Below the pieces are notes generated by a model. That model searched no databases. It had not been told where the DNA came from and worked only from the letters and a program-made list of their open reading frames with translations. The position numbers and the translations under genes were made by a program. A stretch of DNA of 64,000 nucleotides from Moringa oleifera (taxonomy: Eukaryota > Streptophyta > Magnoliopsida > Brassicales > Moringaceae), in the NCBI GenBank assembly GCA_021397835.1, contig JAJFZO010000120.1:549501-613500 (forward strand), in the 5' to 3' direction. Below, one piece after another: positions 1-64,000 of this stretch. Position 1 is the first letter of the stretch. Each line of letters starts with the position of its first letter.

Positions 1-57
1 GATAGCTTTGATTGCATTTGCACATTTATATAGCTTTGATTGCATTTGCACATTTAT
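1..57. repeat. 28-bp direct repeat, two copies
   Basis: The motif starting tagctttgattgcatttg occurs at 3 and again at 31, a clean 28-bp tandem duplication. The rest of 58-362 is AT-rich with a GA-rich stretch near 195-240 and a TG-rich stretch near 265-292. No gene is seen there. Confidence 0.9.
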
Positions 58-362
58 CATAATGCAACATTAAAAATTCCAAGGCAACTACAAAAAAGTG
101 TTTTATCTTTAAGGTGGAAGTTATTATATAGAGCAATAATAATATAAGAGATAGAAATAAATGTTCATTGACCTATGCTAGTGGACCAAAACAGCTAGAG
201 AGAGAAAAAAGGAAAAGGAAAAGGAGAGAGGAAAAAGCAATGCCTAAAGAAAGACATTTATCATATATGTGTGTATATGTGTGTGTGCATATAACGTTTA
301 CTTTTTCCCACTTCTTCCAATTCAAAGAAATACAAAGTTAAGTACCTTTCAAATTCTCACCC

Positions 363-827
363 TGCAATAAAGCTAACTTTTGTCATCCAATCCCCCCGTT
401 GCTAGGACCACATTCCCGGCATTACTAGGTAATTATGCTAACGAAAGGGCCACCATTGGTCCTGAACCAACAAGAGAAGATTTCAAGCATGAGAACAAAC
501 ATTGACCGAGAACAAAGGAACAAAGGATTACTTATAGCGAAGCATTACAAGATGAGATCAACTTGGCTATTCTGTTTGCTTGATGCCTACACCTTCTGCA
601 CGACTTGGTCACCATCGACATGCAAACCATGATATTGGGGTTCAAAAAAGATCATGACATGAATAATTCCACATGTCAATTTTTATCCTAAGATGTTACA
701 GACGGGACAAAACAACATCTACAACTTTATAAAATAATGGAAATTTGGGAAGCCGTTCAGCCTTTCATCAAACAATCCCAATATAGAAGAAATTTGCTAA
801 ATTTCCAATTCTAACTACAAGAGAGTT

Positions 828-865
<38 letters not shown>

Positions 866-2620
866 TATATCGAAGGAATCAAGAAATGCCCTTACAAGAG
901 AAAAAGTTATCATTAATTTTAGTTTAGAGTTTAAAAAAAAAAAATCAAAGGAATCAAGAAATGCCCTTACAAGAGAAAAAGTTATCATTAATTTTAGTTT
1001 CACCTCGCTTATCTCCATAGGAAGATGGGAAAACAATATCCAAAACATTGACAATGTCATCAAGAGAAGTACGTACAAATATTGCATTGCTTTTAGGAAC
1101 CAAAATCCAGTGATGCAAGTAACATCTTTCTTATGTGACTGCGGTAATTGAAAGACATGCCTCCAGTATTTAAAAAAAAAAAAGAAGAGAAAAAAAAAAG
1201 CAAAGATAGTGTAATATCAAAAATTTTCAAAAAGAAAAAGTGGACAAAACATCAAAAAATAAAAAAATAAAGCCATTGAAACTCTTGCCTTTGTGTACAC
1301 CTTTTTTTTTTTTTTGTGTGTCAGAAACAAAGTAAAAAATTCAATTAGCCATGAGGCACAAAGGAAATGCCACCCACGTACATAAAATGGGAAGAATTCA
1401 TTAAAAGAAAACACAACCAAGACATTCAAGTAAGTAAAATTTTCAAATGTATATCCATCCCTCTCAAGCCAAGGTCATTCAATGCCAAAATAATACTAGC
1501 CTCTCCCTATTACTCCTCTAACCTATTTGTTCTAATTAACAACTGTAACAGAAAGTATACTCAACAACCTTACACCCAACAATCTCATAACAACCTTAAT
1601 GTCCTATTCTTTCTGGACTCATACCCCGTCCCCACATAATGGCCAAACAACCAAGTGTCAACCTCAGCACCTCATGTTGTTTTCTTCCGCCATACACATG
1701 CGACATGAATTCGTGGTCTAACACTACCATATAATACAATGAGAGAGATGATATTATGTCATTATCAAATGAAACTAGAAAAAAAAAATTCACTAGGTTT
1801 ATTCCAGTTTATAAAATACATTATAACATAAGGATGCAATGGCATGGCAGTATATTAATAAATTGTAGAAGAATTTTATAAAACAAGTACCTTTTCATCA
1901 GGTAAAGATAATTCCCATTAAAATAATAGCACCCCTAACATCTATTGATAGCAGATAATGCCGCTCCAAGTGTTTAGATTCAAACAGATAACCAAGCTCA
2001 TTAAAACCTACTAAGGAAATAATTAGTTATGTTCATCTTTCAAGCGTGTACGTCCATAAGGAGAAATAGAATTATTTTTGGTTTAGAAGAATTTATCTTT
2101 CATTTGTTAGCTCACATAACTTGATAAAAATACAAAGGAAAAAGATCATATGATTCTCTCATTAAGTACAAGAAAATAGTTACCTTTAGATAACTAAGAA
2201 AATATGATGATCTGTATTTTTGATATCTTTTTTCACTTTACAACTTGTGTCCAACCAAATAATGCATCAAATATTAGAAAGAATTATTTAAAATTTAAAT
2301 GAGCATGCTTTGAGTTTTTATGACAAAATAGTTACTCCTAGATACAGAAAATCAAACAATCTGTATTTTAGTATTTCTTTTTTTTTTTTTTTACATTTTA
2401 CAACCTTTGTTCAATCGGACAAAACATCAAATATTAGAAACAAAGAAATGAGCATATCTTGAGTTTTACACCAAAAGAACAATCAAAGAAAAGCTTTCCA
2501 CTAAACTATATATCATTATCACAAAAGGAGAAGAATTTTACCTTTAAAAGCAAATTTGGTACTAGAAAGCCACTGGGTGCATTTGATAGCTACTCTGTGA
2601 CCAGTGAGTGTATTAAAAAT
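363..2620 (-). pseudogene. ELP2: Elongator subunit 2 (ELP2)-like gene fragment, introns retained
   Basis: ELP2 is a WD40 scaffold of the Elongator complex (tRNA wobble-uridine modification, transcription elongation). Read on the minus strand, four segments follow the order of plant ELP2. At 2620-2542 is TGHRVAIKCTQWLSSTKFAF, ending at a GT donor. At 1978-1891 is LERHYLLS followed by GAIIL, then a one-base insertion within the WELS motif and a GT donor. At 1168-1005 is YWRHVFQLPQSHKK then VTCITGF, with the following SLDDIVNVLDIVFPSSYGD in another frame. At 493-363 is GPMVALSLA, an in-frame stop, then VVLATGGLDD. AT-rich introns separate the segments, so this is not a retrocopy. The first ELP2 exon and everything after this blade are missing. 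The frameshifts and at least two stops (near 447 and 372) argue for a pseudogene. Confidence 0.75.
831..1001. repeat. TA microsatellite followed by a ~75-bp tandem duplication
   Basis: A TA tract at 831-870 is followed by two copies (from ~873 and ~948) of a segment containing ggaatcaagaaatgccctta and gagaaaaagttatcatta. It abuts the 3' edge of the ELP2 WD segment at 1005, near the breakpoint of the ~1.26-kb tandem units. Confidence 0.85.
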
Positions 2621-3091
2621 CTGAGTACTCTACCCACTGTAAATTGAAGGAAAAGAAAAGTTCACAAATGAGTGGATAGCATCCCGATGGTTCAAAGCCT
2701 ATAAAATACAGAAAACTAGTGATAGAGAGGTTGACAGAAAAATTGTTTCATTAACCTGAAATAAAGCTTACATTGACAAGTCATAATTTCAAATCAACAA
2801 TAACTACAAGGCTGTAGAAGAAAACAGAAATGTGATAGTTCACTGCATCATTCAAATGATAAATTATTCAGACCAAACAATGGTTTATTCCACCCAAAAT
2901 GGACACAACAATCTCCTCAATGTATCAAAAGTGAGTTGTAAAGCTAAGGATGATTCTTTACCTGTGACACTGCAGGAATTACCTTGATAAATGGTGCACG
3001 ATTTCTAAAATGGTAACTTTTCACCCAGAAATCAAGTGCTGATTGAGCTTGATTTTCTCCGACTAGATATACTTCTAATTCGGTTCTAGTA

Positions 3092-3255
3092 AGCTTGATT
3101 TCCATAGGAAGATGCGAAAACAATATCCAAAACATTGACAATGCCATCAAGAGAAGTACATACAAATATTACATTGCTTTTAGAAACCAAAATCCAGTGA
3201 TGCAAGTAACACCTTTCTTATGTGACTGTGGTGATTGAAACACATGCCTCCAGTA
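3092..3255 (-). pseudogene. Duplicate ELP2 WD-repeat segment (unit 1)
   Basis: This repeats the 1005-1168 segment: YWRHVFQSPQSHKKGVTCIT, then a frame change to a VNVLDIVFPSSYG-like stretch. It ends directly against the TELEVYLVGENQ sequence, which belongs to another exon, so an ELP2 exon and an unrelated exon are fused at the duplication breakpoint. It keeps the ELP2 GVTCITG core but cannot be read through in one frame. Confidence 0.7.
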
Positions 3256-4354
3256 TTTAAAATAAAAAAACGACAAAGAAAAACAAAGATAGTGTAATAT
3301 CAAAAATTTTGAAAAAGAAAATGTGGACAAAACATAAATAAATAAAAAAAGCCATTGAAACTCTTCCCTTTGTGAACACTTTTTTTTTTGTGTCAAAAAC
3401 AAAGTAAAACATTAAATTAGCTATAAGGCACAAAGGGAATGCCACCCATGTACATAAAATGGTAAGATTTCATTAAAAGAAAACATAACCAAGACAGTAC
3501 AGTAAGCAGAATTTTCAAATGTCTAGCCATCCCTCTCAAGCCAAGGTCATTCAATGCCAAAATAATACTTGCCTCTCCCCATTACTCCTCTAACCTATTT
3601 GTTCTAATTAACAACTGTAACAGAAAGCATACTCAACAGCCTTACACCCAACAATCTCATAACTACGATAGTGTCGTATTCTTTCTAGACTCATACCCAG
3701 TCCCCACATAATGGCCAAACAACCAAGTGTCAAGCTCAACACCTCATTGTGTTTTCTTCCGCCATACATATGCGATATGAATTCGTGATCTAACAGTACC
3801 ACATAATATAATGAAATAGATGTTATTATGTCATTATCAAATGAAACTAGTGATAGCTGCTCTGTGACCAGCGAGTATAGTCAAAATCTGAGTACTCTAC
3901 CCACTGTAAATGGAAGGAAAAGAAAAGTTCACAAATGAGTGGATAGCATCCCCACAGTTCAAAGCCTATAAAATACAGAAAACTAGTGGTAGAGAGGTTG
4001 ACAGAAAAACTGTTTCATTTGCCTAAAATAAAGCTTACATTGACAAGTCATAATTTCAAATCAACAATAACTATAAGGCTGTAGAAGTAAACAGAAATGT
4101 GATAGTTCACTGCATCATTCAAATGATAAATTATTCAGACCAAACAATGGTTTATTCCACTCATAATGGACACAACAATGTCCTCAATGTATCAAAAGTG
4201 AGTTGTAAAGCTAAGGATGATTTCTTTACGTGTGCCACTGTGGGAATTACCTTAATAAATGGTGCAGGATTTCTGAAATGGCAACTTTTCACCCAGAAAT
4301 CAAGTGCTGATTGAGCTTGATTTTCTCCAACTAGATATACTTCTAATTCGGCTC

Positions 4355-4523
4355 TAGTAAGCTTGATTTCCATAGGAAGATGCGAAAACAATATCCAAAA
4401 CATTGACAATGCCATCAAGAGAAGTACATACAAATATTACATTGCTTTTAGAAACCAAAATCCAGTGATGCAAGTAACACCTTTCTTATGTGACTGTGGT
4501 GATTGAAACACATGCCTCCAGTA
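4355..4523 (-). pseudogene. Duplicate ELP2 WD-repeat segment (unit 2)
   Basis: Nearly identical to the segment at 3092-3255. It has the same WRHV...SHKK core, the same frame change and the same fusion to the AELEVYLVGENQ exon. The near-identity to the neighbouring unit indicates recent tandem duplication. Confidence 0.7.
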
Positions 4524-5515
4524 TTTAAAATAAAAAAAACGACAAAGAAAAACAAAGATAGTGTAATATCAAAAATTTTGAAAAAGAAAATGTGGACAAA
4601 ACATAAATAAATAAAAAAAGCCATTGAAACTCTTCCCTTTGTGAACACTTTTTTTTTTGTGTCAAAAACAAAGTAAAACATTAAATTAGCTATAAGGCAC
4701 AAAGGGAATGCCACCCATGTACATAAAATGGTAAGATTTCATTAAAAGAAAACATAACCAAGACAGTACAGTAAGCAGAATTTTCAAATGTCTAGCCATC
4801 CCTCTCAAGCCAAGGTCATTCAATGCCAAAATAATACTTGCCTCTCCCCATTACTCCTCTAACCTATTTGTTCTAATTAACAACTGTAACAGAAAGCATA
4901 CTCAACAGCCTTACACCCAACAATCTCATAACTACGATAGTGTCCTATTCTTTTTGGACTCATACCCAGTCCCCACATAATGGCCAAACAACCAAGTGTC
5001 AAGCTCAGCACCTCATTGTGTTTTCTTCCACCATACAATGCGATATGAATTCGTGATCTAACACTACCACATAACATAATGAAATAGATGTTATTATGTC
5101 ATTATCAAATGAAACTAGTGATAGCTGCTCTGTGACCAGCGAGTATAGTCAAAATCTGAGTACTCTACCCACTGTAAATTGAAGGAAAAGAAAAGTTCAC
5201 AAATGAGTGGATAGCATCCCACAGTTCAAAGCCTATAAAATGCAGAAAACCAGTGGTAGAGAGGTTGACAGAAAAACTGTTTCATTTGCCTGAAATAAAG
5301 CTTACATTGACAAGTCATAATTTCAAATCAACAATAACTATAAGGCTGTATAAGTAAACAGAAATGATAGTTTACTGCATCATTCAAATGATAAATTATT
5401 CAGACCAAACAATGGTTTATTCCACTCAAAATGGACACAACAATGTCGTCAATGTATCAAAAGTGAGTTGTAAAGCTAAGGATGATTTCTTTACGTGTGC
5501 CACTGTGGGAATTAC

Positions 5516-6360
5516 CTTAACAAATGGTGCAGGATTTCTGAAATGGCAACTTTTCACCCAGAAATCAAGTGCTGATTGAGCTTGATTTTCTCCAACTAGA
5601 TATACTTCTAATTCGGCTCTAAGAAACTTGTTCAGTCTTCTCTGTACTCTTAATATCAACTCTTTGTGGTGGCCACCATTATCCTTAAAACCTTCCCCTG
5701 CACCATTCTATAACCAGTAATCAAAAGTTTCCAATCAAGTATAATCAAATTCAATTACTTAAGCAACCAAATTAAGAAACCAAATTTGGAGGTAACAACA
5801 TTCAAATCCTTCCTCACTCCATTCTATAACCAGTAATCAAAAGTTTCTAATCAAGCACAATCAAATTGAATTACCTAACCAACCAAATTAAGCAACCAAA
5901 TTAAAAAACCAAATTCTGAGATAACAACATTCAAATCCCCTCCATATAGCGTAGAAAATATACCAGAAAAAATCCCCCAGCTGATCGACGCCTCCACGGT
6001 CAAGTGGCCAAATCGCAGAGCCCATTCTCAAATTTCTCTAAAGTTTCTGCCTATGTTTTTTCTCTCAAATTTTCTCTCTCTAAATTTCTCCCTCCGTAAT
6101 AAATCTCTCTTTCTCTTCCAATCTATGCAATTTATAGTACGAGCACGCAACGGTCATATTACCTTATAAGCATTAAATTTCGAAAATCCACATAACGGCA
6201 TTGGTCCAGCGTTGAGCATTTGCCACTGGTAAGAAAACGATCCTGTATGTGCGCGCGCACGTGTTCCTACCTGTTCGGGTTGAGCATCCTTCAAGCCATT
6301 CCTTCTTCCCTTCATAGAAACGGCCTCGCTTTTGCTAACCAGAGGGGGAGAGAGAGGCAT
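5516..6360 (-). CDS. Possible two-exon gene start, unrecognised protein (copy A)
   Basis: I do not recognise this product. Exon 1 (6360-6163) starts at ATG with MPLSPPLVSKSEAVSMKGRR, is open for 66 codons and ends AAG before GTAATA. Exon 2 (5707-5516) follows an AG acceptor, is open for 64 codons and ends AAG before GTAATT. Both junctions are phase 0, so the exons join in frame. Exon 2 contains KELILRVQRRLNKFLRAELE and SALDFWVKS. The ELEVYL...LDFW spacing faintly recalls the hAT transposase dimerisation region, but this is tentative. No convincing third exon was found, because downstream sequence passes into the ELP2-containing tandem units. The same two exons occur at 52775-53607; exon 1 is identical there. 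A short alternative intron inside exon 1 would be about 45 nt, too short for most plants. It may be a live chimeric gene start or only a conserved fragment. Confidence 0.35.
6249..6263. other. CG-alternating palindrome overlapping CACGTG
   Basis: The palindrome gtgcgcgcgcac at 6249-6260 overlaps a CACGTG core at 6258-6263. CpG-rich alternating purine-pyrimidine DNA is rare in this AT-rich window. It lies inside the open frame of exon 1 of the unrecognised gene and encodes part of GTRARAHT. It is identical in the second copy at 53496-53510. CACGTG is a plant G-box core, but a regulatory role here is only conjecture. Confidence 0.6.
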
Positions 6361-6591
6361 GGTCTTCTATGCAGACTAATCTGTCTCTTCTAGTTCGGGA
6401 GGTTGCCTTTGCGTGAGTGAAGTCCAAGGAGGAAGGCTATTATTTCTGTGTACGGTGCAGCTCATGTAGCCAAATTACTATCCTCTGTGATCTACCTTAC
6501 TGAATACATTGGTTTGAATCAGTACTTTCATGCCATGTGTTCAAGCATTTAATATCCTTGCATTTTAAGAGAGTTTAAAAAAAAAAGTGAA

Positions 6592-9500
6592 ATGATAAAG
6601 TTTTTTAACATGTGGAATTGGTGGGATACAGATATTGAGACTTCCGGGCTCCACATATGTTATAATTTAATGTATATAATATATATATACATGTATTTTT
6701 ATATGTGTGAGCATGTATGCACTTGTATGCATACTTTATTAACCATTGCACAAAACAGAATAAAAGCATCTATTTTTATTTGAAAATGTTAATTCTAAAA
6801 AATTATTTAAAATGATGTATTTTGCTTGAATATAATCAAAGATGTGAGATTTATTTAAAAAAAATGAATTCTTTCTAGCAATAGACCCATAGTTTTGAAT
6901 TCAATATCTTGAAAAATAATATATTTACGATATTAAAATTGATGCAATTTATTTTATAAAATTGATAAAAATATATAACAATATGTAAATTTTATTTTTA
7001 ATATCTATTTATTTTTTATTTTGATAAGAAACTATTTTTATTGAGTGATAATTTATAAACCAAAAGAATAACAAGAATGTCTAATTAAATTTAAATCAAC
7101 ATGACTCCAATGTTTTTTATTAGAAGGGATTGTAATGGAGAAGTTGCTAAATCTCCTTGTGAGTTTCTCTTCAACCAAATAAAAATGGTTGGGCCAAATT
7201 GAAGTGCATGGAAGCTTTTGACTAGATATTAACCACCTAAGACATTTCTTTATTTTAAAATAGTCAATGGGTCGATTAAGAAAGAGCCAGTCTAAGAGGA
7301 TAAATAATTGTAGATGCCCAACCAATTCTTATGATTAAAATCCTGCAAATGTTTAAAGTGAACTATATAATAATTGTAAAAATAATATAAATTTTATTAG
7401 TATACTATAGCAAAATATGTTTTTCAAAAGAAAATATGAGTAAAAAACTAAAAATATTCAACAAAATTAATATATACACAAAAAAGTTTTAAAAAATTAA
7501 TGTAACTAAAAGAAAATTAAAAAATTAGTCAAAAAATTAATCCAACAAAAATAAAAACAATACATATTGTAGAAAAAAATATTTTATTGGAAAAAAAGTA
7601 AAAATGTAATATAAAAAATATATATCAAAAAAATTATAAATCAATAATTTATAATAACGCATATCTTTGGGGTCAAGAGAAAGAGATGAGGAAAAAAAGA
7701 ATATAGAATTTTTTTTCTAGAAATTATAGAGATAATATCTACATTTTACTCAAAAAATCAAAAAAATGCAAAAAAGAATCTTAAACATAAAATAATATAA
7801 ATTATTTTTCCAGTCATCATAAAAATATTATTCAAATTTTATTCATAAACACATCAAAAAATGCAAACAAACCTAAAAAATCTAAAAAAATACAGAAAAT
7901 GCAAAATACAAAAGAAAAGGATAAAAATTAGAAAACAATGAAAAAACAAAAATAATTTAAAATTTCATAAATAAAAAATAAAATCCAAAAAAATAAAGTT
8001 ACTAGAAAAAAAATAAGAGAAAGAAATTAAAAATACACAATAAAATTTCAATATATATATATATATATATGTAAGAAAAAAATTGAAAAAACTCAAAGTA
8101 ATTAAAAGAAAATAAGAAAAAAGAGTAAAAAAATTCAACAAAAATCATGACAACGCCAGTAAAGAAAGGCAATAGTAAAAAAAAAAAATTATTGCAAAAG
8201 AAGAAAATAGATTTTGTTGGAAAAGAAAATAATAAAAAATAAAATAAATAAAATATGAAAACAAGAGAAAAGGAAATATATCAAAAAAAATACAAACATA
8301 AAAAGAAAATAAAATAAAATGAAATCCAAAAAATCAAAGAAATTAAAAAATTAAAAAACCAAAAGATTAGAAAACTCAAAGAAATAAAAATATGGAGAAA
8401 AAATATTGTAAAATATTTAAAACAACTCAAAAATCACAAGATATTCTACAGAAAAAATAAAAAAAACAATTTTGATTTGCATTTGATCTTTTAAAGAAAA
8501 ATATAATAAAAATACAATAAATAAATTAATGAAAAACTAAAAATACAACAAAAATAAAAAGTACCTAAAATAAATAAATAAAAGTATGTGAAAAATAAAA
8601 TAAAATTCAAAAAATCAAATAAATTAAAAATAACGAAAAGATAAAAACTAAATTAATTAGTCAAAATTACAACTTCTTGGAGAGATCTAATATTTGTTAT
8701 TTTGCTGAATTAAAATAATCAAAGATGATAATAATTAAAATTATTTATATATTTAAAATTTAAAATTTTTATTATTGAGAATCCAATGAAAGGTAAGATC
8801 ACTTAAAATTATTTTTTCAATATTCATAAAGATATTATCTAAATTTTGTTCAAAAAAATGGAAAAAAAACTCAAAAAATATAAAAAAAATAAAAACATGC
8901 AAGAAAAGAACAAAAAATGCAAAAATATAAAAATATAAAAGATCATAAAATTATTTTGAAATAAAAGCAAATAAAAAATCTAAAAGATTAAATAAAAGAA
9001 AAAATTCAAAAAAATAAAGTTACTAAAAGAAAATAAGAAAAAATTAAAAATACCAAACAAAATAAGAAAAAAGAAGAAAAACACTAAAGTAATTAAAAAA
9101 AGAGAAAAAAGAGAAAAAAATTCAACAAAAAAAAAGACAAACATATAAAAAAGAAAATATTATATATAAAATAATTTTTTGAGAATGTATACAATCAAAA
9201 TTTTTGAATATTAGGACTGATCAAACTCATAAAGTGAGTCATTTATAACTCTTTGTCAGTATCATGTTAAGGGCTTATATGACGAAGTAAAAGTAAAAAA
9301 TAAGAAAAACTTTAAAATTAAACACCAGAGTTAAATCAACATGAGACAAAATTTGAAAAGAACAAAAACAATATGAATATAAATTTTTTTGTATAATTAA
9401 ACATAAGCAAATTTTTGTTAATTTTAATTTTGAAAAATTAATATATGCAGTGTTAATAAAATATTGTAAGTAACATACATTTGGAATAATGTTTTCATTT

Positions 9501-9870
9501 TTAGTCATACAACTTTTTTCAAGATTTTTGATTCATTAAATAAATTTAAACTATTAATAAATTGTACCATATCTTGTTCTAAATTTTTTTTTAAGATTAT
9601 AATAATATTTTTAAAAAATTATTATCACTAAAGGTTAATAATTTTTCTAAATTATACAATATATATATACTAAATTAAAATATATTTCAAAAAATTTAAC
9701 AATAATTCTCATCATAAAAAATTATTATAAAATAAATTTAAGATAATTATGTAAATAGGCAGAGTAACTAAATTTTAATTGAAAATAATGACCAATTAAA
9801 AGAATTTTTTTCTAATATTATATTGCTATTAATTATAAAAAATTTATAAAAATATGAAAAAATCAATAAA
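6592..9870. other. A-rich low-complexity region without genes
   Basis: Most of this is A/T, with the plus strand dominated by A runs broken by short words such as atcaaaaaaatgc and aaaataaaa. Short AT tracts occur near 6676-6688 and 8051-8070. No open frame resembles a known protein and no RNA gene is visible. Phrases such as attattcaaattttattcat (near 7829) recur in copy B, which points to degenerate internal repeats. Confidence 0.8.
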
Positions 9871-10140
9871 CTATAAAAAAAATATTATTTACTGAAAAAT
9901 TAAAAACCATCATTAAAAGATTACGATCTATCAGTATAAGTCAAAATGAATTATATTAACGAAAAAAAATTCATATAAGCTTCGTGATGCTTTTCACATC
10001 TATCAATATATACAATCAATGTTTACTGACAAATATTTTGTTCGTTAATATATATTCAAGATTTTAATGATGGTTTTTTTCATCCGTCACTATATATGTT
10101 AAAGTAATATTTTCGTATTGATAGACAAAATATCTGCCAT
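9871..10140. repeat. Left subterminal repeat region of the element
   Basis: It contains ccatcattaaaagattacg, tttactgacaa, taatgatgg and atccgtcactatatatg in both orientations. These resemble the motifs at 14190-14814. Such arrays of short direct and inverted words near the ends are typical of CACTA elements, where they bind the element's own protein. Confidence 0.55.
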
Positions 10141-10143
10141 TGT

Positions 10144-10980
10144 ATGTCCACTCTATATATCCTTTTTGATGCAAATTTTTATTTTTATAATTTTTATTTA
10201 ATTTTATTTTTAAATTATAATTATTGCATTGTATGCACCATAAATTTGCTATTTGGATCCACAATTTTAAGATTAGTTGCAACCACTTCAATATGTCAAT
10301 TATATTACATACAAACATTAATACAATATTCCAATTCTAAGCTGATACAAATGTTTAATAGTAATAACATAATAAAGTCACTAATATAGTAGTGGCAAGT
10401 TGCACACAAAGCTATTTTTAAGTTTAAAAGCATGGAAGTAAGCCCTTGATATTCTTCACCAAAACTCTTCATCAATGGCCTTTAGTTTGCAGATTCAATG
10501 GCTGGCTGTAAGCCCCTGAAATAGTAATAAGCAAAAGTAGTAATAATGTAAAAGCAATACAACTAACACTAAATTGGTACAGGTTCCACACTCCCAAAAA
10601 AAAAAAAAATCTTCAAGAAACAACAAATTGGATGGATCAAACATGAACCTATATGACCAAAATTAGCAACCATAAAGAAACACTTGAATTTCCAGCTTAA
10701 AGATATTCGTACCACAACCTAATGCGAGACTTCTTAGAGTTGCAAAGTGTTGCTATGGAACACTAATATCATCTTGAACCTATTAGTGACAATATATATA
10801 TATATATATATATAAGAATGAAGAAGTTATTAATTGTATTATTTCTAAACTTAAAATGTAAAAAATATCATACCTCTACATCATTTGATGCCCTCCCCAC
10901 ATTTGAAAGTTTAGTCAAATCAATATTTGGATATTTGCTTAAGTAAGTCAGCACAAATCCAAACTTTCCTTGAAGCAAGT
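10144..10980. other. Element interior without a recognised gene
   Basis: AT-rich sequence with a TA microsatellite at about 10,794-10,814. On the minus strand, 10,870-10,980 has a short open stretch just beyond the CSI-like exon (including LTYLSKYPNIDL), which I cannot assign. Nothing else is supported. Confidence 0.5.
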
Positions 10981-10984
10981 CAAG

Positions 10985-12077
10985 TGATGGTATAAATTGT
11001 TGCAGGAGACATAACTACGTTGACACCCTGAAACATAATGGCCAGGAGCGGGGCACTGATCTATATGCCTTCTGTATCCTCGAATTTTGCCTATGAATGG
11101 ACATCATTTTTTTAGAGCAGCTACCAAATTTTCACAGGACAGTCACCAAAGCCAATGAAACATAGAGCACATAACTACTATGAAACTACAAATGTGAAAT
11201 TAACATCTCTATACACAACATAAAAGAACGCATCATTCCAGCTGTTTGATAGTGATTCCTTCTAATGTCCCTTTTTCTTTTTCCTAGCTTTCCCTCTTCA
11301 TCCATTTCACTAGTCAAAGATGAACCGACGCTCAGTTCGATGGCATTTTCTCTAATCAAACATCAACTTCATTGCCCAAACACCTACTTGTGGACAGAAC
11401 AATTTGTACAGTATTTTCCCAGGAAATTTAAACAAGTCCATACAAGGTTTATTCTAGGACATTTATAACAGATATATAAGTGCAGTAAATGTTCACAGAG
11501 CCTAAAAAGTTAAGCCAAGGTGGAGAATGATTTCAAAACTACATCATGGTTTAATGTTATATTCTTTGTTCCTTTAATTACAGTGTAAGCACCTCTAAAT
11601 GATCTCAAACCTGTAAGCATTTATCATGCTTGAGAAAGATACTTTCTAAACTATGAGTATCAATTATTTCAATTTCCCACAGTGCAGTAGTTCAATCCAT
11701 GTTACTTAATTGCTCAGTATTATTCATCTTATGGTACGAAAGAAGACCAAAATGAAAGTAAAGAAGCAGCTTGCTCTGCTGCACACCAGAAGAAAAAGTT
11801 GAGTGGAGAGGAGGTGGGAACAGAACAGTAAACGACTTGAATTATAAACGATGCCATACCTGCAGATTTGAAGTATAGCTGTAAGCTTCTCACATAGAGC
11901 ATCAAGTCCACCAGCTTCCATCATAAAAAGTCGGTTCTTTGCATGGACGGAAGAAATTATGGATGGCAATCTCAAGGTAGCAATATCCCTCGAGCTAGTA
12001 GCTGGATCAGGAAGGTTAAACTCATCCCCTTCCTGATATGCAGGTCTTTTCATAGAACCTCTTGGTGTTTGGACTTC
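10985..12077 (-). pseudogene. Cellulose synthase interactive (CSI)-like armadillo-repeat fragment
   Basis: CSI proteins are large armadillo-repeat/C2 proteins that link cellulose synthase complexes to cortical microtubules. Two exon pieces appear in the expected order. The first (12077-11860) encodes KRPAYQEGDEFNLPDPAT, then LPSIISSVHAKNRL and MEAGGLDALCEKL; a one-base loss disrupts the YTSN motif before a GT donor. The second (11090-10985), after an AG acceptor, encodes FEDTEGI, a stop where tryptophan is expected, then ISAPLLAIMFQ and VMSPAT, then another stop. The family match rests on the EDTEGIWIS...LLLAILFQ...LSPAT series and the MEAGGL motif. The frameshift and two stops make it a pseudogene. 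It lies downstream of the PRIN2-like exons on the same strand, inside the element. Confidence 0.7.
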
Positions 12078-12661
12078 AATTTCAAAAGTTAGGAAAAATA
12101 ATTGGACAGTTATGAAAGAAGTAAACCTATAATAGCATGTTTTGCTTTGTGATTATTTGTATCTTTAAAAGAAAGGGTACCTGCCAAAAACCAGGCAACC
12201 TTCATCTTCGTTGGGCTTAAATTACCTGCAGTATTCTGATAAAGGAAAAAGTACCAGTAAAGTTTTGCACTTTGTTAGGCTTGCATGCCATGTTAGTGGG
12301 AATCATAATTTGATAAGTTGAGTTGGAAGATATGATAAGAGTTCTCCCAGCATGGCATCTTAAACTTGCCAAGTGCTAGGATTATCAAAATGAGCTAATT
12401 AAATAAAATATGCTGATAAAAAGATAAAAATTAACATAAAGATATCAAGACACTAACATAGACAAAACATTGGACCTGATTTCTCTAGTGCCCCCTCGTA
12501 GACAAAACATTAACATAGAGATATCAAAGAATGAGGACTCAGTCGATGATTATTAGAAGCAGAACCCATTTCAATGATACCAGCAGAAGCAAAGACAAAA
12601 ATAAGAGGCAAAATAGTTCCTATAAAATGGACAAGACCAGAATAAGGAAAGTAGATGCTAC

Positions 12662-13175
12662 CTCAGTGCAGATGTCAACGACTTGATGCACATAATCTCC
12701 ATAGATATCCTTCTTAGACAGCTTCTTTAGCAGGTGAGTCCTAAACTTCTCAGTCTCTTGAAAACCAGAAAACAGACGGGCAGCACTAAATTAATCCAGA
12801 AACCAACAAAACCCAGACGAAACAAGTAAACAGATTTGCCATCCAACAAAGCATAAACAAGGGACTTACAGCATCGGCGAATTCTGAAATTGGGTCTGGG
12901 AATTTGTACTCTGCCGCCTTGCAAATGTGCTTCTTGAATGAGCAAGAAAGTGAATGAGGTGATCTTCTCAATTTCTTGCTAACTAAAGGGTATACGGAGG
13001 AGAGTGTTGATCTGATAGTACCGGAGTTCTTGCAAGTAGAAAAACTACAATGCCCACCAAATGAAGGAGAAGAATTGTAGAGAAATGAAAGAAGAGGACT
13101 AGAATGAGGAAAAGAAAATAGAGAAGACGATGGGTTAAGCGAAGAAAAGACCACAGCTTTACCCCAATAAGCCAT
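12662..13175 (-). pseudogene. PRIN2-like plastid protein, first two exons only
   Basis: PRIN2 (plastid redox insensitive 2) is a small plastid nucleoid protein linked to plastid-encoded RNA polymerase activity. Exon 1 (13175-12870) starts MAYWGKAVVFSSLNPSSS, a Ser-rich chloroplast transit-like leader. It ends AAEYKFPDP...EFADA at a consensus GTAAGT donor. Exon 2 (12754-12662) can be joined in frame and encodes TEKFRTHLLKKLSKKDIYGD, then VVDICTE before GT. The conserved C-terminal half (GGPGTLL... and the WAQ...DW region) was not found before the CSI-like exon at 12077. The fragment is open throughout and could supply a start codon and transit peptide to a chimeric transcript. The PRIN2 identification is from memory of the family and is not certain. 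Confidence 0.6.
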
Positions 13176-13480
13176 GTCTTCCTCTCCCTTATCCTTGTCT
13201 TTCCGCTTTTTTTAGGGTTTTAGAGAAAATCCCAAACTGAGAACCTATAGCTTCGGTTTTCTTTATTGAAAAACTTCACTGCAGAAACCAAAGGAGGCCA
13301 AACAGAGTAACACATATGAAGCACAGAGAAAAGAGGAAAACCAAGCATAAGCGGGAGGGCAGTTGTGAGAGAGAGGAAAAGAGATCTGAGAGATGAAATC
13401 CGAAATTTAGGTAGTGCACGGGAGAGGGGCAGCAAGTGAAAGAAAGAGATTTGGTAAGGGATTTAGAGAAAGAAGCAAAC
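13176..13480 (-). promoter_or_regulatory. Possible 5' leader/promoter of the PRIN2-like fragment
   Basis: This lies immediately upstream of the ATG at 13175. It is less AT-rich than its surroundings and on the minus strand is CT-rich (TTTCTC, CTCTCC words), as plant 5' leaders often are. It is followed at 13,490 by very AT-rich DNA, so the captured segment probably began here. No TATA box is assigned. Confidence 0.3.
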
Positions 13481-13550
13481 ACTTTTCAAATAAATTAATT
13501 TGTCATTTAAATTAAAAATTTTAAACTCACCTTATATTTATAATTAAGAG

Positions 13551-13665
13551 TAAATAAAATTATTTTATTTTAATTTTTAATTTTAATTTTTTTAAATAAA
13601 ATTATTTTATTTTAATTTTTAATTTTAATTTTTTTAAATAAAATTATTTTATTTTAATTTTTTTA
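13551..13665. repeat. ~42-bp AT-rich tandem repeat, nearly three copies
   Basis: The word aaataaaattattttatttt recurs three times with taatttttaattttaattt spacers. It lies at the edge of the captured gene segment inside the element. Confidence 0.85.
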
Positions 13666-14189
13666 TGAATCATTTTTAAAAAATGATTTTCATATAAAAA
13701 ATAAAATTTTAACTTACTTATATAATTTTTACTTTACATTATTAACAAATAATTTATGATTTTTTAAAAAAAGAGGATCAACATAAATATCATAATAGAC
13801 TTTAAAATGGTTTTAATAATTAATTGAAAGATACATATGCCTAGTATATTATTATTGTCACATTTCTCTCAATATCACATTGAAAGATACAAATTTATTT
13901 AATAATATAACTTCAAATAAATCATATTTGTTCAATAAAAGATAAATATGACATATTCCAATATAATGAAACAAATGATTTTTTCTTTATGAAAAACTTT
14001 AAAATATCTAAAAATATATGCTAATAATTCTAATTTATTAAAATTATTAAAATTTTATGTTTTAAATTATTGATTGAATTAAATGTGCATATTACATTTC
14101 AATTGATTCGATTAGACCATATCTTTCGTTATTTTAAAAAAAATTATTCAAATTGAAATTTTGCATAATAAATTTAAGCTTGAAAATTT

Positions 14190-14814
14190 TTAAATGTATT
14201 TAGTGATACATCCTAATGTAAGTAACCATTTAGAGATGGATGTAAGTAACCATTTAGTGATGAACATAAATATCAAAAATCTATCAATGTATGTTAAGCA
14301 TTTAATGATAATTCTAGAAAAATTATTAGTCTATATTGGATATTTAGTGACACATACAGATAATTATCACTATAACTACACTGATGTACAAAAATATTTG
14401 TTAGTAGAGGTGTAATATTTCAAATATTTAATGACAGATAAAAATGTTCGTGAGTAGATATTAGAAATTTACCAATGGATAGAATAAAACCATTACTATA
14501 TGTAAGATATATAGTAACATGCATAACTATCCAACACTAAAAGTGAACTTTTTACTTACAAATATTAAGAGTCTGATAGTAAATATCAAGAATTAATGAC
14601 ATAAGTTGTAATCTGTTAGTATATATCAAAACTTTTAGTGACGGACGATAAGAACAATCATTATATGTATGATATATACTAACAAATTTTCTGTGTCTCA
14701 GTAATGACCCTATATTTATTGACAGATCAAAAAATTTGTCATTATTTATATATATAGTGACGAAATTTGACCATCACTAAAAGATAGCGTTAGTAAATGA
14801 TAATGTTTTTAGTG
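14190..14814. repeat. Right subterminal repeat region and terminus of the element
   Basis: Repeated short words include gtaagtaaccatttag (twice at 14,218-14,256), tagtgacgga, tatatagtgacg and ccatcactaaaag, ending ...gtttttagtg at 14,814. This segment is copied again at ~19,978-20,557 because the downstream tandem duplication begins inside it. The second copy lacks about 50 bp of the gtaagtaacc repeats. Confidence 0.65.
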
Positions 14815-14999
14815 AAAAATTTTAAAATTTAAATGATAAAAATTAAAATATTATTGGAGTTAAATGAAAATTTAAAAAAAATAAAATTTTTGTTTTTTAT
14901 TATAAATTTAAAATAAGTTTACAAAACTAAATTTATAAAAAATATTTATCTATATAAAAAATTATTTTTAAAGATTAATATTAAAATAGGGCTTTACCT

Positions 15000-16341
15000 A
15001 ATAGTCGACCTTGATGGTCGTTTCTCTTTTTCTCTGTCTTGTCTAGTATCATTTACAAATCATGAAAGTTTCAACAATGTATTGGTTTCTACATTGAAAA
15101 TAAGAAGTATTCACATGAAAAATGATTGATGTGGCTCTCATAGTATTTAAATTGGTTACTAGTCGACCTTTATTTGAGTTGGTTCATTGGATCATTAGGC
15201 TTCACTTTAAGCATCATTCAACTAAAATTATTTTTAAATAATATATAAATTTTTAAAAAATAATTTTTATTTTTATAATTATCAAACACCTTTTATGTGA
15301 AAGATACTTCAAAACGATACTGTTCCATAACTAATCAACTTGAAAGATCGTGTCTCTTCTATAAAAAACAAAACTTCAAAACAAAGTATTGCATTTACAA
15401 TAATATAAAAGAACAACATAAGAATTAGTTGGAACAATCACCACCTTAGAGAACTTCAAATTCAAAGATAAATTGTGAACGTGGCATGTGCATTTTCCAA
15501 TCTATAAATGCATAGGTTTGGGATAGATAACCTTTGTAACACGAGTCATATTTCTTTGCTCAAATTTCTCTCTTTCTCAATGATCATATTACCGTTAATG
15601 CTTTAATTTAAAAATTTGAGTAAGAAGCTTGGTTATCTTTTGATCAAAAGGAAGCTCGTTTTAGGGAATTTGAAAAGATGATGGTTAGCTAAAAGTTTTG
15701 AATCTCAAGTATCCCCTTCAATGTCGTTTCTCTTCTTTCTATGTCCCATCCAACATCATTTGCAAATAATGAAAGTTTCAACAATGTTTAGGTTTTGATA
15801 TTAAAAAAAAAATTACATAAAAGATGGTTGATGTGGTTATCATAATATCTAATTAGGTTGGCTATTAAGCCTTTATTTGAGTTGAATCGTTAAGCCTCCA
15901 CTTTGAGAATCATTCATTAAATTATTTTTATTTTAAAATTATTTTTTAAATAATACATATACGTATATATATTAAAACTAAAATTATTCAATAACTTTTA
16001 AAAAATAATTTTCATTTTTAAAATTATGAAACACTTTTAATTTAAAAAACATAATATACCTATTGGTTAGCTAAAAGTTTTGAATCCCAACTATCCCTTT
16101 CACTTCTTGTTTCTCTTCTTTCTTTGTCTCATCCAACATCATTTGCAAATAATAAAAGTTTCAACAACATTTAGGTTTTGACATTGAAAAGAGAGTATTT
16201 GTATAAAAGACGGTTGATGTGATTGTTAATAGTATTTAATCGGGTTGGCTATTAAGCCTTTATTTAAGCTGAATCATTAGGCCTTCACTTTGAGAATCAT
16301 TCATTAAATTATTTTTATTTTAAAATAATTTTTCAAATAAT

Positions 16342-16383
<42 letters not shown>

Positions 16384-16440
16384 TAAAGCTAATTATTCAA
16401 TAACTTCCCAAAAATAATTTTTATTTTTAAAATTATGAAA
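15000..16440. repeat. Three diverged internal direct repeats
   Basis: Related segments start near 15,000, 15,700 and 16,060. Each has a cgtttctctt or tgtttctctt word, a catttgcaaat-like word, gaaagtttcaacaa, gttgatgtgg and a cctttatttgagttg-like phrase. The same triplet occurs in copy 2 (about 20,740-22,060) and a single member at 58,050-58,285. It is an older repeat layer beneath the 5.8-kb duplication. It includes a CA/TA microsatellite at 16,342-16,382. Confidence 0.75.
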
Positions 16441-18849
16441 CATTTTTAATTTAAAAAAGAAATCTTCTTAAGTTTATTTTTTGTTCTTATATTTTTAATT
16501 AATATATTTATTACGTGATGATGAAAGATCAGCCATTCAAATTTACTCAATAAAAAAGTTCGAAAGAAATAAGCTATTTTTTTATTGTGATAATATAAAA
16601 AGTTATCTTTTTATTTTTTCAAAAAATTAAAACTATTTAACTTTCTTATTTTAGAAAAACTTTTGATGGATTATAAATTTAATATATGTATATAAAAGTG
16701 AATAAACTAGTTTTTTTTCCCTTTTCTCTATGCCTCAATCAATTATTAGATTACTAATGGTTAACTCATGGCATAATTTGTATTTTATATCTTTTCAATT
16801 TTAAATTATATTTTTAAAAAATTTTCAAAAAATGCAAAAATTACATTAAATTCATCATTATTTAAATGTAAATTTGTAAATTCCTATAACTAATTTGATA
16901 AACATAACTATAAATATAAATTAATATTACTTTTTATAATTTTTTCCTTTTAATTTATTAAAAGTATATCATATTTATTTTGCATTAATGTTATTTATAA
17001 ATTTTTATGTTTATATTTTCGTGTTAGGAGTTTTCTTTTTTTGTTGCATTTAATTGATGAATCTCTTGTTTATTTTGATTGATGAAGTTATATAATGAAT
17101 TAAGCTATAATATAAATAATATAATATAATAAAAATATGAAACATTTTGTATATTATAATTAATATAAGAATTATAAAATTATTTTTAACTTGTTTATTA
17201 AATGTTCTAAAGAGATCTTCCTCTTAAAAAGATATCTATCAAAAAAATAAGAATAAACAAAATTCATAGGTAGACTTATTTAATAATGTTCTAATATTAC
17301 TATAAAGTAACGATATGGATGGTTAATGACATCTTTCTTTCCTTATAAATAGAATATATTGTAAATTCACTTGATATTAATCAAAAACATAATTAATTAA
17401 TTAAAAATAGAAGGACTTGGTAATCATGTTATTCAAAGTTCTTCTTTAGAGATGATTTCTTTATTCAGGGCGTACTAATAAAAAAAATGCTTAGCAAGCC
17501 ATCACATACACCACCTGTAGGTATTTTGCTCTTACTAGTTTTTGGTTTCATCATTTCATTATTAACCAATTGTAGGATGGTAAATCCTTCTTCCTTGTGA
17601 AAAAAAAAAAAAAAAAAAACTCCACTCACCTTCAAGCAAGAATCTAATTTGTATATGTTGACAAAAAATGGTTACAATAATCATAGTTACTTTTCTACCT
17701 TCAAGACATTTGTTTGTAATATTTTGTTTCATAATAAGTATAAAGAGTAAGAAACAATTGAATAACAAAATACGTTTTTATTTTGTTTGGTAGTATGAGA
17801 AGTCAAAGCATACGAAAGAAAATGGACAATCCTTGATTAGAGAAAGATGGGATAAAAGAAAGCAAAATCTATATGAACTCCACCTCTCATTACTTCTTCC
17901 TTTTACTCCATTTTCTCTACAATTTGAACAAAATATGTATGAATTTTGTTGATAATTTTTGAAAATTGAAGAAAAACCCTTGATTTAAAGATAGTAAATA
18001 TAACATAAGGATATTCAATAATTTTTAAAAAATAATTGTTATTTTTAAAATTGACAAGCATATTTTATTTGAAAAATATACTATTCCTAAGTTTTCTTTT
18101 TAGTTCTTATTGTTTTTATAAATTAATATATTTTTTATGTGATGATGCAAAAATTATCTTTTTATGTTTTCAAAAAACTAAAACTATTTCACTTTTTTAT
18201 TTTCAAAAACTTTTCATGGATAATAAATTATATATATATGTACATATATAAAGAATTGAGTAAACCATTATTTTTTTTTCTCATTAGTAACCTGGACAAA
18301 TCTAGTTTGTCATATTGTCGCCATATAACAATATACTTCCTTTACCAACTACATGACAATATATCCAACACATTGAGTGCTACAATTCATCACTTAAAAA
18401 ATTTCAGTTTGAGAATTCAGTTTTAACAAGCTTATATTTCTTATTATTTATTAACAAATCTTTTCGTATCTCTGTGTGTAAAAAATTAATTAAAAAAAGT
18501 TCTCAATATCATAATTGCACCCATTTTCTAGGAAGAGTTTAGGAAGATAATACAAGGAGAAATGTGTTTCAACTAATAACTGGCTTTGTACGCTTCCTCT
18601 CATAGAAGTCCAAAATATGAATTTTTCCTAAAATTTCATCCATAGCCTGTAGAATCATTTTTAATTAGACAAACTAAGTATGTGATACAAATAAGCATTC
18701 GCCATTAAAGACATATCAAACACGTAAAAATAAGATTTGATTAGTTACTTATCTTCATTTAAATTAGGATTATTTTAACAATCTCTTAGTTTTTATTAAT
18801 TGGATAAAAATTGAATTTCTAATTAGCTTATAATATGATAAGGCAAGTT

Positions 18850-19330
18850 TTGCAGTAAAAAAAAGAGGTTTTAGCAATAATTATTTTGGATTTTAATAAC
18901 AATTACAATTGTCACTAAGGTTTTTACTACTCATTGTTCAAAAGCCAGCATAATAAGAGTCGAGAAAACCCTGTAGCTATAATTGTCATGATTACTGATA
19001 AAGATACAACACAATTATTACTAAAATTTTTTATATTTAATGACAATTAACAATTTTTACTAAAGGTAAGTTGATCTTTATTTAATTCATAACAATTAAA
19101 AGTTGCCATTAAAAATAAACATATTTAACGATACTTGTTAAAGCAATTAATAACTACCACTAAAAGTAAATTCAGTTTTGTGTTGTTTGAGACAATCATA
19201 ATTGCGATTTGTTACTAACGATATTTTTTATTATTAAATGTCAATATAATTATTGTTATAAATCAAATTATAAATTTATTAAAGCAATTAAACATTACCA
19301 CTAAAAGGATTACAAATAGTTATATAACGA
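18850..19330. repeat. Block of short inverted and direct motifs (possible second element end)
   Basis: Words such as acaattgtcactaag, accactaaaag, gttactaacgata and cgatcattaaa recur in both orientations, resembling transposon subterminal repeats. They differ from the motifs at 14,190-14,814. No opposite end was located, so this may be half of a second, unrelated element. The counterpart in copy 2 is 24,560-25,130. Confidence 0.4.
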
Positions 19331-19877
19331 TCATTAAAAAATTAAAAATTTGTGACTTACAATATCACCATATCATTAAAATGAATATACTCATATATAA
19401 CAAAAATTTTATCTACAATACACCTTCTTACATAACAAAATATATCAAATTGCTAATGAAAATACAATTCAAAGTAATAATTCCACTAATGCTTCTAAAT
19501 TTAAAGAGTTAAAAGCTAATACATTAACTTCACAAAATAACATTTGTTAAAATCACCAAAAAATGATGATTAATTCACAATGTATGACCTGAAATATAAA
19601 AAGTACATGTAAAAATTATGTATGAAATGTAAGTAATAATTTACAAGAATCAATAAATAATACTTACCCTTAAAAGTTCAAATATGAGACATTCATCACT
19701 TGTGAAACACCTCTATTAGCACTCGATACATAATGAATCTATTAAATAAAAAAAATCAAATTAAAAATAACACTTCAGTTAACTTACATTCTCATATTCT
19801 AAATTTGAAATGCCTTCTAAATGAACAATGCATAAATAGTATCATGACATGTGTACAAATAAGAGCCTTATTATTCA

Positions 19878-19908
<31 letters not shown>

Positions 19909-19959
19909 ATATCTTGATGGTCTAATGTAAAATCATACCTAAATTGTTATTTACAATTA
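19330..19959. other. Unassigned AT-rich end of tandem copy 1
   Basis: No coding potential is seen. A TA microsatellite lies at about 19,882-19,908, matched by a longer one at 25,707-25,741 in copy 2. This shows the tract length changed after the duplication. Confidence 0.6.
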
Positions 19960-22900
19960 AATTTAAGCTTGAAAATTTTTAAATGTAAGTAACCATTTAG
20001 TGATGAACATAAATATCAAAAATCTATCAATGTATGTTAAGCATTTAATGATAATTCTAGAAAAATTATTAGTCTATATTGGATATTTAGTGACACATAC
20101 AGATAATTATCACTATAACTACACTGATGTACAAAAATGTTTGTTAGTAGAGGTGTAATATTTCAAATATTTAATGACAGATAAAAATGTTCGTGAGTAG
20201 ATATTAGAAATTTACTAATGGATAGAATAAAACCATTACTATATGTAAGATATATAGTAACATGCATAACTATCCAACACTAAAAGTGAACTTTTTACTT
20301 ACAAATATTAAGAGTCTGATAGTAAATATCAAGAATTAATGACATAAGTTGTAATCTGTTAGTATATATCAAAACTTTTAGTGACGGACGATAAGAACAA
20401 TCATTATATGTATGATATATACTAACAAATTTTCTGTGTCTCAGTAATGACCCTATATTTATTGACAGATCAAAAAATTTGTCATTATTTATATATATAG
20501 TGACGAAATTTGACCATCACTAAAAGATAGCGTTAGTAAATGATAATGTTTTTAGTGAAAAATTTTAAAATTTAAATGATAAAAATTAAAATATTATTGG
20601 AGTTAAATGAAAATTTAAAAAAATAAAATTTTTGTTTTTTATTATAAATTTAAAATAAGTTTACAAAACTAAATTTATAAAAAATATTTATCTATATAAA
20701 AAATTATTTTTAAAGATTAATATTAAAATAGGGCTTCACCTAATAGTCGACCTTGATGGTCGTTTCTCTATTTCTCTGTCTTGTCTAGTATCATTTACAA
20801 ATCATGAAAGTTTCAACAATGTATTGGTTTCTACATTGAAAATAAGAAGTATTCACATGAAAAATGATTGATGTGGCTGTCATAGTATTTAAATTGGTTA
20901 CTAGTCGACCTTTATTTGAGTTGGTTCATTGGATCATTAGGCTTCACTTTAAGCATCATTCAACTAAAATTATTTTTAAATAATATATAAATTTTTAAAA
21001 AATAATTTTTATTTTTATAATTATCAAACACCTTTTATGTGAAAGATACTTCAAAACGATACTGTTCCATAACTAATCAACTTGAAAGATCGTGTCTCTT
21101 CTATAAAAAACAAAACTTCAAAACAAAGTATTGCATTTACAATAATATAAAAGAACAACATAAGAATTAGTTGGAACAATCACCACCTTAGAGAACTTCA
21201 AATTCAAAGATAAATTGTGAACGTGGCATGTGCATTTTCCAATCTATAAATGCATAGGTTTGGGATAGATAACCTTTGTAACACGAGTCATATTTCTTTG
21301 CTCAAATTTCTCTCTTTCTCAATGATCATATTACCGTTAATGCTTTAATTTAAAAATTTGAGTAAGAAGCTTGGTTATCTTTTGATCAAAAGGAAGCTCA
21401 TTTTAGGGAATTTGAAAAGATGATGGTTAGCTAAAAGTTTTGAATCTCAAGTATCCCCTTCAATGTCGTTTCTCTTCTTTCTATGTCCCATCCAACATCA
21501 TTTGCAAATAATGAAAGTTTTAACAATGTTTAGGTTTTGATATTAAAAAAAAAAAATTTGCATAAAAGATAGTTGATGTGATTATCATAGTGTCTAATTA
21601 GGTTGGTTATTAAGCCTTTATTTGAGTTGAATCGTTAAGCCTCCATTTTGGGAATCATTCATTAAATTATTTTTATTTTAAAATTATTTTTTAAATAATA
21701 CATATACGTATATATATTAAAACTAAAATTATTCAATAACTTTTAAAAAATAATTTTTATTTTCAAAATTATGAAACACTTTTAATTTAAAAAAGATAAT
21801 ATACCTATTGGTTAGCTAAAAGTTTTGAATCCCAACTATCCCTTTCACTTCTTGTTTCTCTTCTTTCTTTGTCTCATCCAATATCATTTGCAAATAATAT
21901 TTAGGTTTTGACATTGAAAAGATAGTATTTGTATAAAAGATGGTTGATGTGACTGTCAATAGTATCTAATCGGGTTGGCTATTAAGCCTTTATTTAAGCT
22001 GAATCATTAGGTCTTCATTTTGAGAATCATTCATTAAATTATTTTTATTTTAAAATTATTTTTTAAATAATACATATATATATATATATATTAAAACTAA
22101 TTATTCAATAACTTTCAAAAAATAATTTTTATTTTTAAAGTTATGAAACATTTTTAATTTAAAAAAGAAATATACCTAAATTTGTTTTTTGTTCTCATAT
22201 TTTTAATTAATATATTTTTTACGTGATGATGAAAGATCATCTATTCAAATTTACTCGATAAAAAAAGTTCAAAAGAAATGAGCTATTTTTTTTATTGTGA
22301 TAAGATAAAAAGTTATCTTTTTATTTTTTCAAAAAATTGAAACTATTTAACTTTCTTATTTTAGAAAAACTTTTGATGGATTATAAATTTAATATATGTA
22401 TGTAAAAGTGAATAAACTAGTTTTTTTCCCCCTTTTCTCTATGACTCAATCAAATATTAGATTACTAATGTTTAACTCATGGCACAATTTATATTTTATG
22501 TCTCTTTAATTTTAAATTATATTTTTTAAAAAAATTTCAAAAAAATGCAAAGATTACATTAAATTCATCATTATTTAAATGTAAATTTGTAAACTCCTAT
22601 AACTAATTTGACAGACATAAATATAAATTAATATTACTTTTTATAAATTTTTCCTTTTAATTTATTAAAAGGATATCATATTTATTTTGCATTAATGTTA
22701 TTTATAAATTTTTATGTTTATATTTTCGTGTTAGGAGTTTTCTTTTTTTGTTGCATTTAATTGATGAATCTCTTGTTTATTTTGATTGATGAAGTTATAT
22801 AATGAATTAAGCTATAATATAAATAATATAATATAATAAAAATATGAAACATTTTGTATATTATAATTAATATAAGAATTATAAAATTATTTTTAACTTG

Positions 22901-25702
22901 TTTATTAAATGTTCTAAAGAGATCTTCCTCTTAAAAAGATATCTATCAAAAAAATAAGAATAAACAAAATTCATAGGTAGACTTATTTAATAATGTTCTA
23001 ATATTACTATAAAGTAACGATATGGATGGTTAATGACATCTTTCTTTCCTTATAAATAGAATATATTGTAAATTCACTTGATATTAATCAAAAACATAAT
23101 TAATTAATTAAAAATAGAAGGACTTGGTAATCATGTTATTCAAAGTTCTTCTTTAGAGATGATTTCTTTATTCAGGGCGTACTAATAAAAAAAATGCTTA
23201 GCAAGCCATCACATACACCACCTGTAGGTATTTTGCTCTTACTAGTTTTTGGTTTCATCATTTCATTATTAACCAATTGTAGGATGGTAAATCCTTCTTC
23301 CTTGTGAAAAAAAAAAAAAAAAAAAAACTCCACTCACCTTCAAGCAAGAATCTAATTTGTATATGTTGACAAAAAATGGTTACAATAATCATAGTTACTT
23401 TTCTACCTTCAAGACATTTGTTTGTAATATTTTGTTTCATAATAAGTATAAAGAGTAAGAAACAATTGAATAACAAAATACGTTTTTATTTTGTTTGGTA
23501 GTATGAGAAGTCAAAGCATACGAAAGAAAATGGACAATCCTTGATTAGAGAAAGATGGGATAAAAGAAAGCAAAATCTATATGAACTCCACCTCTCATTA
23601 CTTCTTCCTTTTACTCCATTTTCTCTACAATTTGAACAAAATATGTATGAATTTTGTTGATAATTTTTGAAAATTGAAGAAAAACCCTTGATTTAAAGAT
23701 AGTAAATATAACATAAGGATATTCAATAATTTTTTAAAAAATAATTGTTATTTTTAAAATTGACAAGCATATTTTATTTGAAAAATATACTATTCCTAAG
23801 TTTTCTTTTTAGTTCTTATTGTTTTTATAAATTAATATATTTTTTATGTGATGATGCAAAAATTATCTTTTTATGTTTTCAAAAAACTAAAACTACTTCA
23901 CATTTTTATTTTAAAAAACATTTCATGGATAATAAATTATATATATGTACCTATATAAACAATTGAGTAAACCATTATTTTTTTTTCATTAGAAACTTGG
24001 ACAAATCTAGTTTGTCATATTGTCACCGTGTAACAATATACGTCCCTTATTAGCTACATAACAATATATCCAACACATCAAGTGCTACAATTCATCACTT
24101 AAAAATTTCAGTTTGAGAATTCAGTTTTGACAAGCTTATTTTTCTCATTATTTGTTAACAAATCTTTTCCTATCTCTGTGTGTAAAAAATTAATTAAAAA
24201 AAGTTCTCAATATCATAACTGCACCCATTTTCTAGGAAGAGTTTAGGAAGATAATGCAAGGGGAAATGTGTTTCAACCAATAGCTGGCTTTGTACGCTTC
24301 CTCTCATAGAAGTCCAAAATATGAATTTTTCCTAAAATTTCATCCATAGCCTGTAAAATCATTTTTAATTAGACAAAATAAGTATGTGATAAAAATAAGC
24401 ATTTACTATTAAAGACACATCAAACACGTAAAAATAAGAATTGATTAGTTACTTGTATTTATTTAAATTAGGATTACTTTGACTACCTTTTAGTTTTTAT
24501 TAGTTAGATAAGAGTTGAATTTGTAATTAGCTTACAATATGATAAGGTAAGTTTTGCAATAAAAAAAAGGAGGTTTTAGCAAAAATTGTTTTGGATTTTA
24601 ATAACAATTATAATTGTCACTAAGGTTTTTACCACTCATTGTTCAAAAGCCAGCATAATAAGAGTCAAGAAAACCCTATAGCTATAATTGTCACGATTAC
24701 TGATAAAGATACAAAACAATTATCGCTAAAAATTTTTATATTTAATGACAATTAACAATTTTTGCTAAAGGCAAGTTGATCTTTATTTAATTTATAACAA
24801 TTAAAAGTTACCGCTAAAAATAAACATATTTAACGATACTTGTTAAAGCAATTAATAATTACACTGAAAATAAATTCAATTTTGTGTTGTTTGAGACAAT
24901 CATAATTGCGATTTGTTACTAATGATATTTTTTATTATTAAATGTCAATATAATTATTGTTACAAATCAAATTATAAATTTATTAAAGCAATTAAACATT
25001 GCCACTAAAAGGATTACAAATGGTTATATAACGATCATTAAACAATTATAACTAAAATAGTTACAAATTATTGTTTACTGACCATTGAACTAGAGCCACT
25101 AAAAGAATCATTTAAGTGCAATCAATAAAGTACCACTATTTATTTTTAAAATTATAAATAAAAATTAAAAATTTGTAACTTACAATATCACCATATCAGT
25201 AAAATGAATATACTCATATATAACAAAAATTTAATTTGCAATGAACCTTCTTACATAACAAAATATATCAAATTGCTAATGAAAATACAATTCAAAGTAA
25301 TAATTCTGCTAATGCTTCTAAATTTAAAGAGTTAAGAGCTAATACATTAACTTCACAAAATAACATTTGTTAAAATCATCAAAAAATGATGATTAATTCA
25401 CAATGTATAACCTGAAATATAAAAAGTACATATAAAAATTATGTATGAAATATAAGTAATAATTTACAAGAATCAATAAATAATACTTACCCTTAAAAGT
25501 TCAAATATGAGACATTCATCACTTGTTAAACACCTCTATTAGCACTCAATACATTATGAATCTATTAAATATAAAAAAAATCAAATTAAAAATAACTTTT
25601 CAGTTAAGTTACATTCTCATATTCCAAATTTGAAATGCCTTCTAAATGAACAATGCATAAATAATATCATGACATGTGTACAAATAAGAGCGTTATTATT
25701 CA

Positions 25703-25745
<43 letters not shown>

Positions 25746-25790
25746 CTTGATGGTCTAATGTAAAATCATGCCTAAATTGTTATTTACAAT
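19960..25790. repeat. 5.8-kb tandem repeat, copy 2
   Basis: Head-to-tail duplicate of 14171-19959. Differences seen by eye are loss of ~50 bp near its start, about 120 extra bases at ~25,035-25,160 that copy 1 lacks, a shorter second internal segment near 21,900, and scattered substitutions. It ends at ...atttacaatgaag, where unique sequence starts. Confidence 0.92.
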
Positions 25791-28700
25791 GAAGTATAAT
25801 GGGGGTCTCATTCTAAGATACTCCGAAACATTATTAAAATATCCTATTGGACAAGAAGTGCACAACTTATGTGTTGAACAAAGGGCTTATGAGTTGGTAA
25901 TATTACTCGTGATTAGATATCTATTCATGAATAAATAAATAAATAAAAAGGAAGATGTCCATGAAAAAATATATATTTATGTAGACATTTTTGAAGTTGC
26001 AACTAGAATATACTGCAAATTAATGTTACTTTACTTTCACTCAATGTAAAATTCTCTAGAAATTATGGATGTCAAAGAGAGAAAACATCATAATCTTTGT
26101 TCAAACAGTTACTAATAGAAAGAATAAACAACTTTTTAAAGAAAGAATTGTAAACATTATAGTACCTCCATATGTAGTTCCTGAAATAAGATTTATGAAT
26201 CAAGATTAGTTTAAGTAAAGGTACACTAAAAATTTCATCCAAAAGTAATAATCCAGTTATAAAAAAGTTTGCAAGACTAATTGGTTTACCTGATAATTTA
26301 CCATTGACAAAAATATGGAAAGCATAACACCTAGAAGAGGATATTGTCCATTCCTTAGAAAAGCTCCATCAAAACCTATCATTACATTGAGCAAGCAAGA
26401 AAAAAAATAAAAACACGCAAAAACGTATCAATCCAAAAAGATCTCAACAATTTTTATCAGTTTCTTTTGCAAAAATATATGTATAAGGTAAGATTGATTA
26501 GTCAAGATTACTCACTCTATCAAATACCATAAATAATCTAATTCATCTATAATGATATTTTTCGGTTCCATTAGCCATTCCATTGCAATCATATTATCAT
26601 CTTTTGCACATGCACTTTCTTTGTTATAGGACCGCCAAGAGAATACATTGTTCATAGGTATCCTCCTCATCTTTGAGCTTTGATCACCAAATTGTTCAGA
26701 AATAACAACCATACATTAATTTTTAGCCTGGATATCTTCCCTAAGGAAAAAATTATTGTAATAAAAATCTTAACTTTATGATCTAAGGGAATGCAATTAT
26801 GATGAAAGAGAATAATGTATAATATCACAAATTATTTGGCATATGAATTTTAATTAACATATTGAAATTGGAATTAGTAATGAGACATTCAACATAACCA
26901 AGAATATCCTGCTTACCCTTTCAGTGTAAAAAATTGCAATTTTTGCAGTCGAGAAGAATGCTGATAAACCAAGCCGATAAATCACATTGCATATTTCTAA
27001 ATGTCATTTTAACTGAGTGTTTTGGATCATAATATGCAAGGAATGAAGGACAAAAGGACTTTCCTTCTAAACTAAGCCATCTCTTAACTAAAAACTAATT
27101 CACTGGATCCAATATTCAAATTCGCAAATTTAACACATGAATAGCCACTACATTTAAAAAAAAATAGAATTCAAAATTTGAATAATCTATGAAAATTGAC
27201 CTCCAAATCCCCATGATCCAAAATGTACAGTGTTGCTTAATTATTATACCAGTTCAAATTCACAATTAATTCATCTGTTAGTTGGCTTTCAAAAAAATAA
27301 ATGTGATATAATTAAGATTTAAATGTAATTAATGGCATATGAGAGCATGATCCATAGAATCGAATGTTAAAGATTTTTATGAAAAAAATTGTTTGCTTGT
27401 TGAAAAAATATATTAAAATAAAAAATAATAGGATAAGATATCTATTCTTGTGTTGTTCATGTTCTTGGTGAGTAAATATGAAACTAGAAAATCTGAAAGA
27501 AATGGTTGAGTTTTGTGAATTACTTGTAGTGATGAGAAAACTACCATACTCCACATTAAGAAAGCTTCATAGGTTGATCTATAAGAAACTGCAAGAACAC
27601 TAAACTTTGTCATTAAGAAAGTGTTTGTTGCTATGCCTTGGAGAGAGAGAGAGAGAGAAAAAGGCTAATATCTTATAGGGACAAAACCACTGTATGATTC
27701 AAATCTAGCATTTGAAGAAGACTTTTCTTACATGGATTCTTGTAAAGTACTTGAATGTTGCCTTATTGTCACGAGAGCCAAAAAAGATGATAAGTATCTA
27801 ATGAGTGTATTATTATTAGCTCCTACAGGCCTTTTACGTAAGCAAAAGTAGAGATATTCTAATAATGAAAGCACCAAAGATATAGACACCCCGTAGCCAG
27901 GCAACTTGGATTAGCCTAACCAACCAAACATGCATTTACCACTTATGGGGTCCATTATCATCACATCCACTCCTTGTAACACATCATACACTTGTTAATT
28001 TCAGACTATTGATTCCTTAATTATGCTTTGATTAATAACTGTATGTCTTAAACAAAAACTGAACTCAAAAATATATAAAAGTCATTTGCAATAATTAAAT
28101 AAATTAATCAATTTTGTTTACCTTAAATTACGACTGTTTTTCACCGATTTCTTCCTGTACTTCCTCCATTTTTATTTATTATCATGACTTGCATCTTCGC
28201 TTTGTTCTATAGCAACTCAATGCCCCACCTCCAACTTGTTTTCTCTTGCCATTCTTACATTTTCTACAAGTATCAAAAGAAAGATAATAATTATTATGGC
28301 TTAAGCGATAAAAATACGAATAATTAGTAGCATATATCTTAAATAAGATAATTAAAGAAAATTATTTTAATATATGGTCACTTACATGTTAGCACTCTTC
28401 TTTGATGTTGCACTATATTTGAATATTTCTACGCTTCAACTTTCTTCATTTCTCCAACCAAACACGCTCTAGCGCAAATTCCAAAACATATTTAGAACAT
28501 CATATGAATTGAGTCAACAACGTAGTGAAGATCATTTGACATTGAATTAAAGAGAAAAGTGAAAAAAAACTTACTAAAGCTGAGAGAGTGATGATCTAAA
28601 ATGGATGAAACGTGATGCAATGGTCCTCATTCCTGATTTTCCCTCGTCTGTCATTGGTTTTACAAAGATCACCCATTTGGTAGTACTAAAAAAGTTTGGC

Positions 28701-31195
28701 TTCCTCTTCAAGCAGAAGAAATGCCCTACGAGAAGACATGGCGCATGATAGTAAGGGAAGCTTTGGGTACAACTCGAGTAGATAGAAAAATCGTGCACCA
28801 TATTTCCCTAGCTGATGTGGCACACTTGCACTTTTGCTAAGGCCTAACTTGTGAGCTTAACTTGCTCTTTTTCATGGGCTAAGGCGTACAGCTAATTTGG
28901 CCCAATTGTCTAGCTCACGCTTATGGCTTGAGAGCAAAGTAAAGCTTGATTATGGCTTGGATCGACATTTGAAGGCCATAACCTAGTGGGATCACATATA
29001 TGTGATACTCTTGATACAATTAATATAGTTAGTGTTGATACCATTATTAAGGGACATTTTCAAGGTACAACTAACAAATTTTATAATATTTTTATTTATA
29101 TTATTAAATCTTAAAACAACCATGTTAATTTTGTTGAACTTTATCAAATATTATTCAAACGTTTTTAAAATCGAATCAATTATTAAATTAAACAAGAAAG
29201 ATATTCAAAAGTTAGATATTGACGCATGATGGTTGAATAATAAGATTAAAAAATAATATGATTTCGATAAAAAATTAAAATTTTTGTAACAAAATAAGTT
29301 GGATAATATAAATAAATATATATTAGTTTTAATGAAGTTAATGGATCAAAAAGCTCATTTATAATTCAACTGATCAAACAAAGTAATTAGATTCGATATT
29401 TAAAAATATTGTAAAGAGATAACAGCCATAAAAGTTATGATTTTAAGTAAATAATCCCTAATTCCTCATGTTATTCAAAATGGAAAGGGAGTGTTTTCAT
29501 TATAATTTTTTTTAATATTTAATAAATAAAAAATAAAAAAAATAATTAAAAATAAAATGATTTTTATAAAAATCAAGTGGTAATGCAATAGAAGACAAAT
29601 ACCAAAAGAGTGACCGAATGGAAGGAATGACAGATCAAAGATACTTAGGCCAACAATGCTCATATTGTGGTTAGGGCGTTAGGGCACTAAACTCCGCCTA
29701 TTATAAAGCATCATACCATTAAAACTGTCACAAATGGGCGACAAGTGAACATTAAGAAATCAAATTTTTTTTATAAAAGTTTTATGGATTAACTTGATCG
29801 ATTTTTGCTCTTTTTTGTTTGTTTGTTTGGCTTCTCTCTCTTTTCCCTTCTCATCCATAATTAGATGGTTACTTATTAAAAGGACAAATTAATTTATTGA
29901 TTCCTACTAATAAGAGAATTTGTTATTTTTTCTTTATGTGATCCTATGCATCGATGAAGTTGAAATATAAAATTTCAAGGTTCATTGAATAGGTTGTATT
30001 GTATTGCAACTTTTGATCATACAAATATTTTTTGTTGGAATGCATTTTGGAGACGGAAAGTCAAGCAAGCTAGTCATTAGTTTTGATAAACACACAGAAG
30101 AAGACAAGCCTACAACATGTGCAGCATACAATCATTTGGTTACAAAACTATAATTTCCTTCCTTAATAGTTCAAACATACAACTATAATGGCAACCAAAA
30201 CTATTTTGGCTATCATTCAGATTTTGAGGTTACTTAAGAACAAAACTAACCAATTACAATTATACATGTAAATACAAACCATACAAAGAGAGCTATCTAA
30301 TATTACACCATAAATGAAAAGATAAAAATAAAATATTTAATTTCTCATTATACAATCATACCATTAAGAGCTAAAATCCTTTTTATTTCACATGGGATTC
30401 TACAAATTTGGTCAGTCAATGGAATAGGTAATTAATAATCAATATATCGTATGTAGCAGAAGTTTTCAAATCTCAATGATTCCTAACATTCGAAATAACA
30501 AAACTTCCTTACTCGCAATAATTCTTTAAGATACAATGATGAACCCTTTTTTATACTATTATCTTAAAAACATAAAAGTTTTTCAAACAGAAGCTAATTT
30601 CCAAGGGCATAAATAGGATCCAATCTCATATTCTAGTGGTTCACCAGTAACATCTTCTTTCTTAAGGACTTTATTTATTCAAGCTAGATCATTTTTCTTG
30701 GGTTTTGATTTTATGTATTCTTAAATAAAATAACTATGTTGCACCCATAGGATTGTGCCAATGGTTAAAGAGTGAAGATAACTATGTAGGATAAATTATA
30801 AACTCGCACATTAAGCATTTGATTCCATATTGGATATTAGTCTCGTATTTAGAATGGAATGGGTCTTGCAGGGCCAAGGCATCACATTCTGGCTTTACCG
30901 TGTAAGATGAATCCAATTTCTTTAGTGAACTCCCAATTATTAAAAGAAAAAAGTATCTAATGTTTTCTTCTATAATAACAATGACTAGTTTGTATCACAA
31001 GGCCAAAATATGAAACAGGTCTAACTAATAAATCAAGTGTACTTTAAAACAAATTTGGTTTCTATATCAAATCCCCACAAAATGCAATAAAATCCAAGTT
31101 TCCATAAAAGTACCATGGAAGTTTGTAAAGCAATGTACTCCCACCAACAGTAATTTCAAATGCAGGAATTGCTAAGAAAAATAGTGTATAACATA
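25791..31195. other. Intergenic sequence without a recognised gene
   Basis: Both strands were read for recognisable protein motifs and none was found. Open stretches such as 28,801-28,574 (minus) and 26,712-26,512 (minus) are short, lack family motifs and have no convincing splice partners. A GA microsatellite lies at ~27,638-27,658. On the minus strand near 30,640-30,600 a brief open stretch (KKEDVTGEPLEYEIGSYLC) looks codon-like but is unassigned. Confidence 0.6.
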
Positions 31196-31450
31196 TAATC
31201 CTATAAACTAGTCAATCAAAAATTTGTTAAAGGTAAATTATAAAATTTTTTTGACAAAAATCAACTATCAAGATTTCACTAAAATTTGCAACAGGTATAA
31301 AAATAGAATTCAAGTAGTTTATGGCCTATAATCCTATAAACTAGTAGATCCAAATTTTGGTAAAGGCAAACTATAAAAACTTTTTGACAAAAATCAACTA
31401 TTAAGATTTCACAAACATTTGCAACAGGTACAAAAATAGAATTCAACTAG
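31196..31450. repeat. ~128-bp tandem duplication
   Basis: Two diverged copies contain ataatcctataaactag, then a ttttgacaaaaatcaacta phrase, then gcaacaggta and aaaatagaattcaa. The first begins near 31,196 and the second near 31,327. Confidence 0.85.
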
Positions 31451-34400
31451 CCTATAGCCTATGACAAAGATTATCAAATGAAATCTTTGGCTTTCATGAA
31501 GGTAACAATCTTTGAGCAAGTAAACAAAGTTCACATTCTTTAGTAAAACGGAGAAATTGCAAGATGAAAAAAGATTATGATGTCTATCATTAATGCGTTC
31601 TACTCAAATTTTCAAAAGGGAAAATTTATCATCAAACCTTATTTTACCCTCATTTTAAATCTTTGATGCAACATGAGCATTATATATATAATGTCCATAT
31701 AATTAACCTTCTAATAAACCATTTCGTTTCCATAATTTAGAAAGAAAAAGAAGTCTCAAAAATGAACAACAAAAGAAAGATAAAAAGTTATTTCCATAAG
31801 GTTCATGAGCTCAATTTGATATTGCGTGAAAAAATAAGTTTATGTATGATGTCATTACAACTTCAAGAAAAGGATTGGTTTTTTTTCTTTTCCTAATTCT
31901 AAGTGTGAGAAATGAAAAAAAAAAAAAAAGGAAGTAAGACAAAATATGAAGTAAAAAGACTGAATAACCAATAATAATATTAGCATAAAAGCATATGCAC
32001 GAATCTTTCTTTAAGAAAATTGTTAGGAAGTATCGAAGCTCTAGCCCTTATAGTCATAGTTAACTCAACAACCCTTCGAATAAGGGTAGGCTTCATAGAA
32101 AATGAATTTACAAGACGAGGCTCCAGATCAATTATCTCACCTCTTTTTTGAAATCAAATTGAAGGAGCAAGAAGCATCACTAAATGTAAAATGTTAACAT
32201 TATCATAGTATTTACCTACATTTCAAATAACAATAAAGATACCATCAAATCTTTGCAGTGGACAAGGTTATAACTTTATTCAACCATCTTCAGAGTTGGA
32301 TGAAGAATTACCAATAATTTATTAGAAGCACTTCAGAAAAAGATATGGAAACAAAAGTTAAAATATTAGAAGAATTATCATTAATCTATTCAACAACAAC
32401 AATAACTAGATCAAAAATTGGTTTGTTTTCTAATTTTATAAAACATGTTTCCAAGCAAAAACTTTGAAATGTGAATCACATTATAATCCCCAATTGGATT
32501 CAACTAGATCACCCCACTTACCATTTGTTGATTTTCTTTTTTCTCTTTTTCCCCTCATTTGCTAAACTTCACTTTTCTCTCATAACAAGAAAACACGTGC
32601 TTCTTTGATTGCCTACTAAGTAAATTTTCTTCCTTACCTAATAACAAGAAAGAAAAGCCTTATTTTACTTGAAAATTTAGCATCAAGACGAGATCCAATA
32701 ATGCAATAGGAAAAACAGTGCTCGTGACTTGAAGGCCATAAAAAATTGCTTAGTTACATGGATCGTAGTTAATTTCATTATAATGAATGTGGTTTGATTA
32801 AAGAAAGAAAATAACTATTCGAAAGAATTGATGCATCGAAGTAAGTGGCCAACCAATTGCGATGCTTCGTGGGTATTTGAGATCAATCAAATTAGTCTAG
32901 CAGAGAAGTGGTTCCATCAAATGGTAGTAAAAGATTTTTTTTGGAATCCATGGTTGATTTTATGTGTAAGAGGAATGATCAAAAAAGTCAACAAAAATCT
33001 TTAATTTGTTCAAGAAAATGACAAAGAAGAAGCATTAAGATGTTTTTCATTAATATGAAACCAAAACAAGCAAATCAAAATTTGATCTGATTTGCCATAA
33101 ATCTTATTTAATTTAAACCTAAAAATACATTAATACAACTAATACTGAATACAGTGTGATACTATTTCCAAGAAACCCAAACTTGATTTAACTAGCACCA
33201 AATTAAATTAACTCAAAAGTTGATACCACCCCACAACCAAAGAAAAGGACAATGTTTCGAGTGCTTGTAACGAATTAGTCTTGATGAGACAAGAGATTTA
33301 GCATAGTAAATCAATTGATCATGACAATATATTCGTAGCATCAACACTAAACATGCATTTAGAATGTGCAAAATTGTGGTTTAATAGGAAGATTTAAGGC
33401 ACAATGGGTGAAAATGATAAGATCTTGGAGCATATTGTATATGGGGGAGAAGATAATAAAGTGACAATGACAGATATAAGTTACCATTCCTGTTTAGAAA
33501 CAAAATAAATAATAAAAACAAAATTTTCAAGGAGCCAAGAGAAAGAAACAAAAATTGGTAGCATTTGCAAACCTAACCTCTTTTGGGCAAAAAGCCTCAA
33601 TGGATATATATAGCACAATATAAAATTCTACTACTAGATATCATGAGGCAAATAAAAGTAATTGTTCTAACCATAAACTAATGATGTTTTCAAGCATTAC
33701 TCTAAACCTTCCCACAATTTCTTATCTTCTTAGGAATGTTGCATTTACTCAATATGCTTTTTCTAGTTAAGAATAAGAAAGCAATACTAAAGGTTGTTAG
33801 CTAAAATTAGATAACTAATTAAATAAATCACAGCTTTGAAGATCTCATCAAGGTTCAATACAGGAGATGCTTTAGTAGTGCACTGTATAAAGAGATTGTA
33901 ATGCAAAAGAAGGTAAATGGAGGTTGGGCCACAATTAATGTTTGAAGTGGTTCACAAAGCAATATCTTCCTTAGTAGAGGATTGGGTCGCTATATTTTTT
34001 AAGTGCAATTTCAAAGCAAAATAACACTAAAACAAAAGTCAAAAAGTTAAGTTTTGGCCTTTATAAACTCATTGGATCAATATAGTAGCACTTAGTATCT
34101 TCTTCTCTTATTTTTTAAATCAAATAATAGTTATGCTACCTAGATGCACATAATATTGATTATTTGCATCTTAAATTTTAACAAATGGTGGAGGTGGAGC
34201 ATAACCATTAACTTAAGTAGAAAGGAAGTTAGAGATGGCACTCGACTTACAATCTTATGGTGGTAGCACCATGATGGTAGCATGCAACTCTAGAATTGCA
34301 AGTGGATGGGGTGAAGTAGTGGGGCAACAATAACATGTGTGCATGAGAATTGGAATACAATGCCAACATCGATGCTTAGATATTTGCATCACCAGATTCT

Positions 34401-36165
34401 ATGATTTAAAGGCTTAAACTATATTAACCGTAAACTTTTCTTCACAACAATGCATACCAGCAACAAGATCTGAGTCATCTATGTATGTATATGTCCCCCA
34501 TAGCTGGGTACGTGCAATGCACTTAAGGACTCAAGAAGATGATAAGCGAAACTCTAAAATGCAAATCAAAATAGCTCGGGAGTTAAGTTTCGAAAAAAAA
34601 ATGGGTTAAAATTTGAGGGAGAAGGCACTGACTAAAGAAAAACAATATTAACCTGCAATCACAAATGAATTAAAGCAAAAGAAGTGCAATATACCTACCT
34701 TACTCCTAACAGTGCTAAGCAACTCAATAAGAACTTAAAGTGAAATTATCTTTTAAAAAATGAAGTTAGATTAAAGCAATGTTTATAGTTTCTTGATGTA
34801 TCGGGTCTCAAACATTAATTTCTTTTCTTCATTTATCTCTTTTTTCGTGGTCTTACCTTGTACACTACTGCATAACAAGATATCTCCATGTAAACTTGAT
34901 TGAATCCATCTTTTGTAAATTTCAGCATATAGATGAAACAAAGATAACCACATGATAAAGGATGAGAAACTCCTTAGACTAGCTACTTTCCCAAATATGG
35001 CCACCAATCAATGTAATTTCATACACAAGATGCATTTAAGAAGGCAAATTCACATATAAAAATAACATACGGCTTTTCTTTTACAAAATAACCACTACAC
35101 AGCATCATAACTTTGCACTTGCCAGTGAAGTCCTTTAGGTTCCTAGTCCTCCATTGCATCAAAGAATCACATCTCATCTCAATATTTAAATATGTAAATA
35201 TATTCAACTAAGGTCTATATACATGGGGTGTAAAATATTGAATTGAAAAAATATAGTCCCAATTTTATTAGAAAAGCACTTAATGAAGATTTTGAATAAA
35301 CATCCACAAAAGCATCCAAAGAAGAATATTTGTTTGGCCCAATGTGTCTCACACACGTGTGAGAAAAGAGAGACAAGTAAATATGGTAAAATGCTGCGAC
35401 ATCCTAAATACGCCTAAGAAAGGCCATCACAATGTAAGTAGGAAATCACACATCTAGTAAAAGTCTCTAATTGAGCTATAGCATCAAGCAAAAAATAATA
35501 AGCAAAAAAATCTTTTGTGTAACTTAAATATGATAGTTAATAGCAACATTTAAGTTCCAGAGTCTTCTTAGTTTGTTAACATATGGCAACTAAGATATCC
35601 AACTAAACATGGGCATAATATACGAGAGTGACATCTTACAAGGAATTAAGACGAGATAAGCTATTTAAAAGGCCTAGCCAAAAAAAAAAAAATGTTAAGG
35701 GGAAAGAAGAATAAGGATTCACTAATCTGAAGAGATAACTCTAAACCAGTTTAAGCATGAATGCCAAGCTTCATCCCATATAAGGTCTTTTAAATGACTA
35801 TACGAGTCACAATAAATAAACTCATAGCTTTGGCATTACTCTGCTAGCCATCAACAAACCAAAGTTGTTAAAAGTGAAGGCTACTCTAAGGTTAAAAAGA
35901 AAAAAAAAAGGTACCTAGATCTTCAGGCAAAAGAAGTAGGCGCACCTAAGAAAGATGGGTTCCGTATTTATTAAAAATTCATACTGATGCCCATAATACA
36001 TATGAAATGATTTGTATATGAATACTTTAATTAGATCAAAATAGTTTCATACCTTATCTTTAATAAATTATTTTAGTTAATTAGTAAGAGAACTTATTCA
36101 ATAAAAAAATGGTAATGGAATAAGAAAACCTGGTATTGTACTAACATAGTTATCTGTAGTATTAT
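31451..36165. other. Intergenic sequence without a recognised gene
   Basis: AT-rich and without a supported gene. The minus-strand stretch at ~32,145-32,020 stays open and codon-like (it includes EIIDLEPRLVNS) but has no recognised family. The minus-strand open frames at 35,207-35,019 and 35,007-34,783 lie where the missing middle exons of the AAA-ATPase would be expected; their similarity to that protein is too weak to claim. Confidence 0.5.
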
Positions 36166-36169
36166 TAGA

Positions 36170-36242
36170 TCAAAGCGGCATCAATAACTCAAGCTCCAAC
36201 AAGGAAAGTATGGTCGTACAAATAGAATACCATCTTAAAGAT
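36170..36242 (-). pseudogene. Decayed copy of an AAA-ATPase exon
   Basis: On the minus strand this resembles the exon at 36885-36945: both share gaccatactttccttt-like and ggagcttgagttatt words. Its frame is broken. It lies downstream of the Walker A exon, out of the normal order, so it is a local duplication. Confidence 0.45.
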
Positions 36243-36505
36243 CAGGCCTTTTTTTTTTTTTTTTTGTTGCACAACATGAAGGGATTGATGAAGCTTTTAT
36301 TTATCAAAGGAGAAGGAGTTGATGATATAGTTATCCTATATGGACATAGCCACAACTATACACGAAAAAGAAATGGAAGAGCCAAATAGAATAGCTGAGA
36401 GAATCTAGAAGCTGAAATAGTGAAAATGGAACCAAACTACATCAAAGAATACCATAAAAATTTCAAATTTAATTAACTGAATGATGCATTTATATCTCGA
36501 CACAC

Positions 36506-36628
36506 CTTTGATGTGAGAGTAGAACTAGTTATATCGATAAAGTTTGCCCTAGCTTCTGTTGCAAGTGCCTTGGGAAGAAAGGTGTTACCAGTAACAGGAG
36601 GACCAAACAGTAATATCCTTTTGCAAGC
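36506..36628 (-). pseudogene. AAA-ATPase Walker A exon with lost P-loop lysine
   Basis: The exon is 41 codons, has an AG acceptor and a GT donor, and stays open. It encodes [20 protein letters not shown], then [20 protein letters not shown] and K. Plant AAA-type ATPases of the spastin/katanin (meiotic) clade have GPPGTGKT here. In this copy Gly has become Val and the ATP-binding Lys has become Asn, which should abolish nucleotide binding. Length and both splice positions match the family exon, so the exon was copied with its introns. It is followed not by the Walker B exon but by unassigned sequence. The C-terminal exons of the same family are amplified at 38.7-50.7 kb, upstream in transcriptional terms, so the gene is scrambled. 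Confidence 0.8.
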
Positions 36629-36884
36629 CTACAAAATCACTACACAATTAAAGAATGCAAAAAACGGAGCAAATTGCAATTGGAAGCATTGAATAATGTT
36701 TAGTAGCTGTAAAAGATTTCCATGAGAATAAAGCTCTGGCCTCCTTATAGGCTTCCAATGCCTATTGTTAACAGACTATATCAATTAACTTGTAAAAGAA
36801 CTTGCTTAATAGAAAAATGGCAACAAAGAAAAAAACCCTAGGATTGTAGGAGGAACATAGTACCTATAGTACTATTATCAGAGT

Positions 36885-36945
36885 GACGTAAATAACTCAA
36901 GCTCCAGCAAAGGAAGTATGGTCGTCCCATAATTTTTCAACGTGG
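36885..36945 (-). pseudogene. AAA-ATPase exon preceding Walker A
   Basis: It encodes TLKNYGTTILPLLELELFT, aligning with the family stretch TL.ELV.LPLRRPELFT that lies just before the Walker A exon. It is in the expected order relative to 36506-36628, with an intron of about 260 bp. The Arg-Arg-Pro of the family is lost. A decayed duplicate lies at 36170-36242. Confidence 0.55.
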
Positions 36946-37615
36946 TAACAAGGCTAACAATTAATGTAAAAGAAACAGAAAGATGAAGAAGGACAAAACA
37001 AAGAATCAAAGCGAAGTAGAGCAACTCGAAAAAATTTCTAAAAAGATATAATAAATATGAGGAAAAAAGAATAAAAAGGGAGTGAATCAAACCTAACGTG
37101 TATATTCGAAGCGAATTAGAGAGGATTGAAACCAACAAATGTGTTTCAAACATTAATAGAAGAGAGAGACAATTGAAACATTAACAACTATATTTAAAGA
37201 GAGAGAGAGAAATGAAATTTTTGCCAGTAGTTGTTTACCTCTTTAGCTAACTTATATTATCGCCCTTTAGATTTTCGCTAGCCTTGTCTTCAACTCTCAC
37301 TTAGTCATATGCCACGTGTTACTCACTCACAACTTCCCTCCTCTTAGAATTTATACAGCAAAGAATTCTTCCAAAAATTATAAGTCCAAGTTAAAGAAGA
37401 AACCTCGATTGCTACAAGTAGGTGCCATATATTCTTCCATGAAATCAGCACATTGCTCCTACTAAGTTTGTGATCAGTACATCAACCCTTGCTGTTAAAG
37501 TGTTACCACTTAAGGACTAATGCAAAGATTAATTACTTACTAAGTTATAAAAAAACTTTCACAACATACACGACATGTATGATATTACCTTCAAGTAGAC
37601 TTGATGCATGGTTTA

Positions 37616-38545
37616 TTAATTATCTATTCTCAACAACTTCCTCTAAAATAGGCAGAGACAATCAAGGTGACAGAGACAATAATGAGGTGAAAGGATACCA
37701 TGCAAGATCAATCAATGCTTCCTTTGGACCCTCGAGGATTTTCACAAGATTCCCAGCTGTATCTTATATTTTGATCTTGTGCTCTCCTTGTCTTGGAGAA
37801 CCCCCAGTTACACACTCACCATCAACGCTAAGACAAGGTACCTTATAGTGTGTGTTCGTGATGGAATCTTGAAATTCCTGAGAAAATGCTATACACTTTG
37901 ATCCAATGGCCTTCATTTTTCAACATCATTAATATCATTGATGCCATCATTTAGGTCATCGAGGCACTAGCTCTATTTCTTAAAGGCAGAAGATTATAGA
38001 CTCTAATTGTTCAATCATTCAAATTTGTAAGGAAATAGTGCTAACTCCTACTAAAGACTATGTTCTCAATGACTGCTCCCCAAAAAGAAAACTCACTTTT
38101 GTAATCTATTATGAATATCTCCCCCAAGGAGTTACTCACATAAACCAGATCCCCATGTTTGCTAAGGCTTGTAGTAGCAGGAGAGAAAGTGGGGCTTCCA
38201 TCTGAGAAAGGACTAGTGCACTGGCCATGTCAAAAAATGCAACTGGAAATGCAGTTATGCTTCATGCGTGTATGTCAATAATCATGGGAGTAAATGAAAA
38301 AGGATAAACAAGATAAAAAGATGTAGTAGAGAAACCCAGGATGTAGACGAGCCTGTCAAGGGGTTTGCTAGAGAATTGTGTGCATAAACTTCTCTCCATT
38401 TAGGACATCCCAAAGTGTTAATGACTAGTCAGCAGTAGATAAAAGAATTTGATGGCCATACTTTGATCAGCAGACAGCAACACAATCCTTATCTCGAAAC
38501 TCGTTTGCGATTCCCTTTGTCTCAAAATCCCAGATAATGCAACTT
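37616..38545 (-). pseudogene. RBL: RBL (RbBP5-like) WD40 pseudogene, intronless
   Basis: RBL is the plant RbBP5 homologue, a WD40 subunit of COMPASS-type H3K4 methyltransferase complexes. From 38545 down the minus strand the order follows the protein: CIIWDFETKGIANEFRDKDC; SKYGHQILLS; SLTLWDVLNGEK; QARLHPG; FSDGSPTFSPATTS; GDLVYVSNSLGEI; AVIENIVFSRS; a DLNDGINDINDVE-like stretch; VPCLSVDGECVTGG; AGNLVKILEGPKEALIDLAW. These pieces adjoin with no introns, so it is probably a processed retrocopy. Stops replace the Trp of CWSKYG and other residues, and several frameshifts separate the pieces, including one after LAWYP. The N-terminus and the acidic tail are missing. A related piece near 38,560-38,690 may be a rearranged duplicate. 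Confidence 0.82.
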
Positions 38546-38835
38546 CAATTAAAGTACTCAGCTGGTAAAGAATAGCAAAGCAAGTATAAGAATAAGCAAC
38601 AAAAATTTTGAAAAAGATCCTGTAACCACTGATAGAAATTTCTCCATCCAATGGCCATACTTTAACGGAGTTATTGTATTTTGGTGTATTAACATGCAAA
38701 CAACCTAATGATATCTGCCAAGAAAACCACTTTTGCTCCCCTGTATAGATTCTGACAATATCAAGGTGTGGTTAGCAGTAACGTGAATAAAACATATGCT
38801 TCAACTATGACTGTTCAAAAAACCTAATAATTTAC

Positions 38836-39145
38836 CTATACCCACTGGCGGGTTTAAAACCAGCATCTGGATCTTCATTGGTCACATGGACAGCTACACC
38901 ATGAACTTTCCGCCTACTACTTTCTGGCTTGTCAAAATTAAAAAGAGTAACAGCGGCTGATGTTTTCCTCCTACCCTCCACCATGTTCCATGCCATAAAG
39001 TCACCATATTTCTCATCAAATATGGAATAGAACGTGAAATACTACATTAAATGACTATAGAAAAAGTTTTAATTAACTTCACTATGACACCAGAAATTTG
39101 CCAGAGAGAAATACCATCCCGATTGCAACTTTGGGCATCAGATCA
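38836..39145 (-). pseudogene. ACC1 biotin-carboxylase-domain exon fragment, copy 1
   Basis: Homomeric cytosolic acetyl-CoA carboxylase makes malonyl-CoA. This piece comes from the region after the ATP-grasp core of the biotin carboxylase domain. It encodes PKVAIGM, a frameshift, SLWQIS, a diverged stretch, GRRKTSAAVTLFNFDKP, ESSRRKVHGVAVHVTNEDPD and AGFKPASGYR before a GTAAAT donor. The family has GIPLWQIPEIRRFYG, WRKTS and HCVAVRVTSEDPDDGFKPTSG. Frameshifts and stops in the middle make it non-coding. It is not followed by any other ACC1 exon; the neighbouring captured sequence is RBL and AAA-ATPase. Confidence 0.78.
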
Positions 39146-39924
39146 AACTGTTCTATACTGCTATACTACTACTGCTATAATATAATTATTTTTCCTAACA
39201 AAATCTAACTTTATTTATTGTAAGAAATATTATTATAATATGCTTAAGGATGCAAACAATGGACATGTGAACAAGAAAAGTGCCCCACACATTACTTACC
39301 ACTTAAAAGAAATTAAAACCTATATCAGTACCTTATGTAATTCATCTAAATTGTTTAATAATATCATAATCGTCGTGTCCTCTCCAACTTTTTTATTGAA
39401 TGTTCTAAGGAGATCTTCCTGCAAATTTCTACAAAAAATAAAAATAAACAAAATTCATATACAGACTTACTTAGGAATGTTTTTATATTAGGAAATCACA
39501 ATAAAGTAACAATGGACCCACCTGATCAGATCTGCCTACTCCCACCTTCTCCATACTGCTTACTCCATTTGCTTAGTTCAAGCGTCATCAGCAACCGGTG
39601 GACCCACCTACAGTTCATCATATCACATCGCATCATATTATATCAGCAACTAGTTTCAGTATAAGAATGTGCATTCAATACCTTTGTTTTTGACTCAACA
39701 AAGCCTTCCAAATTAAGTGGCCTTAACACTAGAGATGTAAAGCTTTTGCCCTCCTATTCTTGCCCAATTATCATGTTTCCTATACAACAAATGTCACAAA
39801 AGAAAAAACTCCTAATAAGTTTGCAGAAACATACCTTTTTGCCTTCCTCTAAAAGTTTATGGACAGGCTTATACGCTGCAGCAACACTTAACTTTGAAAT
39901 AGACCAACAACTTCAACGTCATAC

Positions 39925-40152
39925 CTTCAAGTCACTGCTAGAATACCCCTTGGTTTCATTTACAAATTTCTCAAACAGGAAATCTGGTTCTAAATTCTCC
40001 TGAGCAAGAAATATTTTCAGCATCTTCAGATGATTCTGTACTTGGGTAGGTTCACAAACTCAGATCTGCCTGCTTCCACCTATTCCATACTGCCTACTCC
40101 ATTTGCTAAGTTCATTCATGCTTGCAGCATCATAAGACACCAATGGATCCAC
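39925..40152 (-). pseudogene. Example fused exon of an AAA module (last exon joined to an earlier one)
   Basis: After a CTATAG acceptor the minus strand begins with the family's last exon; consensus copies read VGPSVAYDAASMNEL then YGEGGSR. Without any intron it continues, in another frame, as VDLPEAENHLKILKIF, then EKLANETKGYSGSDLK and a GTATGA donor. In the normal protein LP.AEN...SGSDLK lies before NLC.AAAY, and VGPSVAYDA... is at the very C-terminus. The head-to-tail fusion marks the breakpoint of the module duplication. The frame change and a stop at the join prevent read-through, so no copy can encode a concatenated protein. Confidence 0.8.
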
Positions 40153-40834
40153 CTATAGTTCATCGTATCATATCACATCATGTTATAAATACAAGATTCC
40201 ATATTATATTAGCAACAAGTTTCTGTACAGAAATGTGCATTCAATACCTTGGCTTTTGACTCAATAAAGCCTTCCAAATTAAGTGGCCTTAACGCCGAAG
40301 ATGCAAAGCTTTAACCTTCCTATTCTTGCCCAATTATCAAACTTCCTGTACAATAAACGTCATCAAGAAAAAGCTCCGAATAAGTATGCAAAAACAAACC
40401 TTCTTTTCTTCCTCCAAAAGTTCTTGGACAAGCTTATGCGCTGCAGCAACACTTCACTTTGAAATTGACCAACAACTTCAACGTCGTACCTTTAAATTGC
40501 TGCAAGAATACCCCTTTGTTTCATTTGCAAGATTCTCAAATGAGAAATCTGGTTCTAAATTCAGTTGAGTAAGAAATATTTTTAGTAGCTTCAGATGATT
40601 TTCTGCTTCTGGTAGGTCCGCAAACTCAGATCTGCCTGCGGCCACCTATTCCATATTGCTTGGTCCATTTGCTCAGTTCATTAATGCTTGCAGCACCATA
40701 AGCAACCCATGGACCCACCTATAGTTCATCATATTATATCGCATCATATTATAAATTCAACATTCTCATATTTAATCAGAAACAAGTTTCTACAAAGGAG
40801 TGGGCATTCAATACCTTGGCTTTTGACTCAACAA

Positions 40835-40923
40835 AGCCTTCCAAATTAAGTGGCCCTCACACCAGAGATGCAAAGCTTTTGCCTTCCTATTCCTGCCGAA
40901 TTATCAAACTTCCTGCACAATAA
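40835..40923 (-). pseudogene. Example exon PLNLEGFVESKAK of an AAA module
   Basis: Each module has this exon between AAAYK...EEEKK and VGPSVAYDA. It follows a TGTGCAG acceptor and encodes a variable stretch, then PLNLE(D/G)FVESKAK before GTATTG. It matches the family's LRPLNL.DF..SKAK segment near the C-terminus. The best-preserved copy is around 49,210-49,120, where IIGQEYEGKSFASLVLRPLN is open. This copy has a stop just before GPLN. Confidence 0.7.
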
Positions 40924-40967
40924 ATGTCATAAATTAAGAAACCCCTAATAAGTCTGCAGAAACAAAC

Positions 40968-41022
40968 CTTCTTTTCTTCCTCCAAAAGTTCTTGGACAAG
41001 CTTATACGCTGCTGCAACACTT
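40968..41022 (-). pseudogene. Example short exon AAAYKLVQELLEEEKK of an AAA module
   Basis: This matches the alpha-helical C-terminal segment after SGSDLK in AAA-type ATPases (family form AAAYRPVQELLEEEKK). The donor follows the AAGAAG lysine codons. In the minus strand just before it, a TGA lies in frame if the nearest AG is used, and the usual NLC residues are not recognisable, so splicing from the previous exon is doubtful. About 16 further copies occur at module spacing. Confidence 0.7.
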
Positions 41023-41272
41023 CACTTTGAAATTGACCAACAACTTCAACATCATACCTTCAAATCACAGCCAAAATGCCCCTTGGTTTCATTTGCAAGT
41101 TTTTAACCGAAAAATCTGGTTCTAAATTCTCTTGAGCAAGAAATATTTTCAGCATTTTCAGATGATTTTCTGCTCCCCTGTATAGATTCTGACAATATCA
41201 AGGTGTGGTTAGCAGTAAGGTGAATAAAACATATGCTTCAACTATGACTGTTCAAAAAACCTAATAATTTAC

Positions 41273-41578
41273 CTGTACCCACTGGCGGGTTTAAAACCAG
41301 CATCTGGATCTTCGTTTGTCACATGGACAGCTACACCATGAACTTTCCGCCTACTACTTTCTGGCTTGTCAAAATTAAAAAGAGTAACAGCGGCTGATGT
41401 TTTCCTCCTACCCTCCACCATGTTCCATGCCATAAAGTCACCTTATTTCTCATCAAATATGGAATAGAACGTGAAATACTACATTAAATGACTATAGAAA
41501 AAGTTTTAATTAACTTCACTATGACACCAGAAATTTGCTAGAGAGAAATACCATCCCGACTGCAACCTCGGGCATCAG
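41273..41578 (-). pseudogene. ACC1 exon fragment, copy 2
   Basis: Nearly identical to copy 1, carried within higher-order unit 2. It keeps WNMVEGRRKTSAAV and HVTNEDPDAGFKPASGY, where the donor-side triplet reads gtac rather than gtat. It shares the same frame disruptions, so the decay predates the amplification. Confidence 0.78.
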
Positions 41579-41639
41579 ATCAAACTGTTCTATACTACTA
41601 TACTACTATTGCTATACTGTTATGCTGCTATACTACTAT

Positions 41640-42310
41640 ACTGCTACTGTACATCTTTCATAAATTTAGATTGATAGATAAATTGCATGGTAAAAACTTT
41701 GAGAAAAACATATTTCAGTGCAAATTCAAAGAGATGCAAATGTAAATTTAAAAATTCTTCTAACTAATTTGATGAACTTAAATATAAATTAATATTACCT
41801 TTTACAATTCTTTTCTTTTTAATTTATTAAGACGATATCACATTTATTTTGCATTAATGTGATTTATAATATTTTATGCATCTTTAGGTTCTTTTTTTTT
41901 TTAGTATTTTATTGTTGAATGTCTTGTTTATTTTGGTTAACGAAGTTATCTAATGAGTTAAGTTATAAGACAAATAATATAATATAATTATTTTTCCTAA
42001 CAAAATCTAACTTTATTTATTGTAAGAAATATTATTATAATATGCTTAAGGATGCAAACAATGGACATGTGAACAAGAAAAGTGCCCCACACATTACTTA
42101 CCACTTAAAAGAAATTAAAACCTATATCAGTACCTTATGTAATTCATCTAAATTGCTTAATAATATCATAATCGTCGTGTCCTCTCCAACTTTTTTATTG
42201 AATGTTCTAAGGAGATCTTCCTGCAAATTTCTACAAAAAATAAAAATAAACAAAATTCATATACAGACTTACTTAGGAATGTTTTTATATTAGGAAATCA
42301 CAATAAAGTA
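41640..42310. mobile_element. Repeat-family fragment shared with the 5.8-kb duplication
   Basis: Phrases such as tttattttgcattaatgt, gtcttgtttattttggtta, tgttctaaggagatcttcct and aataaacaaaattcata match, with changes, 16,975-17,320 and 22,675-23,030. So the array unit carries a diverged piece of the same repeat family as the 5.8-kb tandem copies. It recurs at 44,463-45,130 and, shortened, at 39,180-39,505. The family is not identified. Confidence 0.7.
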
Positions 42311-43994
42311 ACAATGGACCCACCTGATCAGATCTGCCTACTCCCACCTTCTCCATACTGCTTACTCCACTTGCTTAGTTCAAGCGTCATCAGCAACCGG
42401 TGGACCCACCTACAGTTCATCATATCACATCGCATCATATTATAAATACAACATTCTCATATTATATCAGCAACTAGTTTCAGTATAAGAATGTGCATTC
42501 AATACCTTTGTTTTTGACTCAACAAAGCCTTCCAAATTAAGTGGCCTTAACACTAGAGATGTAAAGCTTTTGCCCTCCTATTCTTGCCCAATTATCACGT
42601 TTCCTATACAACAAATGTCACAAAAGAAAAAACTCCTAATAAGTTTGCAGAAACATACCTTTTTGCCTTCCTCTAAAAGTTTATGGACAGGCTTATACGC
42701 TGCAGCAACACTTAACTTTGAAATAGACCAACAACTTCAACGCCATACCTTCAAGTCACTGCTAGAATACCCCTTGGTTTCATTTACAAATTTCTCAAAC
42801 AGGAAATCTGGTTCTAAATTCTCCTGAGCAAGAAATATTTTCAGCATCTTCAGATGATTCTGTACTTGGGTAGGTTCACAAACTCAGATCTGCCTGCTTC
42901 CACCTACTCCATACTGCCTACTCCATTTGCTAAGTTCATTCATGCTTGCAGCATCATAAGACACCAATGGATCCACCTATAGTTCATCGTATCATATCAC
43001 ATCATGTTATAAATACAAGATTCCATATTATATTAGCAACAAGTTTCTGTACAGAAATGTGCATTCAATACCTTGGCTTTTGACTCAATAAAGCCTTCCA
43101 AATTAAGTGGCCTTAACGCCGAAGATGCAAAGCTTTTACCTTCCTATTCTTGCCCAATTATCAAACTTCCTGTACAATAAACGTCATCAAGAAAAAGCTC
43201 CGAATAAGTATGCAAAAACAAACCTTCTTTTCTTCCTCCAAAAGTTCTTGGACAAGCTTATGCGCTGCAGCAACACTTCACTTTGAAATTGACCAACAAC
43301 TTCAACGTCGTACCTTTAAATTGCTGCAAGAATACCCCTTTGTTTCATTTGCAAGATTCTCAAATGAGAAATCTGGTTCTAAATTCAGTTGAGTAAGAAA
43401 TATTTTTAGTAGCTTCAGATGATTTTCTGCTTCTGGTAGGTCCGCAAACTCAGATCTGCCTGCGGCCACCTATTCCATATTGCTTGGTCCATTTGCTCAG
43501 TTCATTAATGCTTGCAGCACCATAAGCAACCCATGGACCCACCTATAGTTCATCATATTATATCGCATCATATTATAAATTCAACATTCTCATATTTAAC
43601 CAGAAACAAGTTTCTACAAAGGAGTGGGCATTCAATACCTTGGCTTTTGACTCAACAAAGCCTTCCAAATTAAGTGGCCCTCACACCAGAGATGCAAAGC
43701 TTTTGCCTTCCTATTCCTGCCTAATTATCAAACTTCCTGCACAATAAATGTCATAAATTAAGAAACTCCTAATAAGTCTGCAGAAACAAACCTTCTTTTC
43801 TTCCTCCAAAAGTTCTTGGACAAGCTTATACGCTGCTGCAACACTTCACTTTGAAATTGACCAACAACTTCAACATCATACCTTCAAATCACTGCCAAAA
43901 TGCCCCTTGGTTTCATTTGCAAGTTTTTAACCGAAAAATCTGGTTCTAAATTCTCTTGAGCAAGAAATATTTTCAGCATTTTCAGATGATTTTC

Positions 43995-46805
43995 TGCTCC
44001 CCTGTATAGATTCTGACAATATCAAGGTGTGGTTAGCAGTAAGGTGAATAAAACATATGCTTCAACTATGACTGTTCAAAAAACCTAATAATTTACCTGT
44101 ACCCACTGGCGGGTTTAAAACCAGCATCTGGATCTTCGTTTGTCACATGGACAGCTACACCATGAACTTTCCGCCTACTACTTTCTGGCTTGTCAAAATT
44201 AAAAAGAGTAACAGCGGCTGATGTTTTCCTCCTACCCTCCACCATGTTCCATGCCATAAAGTCACCTTATTTCTCATCAAATATGGAATAGAACGTGAAA
44301 TACTACATTAAATGACTATAGAAAAAGTTTTAATTAACTTCATTATGACACCAGAAATTTGCTAGAGAGAAATACCATCCCGACTGCAACCTTGGGCATC
44401 AGATCAAACTGTTCTATACTGCTATACTGTTATGCTGCTATACTACTATACTGCTACTGTACATCTTTCATAAATTTAGATTGATAGATAAATTGCATGG
44501 TAAAAACTTTGAGAAAAACATATTTCAGTGCAAATTCAAAGAGATGCAAATGTAAATTTAAAAATTCTTCTAACTAATTTGATGAACTTAAATATAAATT
44601 AATATTACCTTTTACAATTCTTTTCTTTTTAATTTATTAAGACGATATCACATTTATTTTGCATTAATGTGATTTATAATATTTTATGCATCTTTAGGTT
44701 CTTTTTTTTTTTAGTATTTTATTGTTGAATGTCTTGTTTATTTTGGTTAACGAAGTTATCTAATGAGTTAAGTTATAAGACAAATAATATAATATAATTA
44801 TTTTTCCTAACAAAATCTAACTTTATTTATTGTAAGAAATATTATTATAATATGCTTAAGGATGCAAACAATGGACATGTGAACAAGAAAAGTGCCCCAC
44901 ACATTACTTACCACTTAAAAGAAATTAAAACCTATATCAGTACCTTATGTAATTCATCTAAATTGCTTAATAATATCATAATCGTCCTGTCCTCTCCAAC
45001 TTTTTTATTGAATGTTCTAAGGAGATCTTCCTGCAAATTTCTACAAAAAATAAAAATAAACAAAATTCATATACAGACTTACTTAGGAATGTTTTTATAT
45101 TAGGAAATCACAATAAAGTAACAATGGACCCACCTGATCAGATCTGCCTACTCCCACCTTCTCCATACTGCTTACTCCACTTGCTTAGTTCAAGCGTCAT
45201 CAGCAACCGGTGGACCCACCTACAGTTCATCATATCACATCGCATCATATTATAAATACAACATTCTCATATTATATCAGCAACTAGTTTCAGTATAAGA
45301 ACGTGCATTCAATACCTTTGTTTTTGACTCAACAAAGCCTTCCAAATTAAGTGGCCTTAACACTAGAGATGTAAAGCTTTTGCCCTCCTATTCTTGCCCA
45401 ATTATCATGTTTCCTATACAACAAATGTCACAAAAGAAAAAACTCCTAATAAGTTTGCAGAAACATACCTTTTTGCCTTCCTCTAAAAGTTTATGGACAG
45501 GCTTATACGCTGCAGCAACACTTAACTTTGAAATAGACCAACAACTTCAACGCCATACCTTCAAGTCACTGCTAGAATACCCCTTGGTTTCATTTACAAA
45601 TTCCTCAAACAGGAAATCTGGTTCTAAATTCTCCTGAGCAAGAAATATTTTCAGCATCTTCAGATGATTCTGTACTTGGGTAGGTTCACAAACTCAGATC
45701 TGCCTGCTTCCACCTACTCCATACTGCCTACTCCATTTGCTAAGTTCATTCATGCTTGCAGCATCATAAGACACCAATGGATCCACCTATAGTTCATCGT
45801 ATCATATCACATCATGTTATAAATACAAGATTCCATATTATATTAGCAACAAGTTTCTGTACAGAAATGTGCATTCAATACCTTGGCTTTTGACTCAATA
45901 AAGCCTTCCAAATTAAGTGGCCTTAACGCCGAAGATGCAAAGCTTTTACCTTCCTATTCTTGCCCAATTATCAAACTTCCTGTACAATAAACGTCATCAA
46001 GAAAAAGCTCCGAATAAGTATGCAAAAACAAACCTTCTTTTCTTCCTCCAAAAGTTCTTGGACAAGCTTATGCGCTGCAGCAACACTTCACTTTGAAATT
46101 GACCAACAACTTCAACGTCGTACCTTTAAATTGCTGCAAGAATACCCCTTTGTTTCATTTGCAAGATTCTCAAATGAGAAATCTGGTTCTAAATTCAGTT
46201 GAGTAAGAAATATTTTTAGTAGCTTCAGATGATTTTCTGCTTCTGGTAGGTCCGCAAACTCAGATCTGCCTGCGGCCACCTATTCCATATTGCTTGGTCC
46301 ATTTGCTCAGTTCATTAATGCTTGCAGCACCATAAGCAACCCATGGACCCACCTATAGTATCATATTATATCGCATCATATTATAAATTCAACATTCTCA
46401 TATTTAATCATAAAAAAGTTTCTACAAAGGAGTGGGCATCCAATACCTTGGCTTTTGACTCAACAAAGCCTTCCAAATTAAGTGGCCCTCACACCAGAGA
46501 TGCAAAGCTTTTGCCTTCCTATTCCTGCCTAATTATCAAACTTCCTGCATAATAAATGTCATAAATTAAGAAACTCCTAATAAGTCTGCAGAAACAAACC
46601 TTCTTTTCTTCCTCCAAAAGCTCTTGGACAAGCTTATACGCTGCTGCAACACTTCACTTTGAAATTGACCAACAACTTCAACATCATACCTTCAAATCAC
46701 TGCCAAAATGCCCCTTGGTTTCATTTGCAAGTTTCTTAACAGAAAATCTGGTTCTAAATTCTCTTGAGCAAGAAATATTTTCAGCATTTTCAGATGATTT
46801 TCTGC
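43995..46805 (-). repeat. Higher-order repeat unit 3 of the array
   Basis: It has the same content as unit 2: an ACC1 fragment at 44,097-44,402, a mobile-DNA piece at 44,463-45,130, and AAA modules with markers near 45,197, 45,757 and 46,319. It ends where the next module continues without another ACC1 fragment, so the higher-order period stops after three units. Confidence 0.92.
44097..44402 (-). pseudogene. ACC1 exon fragment, copy 3
   Basis: Carried within higher-order unit 3 and almost identical to copy 2, with the same lesions. Upstream of it on the plus strand is a variable run of gctatactgctatact-like repeats (44,415-44,458) that differs in length between the three units. Confidence 0.78.
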
Positions 46806-49800
46806 TTTTGATAGGTCCATGTAGTCAGATTTGCCTGCTCCCACCTTTTCCATACTGCTTACTCCATTTGCTCAGTTCATTCCTGCTTAAAGCATCATAA
46901 GCAACCTGTGGACCCACCTACAGTTCATCATATCACACCACATCATATTATAAATACAACATTCTAATATTATATCAGCAACAAGTTTTGGTACAGGAAT
47001 GTCCATTCAATACCCTGGCTTTTGATTCAACAAAATCTTCCAAATTAAGTGGCCCTAACATGAGAGACACAAAGCTTTTGCCTTCCTATTCTTGTCCAAT
47101 TATCAAACCTCCTGTACAATAATTGTCATAAATGAAAAAATACCTCATAAGTCTATAGAAACATACCATCTTTTCTTTCTTCAAAAGTTCTTTGTCAAGC
47201 TTATATGCTGCAGCAACACTTCACTTTGAAATTGACCAACAACTTCAACATCATACCTTCAAATCGCTGCCAGAATACCCTTTTCCATTTGCTCAGTTCA
47301 TTCATGCTTAAAGCATCATGAGCAACCGGTGGACCCACCTATAGTTCATCGTATCACATCACATCATATTATAAATACAACATTCTTATATTATATCAAC
47401 AACAAGTTTTGGTACAAGAATATACATTAAATACCTTGGCTTTTGATTCAACGAAGTCTTCCAAATTAAGTGGCCTTAACATCAGAGACGCAAAGCTTTT
47501 GCCTTCCTATTCTTGTCCAAGTATCAAACCTCCTGTACAATAATTGTCATAAATGAAAAAACACCTCACAAGTCTATAGAAACATACCTTCTTTTCTTTC
47601 TCCAAAATTTCTTTGTCAAGCTTATATGCTGCAGCAACACTTCACTTTGAAATTGACCAACAACTTTAACATCATACCTTCAAATTGCTGCCAGAATACC
47701 CTTTGGTTTCATTGGCAAGCTTCATAAACAGGAAATTTGGTTCTGAATTCAATTCGGCAAGAAATATTTTCAGTATCTTCAGATGATTTTCTGCTGCAGG
47801 TAGGCCTAGATACACAGATCTGCCTGCTTCCACCTTGTCCATCCTGCTTACTCTCTTTGCCCAGTTCACTCATGCTTGCAGCATCAAAAGCAACCGATGG
47901 ACACACCTACAGTCCATCGAATCATATCACATCATATTATAAACCCAACATTCTTATATTATATCGGCATCAAGTTTCGATACAGGAATGTGCATCAAAT
48001 ACCTTGGCTTTTAGGTCCACAAAGTCTTCCAAATGAAGTGGCCTTAACACTAGAGATGCAAAGCCTTTGCCTTCCTATTCTTGCCCACTTTTCCAACTTC
48101 CTGCACTATAAATGTCATAAAAGAAAAAACTCCTAATAAGTCTGCAGAAACATACCTTCTTTTTTTTCCTCCAAAAGTTTCACTTCATTTTGAAATTGAC
48201 CAACAACTTCAACGTCATATGTTAAAATCGCTACCAGAATACCCCTTGGTTTCAGTTGCAAGTTTCTCAAACAGGATATCTAGTTTTAAATTCCAGAGCA
48301 AGAAATATCTTCAGTATCTTCAGTCGATTTTTTGCTTCAGGTAGGTCCACCTACTCAGATCTGCCTGCTTCCACCTTCTCCATCCTGCTTGCTCCATTTT
48401 CTTAGGTCATTCACACTTGCAACATCATCAGCAACCGATGAATCCATCTACAGTTCATCGTATCGTGTCACATTATATTATATGTATAACATTCTCATAT
48501 TATATGAGCAACTAGTTTAAGTAAAGGAATGTGCATTCAATACCTTGGCTTTTGATTCCACATAGTCTTCCAAATTAAGTAGGGTGAACATTAGGGATGT
48601 TTAAGCCTTTGCCTTCCTATTTTTGCCCAATTTTCCAACTTCTTGTACCATAAATGTCAGAAAAGAAAAAATGCCCTATAAGTCTGCAGAGACATACCTT
48701 CTTTTTTTCCTCTAAAAGTTCATGGACAGGCCTATACCCTGCAGCAACACTTCACTTTGAAATTGACCAACAACTTCAACGTCATACCTTCAAATTGCTG
48801 CCAGAATAGCCACTTTGGTTTCATTTGCAAGTTCCTCAAACAGGATATCTCGTTCTAAATTCTCTTGAGCAAGAAATAATTTTGGTATCTTCAGATGGTT
48901 CTCTGCTTCTGGTAGGCCCACAAACTCATATCTGCCTACTGCCATCTACTCCATTCTGCTTACTCCATTTGGTCAGTTCATTCATGCTTACAGCATCATA
49001 AGCAACCGATGGACCCACCTATAGTTTATCATATCATATCGCATCATACTATAAATGCAACATTCTCATATTACATCAAAAACAAGTTTCGGTACTGGAA
49101 TGTTCATTCAATACCTCAGCTTTTGACTCAACAAAGTCTTCCAATTGAGTGGCCTTAACACCAGAGATGCAAAGCTTTTTCCTTCATATTCTTGCCCAAT
49201 TATAAAACTTCCTATGCAATAAATGTCATAAAGGAAAAAAGTCCTAATAAGTCTGCAGAAACATACCTTTCTCCCAAAGTTCTTAGACAAGCTTATATGC
49301 TGCAGGAACACTTACACTTTGAAATTGACCAACAACTTCAACGTCATACCTTCAAATCGCTGCAAAAACACCACTTGATTTCATTTGCAAGTTTCTAGAA
49401 GAGGAAATCTGGTTCTAAATTCTCTTGAGCATGAAATATTTTTAGTATCTACAAATGATTTTCTGCTTCTGGCAAGTCCACACACTCAGATCTGCCTGCT
49501 TCCACCTTCTCCATACTGCTTACTCTATTTGCTCAGTTCATTCATGCTTGCAGCATCAGAAGCTACCGATGGACCCACCTACAGTTCATCGTATCATATC
49601 GCATCATATTATATATGCAACATTCTCATATTATATCATAAACAAGTTTCGGTACAGGAATGTGCATTCAATACCTTGGCTTTTGATTCCACAAAGTCTT
49701 CCAAATTAAGTGGTCTCAACACCAGAGATGCAAAGCGTTTTGCCTTCCTATTCTTCCCCAATTATCAAGCATCCTGCATAATGAATGTCATATAAGAAAA

Positions 49801-50747
49801 AACAATTAATGGGTCTCAAGAAACGTACCTTTTTTTCTTCCTCCAAAAGTTCTTGGACAAGCCTACATGCTGCAGCAACAATTCACATTGAAATTAACCA
49901 ACTTAAATGTCATACCTCCAAATCACTGCTAGAAAACCTCTTGCTTTCATTTGCAAGTTTCTCAAACAGGAAATCTAGTTCTAAATTCTCTTGAGCAATA
50001 AGTATTTTGAGTAACTCCGGATGATTTTTTGCTTCCACCTTCTCCATACTGCTTGCTGAATTTGCTCAGTTCATTCATGCTTGCAGCATCATAAGCAACC
50101 GATGGACCCACTTACACTTCATCGTATTCCATTGCATCATATTATAAATTTAACATTCTCATATTATATCAGCAACAAGTTTGGTAAAAGAAAGTGAATT
50201 CAATACCTTGGCTTTTGATTCAACAAACTCTTTGAAAATTAAGTGGCCTTAACACCAGATATGCAAAGCTTTTGCCCTCCTATTCTTGCCCAATTGTCAA
50301 ACTTCCTATAAAATAAATGTCATAAAAGAAAAAAATTCTCTTAAGTCTGCAGAAACGTACCATTTTTGGTTCCTCCAAAAGTTCTTAGACAGGCTTATAT
50401 GCTATAATCTCACTTCACTTTGAAATTGACCAACAACTTCAATGTCATATCTTCAAATTGCTTCTGAAATTTCCCCCTTAGTTTCATCTGCAAGTTCCTC
50501 AAACAGGATATCTCTTTCTAAATTCTCTTAAGCAAGAAATATTTTTAGTATCTTCGGATAATTCTCTGCTTCTAGTAGCCCGGAAACTTAGATCTGCCTG
50601 CTACCATCAACTCCATCCGGCTTACTCCATTTGCTCAGGTCATTAATGCTTGCAGCATCATAAGCAACCAATGGACCCACTTACAGTTCATCATATCATA
50701 TCGCATCATATTATAAATACAACATTCTCATATTATATCGGCAACAA
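46806..50747 (-). repeat. Irregular single-module part of the AAA-ATPase array
   Basis: Eight more modules carry markers near 46,886, 47,307, 47,872, 48,414, 48,986, 49,545, 50,078 and 50,647. They are more diverged from each other than the three higher-order units are, so this is the older part of the array. The module around 47,285 has lost ~145 bp, removing the fused LPEAEN part. The last module is cut at ~50,747 inside an intron, where the large duplication copy B begins. Confidence 0.9.
47672..47906 (-). pseudogene. Best-open fused exon in the AAA array
   Basis: Two overlapping frames show the fusion. One reads CPSVAFDAASMSELGKES then GQGGSRQ (last exon). The other stays open for 65 codons through LPAAENHLKILKIFLAELN and FMKLANETKGYSGSNLK, the AAA C-terminal subdomain. 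The Asp of GSDLK has become Asn. It lies in the irregular part of the array and shows the fusion best because no stop interrupts the second frame. Confidence 0.75.
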
Positions 50748-51060
50748 AGTCTTTTTTCACTTTACAACTTGTGTCCAACCAAATAATGCATCAAATATTA
50801 GAAAGAATAATTAAAAATGCAAATGAGCATGTTTTGAGTTTTTACGACAAAATAGGTACTCCTACATAACAGAAAAACAAACAATCTGTATTTTAGCATT
50901 TCTTATTTTTTTCACTTTACAACTTGTGTCCAATCGGACAAAGCATCAAATATCAAAAACAAAGAAATGAGCATATCTTGAGTTTTACACCAAAAGAACA
51001 ATCAAAGAAAAGCTTTCCACTAAACTATATATCATTGTGACAAAAGGAGAAGACTTTTAC

Positions 51061-51139
51061 CTTTAAAAGCAAATTTGGTACTAGAAAGCCAGTGGGTGCA
51101 CTTGATAGCTGCTCTATGCCCAGCGGGTGTAGTCAAAAT
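51061..51139 (-). pseudogene. ELP2 exon copy (ILTTPAGH...)
   Basis: Encodes ILTTPAGHRAAIKCTHWLSS then TKFAFK before a GTAAAA donor, closer to plant ELP2 than the copy at 2542-2620. It is open in one frame and has an AG acceptor immediately before ATTTTG. The next ELP2 exon is absent, because the duplication ends at 50,748. Confidence 0.75.
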
Positions 51140-51606
51140 CTGAGTACTCTACCCACTGTAAATTGAAGGAAAAGAAAAGTTCACAGATGAGTGGATAGCA
51201 TCCCCACAGTTCAAAGCCTATGAAATGCAGAAAACTAGTGGTGGAGAGGTGGACAGGAAAACTGTTTCATTTACCTAAAATAAAGCTTCCATTGACAAGT
51301 CATAATTTCAAATCAACAATAACTATAAGGCTGTAGAAGACAACGGAAATGTGATAGTTCACTGTATCATTCAAATGATAAATTATTCAGACCAAACAAT
51401 GGTTTATTCCACTCAAAATGGACACAACAATGTCCTCAATGTATCAAAAGTGAGTTGTAAAGCTAAGAACGATTACTTTACCAGTGCCACTCTGAGAATT
51501 ACCTTGATAAATGGTGCACGATTTTTGAAATAGCAACTTTTCACCTAGAAATCAAGTGCTGATTGAGCTTGATTTTCTTCAACTAGATATACTTCTAATT
51601 CGGTTC

Positions 51607-51774
51607 CAGTAAGCTTGATATCCATAGGAAGATGGGAAAACAATATCCAAAACATTGACAATGCCATCAAGAGAAGTACATACAAATATTGCATTGCTTT
51701 TAGAAACCAAAATCCAGTGATGCAAGTAACACCTTTCTTATGTGATCGCGGTAATTGAAAGAGATCCTGCAGTA
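51607..51774 (-). pseudogene. ELP2 WD-repeat segment copy in duplication B
   Basis: Equivalent to 3092-3255 and 4355-4523, but the WRHV part is damaged (cctgcagta replaces cctccagta plus the following bases), leaving the SHKKGVTCITG part and the following VNVLDIVFPSSYG-like piece. It is fused to the ELEVYLV exon as in copy A. Confidence 0.65.
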
Positions 51775-52774
51775 TTTAAAATTAAAAAAAAAAGAGGAAA
51801 AAAAGCAAAGATAATGTAATATCTAAAATTTTGAAAAAGAAAAGGTGGACAAAACATCAAAAAAAAAAAAAAAGCCATTGAAACTCTTCCCTTTGCGAAC
51901 ACATTTTTCTTTTTTTTATGTCAAAAACAAAGTAAAACATTAAATTAGCTATGAGGCACAAAGGGAATGCCACCCATGTACATAAAATGGTAAGATTTCA
52001 TTAAAAGAAAACACAACCAAGACAGTACCGTAAGCAGAATTTTCAAATGTCTATCCATCCCTCTCAAGCCAAGGTCATTCAATGCCAAAATAATACTAGC
52101 CTCTCCCCATTACTCCTCTAACCTATTTGTTCTAATTAACAACTGTAACAGAAAGCATACTCAACAGCCTTACACCCAACAATCTCATAACTACGATAGT
52201 GTCCTATTCTTTTTGGACTCATACCCAGTCCCCACATAATGGCCAAACAACCAAGTGTCAAGCTCAGCACCTCATTGTGTTTTCTTCCACCATACAATGC
52301 GATATGAATTCGTGATCTAACACTACCACATAACATAATGAAATAGATGTTATTATGTCATTATCAAATGAAACTAGTGATAGCTGCTCTGTGACCAGCG
52401 AGTATAGTCAAAATCTGAGTACTCTACCCACTGTAAATTGAAGGAAAAGAAAAGTTCACAAATGAGTGGATAGCATCCCACAGTTCAAAGCCTATAAAAT
52501 GCAGAAAACCAGTGGTAGAGAGGTTGACAGAAAAACTATTTCATTTGCCTGAAATAAAGCTTACATTGACAAGTCATAATTTCAAATCAACAATAACTAT
52601 AAGGCTGTATAAGTAAACAGAAATGATAGTTTACTGCATCATTCAAATGATAAATTATTCAGACCAAACAATGGTTTATTCCACTCAAAATGGACACAAC
52701 AATGTCCTCAACGTATCAAAAGTGAGTTGTGAAGCTAAGGATGATTTCTTTACGTGTGCCACTGTGGGAATTAC

Positions 52775-53607
52775 CTTAACAAATGGTGCAGGATTTCTGA
52801 AATGGCAACTTTTCACCCAGAAATCAAGTGCTGATTGAGCTTGATTTTCTCCAACTAGATATACTTCTAATTCAGCTCTAAGAAACTTGTTCAGTCTTCT
52901 CTGTACTCTTAATATCAACTCTTTGTGGTGGCCACCATTATCCTTAAAACCTTCCCCTGCACCATTCTATAACCAGTAATCAAAAGTTTCCAATCAAGTA
53001 TAATCAAATTCAATTACTTAAGCAACCAAATTAAGAAACCAAATTTGGAGGTAACAACATTCAAATCCTTCCTCACTCCATTCTATAACCAGTAATCAAA
53101 AGTTTCTAATCAAGCACAATCAAATTGAATTACCTAACCAACCAAATCAAAAAACTAAATTCTAAGATAACAACATTCAAATCCTCTCCATATAGCGTAG
53201 AAGAATATACCAGAAAAAATCTCCCAGCTGATCGACGCCTCCACGGTCAAGTAGCCAAATCGCAGAGCCCATTCTCAAATTTCTCCAAAGTTTCTACCTA
53301 TGTTTTTTCTCTCAAACTTTCTCTCTCTAAATTTCTCCCTCCGTAATAAATCTCTCTTTCTCTTCCAATCTATGCAATTTATAGTACGAGCACGCAACGG
53401 TCATATTACCTTATAAGCATTAAATTTCGAAAATCCACATAACGGCATTGGTCCAGCGTTGAGCATTTGCCACTGGTAAGAAAACGATCCTGTATGTGCG
53501 CGCGCACGTGTTCCTACCTGTTCGGGTTGAGCATCCTTCAAGCCATTCCTTCTTCCCTTCATAGAAACGGCCTCGCTTTTGCTAACCAGAGGGGGAGAGA
53601 GAGGCAT
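52775..53607 (-). CDS. Possible two-exon gene start, unrecognised protein (copy B)
   Basis: Second copy of the model at 5516-6360. Exon 1 (53607-53410) is identical to copy A over all 66 codons. Exon 2 (52966-52775) has 64 open codons and the same phase-0 junctions. By contrast, the intron between them has a deletion and several substitutions relative to copy A. No function is assigned; the weak hAT-dimerisation resemblance of exon 2 is discussed at copy A. Exon identity with diverged flanks could reflect selection, gene conversion, or simply a short time since duplication. Confidence 0.35.
53496..53510. other. CG-alternating palindrome overlapping CACGTG (copy B)
   Basis: Identical to 6249-6263, inside exon 1 of copy B. 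CpG sites decay quickly when methylated, so conservation of five CpG-type steps in both copies is noteworthy in this AT-rich, transposon-rich setting. Confidence 0.6.
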
Positions 53608-53829
53608 GGTCTTCTATGCAGACTAATCTGTCTCTTCTAGTTCGGGAGGTTGCCTTTGCGTGAGTGAAGTCCAAGGAGGAAGGCTATTATTTCTGTGTAC
53701 GGTGCAGCTCATGTAGCCAAATTACTATCCTCTGTGATCTACCTTACTGAATACATTGGTTTGAATCAGTACTTTCATGCCATGTGTTCAAGCATTTAAT
53801 ATCCTTGCATTTTAAGAGAGTTTAAAAAA

Positions 53830-56800
53830 AAAAGTGAAATGATAAAGTTTTTTAACATGTGGAATTGGTGGGATACAGATATTGAGACTTCCGAGCTCCA
53901 TATATGTTATAATTTAATGTATATAATATATATATATATATATACATGTATTTTTATATGTGTGAGCATGTATGCACTTGTATGCATGCTTTATTAACCA
54001 TTGCACAAAACAGAATAAAAGCATCTATTTTTATTTGAAAATGTTAATTCTAAAAAATTATTTAAAATGATGTATTTTGCTTGAATATAATCAAAGATGA
54101 GAGATTTATGAAAAAAAAATTGAATTCTTTCTAGCAATAGATCTATAGTTTTGAATTCAATATCTCGAAAAATAATATATTTACCATATCAAAATTGATT
54201 TGATTTATTATATAAAATTGATAAAAATATATAACAATATATAAATCTTATTTTTAGTATTTATTTATTTTTTATTTTGATAAAAAAACTATATTTATTG
54301 AGTGATAATTTAAAACCAAAAGAATAACAAGAATGTTTAATTAAATTTAAATCAACATGACGCCAATGTTTTTTATTAGAAGGGATTGTAATGGAGAAGT
54401 TGCTAAATATCTATGTTTTCCTCAAAAAATCAAAAAAAATACAAAAAAATCTTAATTATAAAAATATAAAATAATATAAATTTATTTTTCTAGCAATCAT
54501 AAAAGTATTATTGAAATTTTATTCATAAACACATCAAAAAATGCAAAAAAAACCCTTAAAATCTAAAAATAAACAAAAAAAATGCAAAACACAAAAGAAA
54601 AGGATAAAACTAAGAAAACGATGAAAAAACAAAAATAATAAAAAAATTTCATAAATAAAAAAAATCAAATAAAAAAAATCCAAAAAATGAAGTTACTAGA
54701 AAAAAAATAAGAGAAAGAAATTAAAAATACATAATAAAATTCTAATATAGATATATATATATATATGTAAGAAAAAAATTGAAAAAACCCAAAGTAATTA
54801 AAAAAAGAAAAAAAGAGAAAAAAAAGTTCAACAAAAATCATGATAATACATATAAAAAAGGCAATAATAAAAACAAAAAAAAAAATCATTGCAAAACAGA
54901 AAATAGATTTTGTTAGAAAAAAATAGTACAAAATGTAATATAAAATATATATATATACTAAAAAAATTATAAATCTATAATTTAAAATAACACATATGTT
55001 TGGAGTGAAGAGAAAGAGATAAGGATAAAATAACATAAAATTGTTTTTCTAGTAATTATAAAGATAATAACTACATTTGATAAAAACATCAAAAAAATGC
55101 AAAAAAAAATCTTAAATATAAAATAAAATAAATTTATTTTTCCTGTAATTATAAAAATATTATTCAAATTTTATTCAAAAACACAGCAAAAAAATGTAAA
55201 AAAACCTCAAAAAATCTAAAAAAATACAAAAAATGCAAAACACAAAAAGAAACGGATAAAAATTAAGAAAACAATGAGAATATAAAATTAATAAAAAAAA
55301 TTTCATAAATAAAAAATAAAGTAAAAATGCAAAAATATAAAAAATAAATAAAATAACAAAATCCAAAAAAATGAAGTTACTAGAAAAAAATAAAAAAAAA
55401 GATATTAAAAATACACAATAAAATTCTAATATATATATATGTGTGTGTGTGAGAGAGAGAAAAAAAATTAAAAAAACGCCAAGTAATTAAAAGAAAACAA
55501 GAAAAAAAAGAGTAAAAAATTCAACCAAAATCATGATAATACATATAAAAACAAAGACAATAGTAGAAAAAACAAATCATTGTAAAACAAGAAAACAAAT
55601 TTTATTGAAAAAGAAAATAGTAAAAAATATAATATAACATATATATATCAAAAAAATTATAAATCTATAATTTAAAGTAACACATATGTTTGGAGTCAAG
55701 CGAAAGAGATAAGGAAAAAAGTAACATAAAATTGTTTTCCAGTAATTATAAAGATAATATCTACATTTTGTTAAAAAAATAAAAAATACAAAAAAAACCT
55801 TAAATATAAAAATATAAAATAATATAAATTTATTTTTCCAGTAATCATAAAAAATATTATTCAAATTTTATTCATAAACACATCAAAAAAAAGTGAGAAA
55901 CCTCAAAAAAAAAAATCTTTACAAAATACAACAAATGCAAAACACAAAAGAAAAGGATAAAAATTAAGAAAAAATAAGAAAATAAAAATAATAAAAAATT
56001 CATAAATAAAAATTAAAGCAAAAACTCAAAAATATAAAAAATCAAATAAAATAAAAATTCAAAAAAATAAAATTATTAGAAGAAAATAAGAGAAAGAAAT
56101 TAAAAATACACAATAAAATTCTAATATTTACATATATGTGAAAAAAATTAAAAAAACTCAAAGTAATTAAAGGAAAATAATAATAAAAGAATTAAAAAAT
56201 TCAACAAAAATCATGACAATACATATAAAAAAAGGCAATAGTAAAAAAATAAAAATCATTGCAAACCAAGAAAATAGATTTTATTGAAAAAATAGTAAAA
56301 AAATAAAATAAAATAAAGTATGAAAATAAGAGAAAAATATATCAAAAAATCATAAAATAAGAAGAAAATCAAATAAATAAAATCTAAAAAATCAAAGAAA
56401 TTAAAAAATTAAAGATTAAAAAACTTAAAAGTTAAGAACATGAAGAGTTAGTAATGTAAAATATTAAAACAATTCAAGAATCAAAAGATATTCTATAAAA
56501 AAAATTTAAAAAATAATTTTAATTTGCATTGATCTTTTAAATAAATATAAAACAAAAATACAATAAATAAGATAATAAAAAACTAAAAATAAGACAAAGA
56601 AATAAAAAGTGTCTAAAATAAATAAATATAAGTATGTGAAAAATAAAATCAAATTCAAAAAATCAAATGAAAAAAAATTAAAAATTAAAAACTAAATTAA
56701 TAAACAAAATTGCAACCACTTGATAAAATCTAATATTTGTTATTTTACTAAATTAAAATAATCAAAGATGATAATAATAAAAATTATTTGAATATTTTAA

Positions 56801-57886
56801 TTTTAATTTTTGTATTATTGCGAATCCAAGGAAAGGTAAGATCACTTAAAATTATTTTTTCAATAATTATAAGAGATATTATTAAATTTTGTTCAAAAAA
56901 TGAAAAAAAAATGTTAGAAAAACTCAAAAAATCTAAAAAATACTAAAAAAACACAAGAAAAGAAAAAATATAAAAATATACAAAAATATAAAAGATCAAA
57001 AAAATATTTTAAAAATAAAAGTGAATAAAAAAATCAAATAAAATAAAAAATTCAAGAAAAATAAAATTACTAAAAAATGAGAAAAAGAAATTAAAAATAC
57101 CTAAAAATTAAAAAATTAAAAAACCCTAAAGAAATTAATAGAAAATATGAAAAAAAGAGAAAAAAATCCAACAAAAAAGGACAAACATATATATACATAT
57201 AAGACTATATATAAAACAATTTTTCGAGAAAATATTTAATCAAAAATTTTGGATGCTAGGACAGATCAAGCCCACAAAGTGAGTCATTTAAAACTTTTTG
57301 TTAGTATCATGTCAATGGTCTATATGGTGGAGCAAAAGTAACAAATAGAAAAAACATTTGCTTAACCACTAAAATTAAGCCAACATGAGTCAAAATTTAT
57401 AAAAAAAACATAAACAATGTGAAGATAATTTTTTTATATAATTAAACATAAGTAATTTTTTGTTAATTTTAATTTTTTAAAAAATTATATATATAATGTT
57501 AATAAAATATTATAAATAACATGCATTTGGAATAATATTTTCACTTTTAGCCATAAAACTTCTTTCAAGATTTTTGAATCATTAACTAAATTTTAACTAT
57601 TAATATATTGTACCACACATTGTTTTAAATTTTTTAAAATTATTATCACTAAAGGTTAATAATTTTTTTGAATTATACACAAATATATACTGAATTAAAA
57701 TATATTGTGAAAAATTCAATAATAATTTGCATCATAAAAATTATTATAAATAAATTTAAGATAATTATGTAAATAGACAAGATAACTAAATTTTAATTTA
57801 AAATAATGACCAATTAAAAGAATTTTTTTCTAATATTATTATGCCATTAATTGTAAAAAATTTATGAAAATATAAGAAATCAATAA
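53830..57886. other. A-rich low-complexity region of duplication B, with a ~690-bp tandem repeat
   Basis: Matches 6600-9870. The phrase attattcaaattttattcat or a close variant recurs near 54,510, 55,158 and 55,857, and the phrase cacatatgtttggagt near 54,991 and 55,681. This indicates about three tandem units of 650-700 bp, where copy A has one. Long open frames on the minus strand here are F/I/L-rich translations of A runs and are not genes. AT microsatellites occur at 53,925-53,944 and 55,431-55,440. Confidence 0.8.
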
Positions 57887-57895
57887 AATTTTAAA
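57880..57895. other. Empty insertion site corresponding to the CACTA-like element
   Basis: Sequence before this point matches the left flank of the element (to 9870) and sequence after it matches the right flank (from 14,815): caataaaattttaaatttta runs through uninterrupted. It dates the insertion to after the large duplication, or means that copy B descends from an element-free allele. Confidence 0.85.
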
Positions 57896-58285
57896 TTTTA
57901 AATGATAAAAATTAAAATATCATTGAAATTATATGAAAATTTTAAAAAAATAAAAATTTTGTTCTTATTATAAATTTAAAATAAGTTTAGAAAACTAAAT
58001 TTATAAAAAATATTTATCTATTTAAAAAAAATGATAATTGAAATGAGGCTTTACCTAATAGCTGACCTTGCTGGCTGTTTCTCTTATTCCCTGCTAGTTC
58101 TAGTATCATTGCAAATCATGAAATAACTAACAATGTATTGGTTTCTACATTGAAAATAAGAAGTATTCACGTGAAAAATGATTGATGTGGCTGTTGTAGT
58201 TTTTAATCAGTTGGCTTTTCGACCTTTATTTGAGTTGAATCATTAAATTGTTAAGCCTGCATTTTGAGCATCATACAACTAAAAT

Positions 58286-61200
58286 TACAAGATACTCAAA
58301 TTGTCACTGAGTATTAGTGTTTAAGACAATTCCAATCATTTTTCTTTCAACATTTATCTCCAAAAAAAAATTAAAAAATAAAACTTGTGAAAAAAATTCA
58401 TGTAATAATCACTTTACATAATAATAGTTGAAATTTAAATCGAATGCAAAGCTTTTTTCTCAACCCAATAATGAGAAGTATTATGCAATTGATGATTTTA
58501 GCAAATAAAGTAAAAGAACACTAAATCACAAGCACTGTAATAATTGGCGCTTAGTCTTCTGTTGATGCCTCAAGTTTTCCTCGGGGGCAATTCAAATAGC
58601 AAATATGTCTTGTTCTTCTAAGTGTCTGTCAATGTCGGCTTCTACTTATGTCATTGTTAAGACTTGTGTAATTGACAACCTGACCAACTTGCTATAACCA
58701 TATATATATCTAATTTAATTCTATAGCATATGCATAAGTCTTAAGAAATAGATATTAAACATAAAACACCCGTCACTAGTACAACGGTTTCATTATTTAA
58801 TAAACAACTTTAAAATTGCAAACCCATATTAGAAATTTAAAAGAAACATAAGTTCAAATCATCAATACTTAGTAAAGAAGGAAGTTAGGAATGTAACCAA
58901 CCAAAACTTAAAAAGATTTTATAAGTCATCTTAAAGCCAAATAACCACTATTCTAAAAAAAAAAAAAAGAAAGAAAAACGAAACATCCATAGTTGCTTTT
59001 TGAAAAATGACAATAAATTAAGACATCTGTACCTTTTTTTTTTTTTGGGGGCGGGGGGAAAAAAAACCTTGCCACATCAAAATTGTCCATCCCCAAAGAA
59101 AAAAATTTCAAGAATAAAAAAATAAAAAATAAAGAATAAAAACGTAACTAATTATTGCAATGTGAAGTAATATTAACAAATTAATTGAAGAATCGAGAAA
59201 ACAGGAAATAAATGATAAGGGCCAAAAAAACATAACCTCTTATGTATATATTGAATGTAATTTAAAACTAGTTTTAGCCCTTAAATAAACAATTACACAT
59301 AATGTAATATGCTCAAGCGCAACAATTTTAAAGAATATATATATGCCTAGTAAGCCAAAAGAATACTTAAAAATTATAAAAAGATTAAGCATAACACCTA
59401 ATTGTCAAATAGGATGATTACATGATAGGTTTGAAAGATCTTGAAGACTACAGAAAATGGCATTGATTTAACATTATCAAATTAAATAATTTTTCTAGGA
59501 ATATCTGTATCCTATGAAACCATATTGGATATGACTTCTTTAATTGAAAGCAATCCAACTCTCAAAATTTAGATTTATTTACCATAAACCATCCATGAAT
59601 TTGATTTTTGCACTATTAAAAAATTCAGCCTAGAGCTAAACAATCATTATTATGATTTTCCTATATATATATATATACATATATACATATACATACATAC
59701 ATACATATAGCATCGCTGAATTATAACAATACTGAAGTAATAACAATTAAAGTAAGATGATATGCAAGCATACCTTAATTTCTTAAGATAGGCAATTTTA
59801 ACATGCAACTATTAGTATAGAAACTAGCCTAAAAGATGTTGGCAACCAATTCAATAGAGTTAAAAAGAGAATATTACAACATAAAAAAGTTGCTAAGGTT
59901 GACTTTCCTCTAAGATTTTTAAATATTCAATATGGAAAATGATTTTTTTATCATTTAAATATTTTAAAATTTTTTGAAAAATTACAAATCTCATAATGCA
60001 AAAGTTCATAATTTTTGAATAACAAATTTAAATGTTCTGAGAAAAACAAACTTGAAATATATGTTTTAAAATCCTTAACAATTTGCAAATCTAATAACTC
60101 TCCATAGAATTCATCCAAAGCAATTAATAAAGTAATAACAGAAATTTCTCTCTACAAATCCTAGCTATAGGTCTTGCATTTACTCAAGAGTATTAAATGC
60201 AAATAAACAAGTTTTTCATTTACTCAAGAGTATTAAATGCAAATAAGAGAGATAAGAGAATATGAGTTGCAGACGTACCAACATGCACCCTGTGATTACA
60301 GCTCAATGAATAGGTTGCCATGGCATTCTCAACACTTTCTTTTTTAACATCTCTCATCCTTGCGTGTTTTTGTTCACCATCTCTACACATCGTATAATGA
60401 CATTATTACTTATGGCATTTCTTTGAGCATATCATTTGTAAAACCCATGACTATTAGACAACACAAAGACACACAGAAAGAGAGCAAGAGAGATCGAGCT
60501 TAACAATTAACATTATAGATACATCCATAATGCGAAAAAGAAAATAGTCTCTTGAAAACTTGAAGTCTTGAATCCTTAATGAGCCAATCTGGAACTAAGA
60601 AAAGCCAATTCAATATCCTTCATAAAATGCGTACTACTCTCAACCTAAAGCTGATACATAACATTCTACTCTAACCACCAAATTGAAACAAAACACAAAT
60701 ACAATAGCATGTTCATATTGGTAGATATTGCTAACACACTCAAGGATCCAACCACTTTTTGGGTCAACCCATGATCTTCATTTCAAGAGTGCATTAATAC
60801 CCACCTATAAGCCTTGGCATTGTGCATATATTGCATTATCACTATCATCACATTCTTATTGCACTTCTTAGAGCTACTAATGTCATTCTTCAAGAATTAT
60901 CCACTTATAACTAGATTAATGAGAAATTATCATTCAACTTACATTTTGACATGATTAAAGTCATAATAGCAATTAGTTAAAAGCATAAAACACAGACACA
61001 CACAAAAAGGATTAAACAAACACAAAGAAAGACAATTTGATGAACTTGGCTTTAACAGTTAAAAAAAAGGAAAAAAAAAGTAGACAGAAAAAGATACTCT
61101 TCTTTTAGAAGAAAATATTAAACTAAACTAAAAGATTAAGATATGTCCAAAACCAATTGAAGTCTCCATAAATTTTTTAAGATATTGCTTAATTTTGGAG

Positions 61201-62270
61201 GAAATGTATTATATCTTTTAAGCCAAATCAAGACAGGTTTAGAGTCAAACATAATAATGCATAAACATGTAAAACCGATAACTAATATCATTTTAAGTAT
61301 TTGCTTTGGAAATAACAAAATGAAATCCAAATAATAATACTTATATCATCTTAAAACTAATAAAATTTTATTGAGAATATATTTTGAAAGAAAATGTAGA
61401 AAAAAAACAAAAAAAAAAAACTACCTCACTCAGAAGAGAGTTGAGATTTGGAGAAAAGAGTGGAAATGTCTTTGAAATAATTATACTCGCCTTTTAGATG
61501 GGCCCTCAAATTTAACTTTGTTGCTATCTTTGCTACCATTGATGAAGTTGTTGCTTGAAAAAAGAGGATTCCACCAATGAGGTTGAGTGCTTATAAACTA
61601 AAACTGTTATTGTTGCTTTCTCAAGTATCACCTGTCAGCATTTGAACCTAAACTGGACAAAAACTAATTTTAACCAAAAGGAGAAAAAGAAAAAGTACTT
61701 TACTTGAGCCAAGAATGCTTGTCTTATAAATTTTGAGAGAATCATGATGGAATGTAAGAGCTTCAATGGTGTGCTTAAGAGAACAAATGTTCTTGATGCG
61801 GAAAGAGATTAAAACATAAGCTATGCAGCGTGGGAGGAAAAGAAGAAGCAATTAGGGCAACACGATTCCTTAGACAAAGGGATGTGGTTTTGATCTTCCA
61901 AAAGTAACCAAAAAAAAAGTAAAATATAATATATCAATTAATTTATTTTAATCCAAAATTCTCCTTACATCAAATTTGTATTAATTATTTATATTAATTC
62001 GATATTGATATAAATAGTTACAATAATTGTGAAATATGTGCAAATTTGATATGTATAAATTATGTACAAATAAAACTTAAACATATAGAATACTTATATT
62101 GCTTGACTTATTAAAATTCTTATAAAGTAATGCATCAAAACATGAAATATGTATTGTTGTAAAATATGATCACAATAAAGATGTAATGAAAATATTAAGA
62201 TAGTTAATTCTAGGTAGCAAAACATAAATTTTTAATATATTATTTTAACAAATTTTCAAATTTTTTTTTA
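58286..62270. other. Intergenic sequence without a recognised gene
   Basis: No protein family is recognised on either strand. Visible structure: a poly-T/G run with gggggcgggggg near 59,047-59,058; a TA/CATA microsatellite at 59,663-59,708; a ~40-bp tandem duplication (catttactcaagagtattaa) at 60,178-60,246. The minus-strand open frames at 61,330-61,136 and 61,851-61,648 are short and unassigned. Confidence 0.6.
60178..60246. repeat. ~40-bp tandem duplication
   Basis: Two copies of a segment starting catttactcaagagtatta and ending aaatgcaaataa, separated by acaagtttttc. Confidence 0.9.
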
Positions 62271-63280
62271 AATTATCACTAAAAAAACATGACAAATACA
62301 AAACATTGCCTTGGAACACTTTCATGGTAATAGCATTATAATTTTTGAAATTTTTTAAAAAATTGAATTTATAATTAACTAAAGCAATTGCCTCGAAAAA
62401 TTTTTGTGGTATCGTTGTAGTGGCAATTGGCTTTATTAATTATAAAAATCATATATTATCACAGTATATTTTTTTGAGAAATTCTTTAATATTAAAAATA
62501 CTACAAATTAATATTTTTATAAGGGTTTTTATGGTATTTCTTATGAAATATTTGTTAAGAAATATTTTTCAAGGATTTTGGTTAGAATTTTTGTCGAAAT
62601 GATAATTTCTCAATATTTTCAAGGTTTTTATAGTTGTGAAAATTTTTTGTAAAATTTTTAATATTTTCTTGTAGTCATATTCTTACGAAACAAAATTTCA
62701 TGGAAAATGGGCAATAAGCTGTCAAAAGTATTTTGCTCCTCAAAAATCTTAATCAAAATTGAAAAGTTGATTAAAAAAATTAAATTTTAATTTATAATTG
62801 ATAAAATTTTCTCATGGAAAGTATAGTAAGGAAAAAATCCAATTTTTTTATAAAATTTTTATGAAAAAAATTATCCACTTAAAAATAATTATTTAAACAA
62901 TATAATTGAATTTTAAAAATAAAATATTTTTAATAAACAAATTTCGTGCGAATTACGCTATTAATTTTTTCAAGGAAGCTTTTGTAAGAATTTTTAAGAA
63001 AATTTTATAAGCATTTTTAAATAAATTTTATATTTTAATTGTTTAATTTTTAATTAAAAATAAAATATAAATTAAAAATGTAAATCATTTCACATGGTAC
63101 TTGTCAAGAAATTTTCTAAAACATTTTTTCAATGGTAAATTTTGTTGAAATTTTCCTAGGAAAAACAATTTATCATTACATATTTATTTCATGAGAGTTT
63201 TTCGTTAGAAATCTCTATATTTCTTATGAAAGTTTTTTCTTTTAGAATTTCGTTGCAAAATTCATGTTTTCTTGTAATGA
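62271..63280. mobile_element. Possible degraded CACTA-type terminal region
   Basis: Two phrases, ttttcttgtagtc (62,664-62,676) and ttttcttgtaatg (63,267-63,279), are reverse complements of near matches to CACTACAAGAAAA, the common plant CACTA terminus. Between them are recurrent short words such as tttcgttgcaaaa, ttttcgttagaaat and aaatttcgtgcg. No left end and no transposase were located. It could equally be unrelated AT-rich DNA. Confidence 0.3.
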
Positions 63281-63289
63281 ATATTAAAC

Positions 63290-64000
63290 AAAACTCCTAA
63301 ATACTAAACCCTGATCCTTAAACTCTAAACCTTAAACCCTAACAATGAAACTCTAATCCTTAATCCCGAAACCCTAATCCTTAACTCCCACATACTACAT
63401 CCTAAACTCTAAACCTTAAACTCAAACCTTTTAAACCCCTTTATACCCTATATCCTAAACTTAAACACATAAACTTTAAACCCTAACTTTTGAACCTTAA
63501 ATTCTCGACCTTAAATCTTAAACTCAAAACCTTAAACCCTAAATTTTAGAGTCTAAACCTTAAATGATAACCTTAAACCTTAAACTCTCCCCTTTAACTC
63601 TTACCCTAACCTATAAATAGCAACCAAAATATCTTAACCCCTAAATCTTACACCTTGAACCCAAACCCCTAAATCTAAACACTTAAATCCTAAAACGTAA
63701 ACCTTAACTGTTAACCTTTAATCTTGACACCTTAAACCCTAAATCCTAAACCCTAACCCAAAACTCTTAACTCATAAACACTAAACACTAAACGAGAGGC
63801 CATAACTCCCAAACTCTAAACTATGATGGCTAGTCTCTAAATACTAATTATTAAACCTTAAACCTTAACTCTTAAAACTTAAAATCTTAAATCATAACCC
63901 CTTAACCTAAAACCTCTTCATAAATCTGAACCATAAATCATAAACCCAATCCTTGAACCTTATATCTCTCCATAAATCATAAACATTAAATTCCTAAACC
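63290..64000. repeat. Degenerate telomere-like (CCCTAAA-type) repeat block
   Basis: From about 63,290 to the window end, words such as aaaccctaaa, taaaccttaaa, aaaccctaac and ctaaatcctaaa recur every 7-8 bases or so, with many variants (aaaccttaaactctaa). The Arabidopsis-type telomere unit on this strand is CCCTAAA. Perfect tandem copies are rare here (for example around 63,733-63,757), so this is an old interstitial or subtelomeric tract. It runs off the end. Confidence 0.8.

Follow-up and report, generated by a model that had tools for sequence, protein, structure and literature searches.

Introduction

A NOS1AP intron has been suggested as the origin of the CapA satellite of platyrrhine monkeys (Valeri et al. 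2018, cited in PMC8210747). Like CapA, the array described here, which lies in a 64,000-nucleotide stretch of Moringa oleifera DNA (the window), represents a gene piece that exists as a single copy elsewhere and has been amplified in tandem. By contrast, CapA is intron-derived and a major satellite according to the same text, whereas the window array was made from a multi-exon piece of a broken gene and is small and local, with tens of copies. In the higher-order repeats of alpha satellite (PMC5615363), diverged monomers are co-amplified such that equivalent monomers are near-identical while neighbours differ. The window array shares this pattern but possesses only three units, each with unrelated gene pieces (an upstream exon of an AAA-ATPase gene and an acetyl-CoA carboxylase, ACC, exon), and its monomers show no sign of ongoing homogenisation. 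Pack-MULEs, Helitrons and Pack-CACTA elements also hold unrelated, intron-bearing gene fragments on one strand, mostly non-functional and in many genome places (PMC13317346 and PMC3288121). Compared with these elements, the window array has so far shown no transposon ends or proteins, its copies sit within long duplicated segments that are colinear, and its main feature is that the fragment has been amplified in tandem. Among the open-access literature matches listed, no title or abstract start refers to a satellite derived from an AAA or ACC gene. Here we interpret the array, with a probability of roughly 85%, as an inert local satellite of pseudogene origin within a mosaic of duplicated host-gene fragments.

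Results

Two-level organisation of the array

A profile search (nhmmer) detected 17 modules of about 0.56 kb on the minus strand between positions 39,527 and 50,747, a copy number taken from one contig. A separate single-seed search also returned 17, in agreement with the original prediction of about 17 tandem modules of about 0.57 kb. The modules run head-to-tail on the same strand beyond chance. Fourteen are nearly complete in length, two are truncated (46,826-47,283 and 47,284-47,806) and one is a 159-bp end piece. The features are as follows.

39527-50747, minus strand: complete array of 17 AAA-ATPase C-terminal modules (three times three in higher-order units, seven monomeric, one end piece; nhmmer and self-BLAST).
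43992-46818, minus strand: higher-order unit, first on this strand, with modules 46261-46818, 45695-46253 and 45139-45687, the upstream AAA exon with intron, and the ACC exon.
41168-43991, minus strand: middle higher-order unit, with modules 43451-44000, 42885-43443 and 42329-42877, AAA exon, ACC exon and an AGCA joint to its neighbour.
38731-41167, minus strand: higher-order unit about 0.39 kb shorter, with modules 40627-41176, 40061-40619 and 39527-40053, AAA exon, and an ACC exon continuing into the ancestral ACC flank.
44046-44398, 41222-41574 and 38785-39137, minus strand: ACC exon with flanks, 82% identical to an ACC-type gene on C3.
44852-45126, 42042-42316 and 39240-39514, minus strand: upstream exon, intron ends included, belonging to the same AAA gene; 85% identical to contig C100.
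46826-50580, minus strand: seven monomeric modules (50030-50580, 49487-50035, 48928-49479, 48356-48919, 47815-48348, 47284-47806 and 46826-47283).
50590-50747, minus strand: truncated end module that retains a portion of the final intron and exon; an unrelated repeated block interrupts it at 50,748-50,750.
50750-57928, no strand assigned: flanking repeated block, a 94-96% copy of 2226-7155 followed by an A-rich stretch about 80% identical to 7571-9918, with other copies in the genome.
36288-36751, minus strand: Walker A exon region of the AAA gene in degenerate form, located downstream of the array, with GPPVTGNT as its P-loop.

Self-comparison, which had been proposed as a check, resolved by self-BLAST three units of 2.44, 2.82 and 2.83 kb (38,731-41,167, 41,168-43,991 and 43,992 to about 46,818), with a unit-to-unit identity of 98.7% over a 4.8-kb offset match. 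Between units, equivalent modules share 97.6-100% identity; within a unit, different modules share 84.0-86.7%. This is the relationship that characterises a higher-order repeat. The monomeric modules differ from one another by about 15-20%, except for the pair 47284-47806 and 46826-47283, which is 93.8% identical. The predicted packaging of nine modules into three 2.4-2.8-kb units, each with an ACC exon, is thus borne out, and self-BLAST, the parent matches and the identity comparison together support a two-level, satellite-like structure built from AAA-ATPase exons and an ACC exon.

Source genes and a lesion older than the array

The modules derive from the final four exons of an MSP1/ATAD1-like plant gene for an AAA-ATPase, a membrane-protein-extracting enzyme. 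The same four exons are found open in frame on contig C100. Identity between the window modules and this parental sequence, exons and introns together, is 82.3-86.6%, confirming that they match an AAA-ATPase gene. Among proteins, the source-type gene is matched best by one from Prunus (91%). When the peptide of this gene was compared with PDB entries, p97/CDC48-type ATPases scored best, with spastin lower, and MSP1/ATAD1 was absent from the best 60 of 265 matches; the MSP1/ATAD1 name therefore rests on the names of protein relatives. A source-type gene for ACC, a fatty-acid enzyme, lies on contig C3, and the ACC exon has at least 42 matches in the genome. The search for a single-copy parent had a mixed outcome: a parental-type gene does exist elsewhere (C100), but not as a single-copy parent alone, for degenerate AAA-ATPase fragments are scattered across many contigs. 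Dispersed fragments of the C12, C84 and C572:1229801 type were rejected as the source of the array because in the three copies aligned the acceptor region is retained and the lesion is another one.

An alignment of 40 modules comprised 25 from C473, the contig of the window (16 of the window array and nine of a left array), 14 from C73 and a single one from C572; a further four pieces, shorter and divided equally between C473 and C73, were left outside. All 40 lack the first intron's acceptor together with the beginning of the second exon, both removed by a 47-bp deletion between two GTGTTG repeats. The unamplified C572 locus shares both this deletion and the ACC neighbour, and matches one module, the AAA exon and the ACC exon continuously at 81.7% over 1,735 alignment columns. 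Given that the acceptor is lost in every aligned module, including this single copy, the array was built from an already broken copy; an inactivating lesion common to the modules and older than their amplification marks the repeat as pseudogene-derived. The claim that each module keeps its introns and splice sites accordingly stands in part, since, away from the deletion, splice dinucleotides at donors and acceptors are mostly intact, while one acceptor is gone in all 40. The GCAG retained directly after the deletion in many modules could serve as a substitute acceptor.

Absence of visible coding constraint

Differences from the consensus were compared in 19 C473 modules, six near-identical higher-order copies having been dropped. 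The rates were 0.098, 0.089 and 0.097 at codon positions 1, 2 and 3 and 0.095 in introns. Because codon positions and introns are equally diverged, coding constraint is not visible, as expected for a pseudogene-derived repeat. At the five remaining splice sites, 12 of 188 dinucleotide cells are changed (0.064 against 0.095 for other intron bases), and 981 of 5000 random intron column sets are as conserved, indicating that these dinucleotides are somewhat better kept, but not significantly. Reading frames are broken in 21 of the 25 C473 modules if a 1-bp shift in exon 4 is ignored, and in 24 if it is counted. The remaining exon pieces of the other four are open in frame, that shift aside, which is a point against an inert array. 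A coding array or functional tandem-exon gene was nevertheless rejected on the basis of the equal rates, the acceptor loss in all 40 aligned modules and the 21 broken frames.

Long open frames on the opposite strand were also rejected as genes and are read as the antisense of repeated exons. The left array has a stop-free run of 219 residues on the plus strand, a length reached by none of 200 first-order random sequences, and this frame is without a Pfam match; the longest antisense run of the right array (138 residues) is not unusual, as 38 of 200 random sequences reach it.

Related arrays and duplicated surroundings

Eleven module types are common to at least two of the three arrays and occur in the same order. 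In the module tree, copies group by position across arrays rather than by array, which indicates that the row predates a segmental duplication of about 50 kb and that the modules are not being homogenised. Inner branches are short and deep nodes weakly supported, making a burst the likelier reading of the tree, though not the only one. The profile matched 46 times across four stretches, counting pieces, and among the candidates scored in a genome search (40 of 44, hence a lower bound) only C473, C73, C572 and C100 hold matches spanning most of a module. With this number of matches and grouping by position, the array does not behave as a satellite that is homogenised and present in large numbers throughout the genome.

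The surroundings recur as long colinear copies on C517 and C73, the pattern of segmental duplication. C73 is 99% identical to the window locus over its first 21 kb and then about 92% identical, a switch that could reflect a mis-join. C517, from 164277 onward, matches the window from 30,217 down to 5,469 at 92-95% with local gaps. It was rejected as an empty site: its match to the surroundings ends at 30,217, and it shows the block without the array rather than an insertion point.

Discussion

That C73 breaks inside the array, and that two of the higher-order modules match each other at 100%, raises the concern that misassembly produced the copy number or the three higher-order units. We consider this very unlikely. 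The monomeric modules, the 93.8% pair apart, differ from one another by about 15-20%, and most of them reappear, in unchanged order, in two further arrays; the shortened unit is distinct from the other two; and parts of at least two higher-order units are also found on C73. However, although a whole paralogous array is present there, the 99%-identical portion of C73 begins inside the array, and the window copy number is therefore without independent confirmation. Still less probable is a regulatory locus whose read-through transcripts would give small or circular RNAs acting on the AAA or ACC gene. The similarity of the modules to parental exons and introns, and the mostly intact splice dinucleotides, are what such a role would draw on. 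Against it, codon positions and introns change at equal rates, the acceptor is deleted in every aligned module, no inverted match occurs in 30-60 kb, which also removes a hairpin source of small RNAs, and Rfam gave no match at gathering scores, which removes a structured RNA. With inverted repeat and constraint both absent, the predicted output of multi-exon, circular or small RNAs is unsupported.

How the pieces came together is a separate matter. A gene-capturing transposon (Helitron, Pack-MULE or Pack-CACTA) that moved and shuffled them, with the array as tandemly expanded cargo, would be compatible with an inert array, and we regard it as possible but on balance unlikely. Several host-gene fragments are joined on one strand with their introns, as in gene capture: AAA and ACC pieces in the window, C572, C12 and C51, and a three-fragment gene chimera at window positions 11,700-13,300. 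The retained introns argue for copying at the DNA level, and stepwise capture is known for maize Helitrons (PMC3288121). By contrast, no transposon domain was found in the 95 ORFs scanned, and C517 and C73 hold colinear copies tens of kilobases in length, as in segmental duplication. Helitron ends have the form TC...CTRR with a hairpin, and Pack-type ends are terminal inverted repeats with a target duplication. Inspection by eye of two boundaries (the right end of the C12/C51 similarity and window position 50,747) revealed no Helitron-type end. A genome profile search with PF14214 gave no match, and its controls were likewise silent. More speculative, and rather doubtful, is the suggestion of a genome-wide class of host-gene-fragment duplicons, of which the array would be the visible tip, with units of tens of kilobases, spread by a vector that shows none of the usual transposon proteins and seeding gene-derived satellites. 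Such duplicons would join pieces of unrelated genes on one strand, AAA with ACC in one case and the three-fragment chimera in a separate one. The places listed for such fragments, pooled, fall on at least 28 contigs, the source-gene contigs C100 and C3 included.

For the inert, pseudogene-derived satellite that we favour, the sequence shows four steps. A copy of the MSP1/ATAD1-like gene lost the 47 bp between the GTGTTG repeats, and with them the intron acceptor and exon start, and came to adjoin the upstream AAA exon and the ACC exon, a single-copy state kept on C572. Its 0.56-kb C-terminal piece became a row of differing modules, with the short inner branches suggesting a burst, and segmental duplication, on a scale of tens of kilobases, then copied this row along with its surroundings. 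Later, a 2.8-kb piece (three modules, AAA exon and ACC exon) multiplied in tandem via a 4-bp AGCA microhomology, in the window array (to three units) and in its 99%-identical C73 counterpart. AGCA is found at the unit junction, and the last unit runs into intact ACC flank. Unequal exchange or replication slippage would account for the amplification, in a setting that is probably pericentromeric and heterochromatic, and the array is presumably without function.

Understanding of the ATPase and of ACC is unchanged by the array, although a gene finder could mistake its exon-like, intron-bearing repeats for genes. Its significance lies in an unusually legible record, junctions included, of the birth of a satellite from a gene: one genome keeps the source-type gene with intact last exons, the broken C572 intermediate, the amplified row, its segmental copies and the higher-order step.

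Organisation of the array and identity of its parts

The genome searched comprised 279.5 Mb in 669 contigs, with the window at C473:549,501-613,500. The original prediction had claimed about 17 modules, nine of them in three units bearing an ACC exon, and both claims held: self-BLAST and profile searches placed 17 modules on the minus strand at 39,527-50,748 (by profile search, 14 nearly full-length modules, two truncated ones and a 159-bp end piece), and three units of 2.44, 2.82 and 2.83 kb contain nine modules. Along the minus strand each unit runs from three modules through the upstream AAA exon with its intron ends and a spacer to the ACC exon. Equivalent modules share 97.6-100% identity between units, whereas non-equivalent modules inside one unit share 84.0-86.7%, and this pattern is that of a higher-order repeat. 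The seven monomeric modules are 80-86% identical to others, with one pair at 93.8%. TRF, limited to periods of up to 500 bp, picked up over the array only a 421-bp pair plus a handful of very short repeats; the modules were instead detected by self-BLAST and profile searches.

The four exons of the module are also found from C100:632,344 onward on the minus strand, in a frame open throughout, and the exons preceding them read by eye as Walker A followed by later AAA motifs. The best protein matches listed for the 314-residue source-type peptide were from flowering plants (top, 91% to Prunus), which makes a flowering-plant host the most likely; among 120 listed matches several were named outer mitochondrial transmembrane helix translocase, MSP1-like or AAA domain-containing protein 1, and many others were uncharacterised. 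Top scores in PDB went to p97/CDC48-type ATPases, and Pfam assigned AAA (PF00004) to the AAA peptides, with AAA lid (PF17862) also in the module peptide.

The name ACC for the other exon is drawn from its 82% identity to C3:6,664,323, from the adjoining C3 exons, which look by eye like homomeric ACC, and from a nearby C473 fragment matching the next ACC exons of C3, which scored 36.7 bits (above cut-off) for CPSase_L_D2, an ATP-grasp family of biotin-carboxylase type; known ACC sequence also enters into this name. The C3 peptide of this exon reached 13.8 bits against Biotin_carb_C, below the cut-off of 32.4, and the window copy received no Pfam score.

A shared lesion and an unamplified locus

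Two further arrays enter the comparison:
C473:537,811-543,026, left array, left of the window; ten profile matches, one partial and one truncated
C73:43,033-49,168, C73 array, found by profile search

Aligned to C100, all 40 modules (25 on C473, namely 16 in the window and 9 in the left array, plus 14 on C73 and one at C572:1,280,493; four shorter pieces excluded) lack the first-intron acceptor along with the beginning of the second exon. The lesion is 47 bp long and flanked by two GTGTTG repeats. At C572 the sequence runs on through a matching upstream AAA exon to ACC (81.7% over 1,735 alignment columns, against window 41,167-42,880). Because this single-copy locus has both features, the lesion and the AAA-ACC adjacency preceded amplification: an AAA copy would have been broken by the 47-bp loss, and have lain beside an ACC exon, before any amplification. 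Many modules retain GCAG immediately after the deletion, a possible substitute acceptor. A second lineage of AAA pseudogene fragments (C12:8084462, C84:448368, C572:1229801 and similar) exists in many dispersed copies, and its lesion, in three copies aligned, differs from that of the array modules.

History of the arrays

In a module tree of 41 rows, partners group by position between arrays (for example, 48,356 with left-array module -9,680; 48,928 with -9,115; 46,261 with C73:47,561), left-array module -10,228 being partnerless. Eleven module types recur in two or all three of the arrays, in conserved order. Positional pairing and conserved order indicate that the row of modules is older than the block duplication and that the modules have not been homogenised since. 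Deep nodes of the tree are short and weak, which would be consistent with an amplification burst. The second array on C73 has a single ACC exon (49,894) and thus one higher-order unit; the triplication in the window is later. Both inner unit junctions read GGGGAGCA followed directly by GAAAATC, and the last unit passes into the ancestral ACC flank as GGGGAGCA followed by AAAGTGG; AGCA, common to the junctions and the flank, marks the point of tandem duplication.

Surroundings and dispersed fragments

C73:1-21,432, which starts within the array, matches the window locus in reverse orientation at 99.04% identity, falling to about 92% beyond 27.6 kb; C73 may be an allele, a near-copy or a mis-join. 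The window block that extends downward from 30,217 recurs on C517, 92-95% identical and locally gapped, and no module on C517 was among the matches listed in the genome module search. Fragments of the AAA and ACC genes lie on at least 28 contigs, those of the source-type genes included, and AAA and ACC pieces also adjoin on one strand at C12:8.27 Mb and C51:0.39 Mb. On C563, C37, C84 and C100, ACC or AAA fragments repeat every ~15-115 kb within single contigs, a spacing that suggests very long tandem segmental duplications.

The window also carries a chimera, which recurs whole at C517:174,409 (95%) and on C73:
window 11,700-13,300, three-fragment chimera, all pieces on the minus strand; parts match C12:3,524,241 (85%), C82:1,123,880 (82%) and C3:6,121,247 (89%)

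A direct 5.1-kb duplication (96% identity) joins window 14240-19347 to 19983-25051 and is apparently present once on C73 and on C517. A block with internal tandem repeats lies at the left end (1007-9918) and to the right of the array (50750-57928), and recurs on C473, C73 and C517, on the last as a 2-kb tandem repeat. Both copies in the window contain very A-rich stretches (54000-58000 and 8000-10000; about 15-16% G+C, AT skew about 0.3). A Pfam scan of 95 filtered ORFs from the C473 region and C51 gave Tic110 (two members), AAA, ATP-grasp families and a weak match to apyrase; it found no transposon domain.

Tests for coding and RNA function

Across 19 C473 modules, left after removal of six near-identical higher-order copies, divergence from the consensus was 0.098, 0.089 and 0.097 at codon positions 1, 2 and 3 and 0.095 in introns; by this measure the modules appear to be under no coding constraint. 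At the five remaining splice sites (ten bases) 12 of 188 cells were changed (0.064), and 981 of 5000 random intron column sets were equally or more conserved. Frames are broken in 24 of the 25 C473 modules, or 21 of 25 if a 1-bp shift in exon 4 is ignored. No inverted matches were found between positions 30 and 60 kb of the window, and Rfam gave no match at gathering scores. Antisense to the modules of the left array, a 219-residue stop-free frame (L013:8946-9602, plus strand) has a length reached by none of 200 random sequences; Pfam gave it no match, and the right array has no comparable antisense frame.

Relation to known systems

Among satellites derived from genes is CapA, whose suggested origin is a NOS1AP intron (PMC8210747). 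Higher-order repeats are described in PMC5615363 as standard, and gene-fragment capture by plant transposons is presented as well documented in PMC13317346 and PMC3288121. Gene-derived satellites, higher-order repeats and gene-fragment capture are thus all already known kinds, and the main interest of the array is that intermediate stages are still present.
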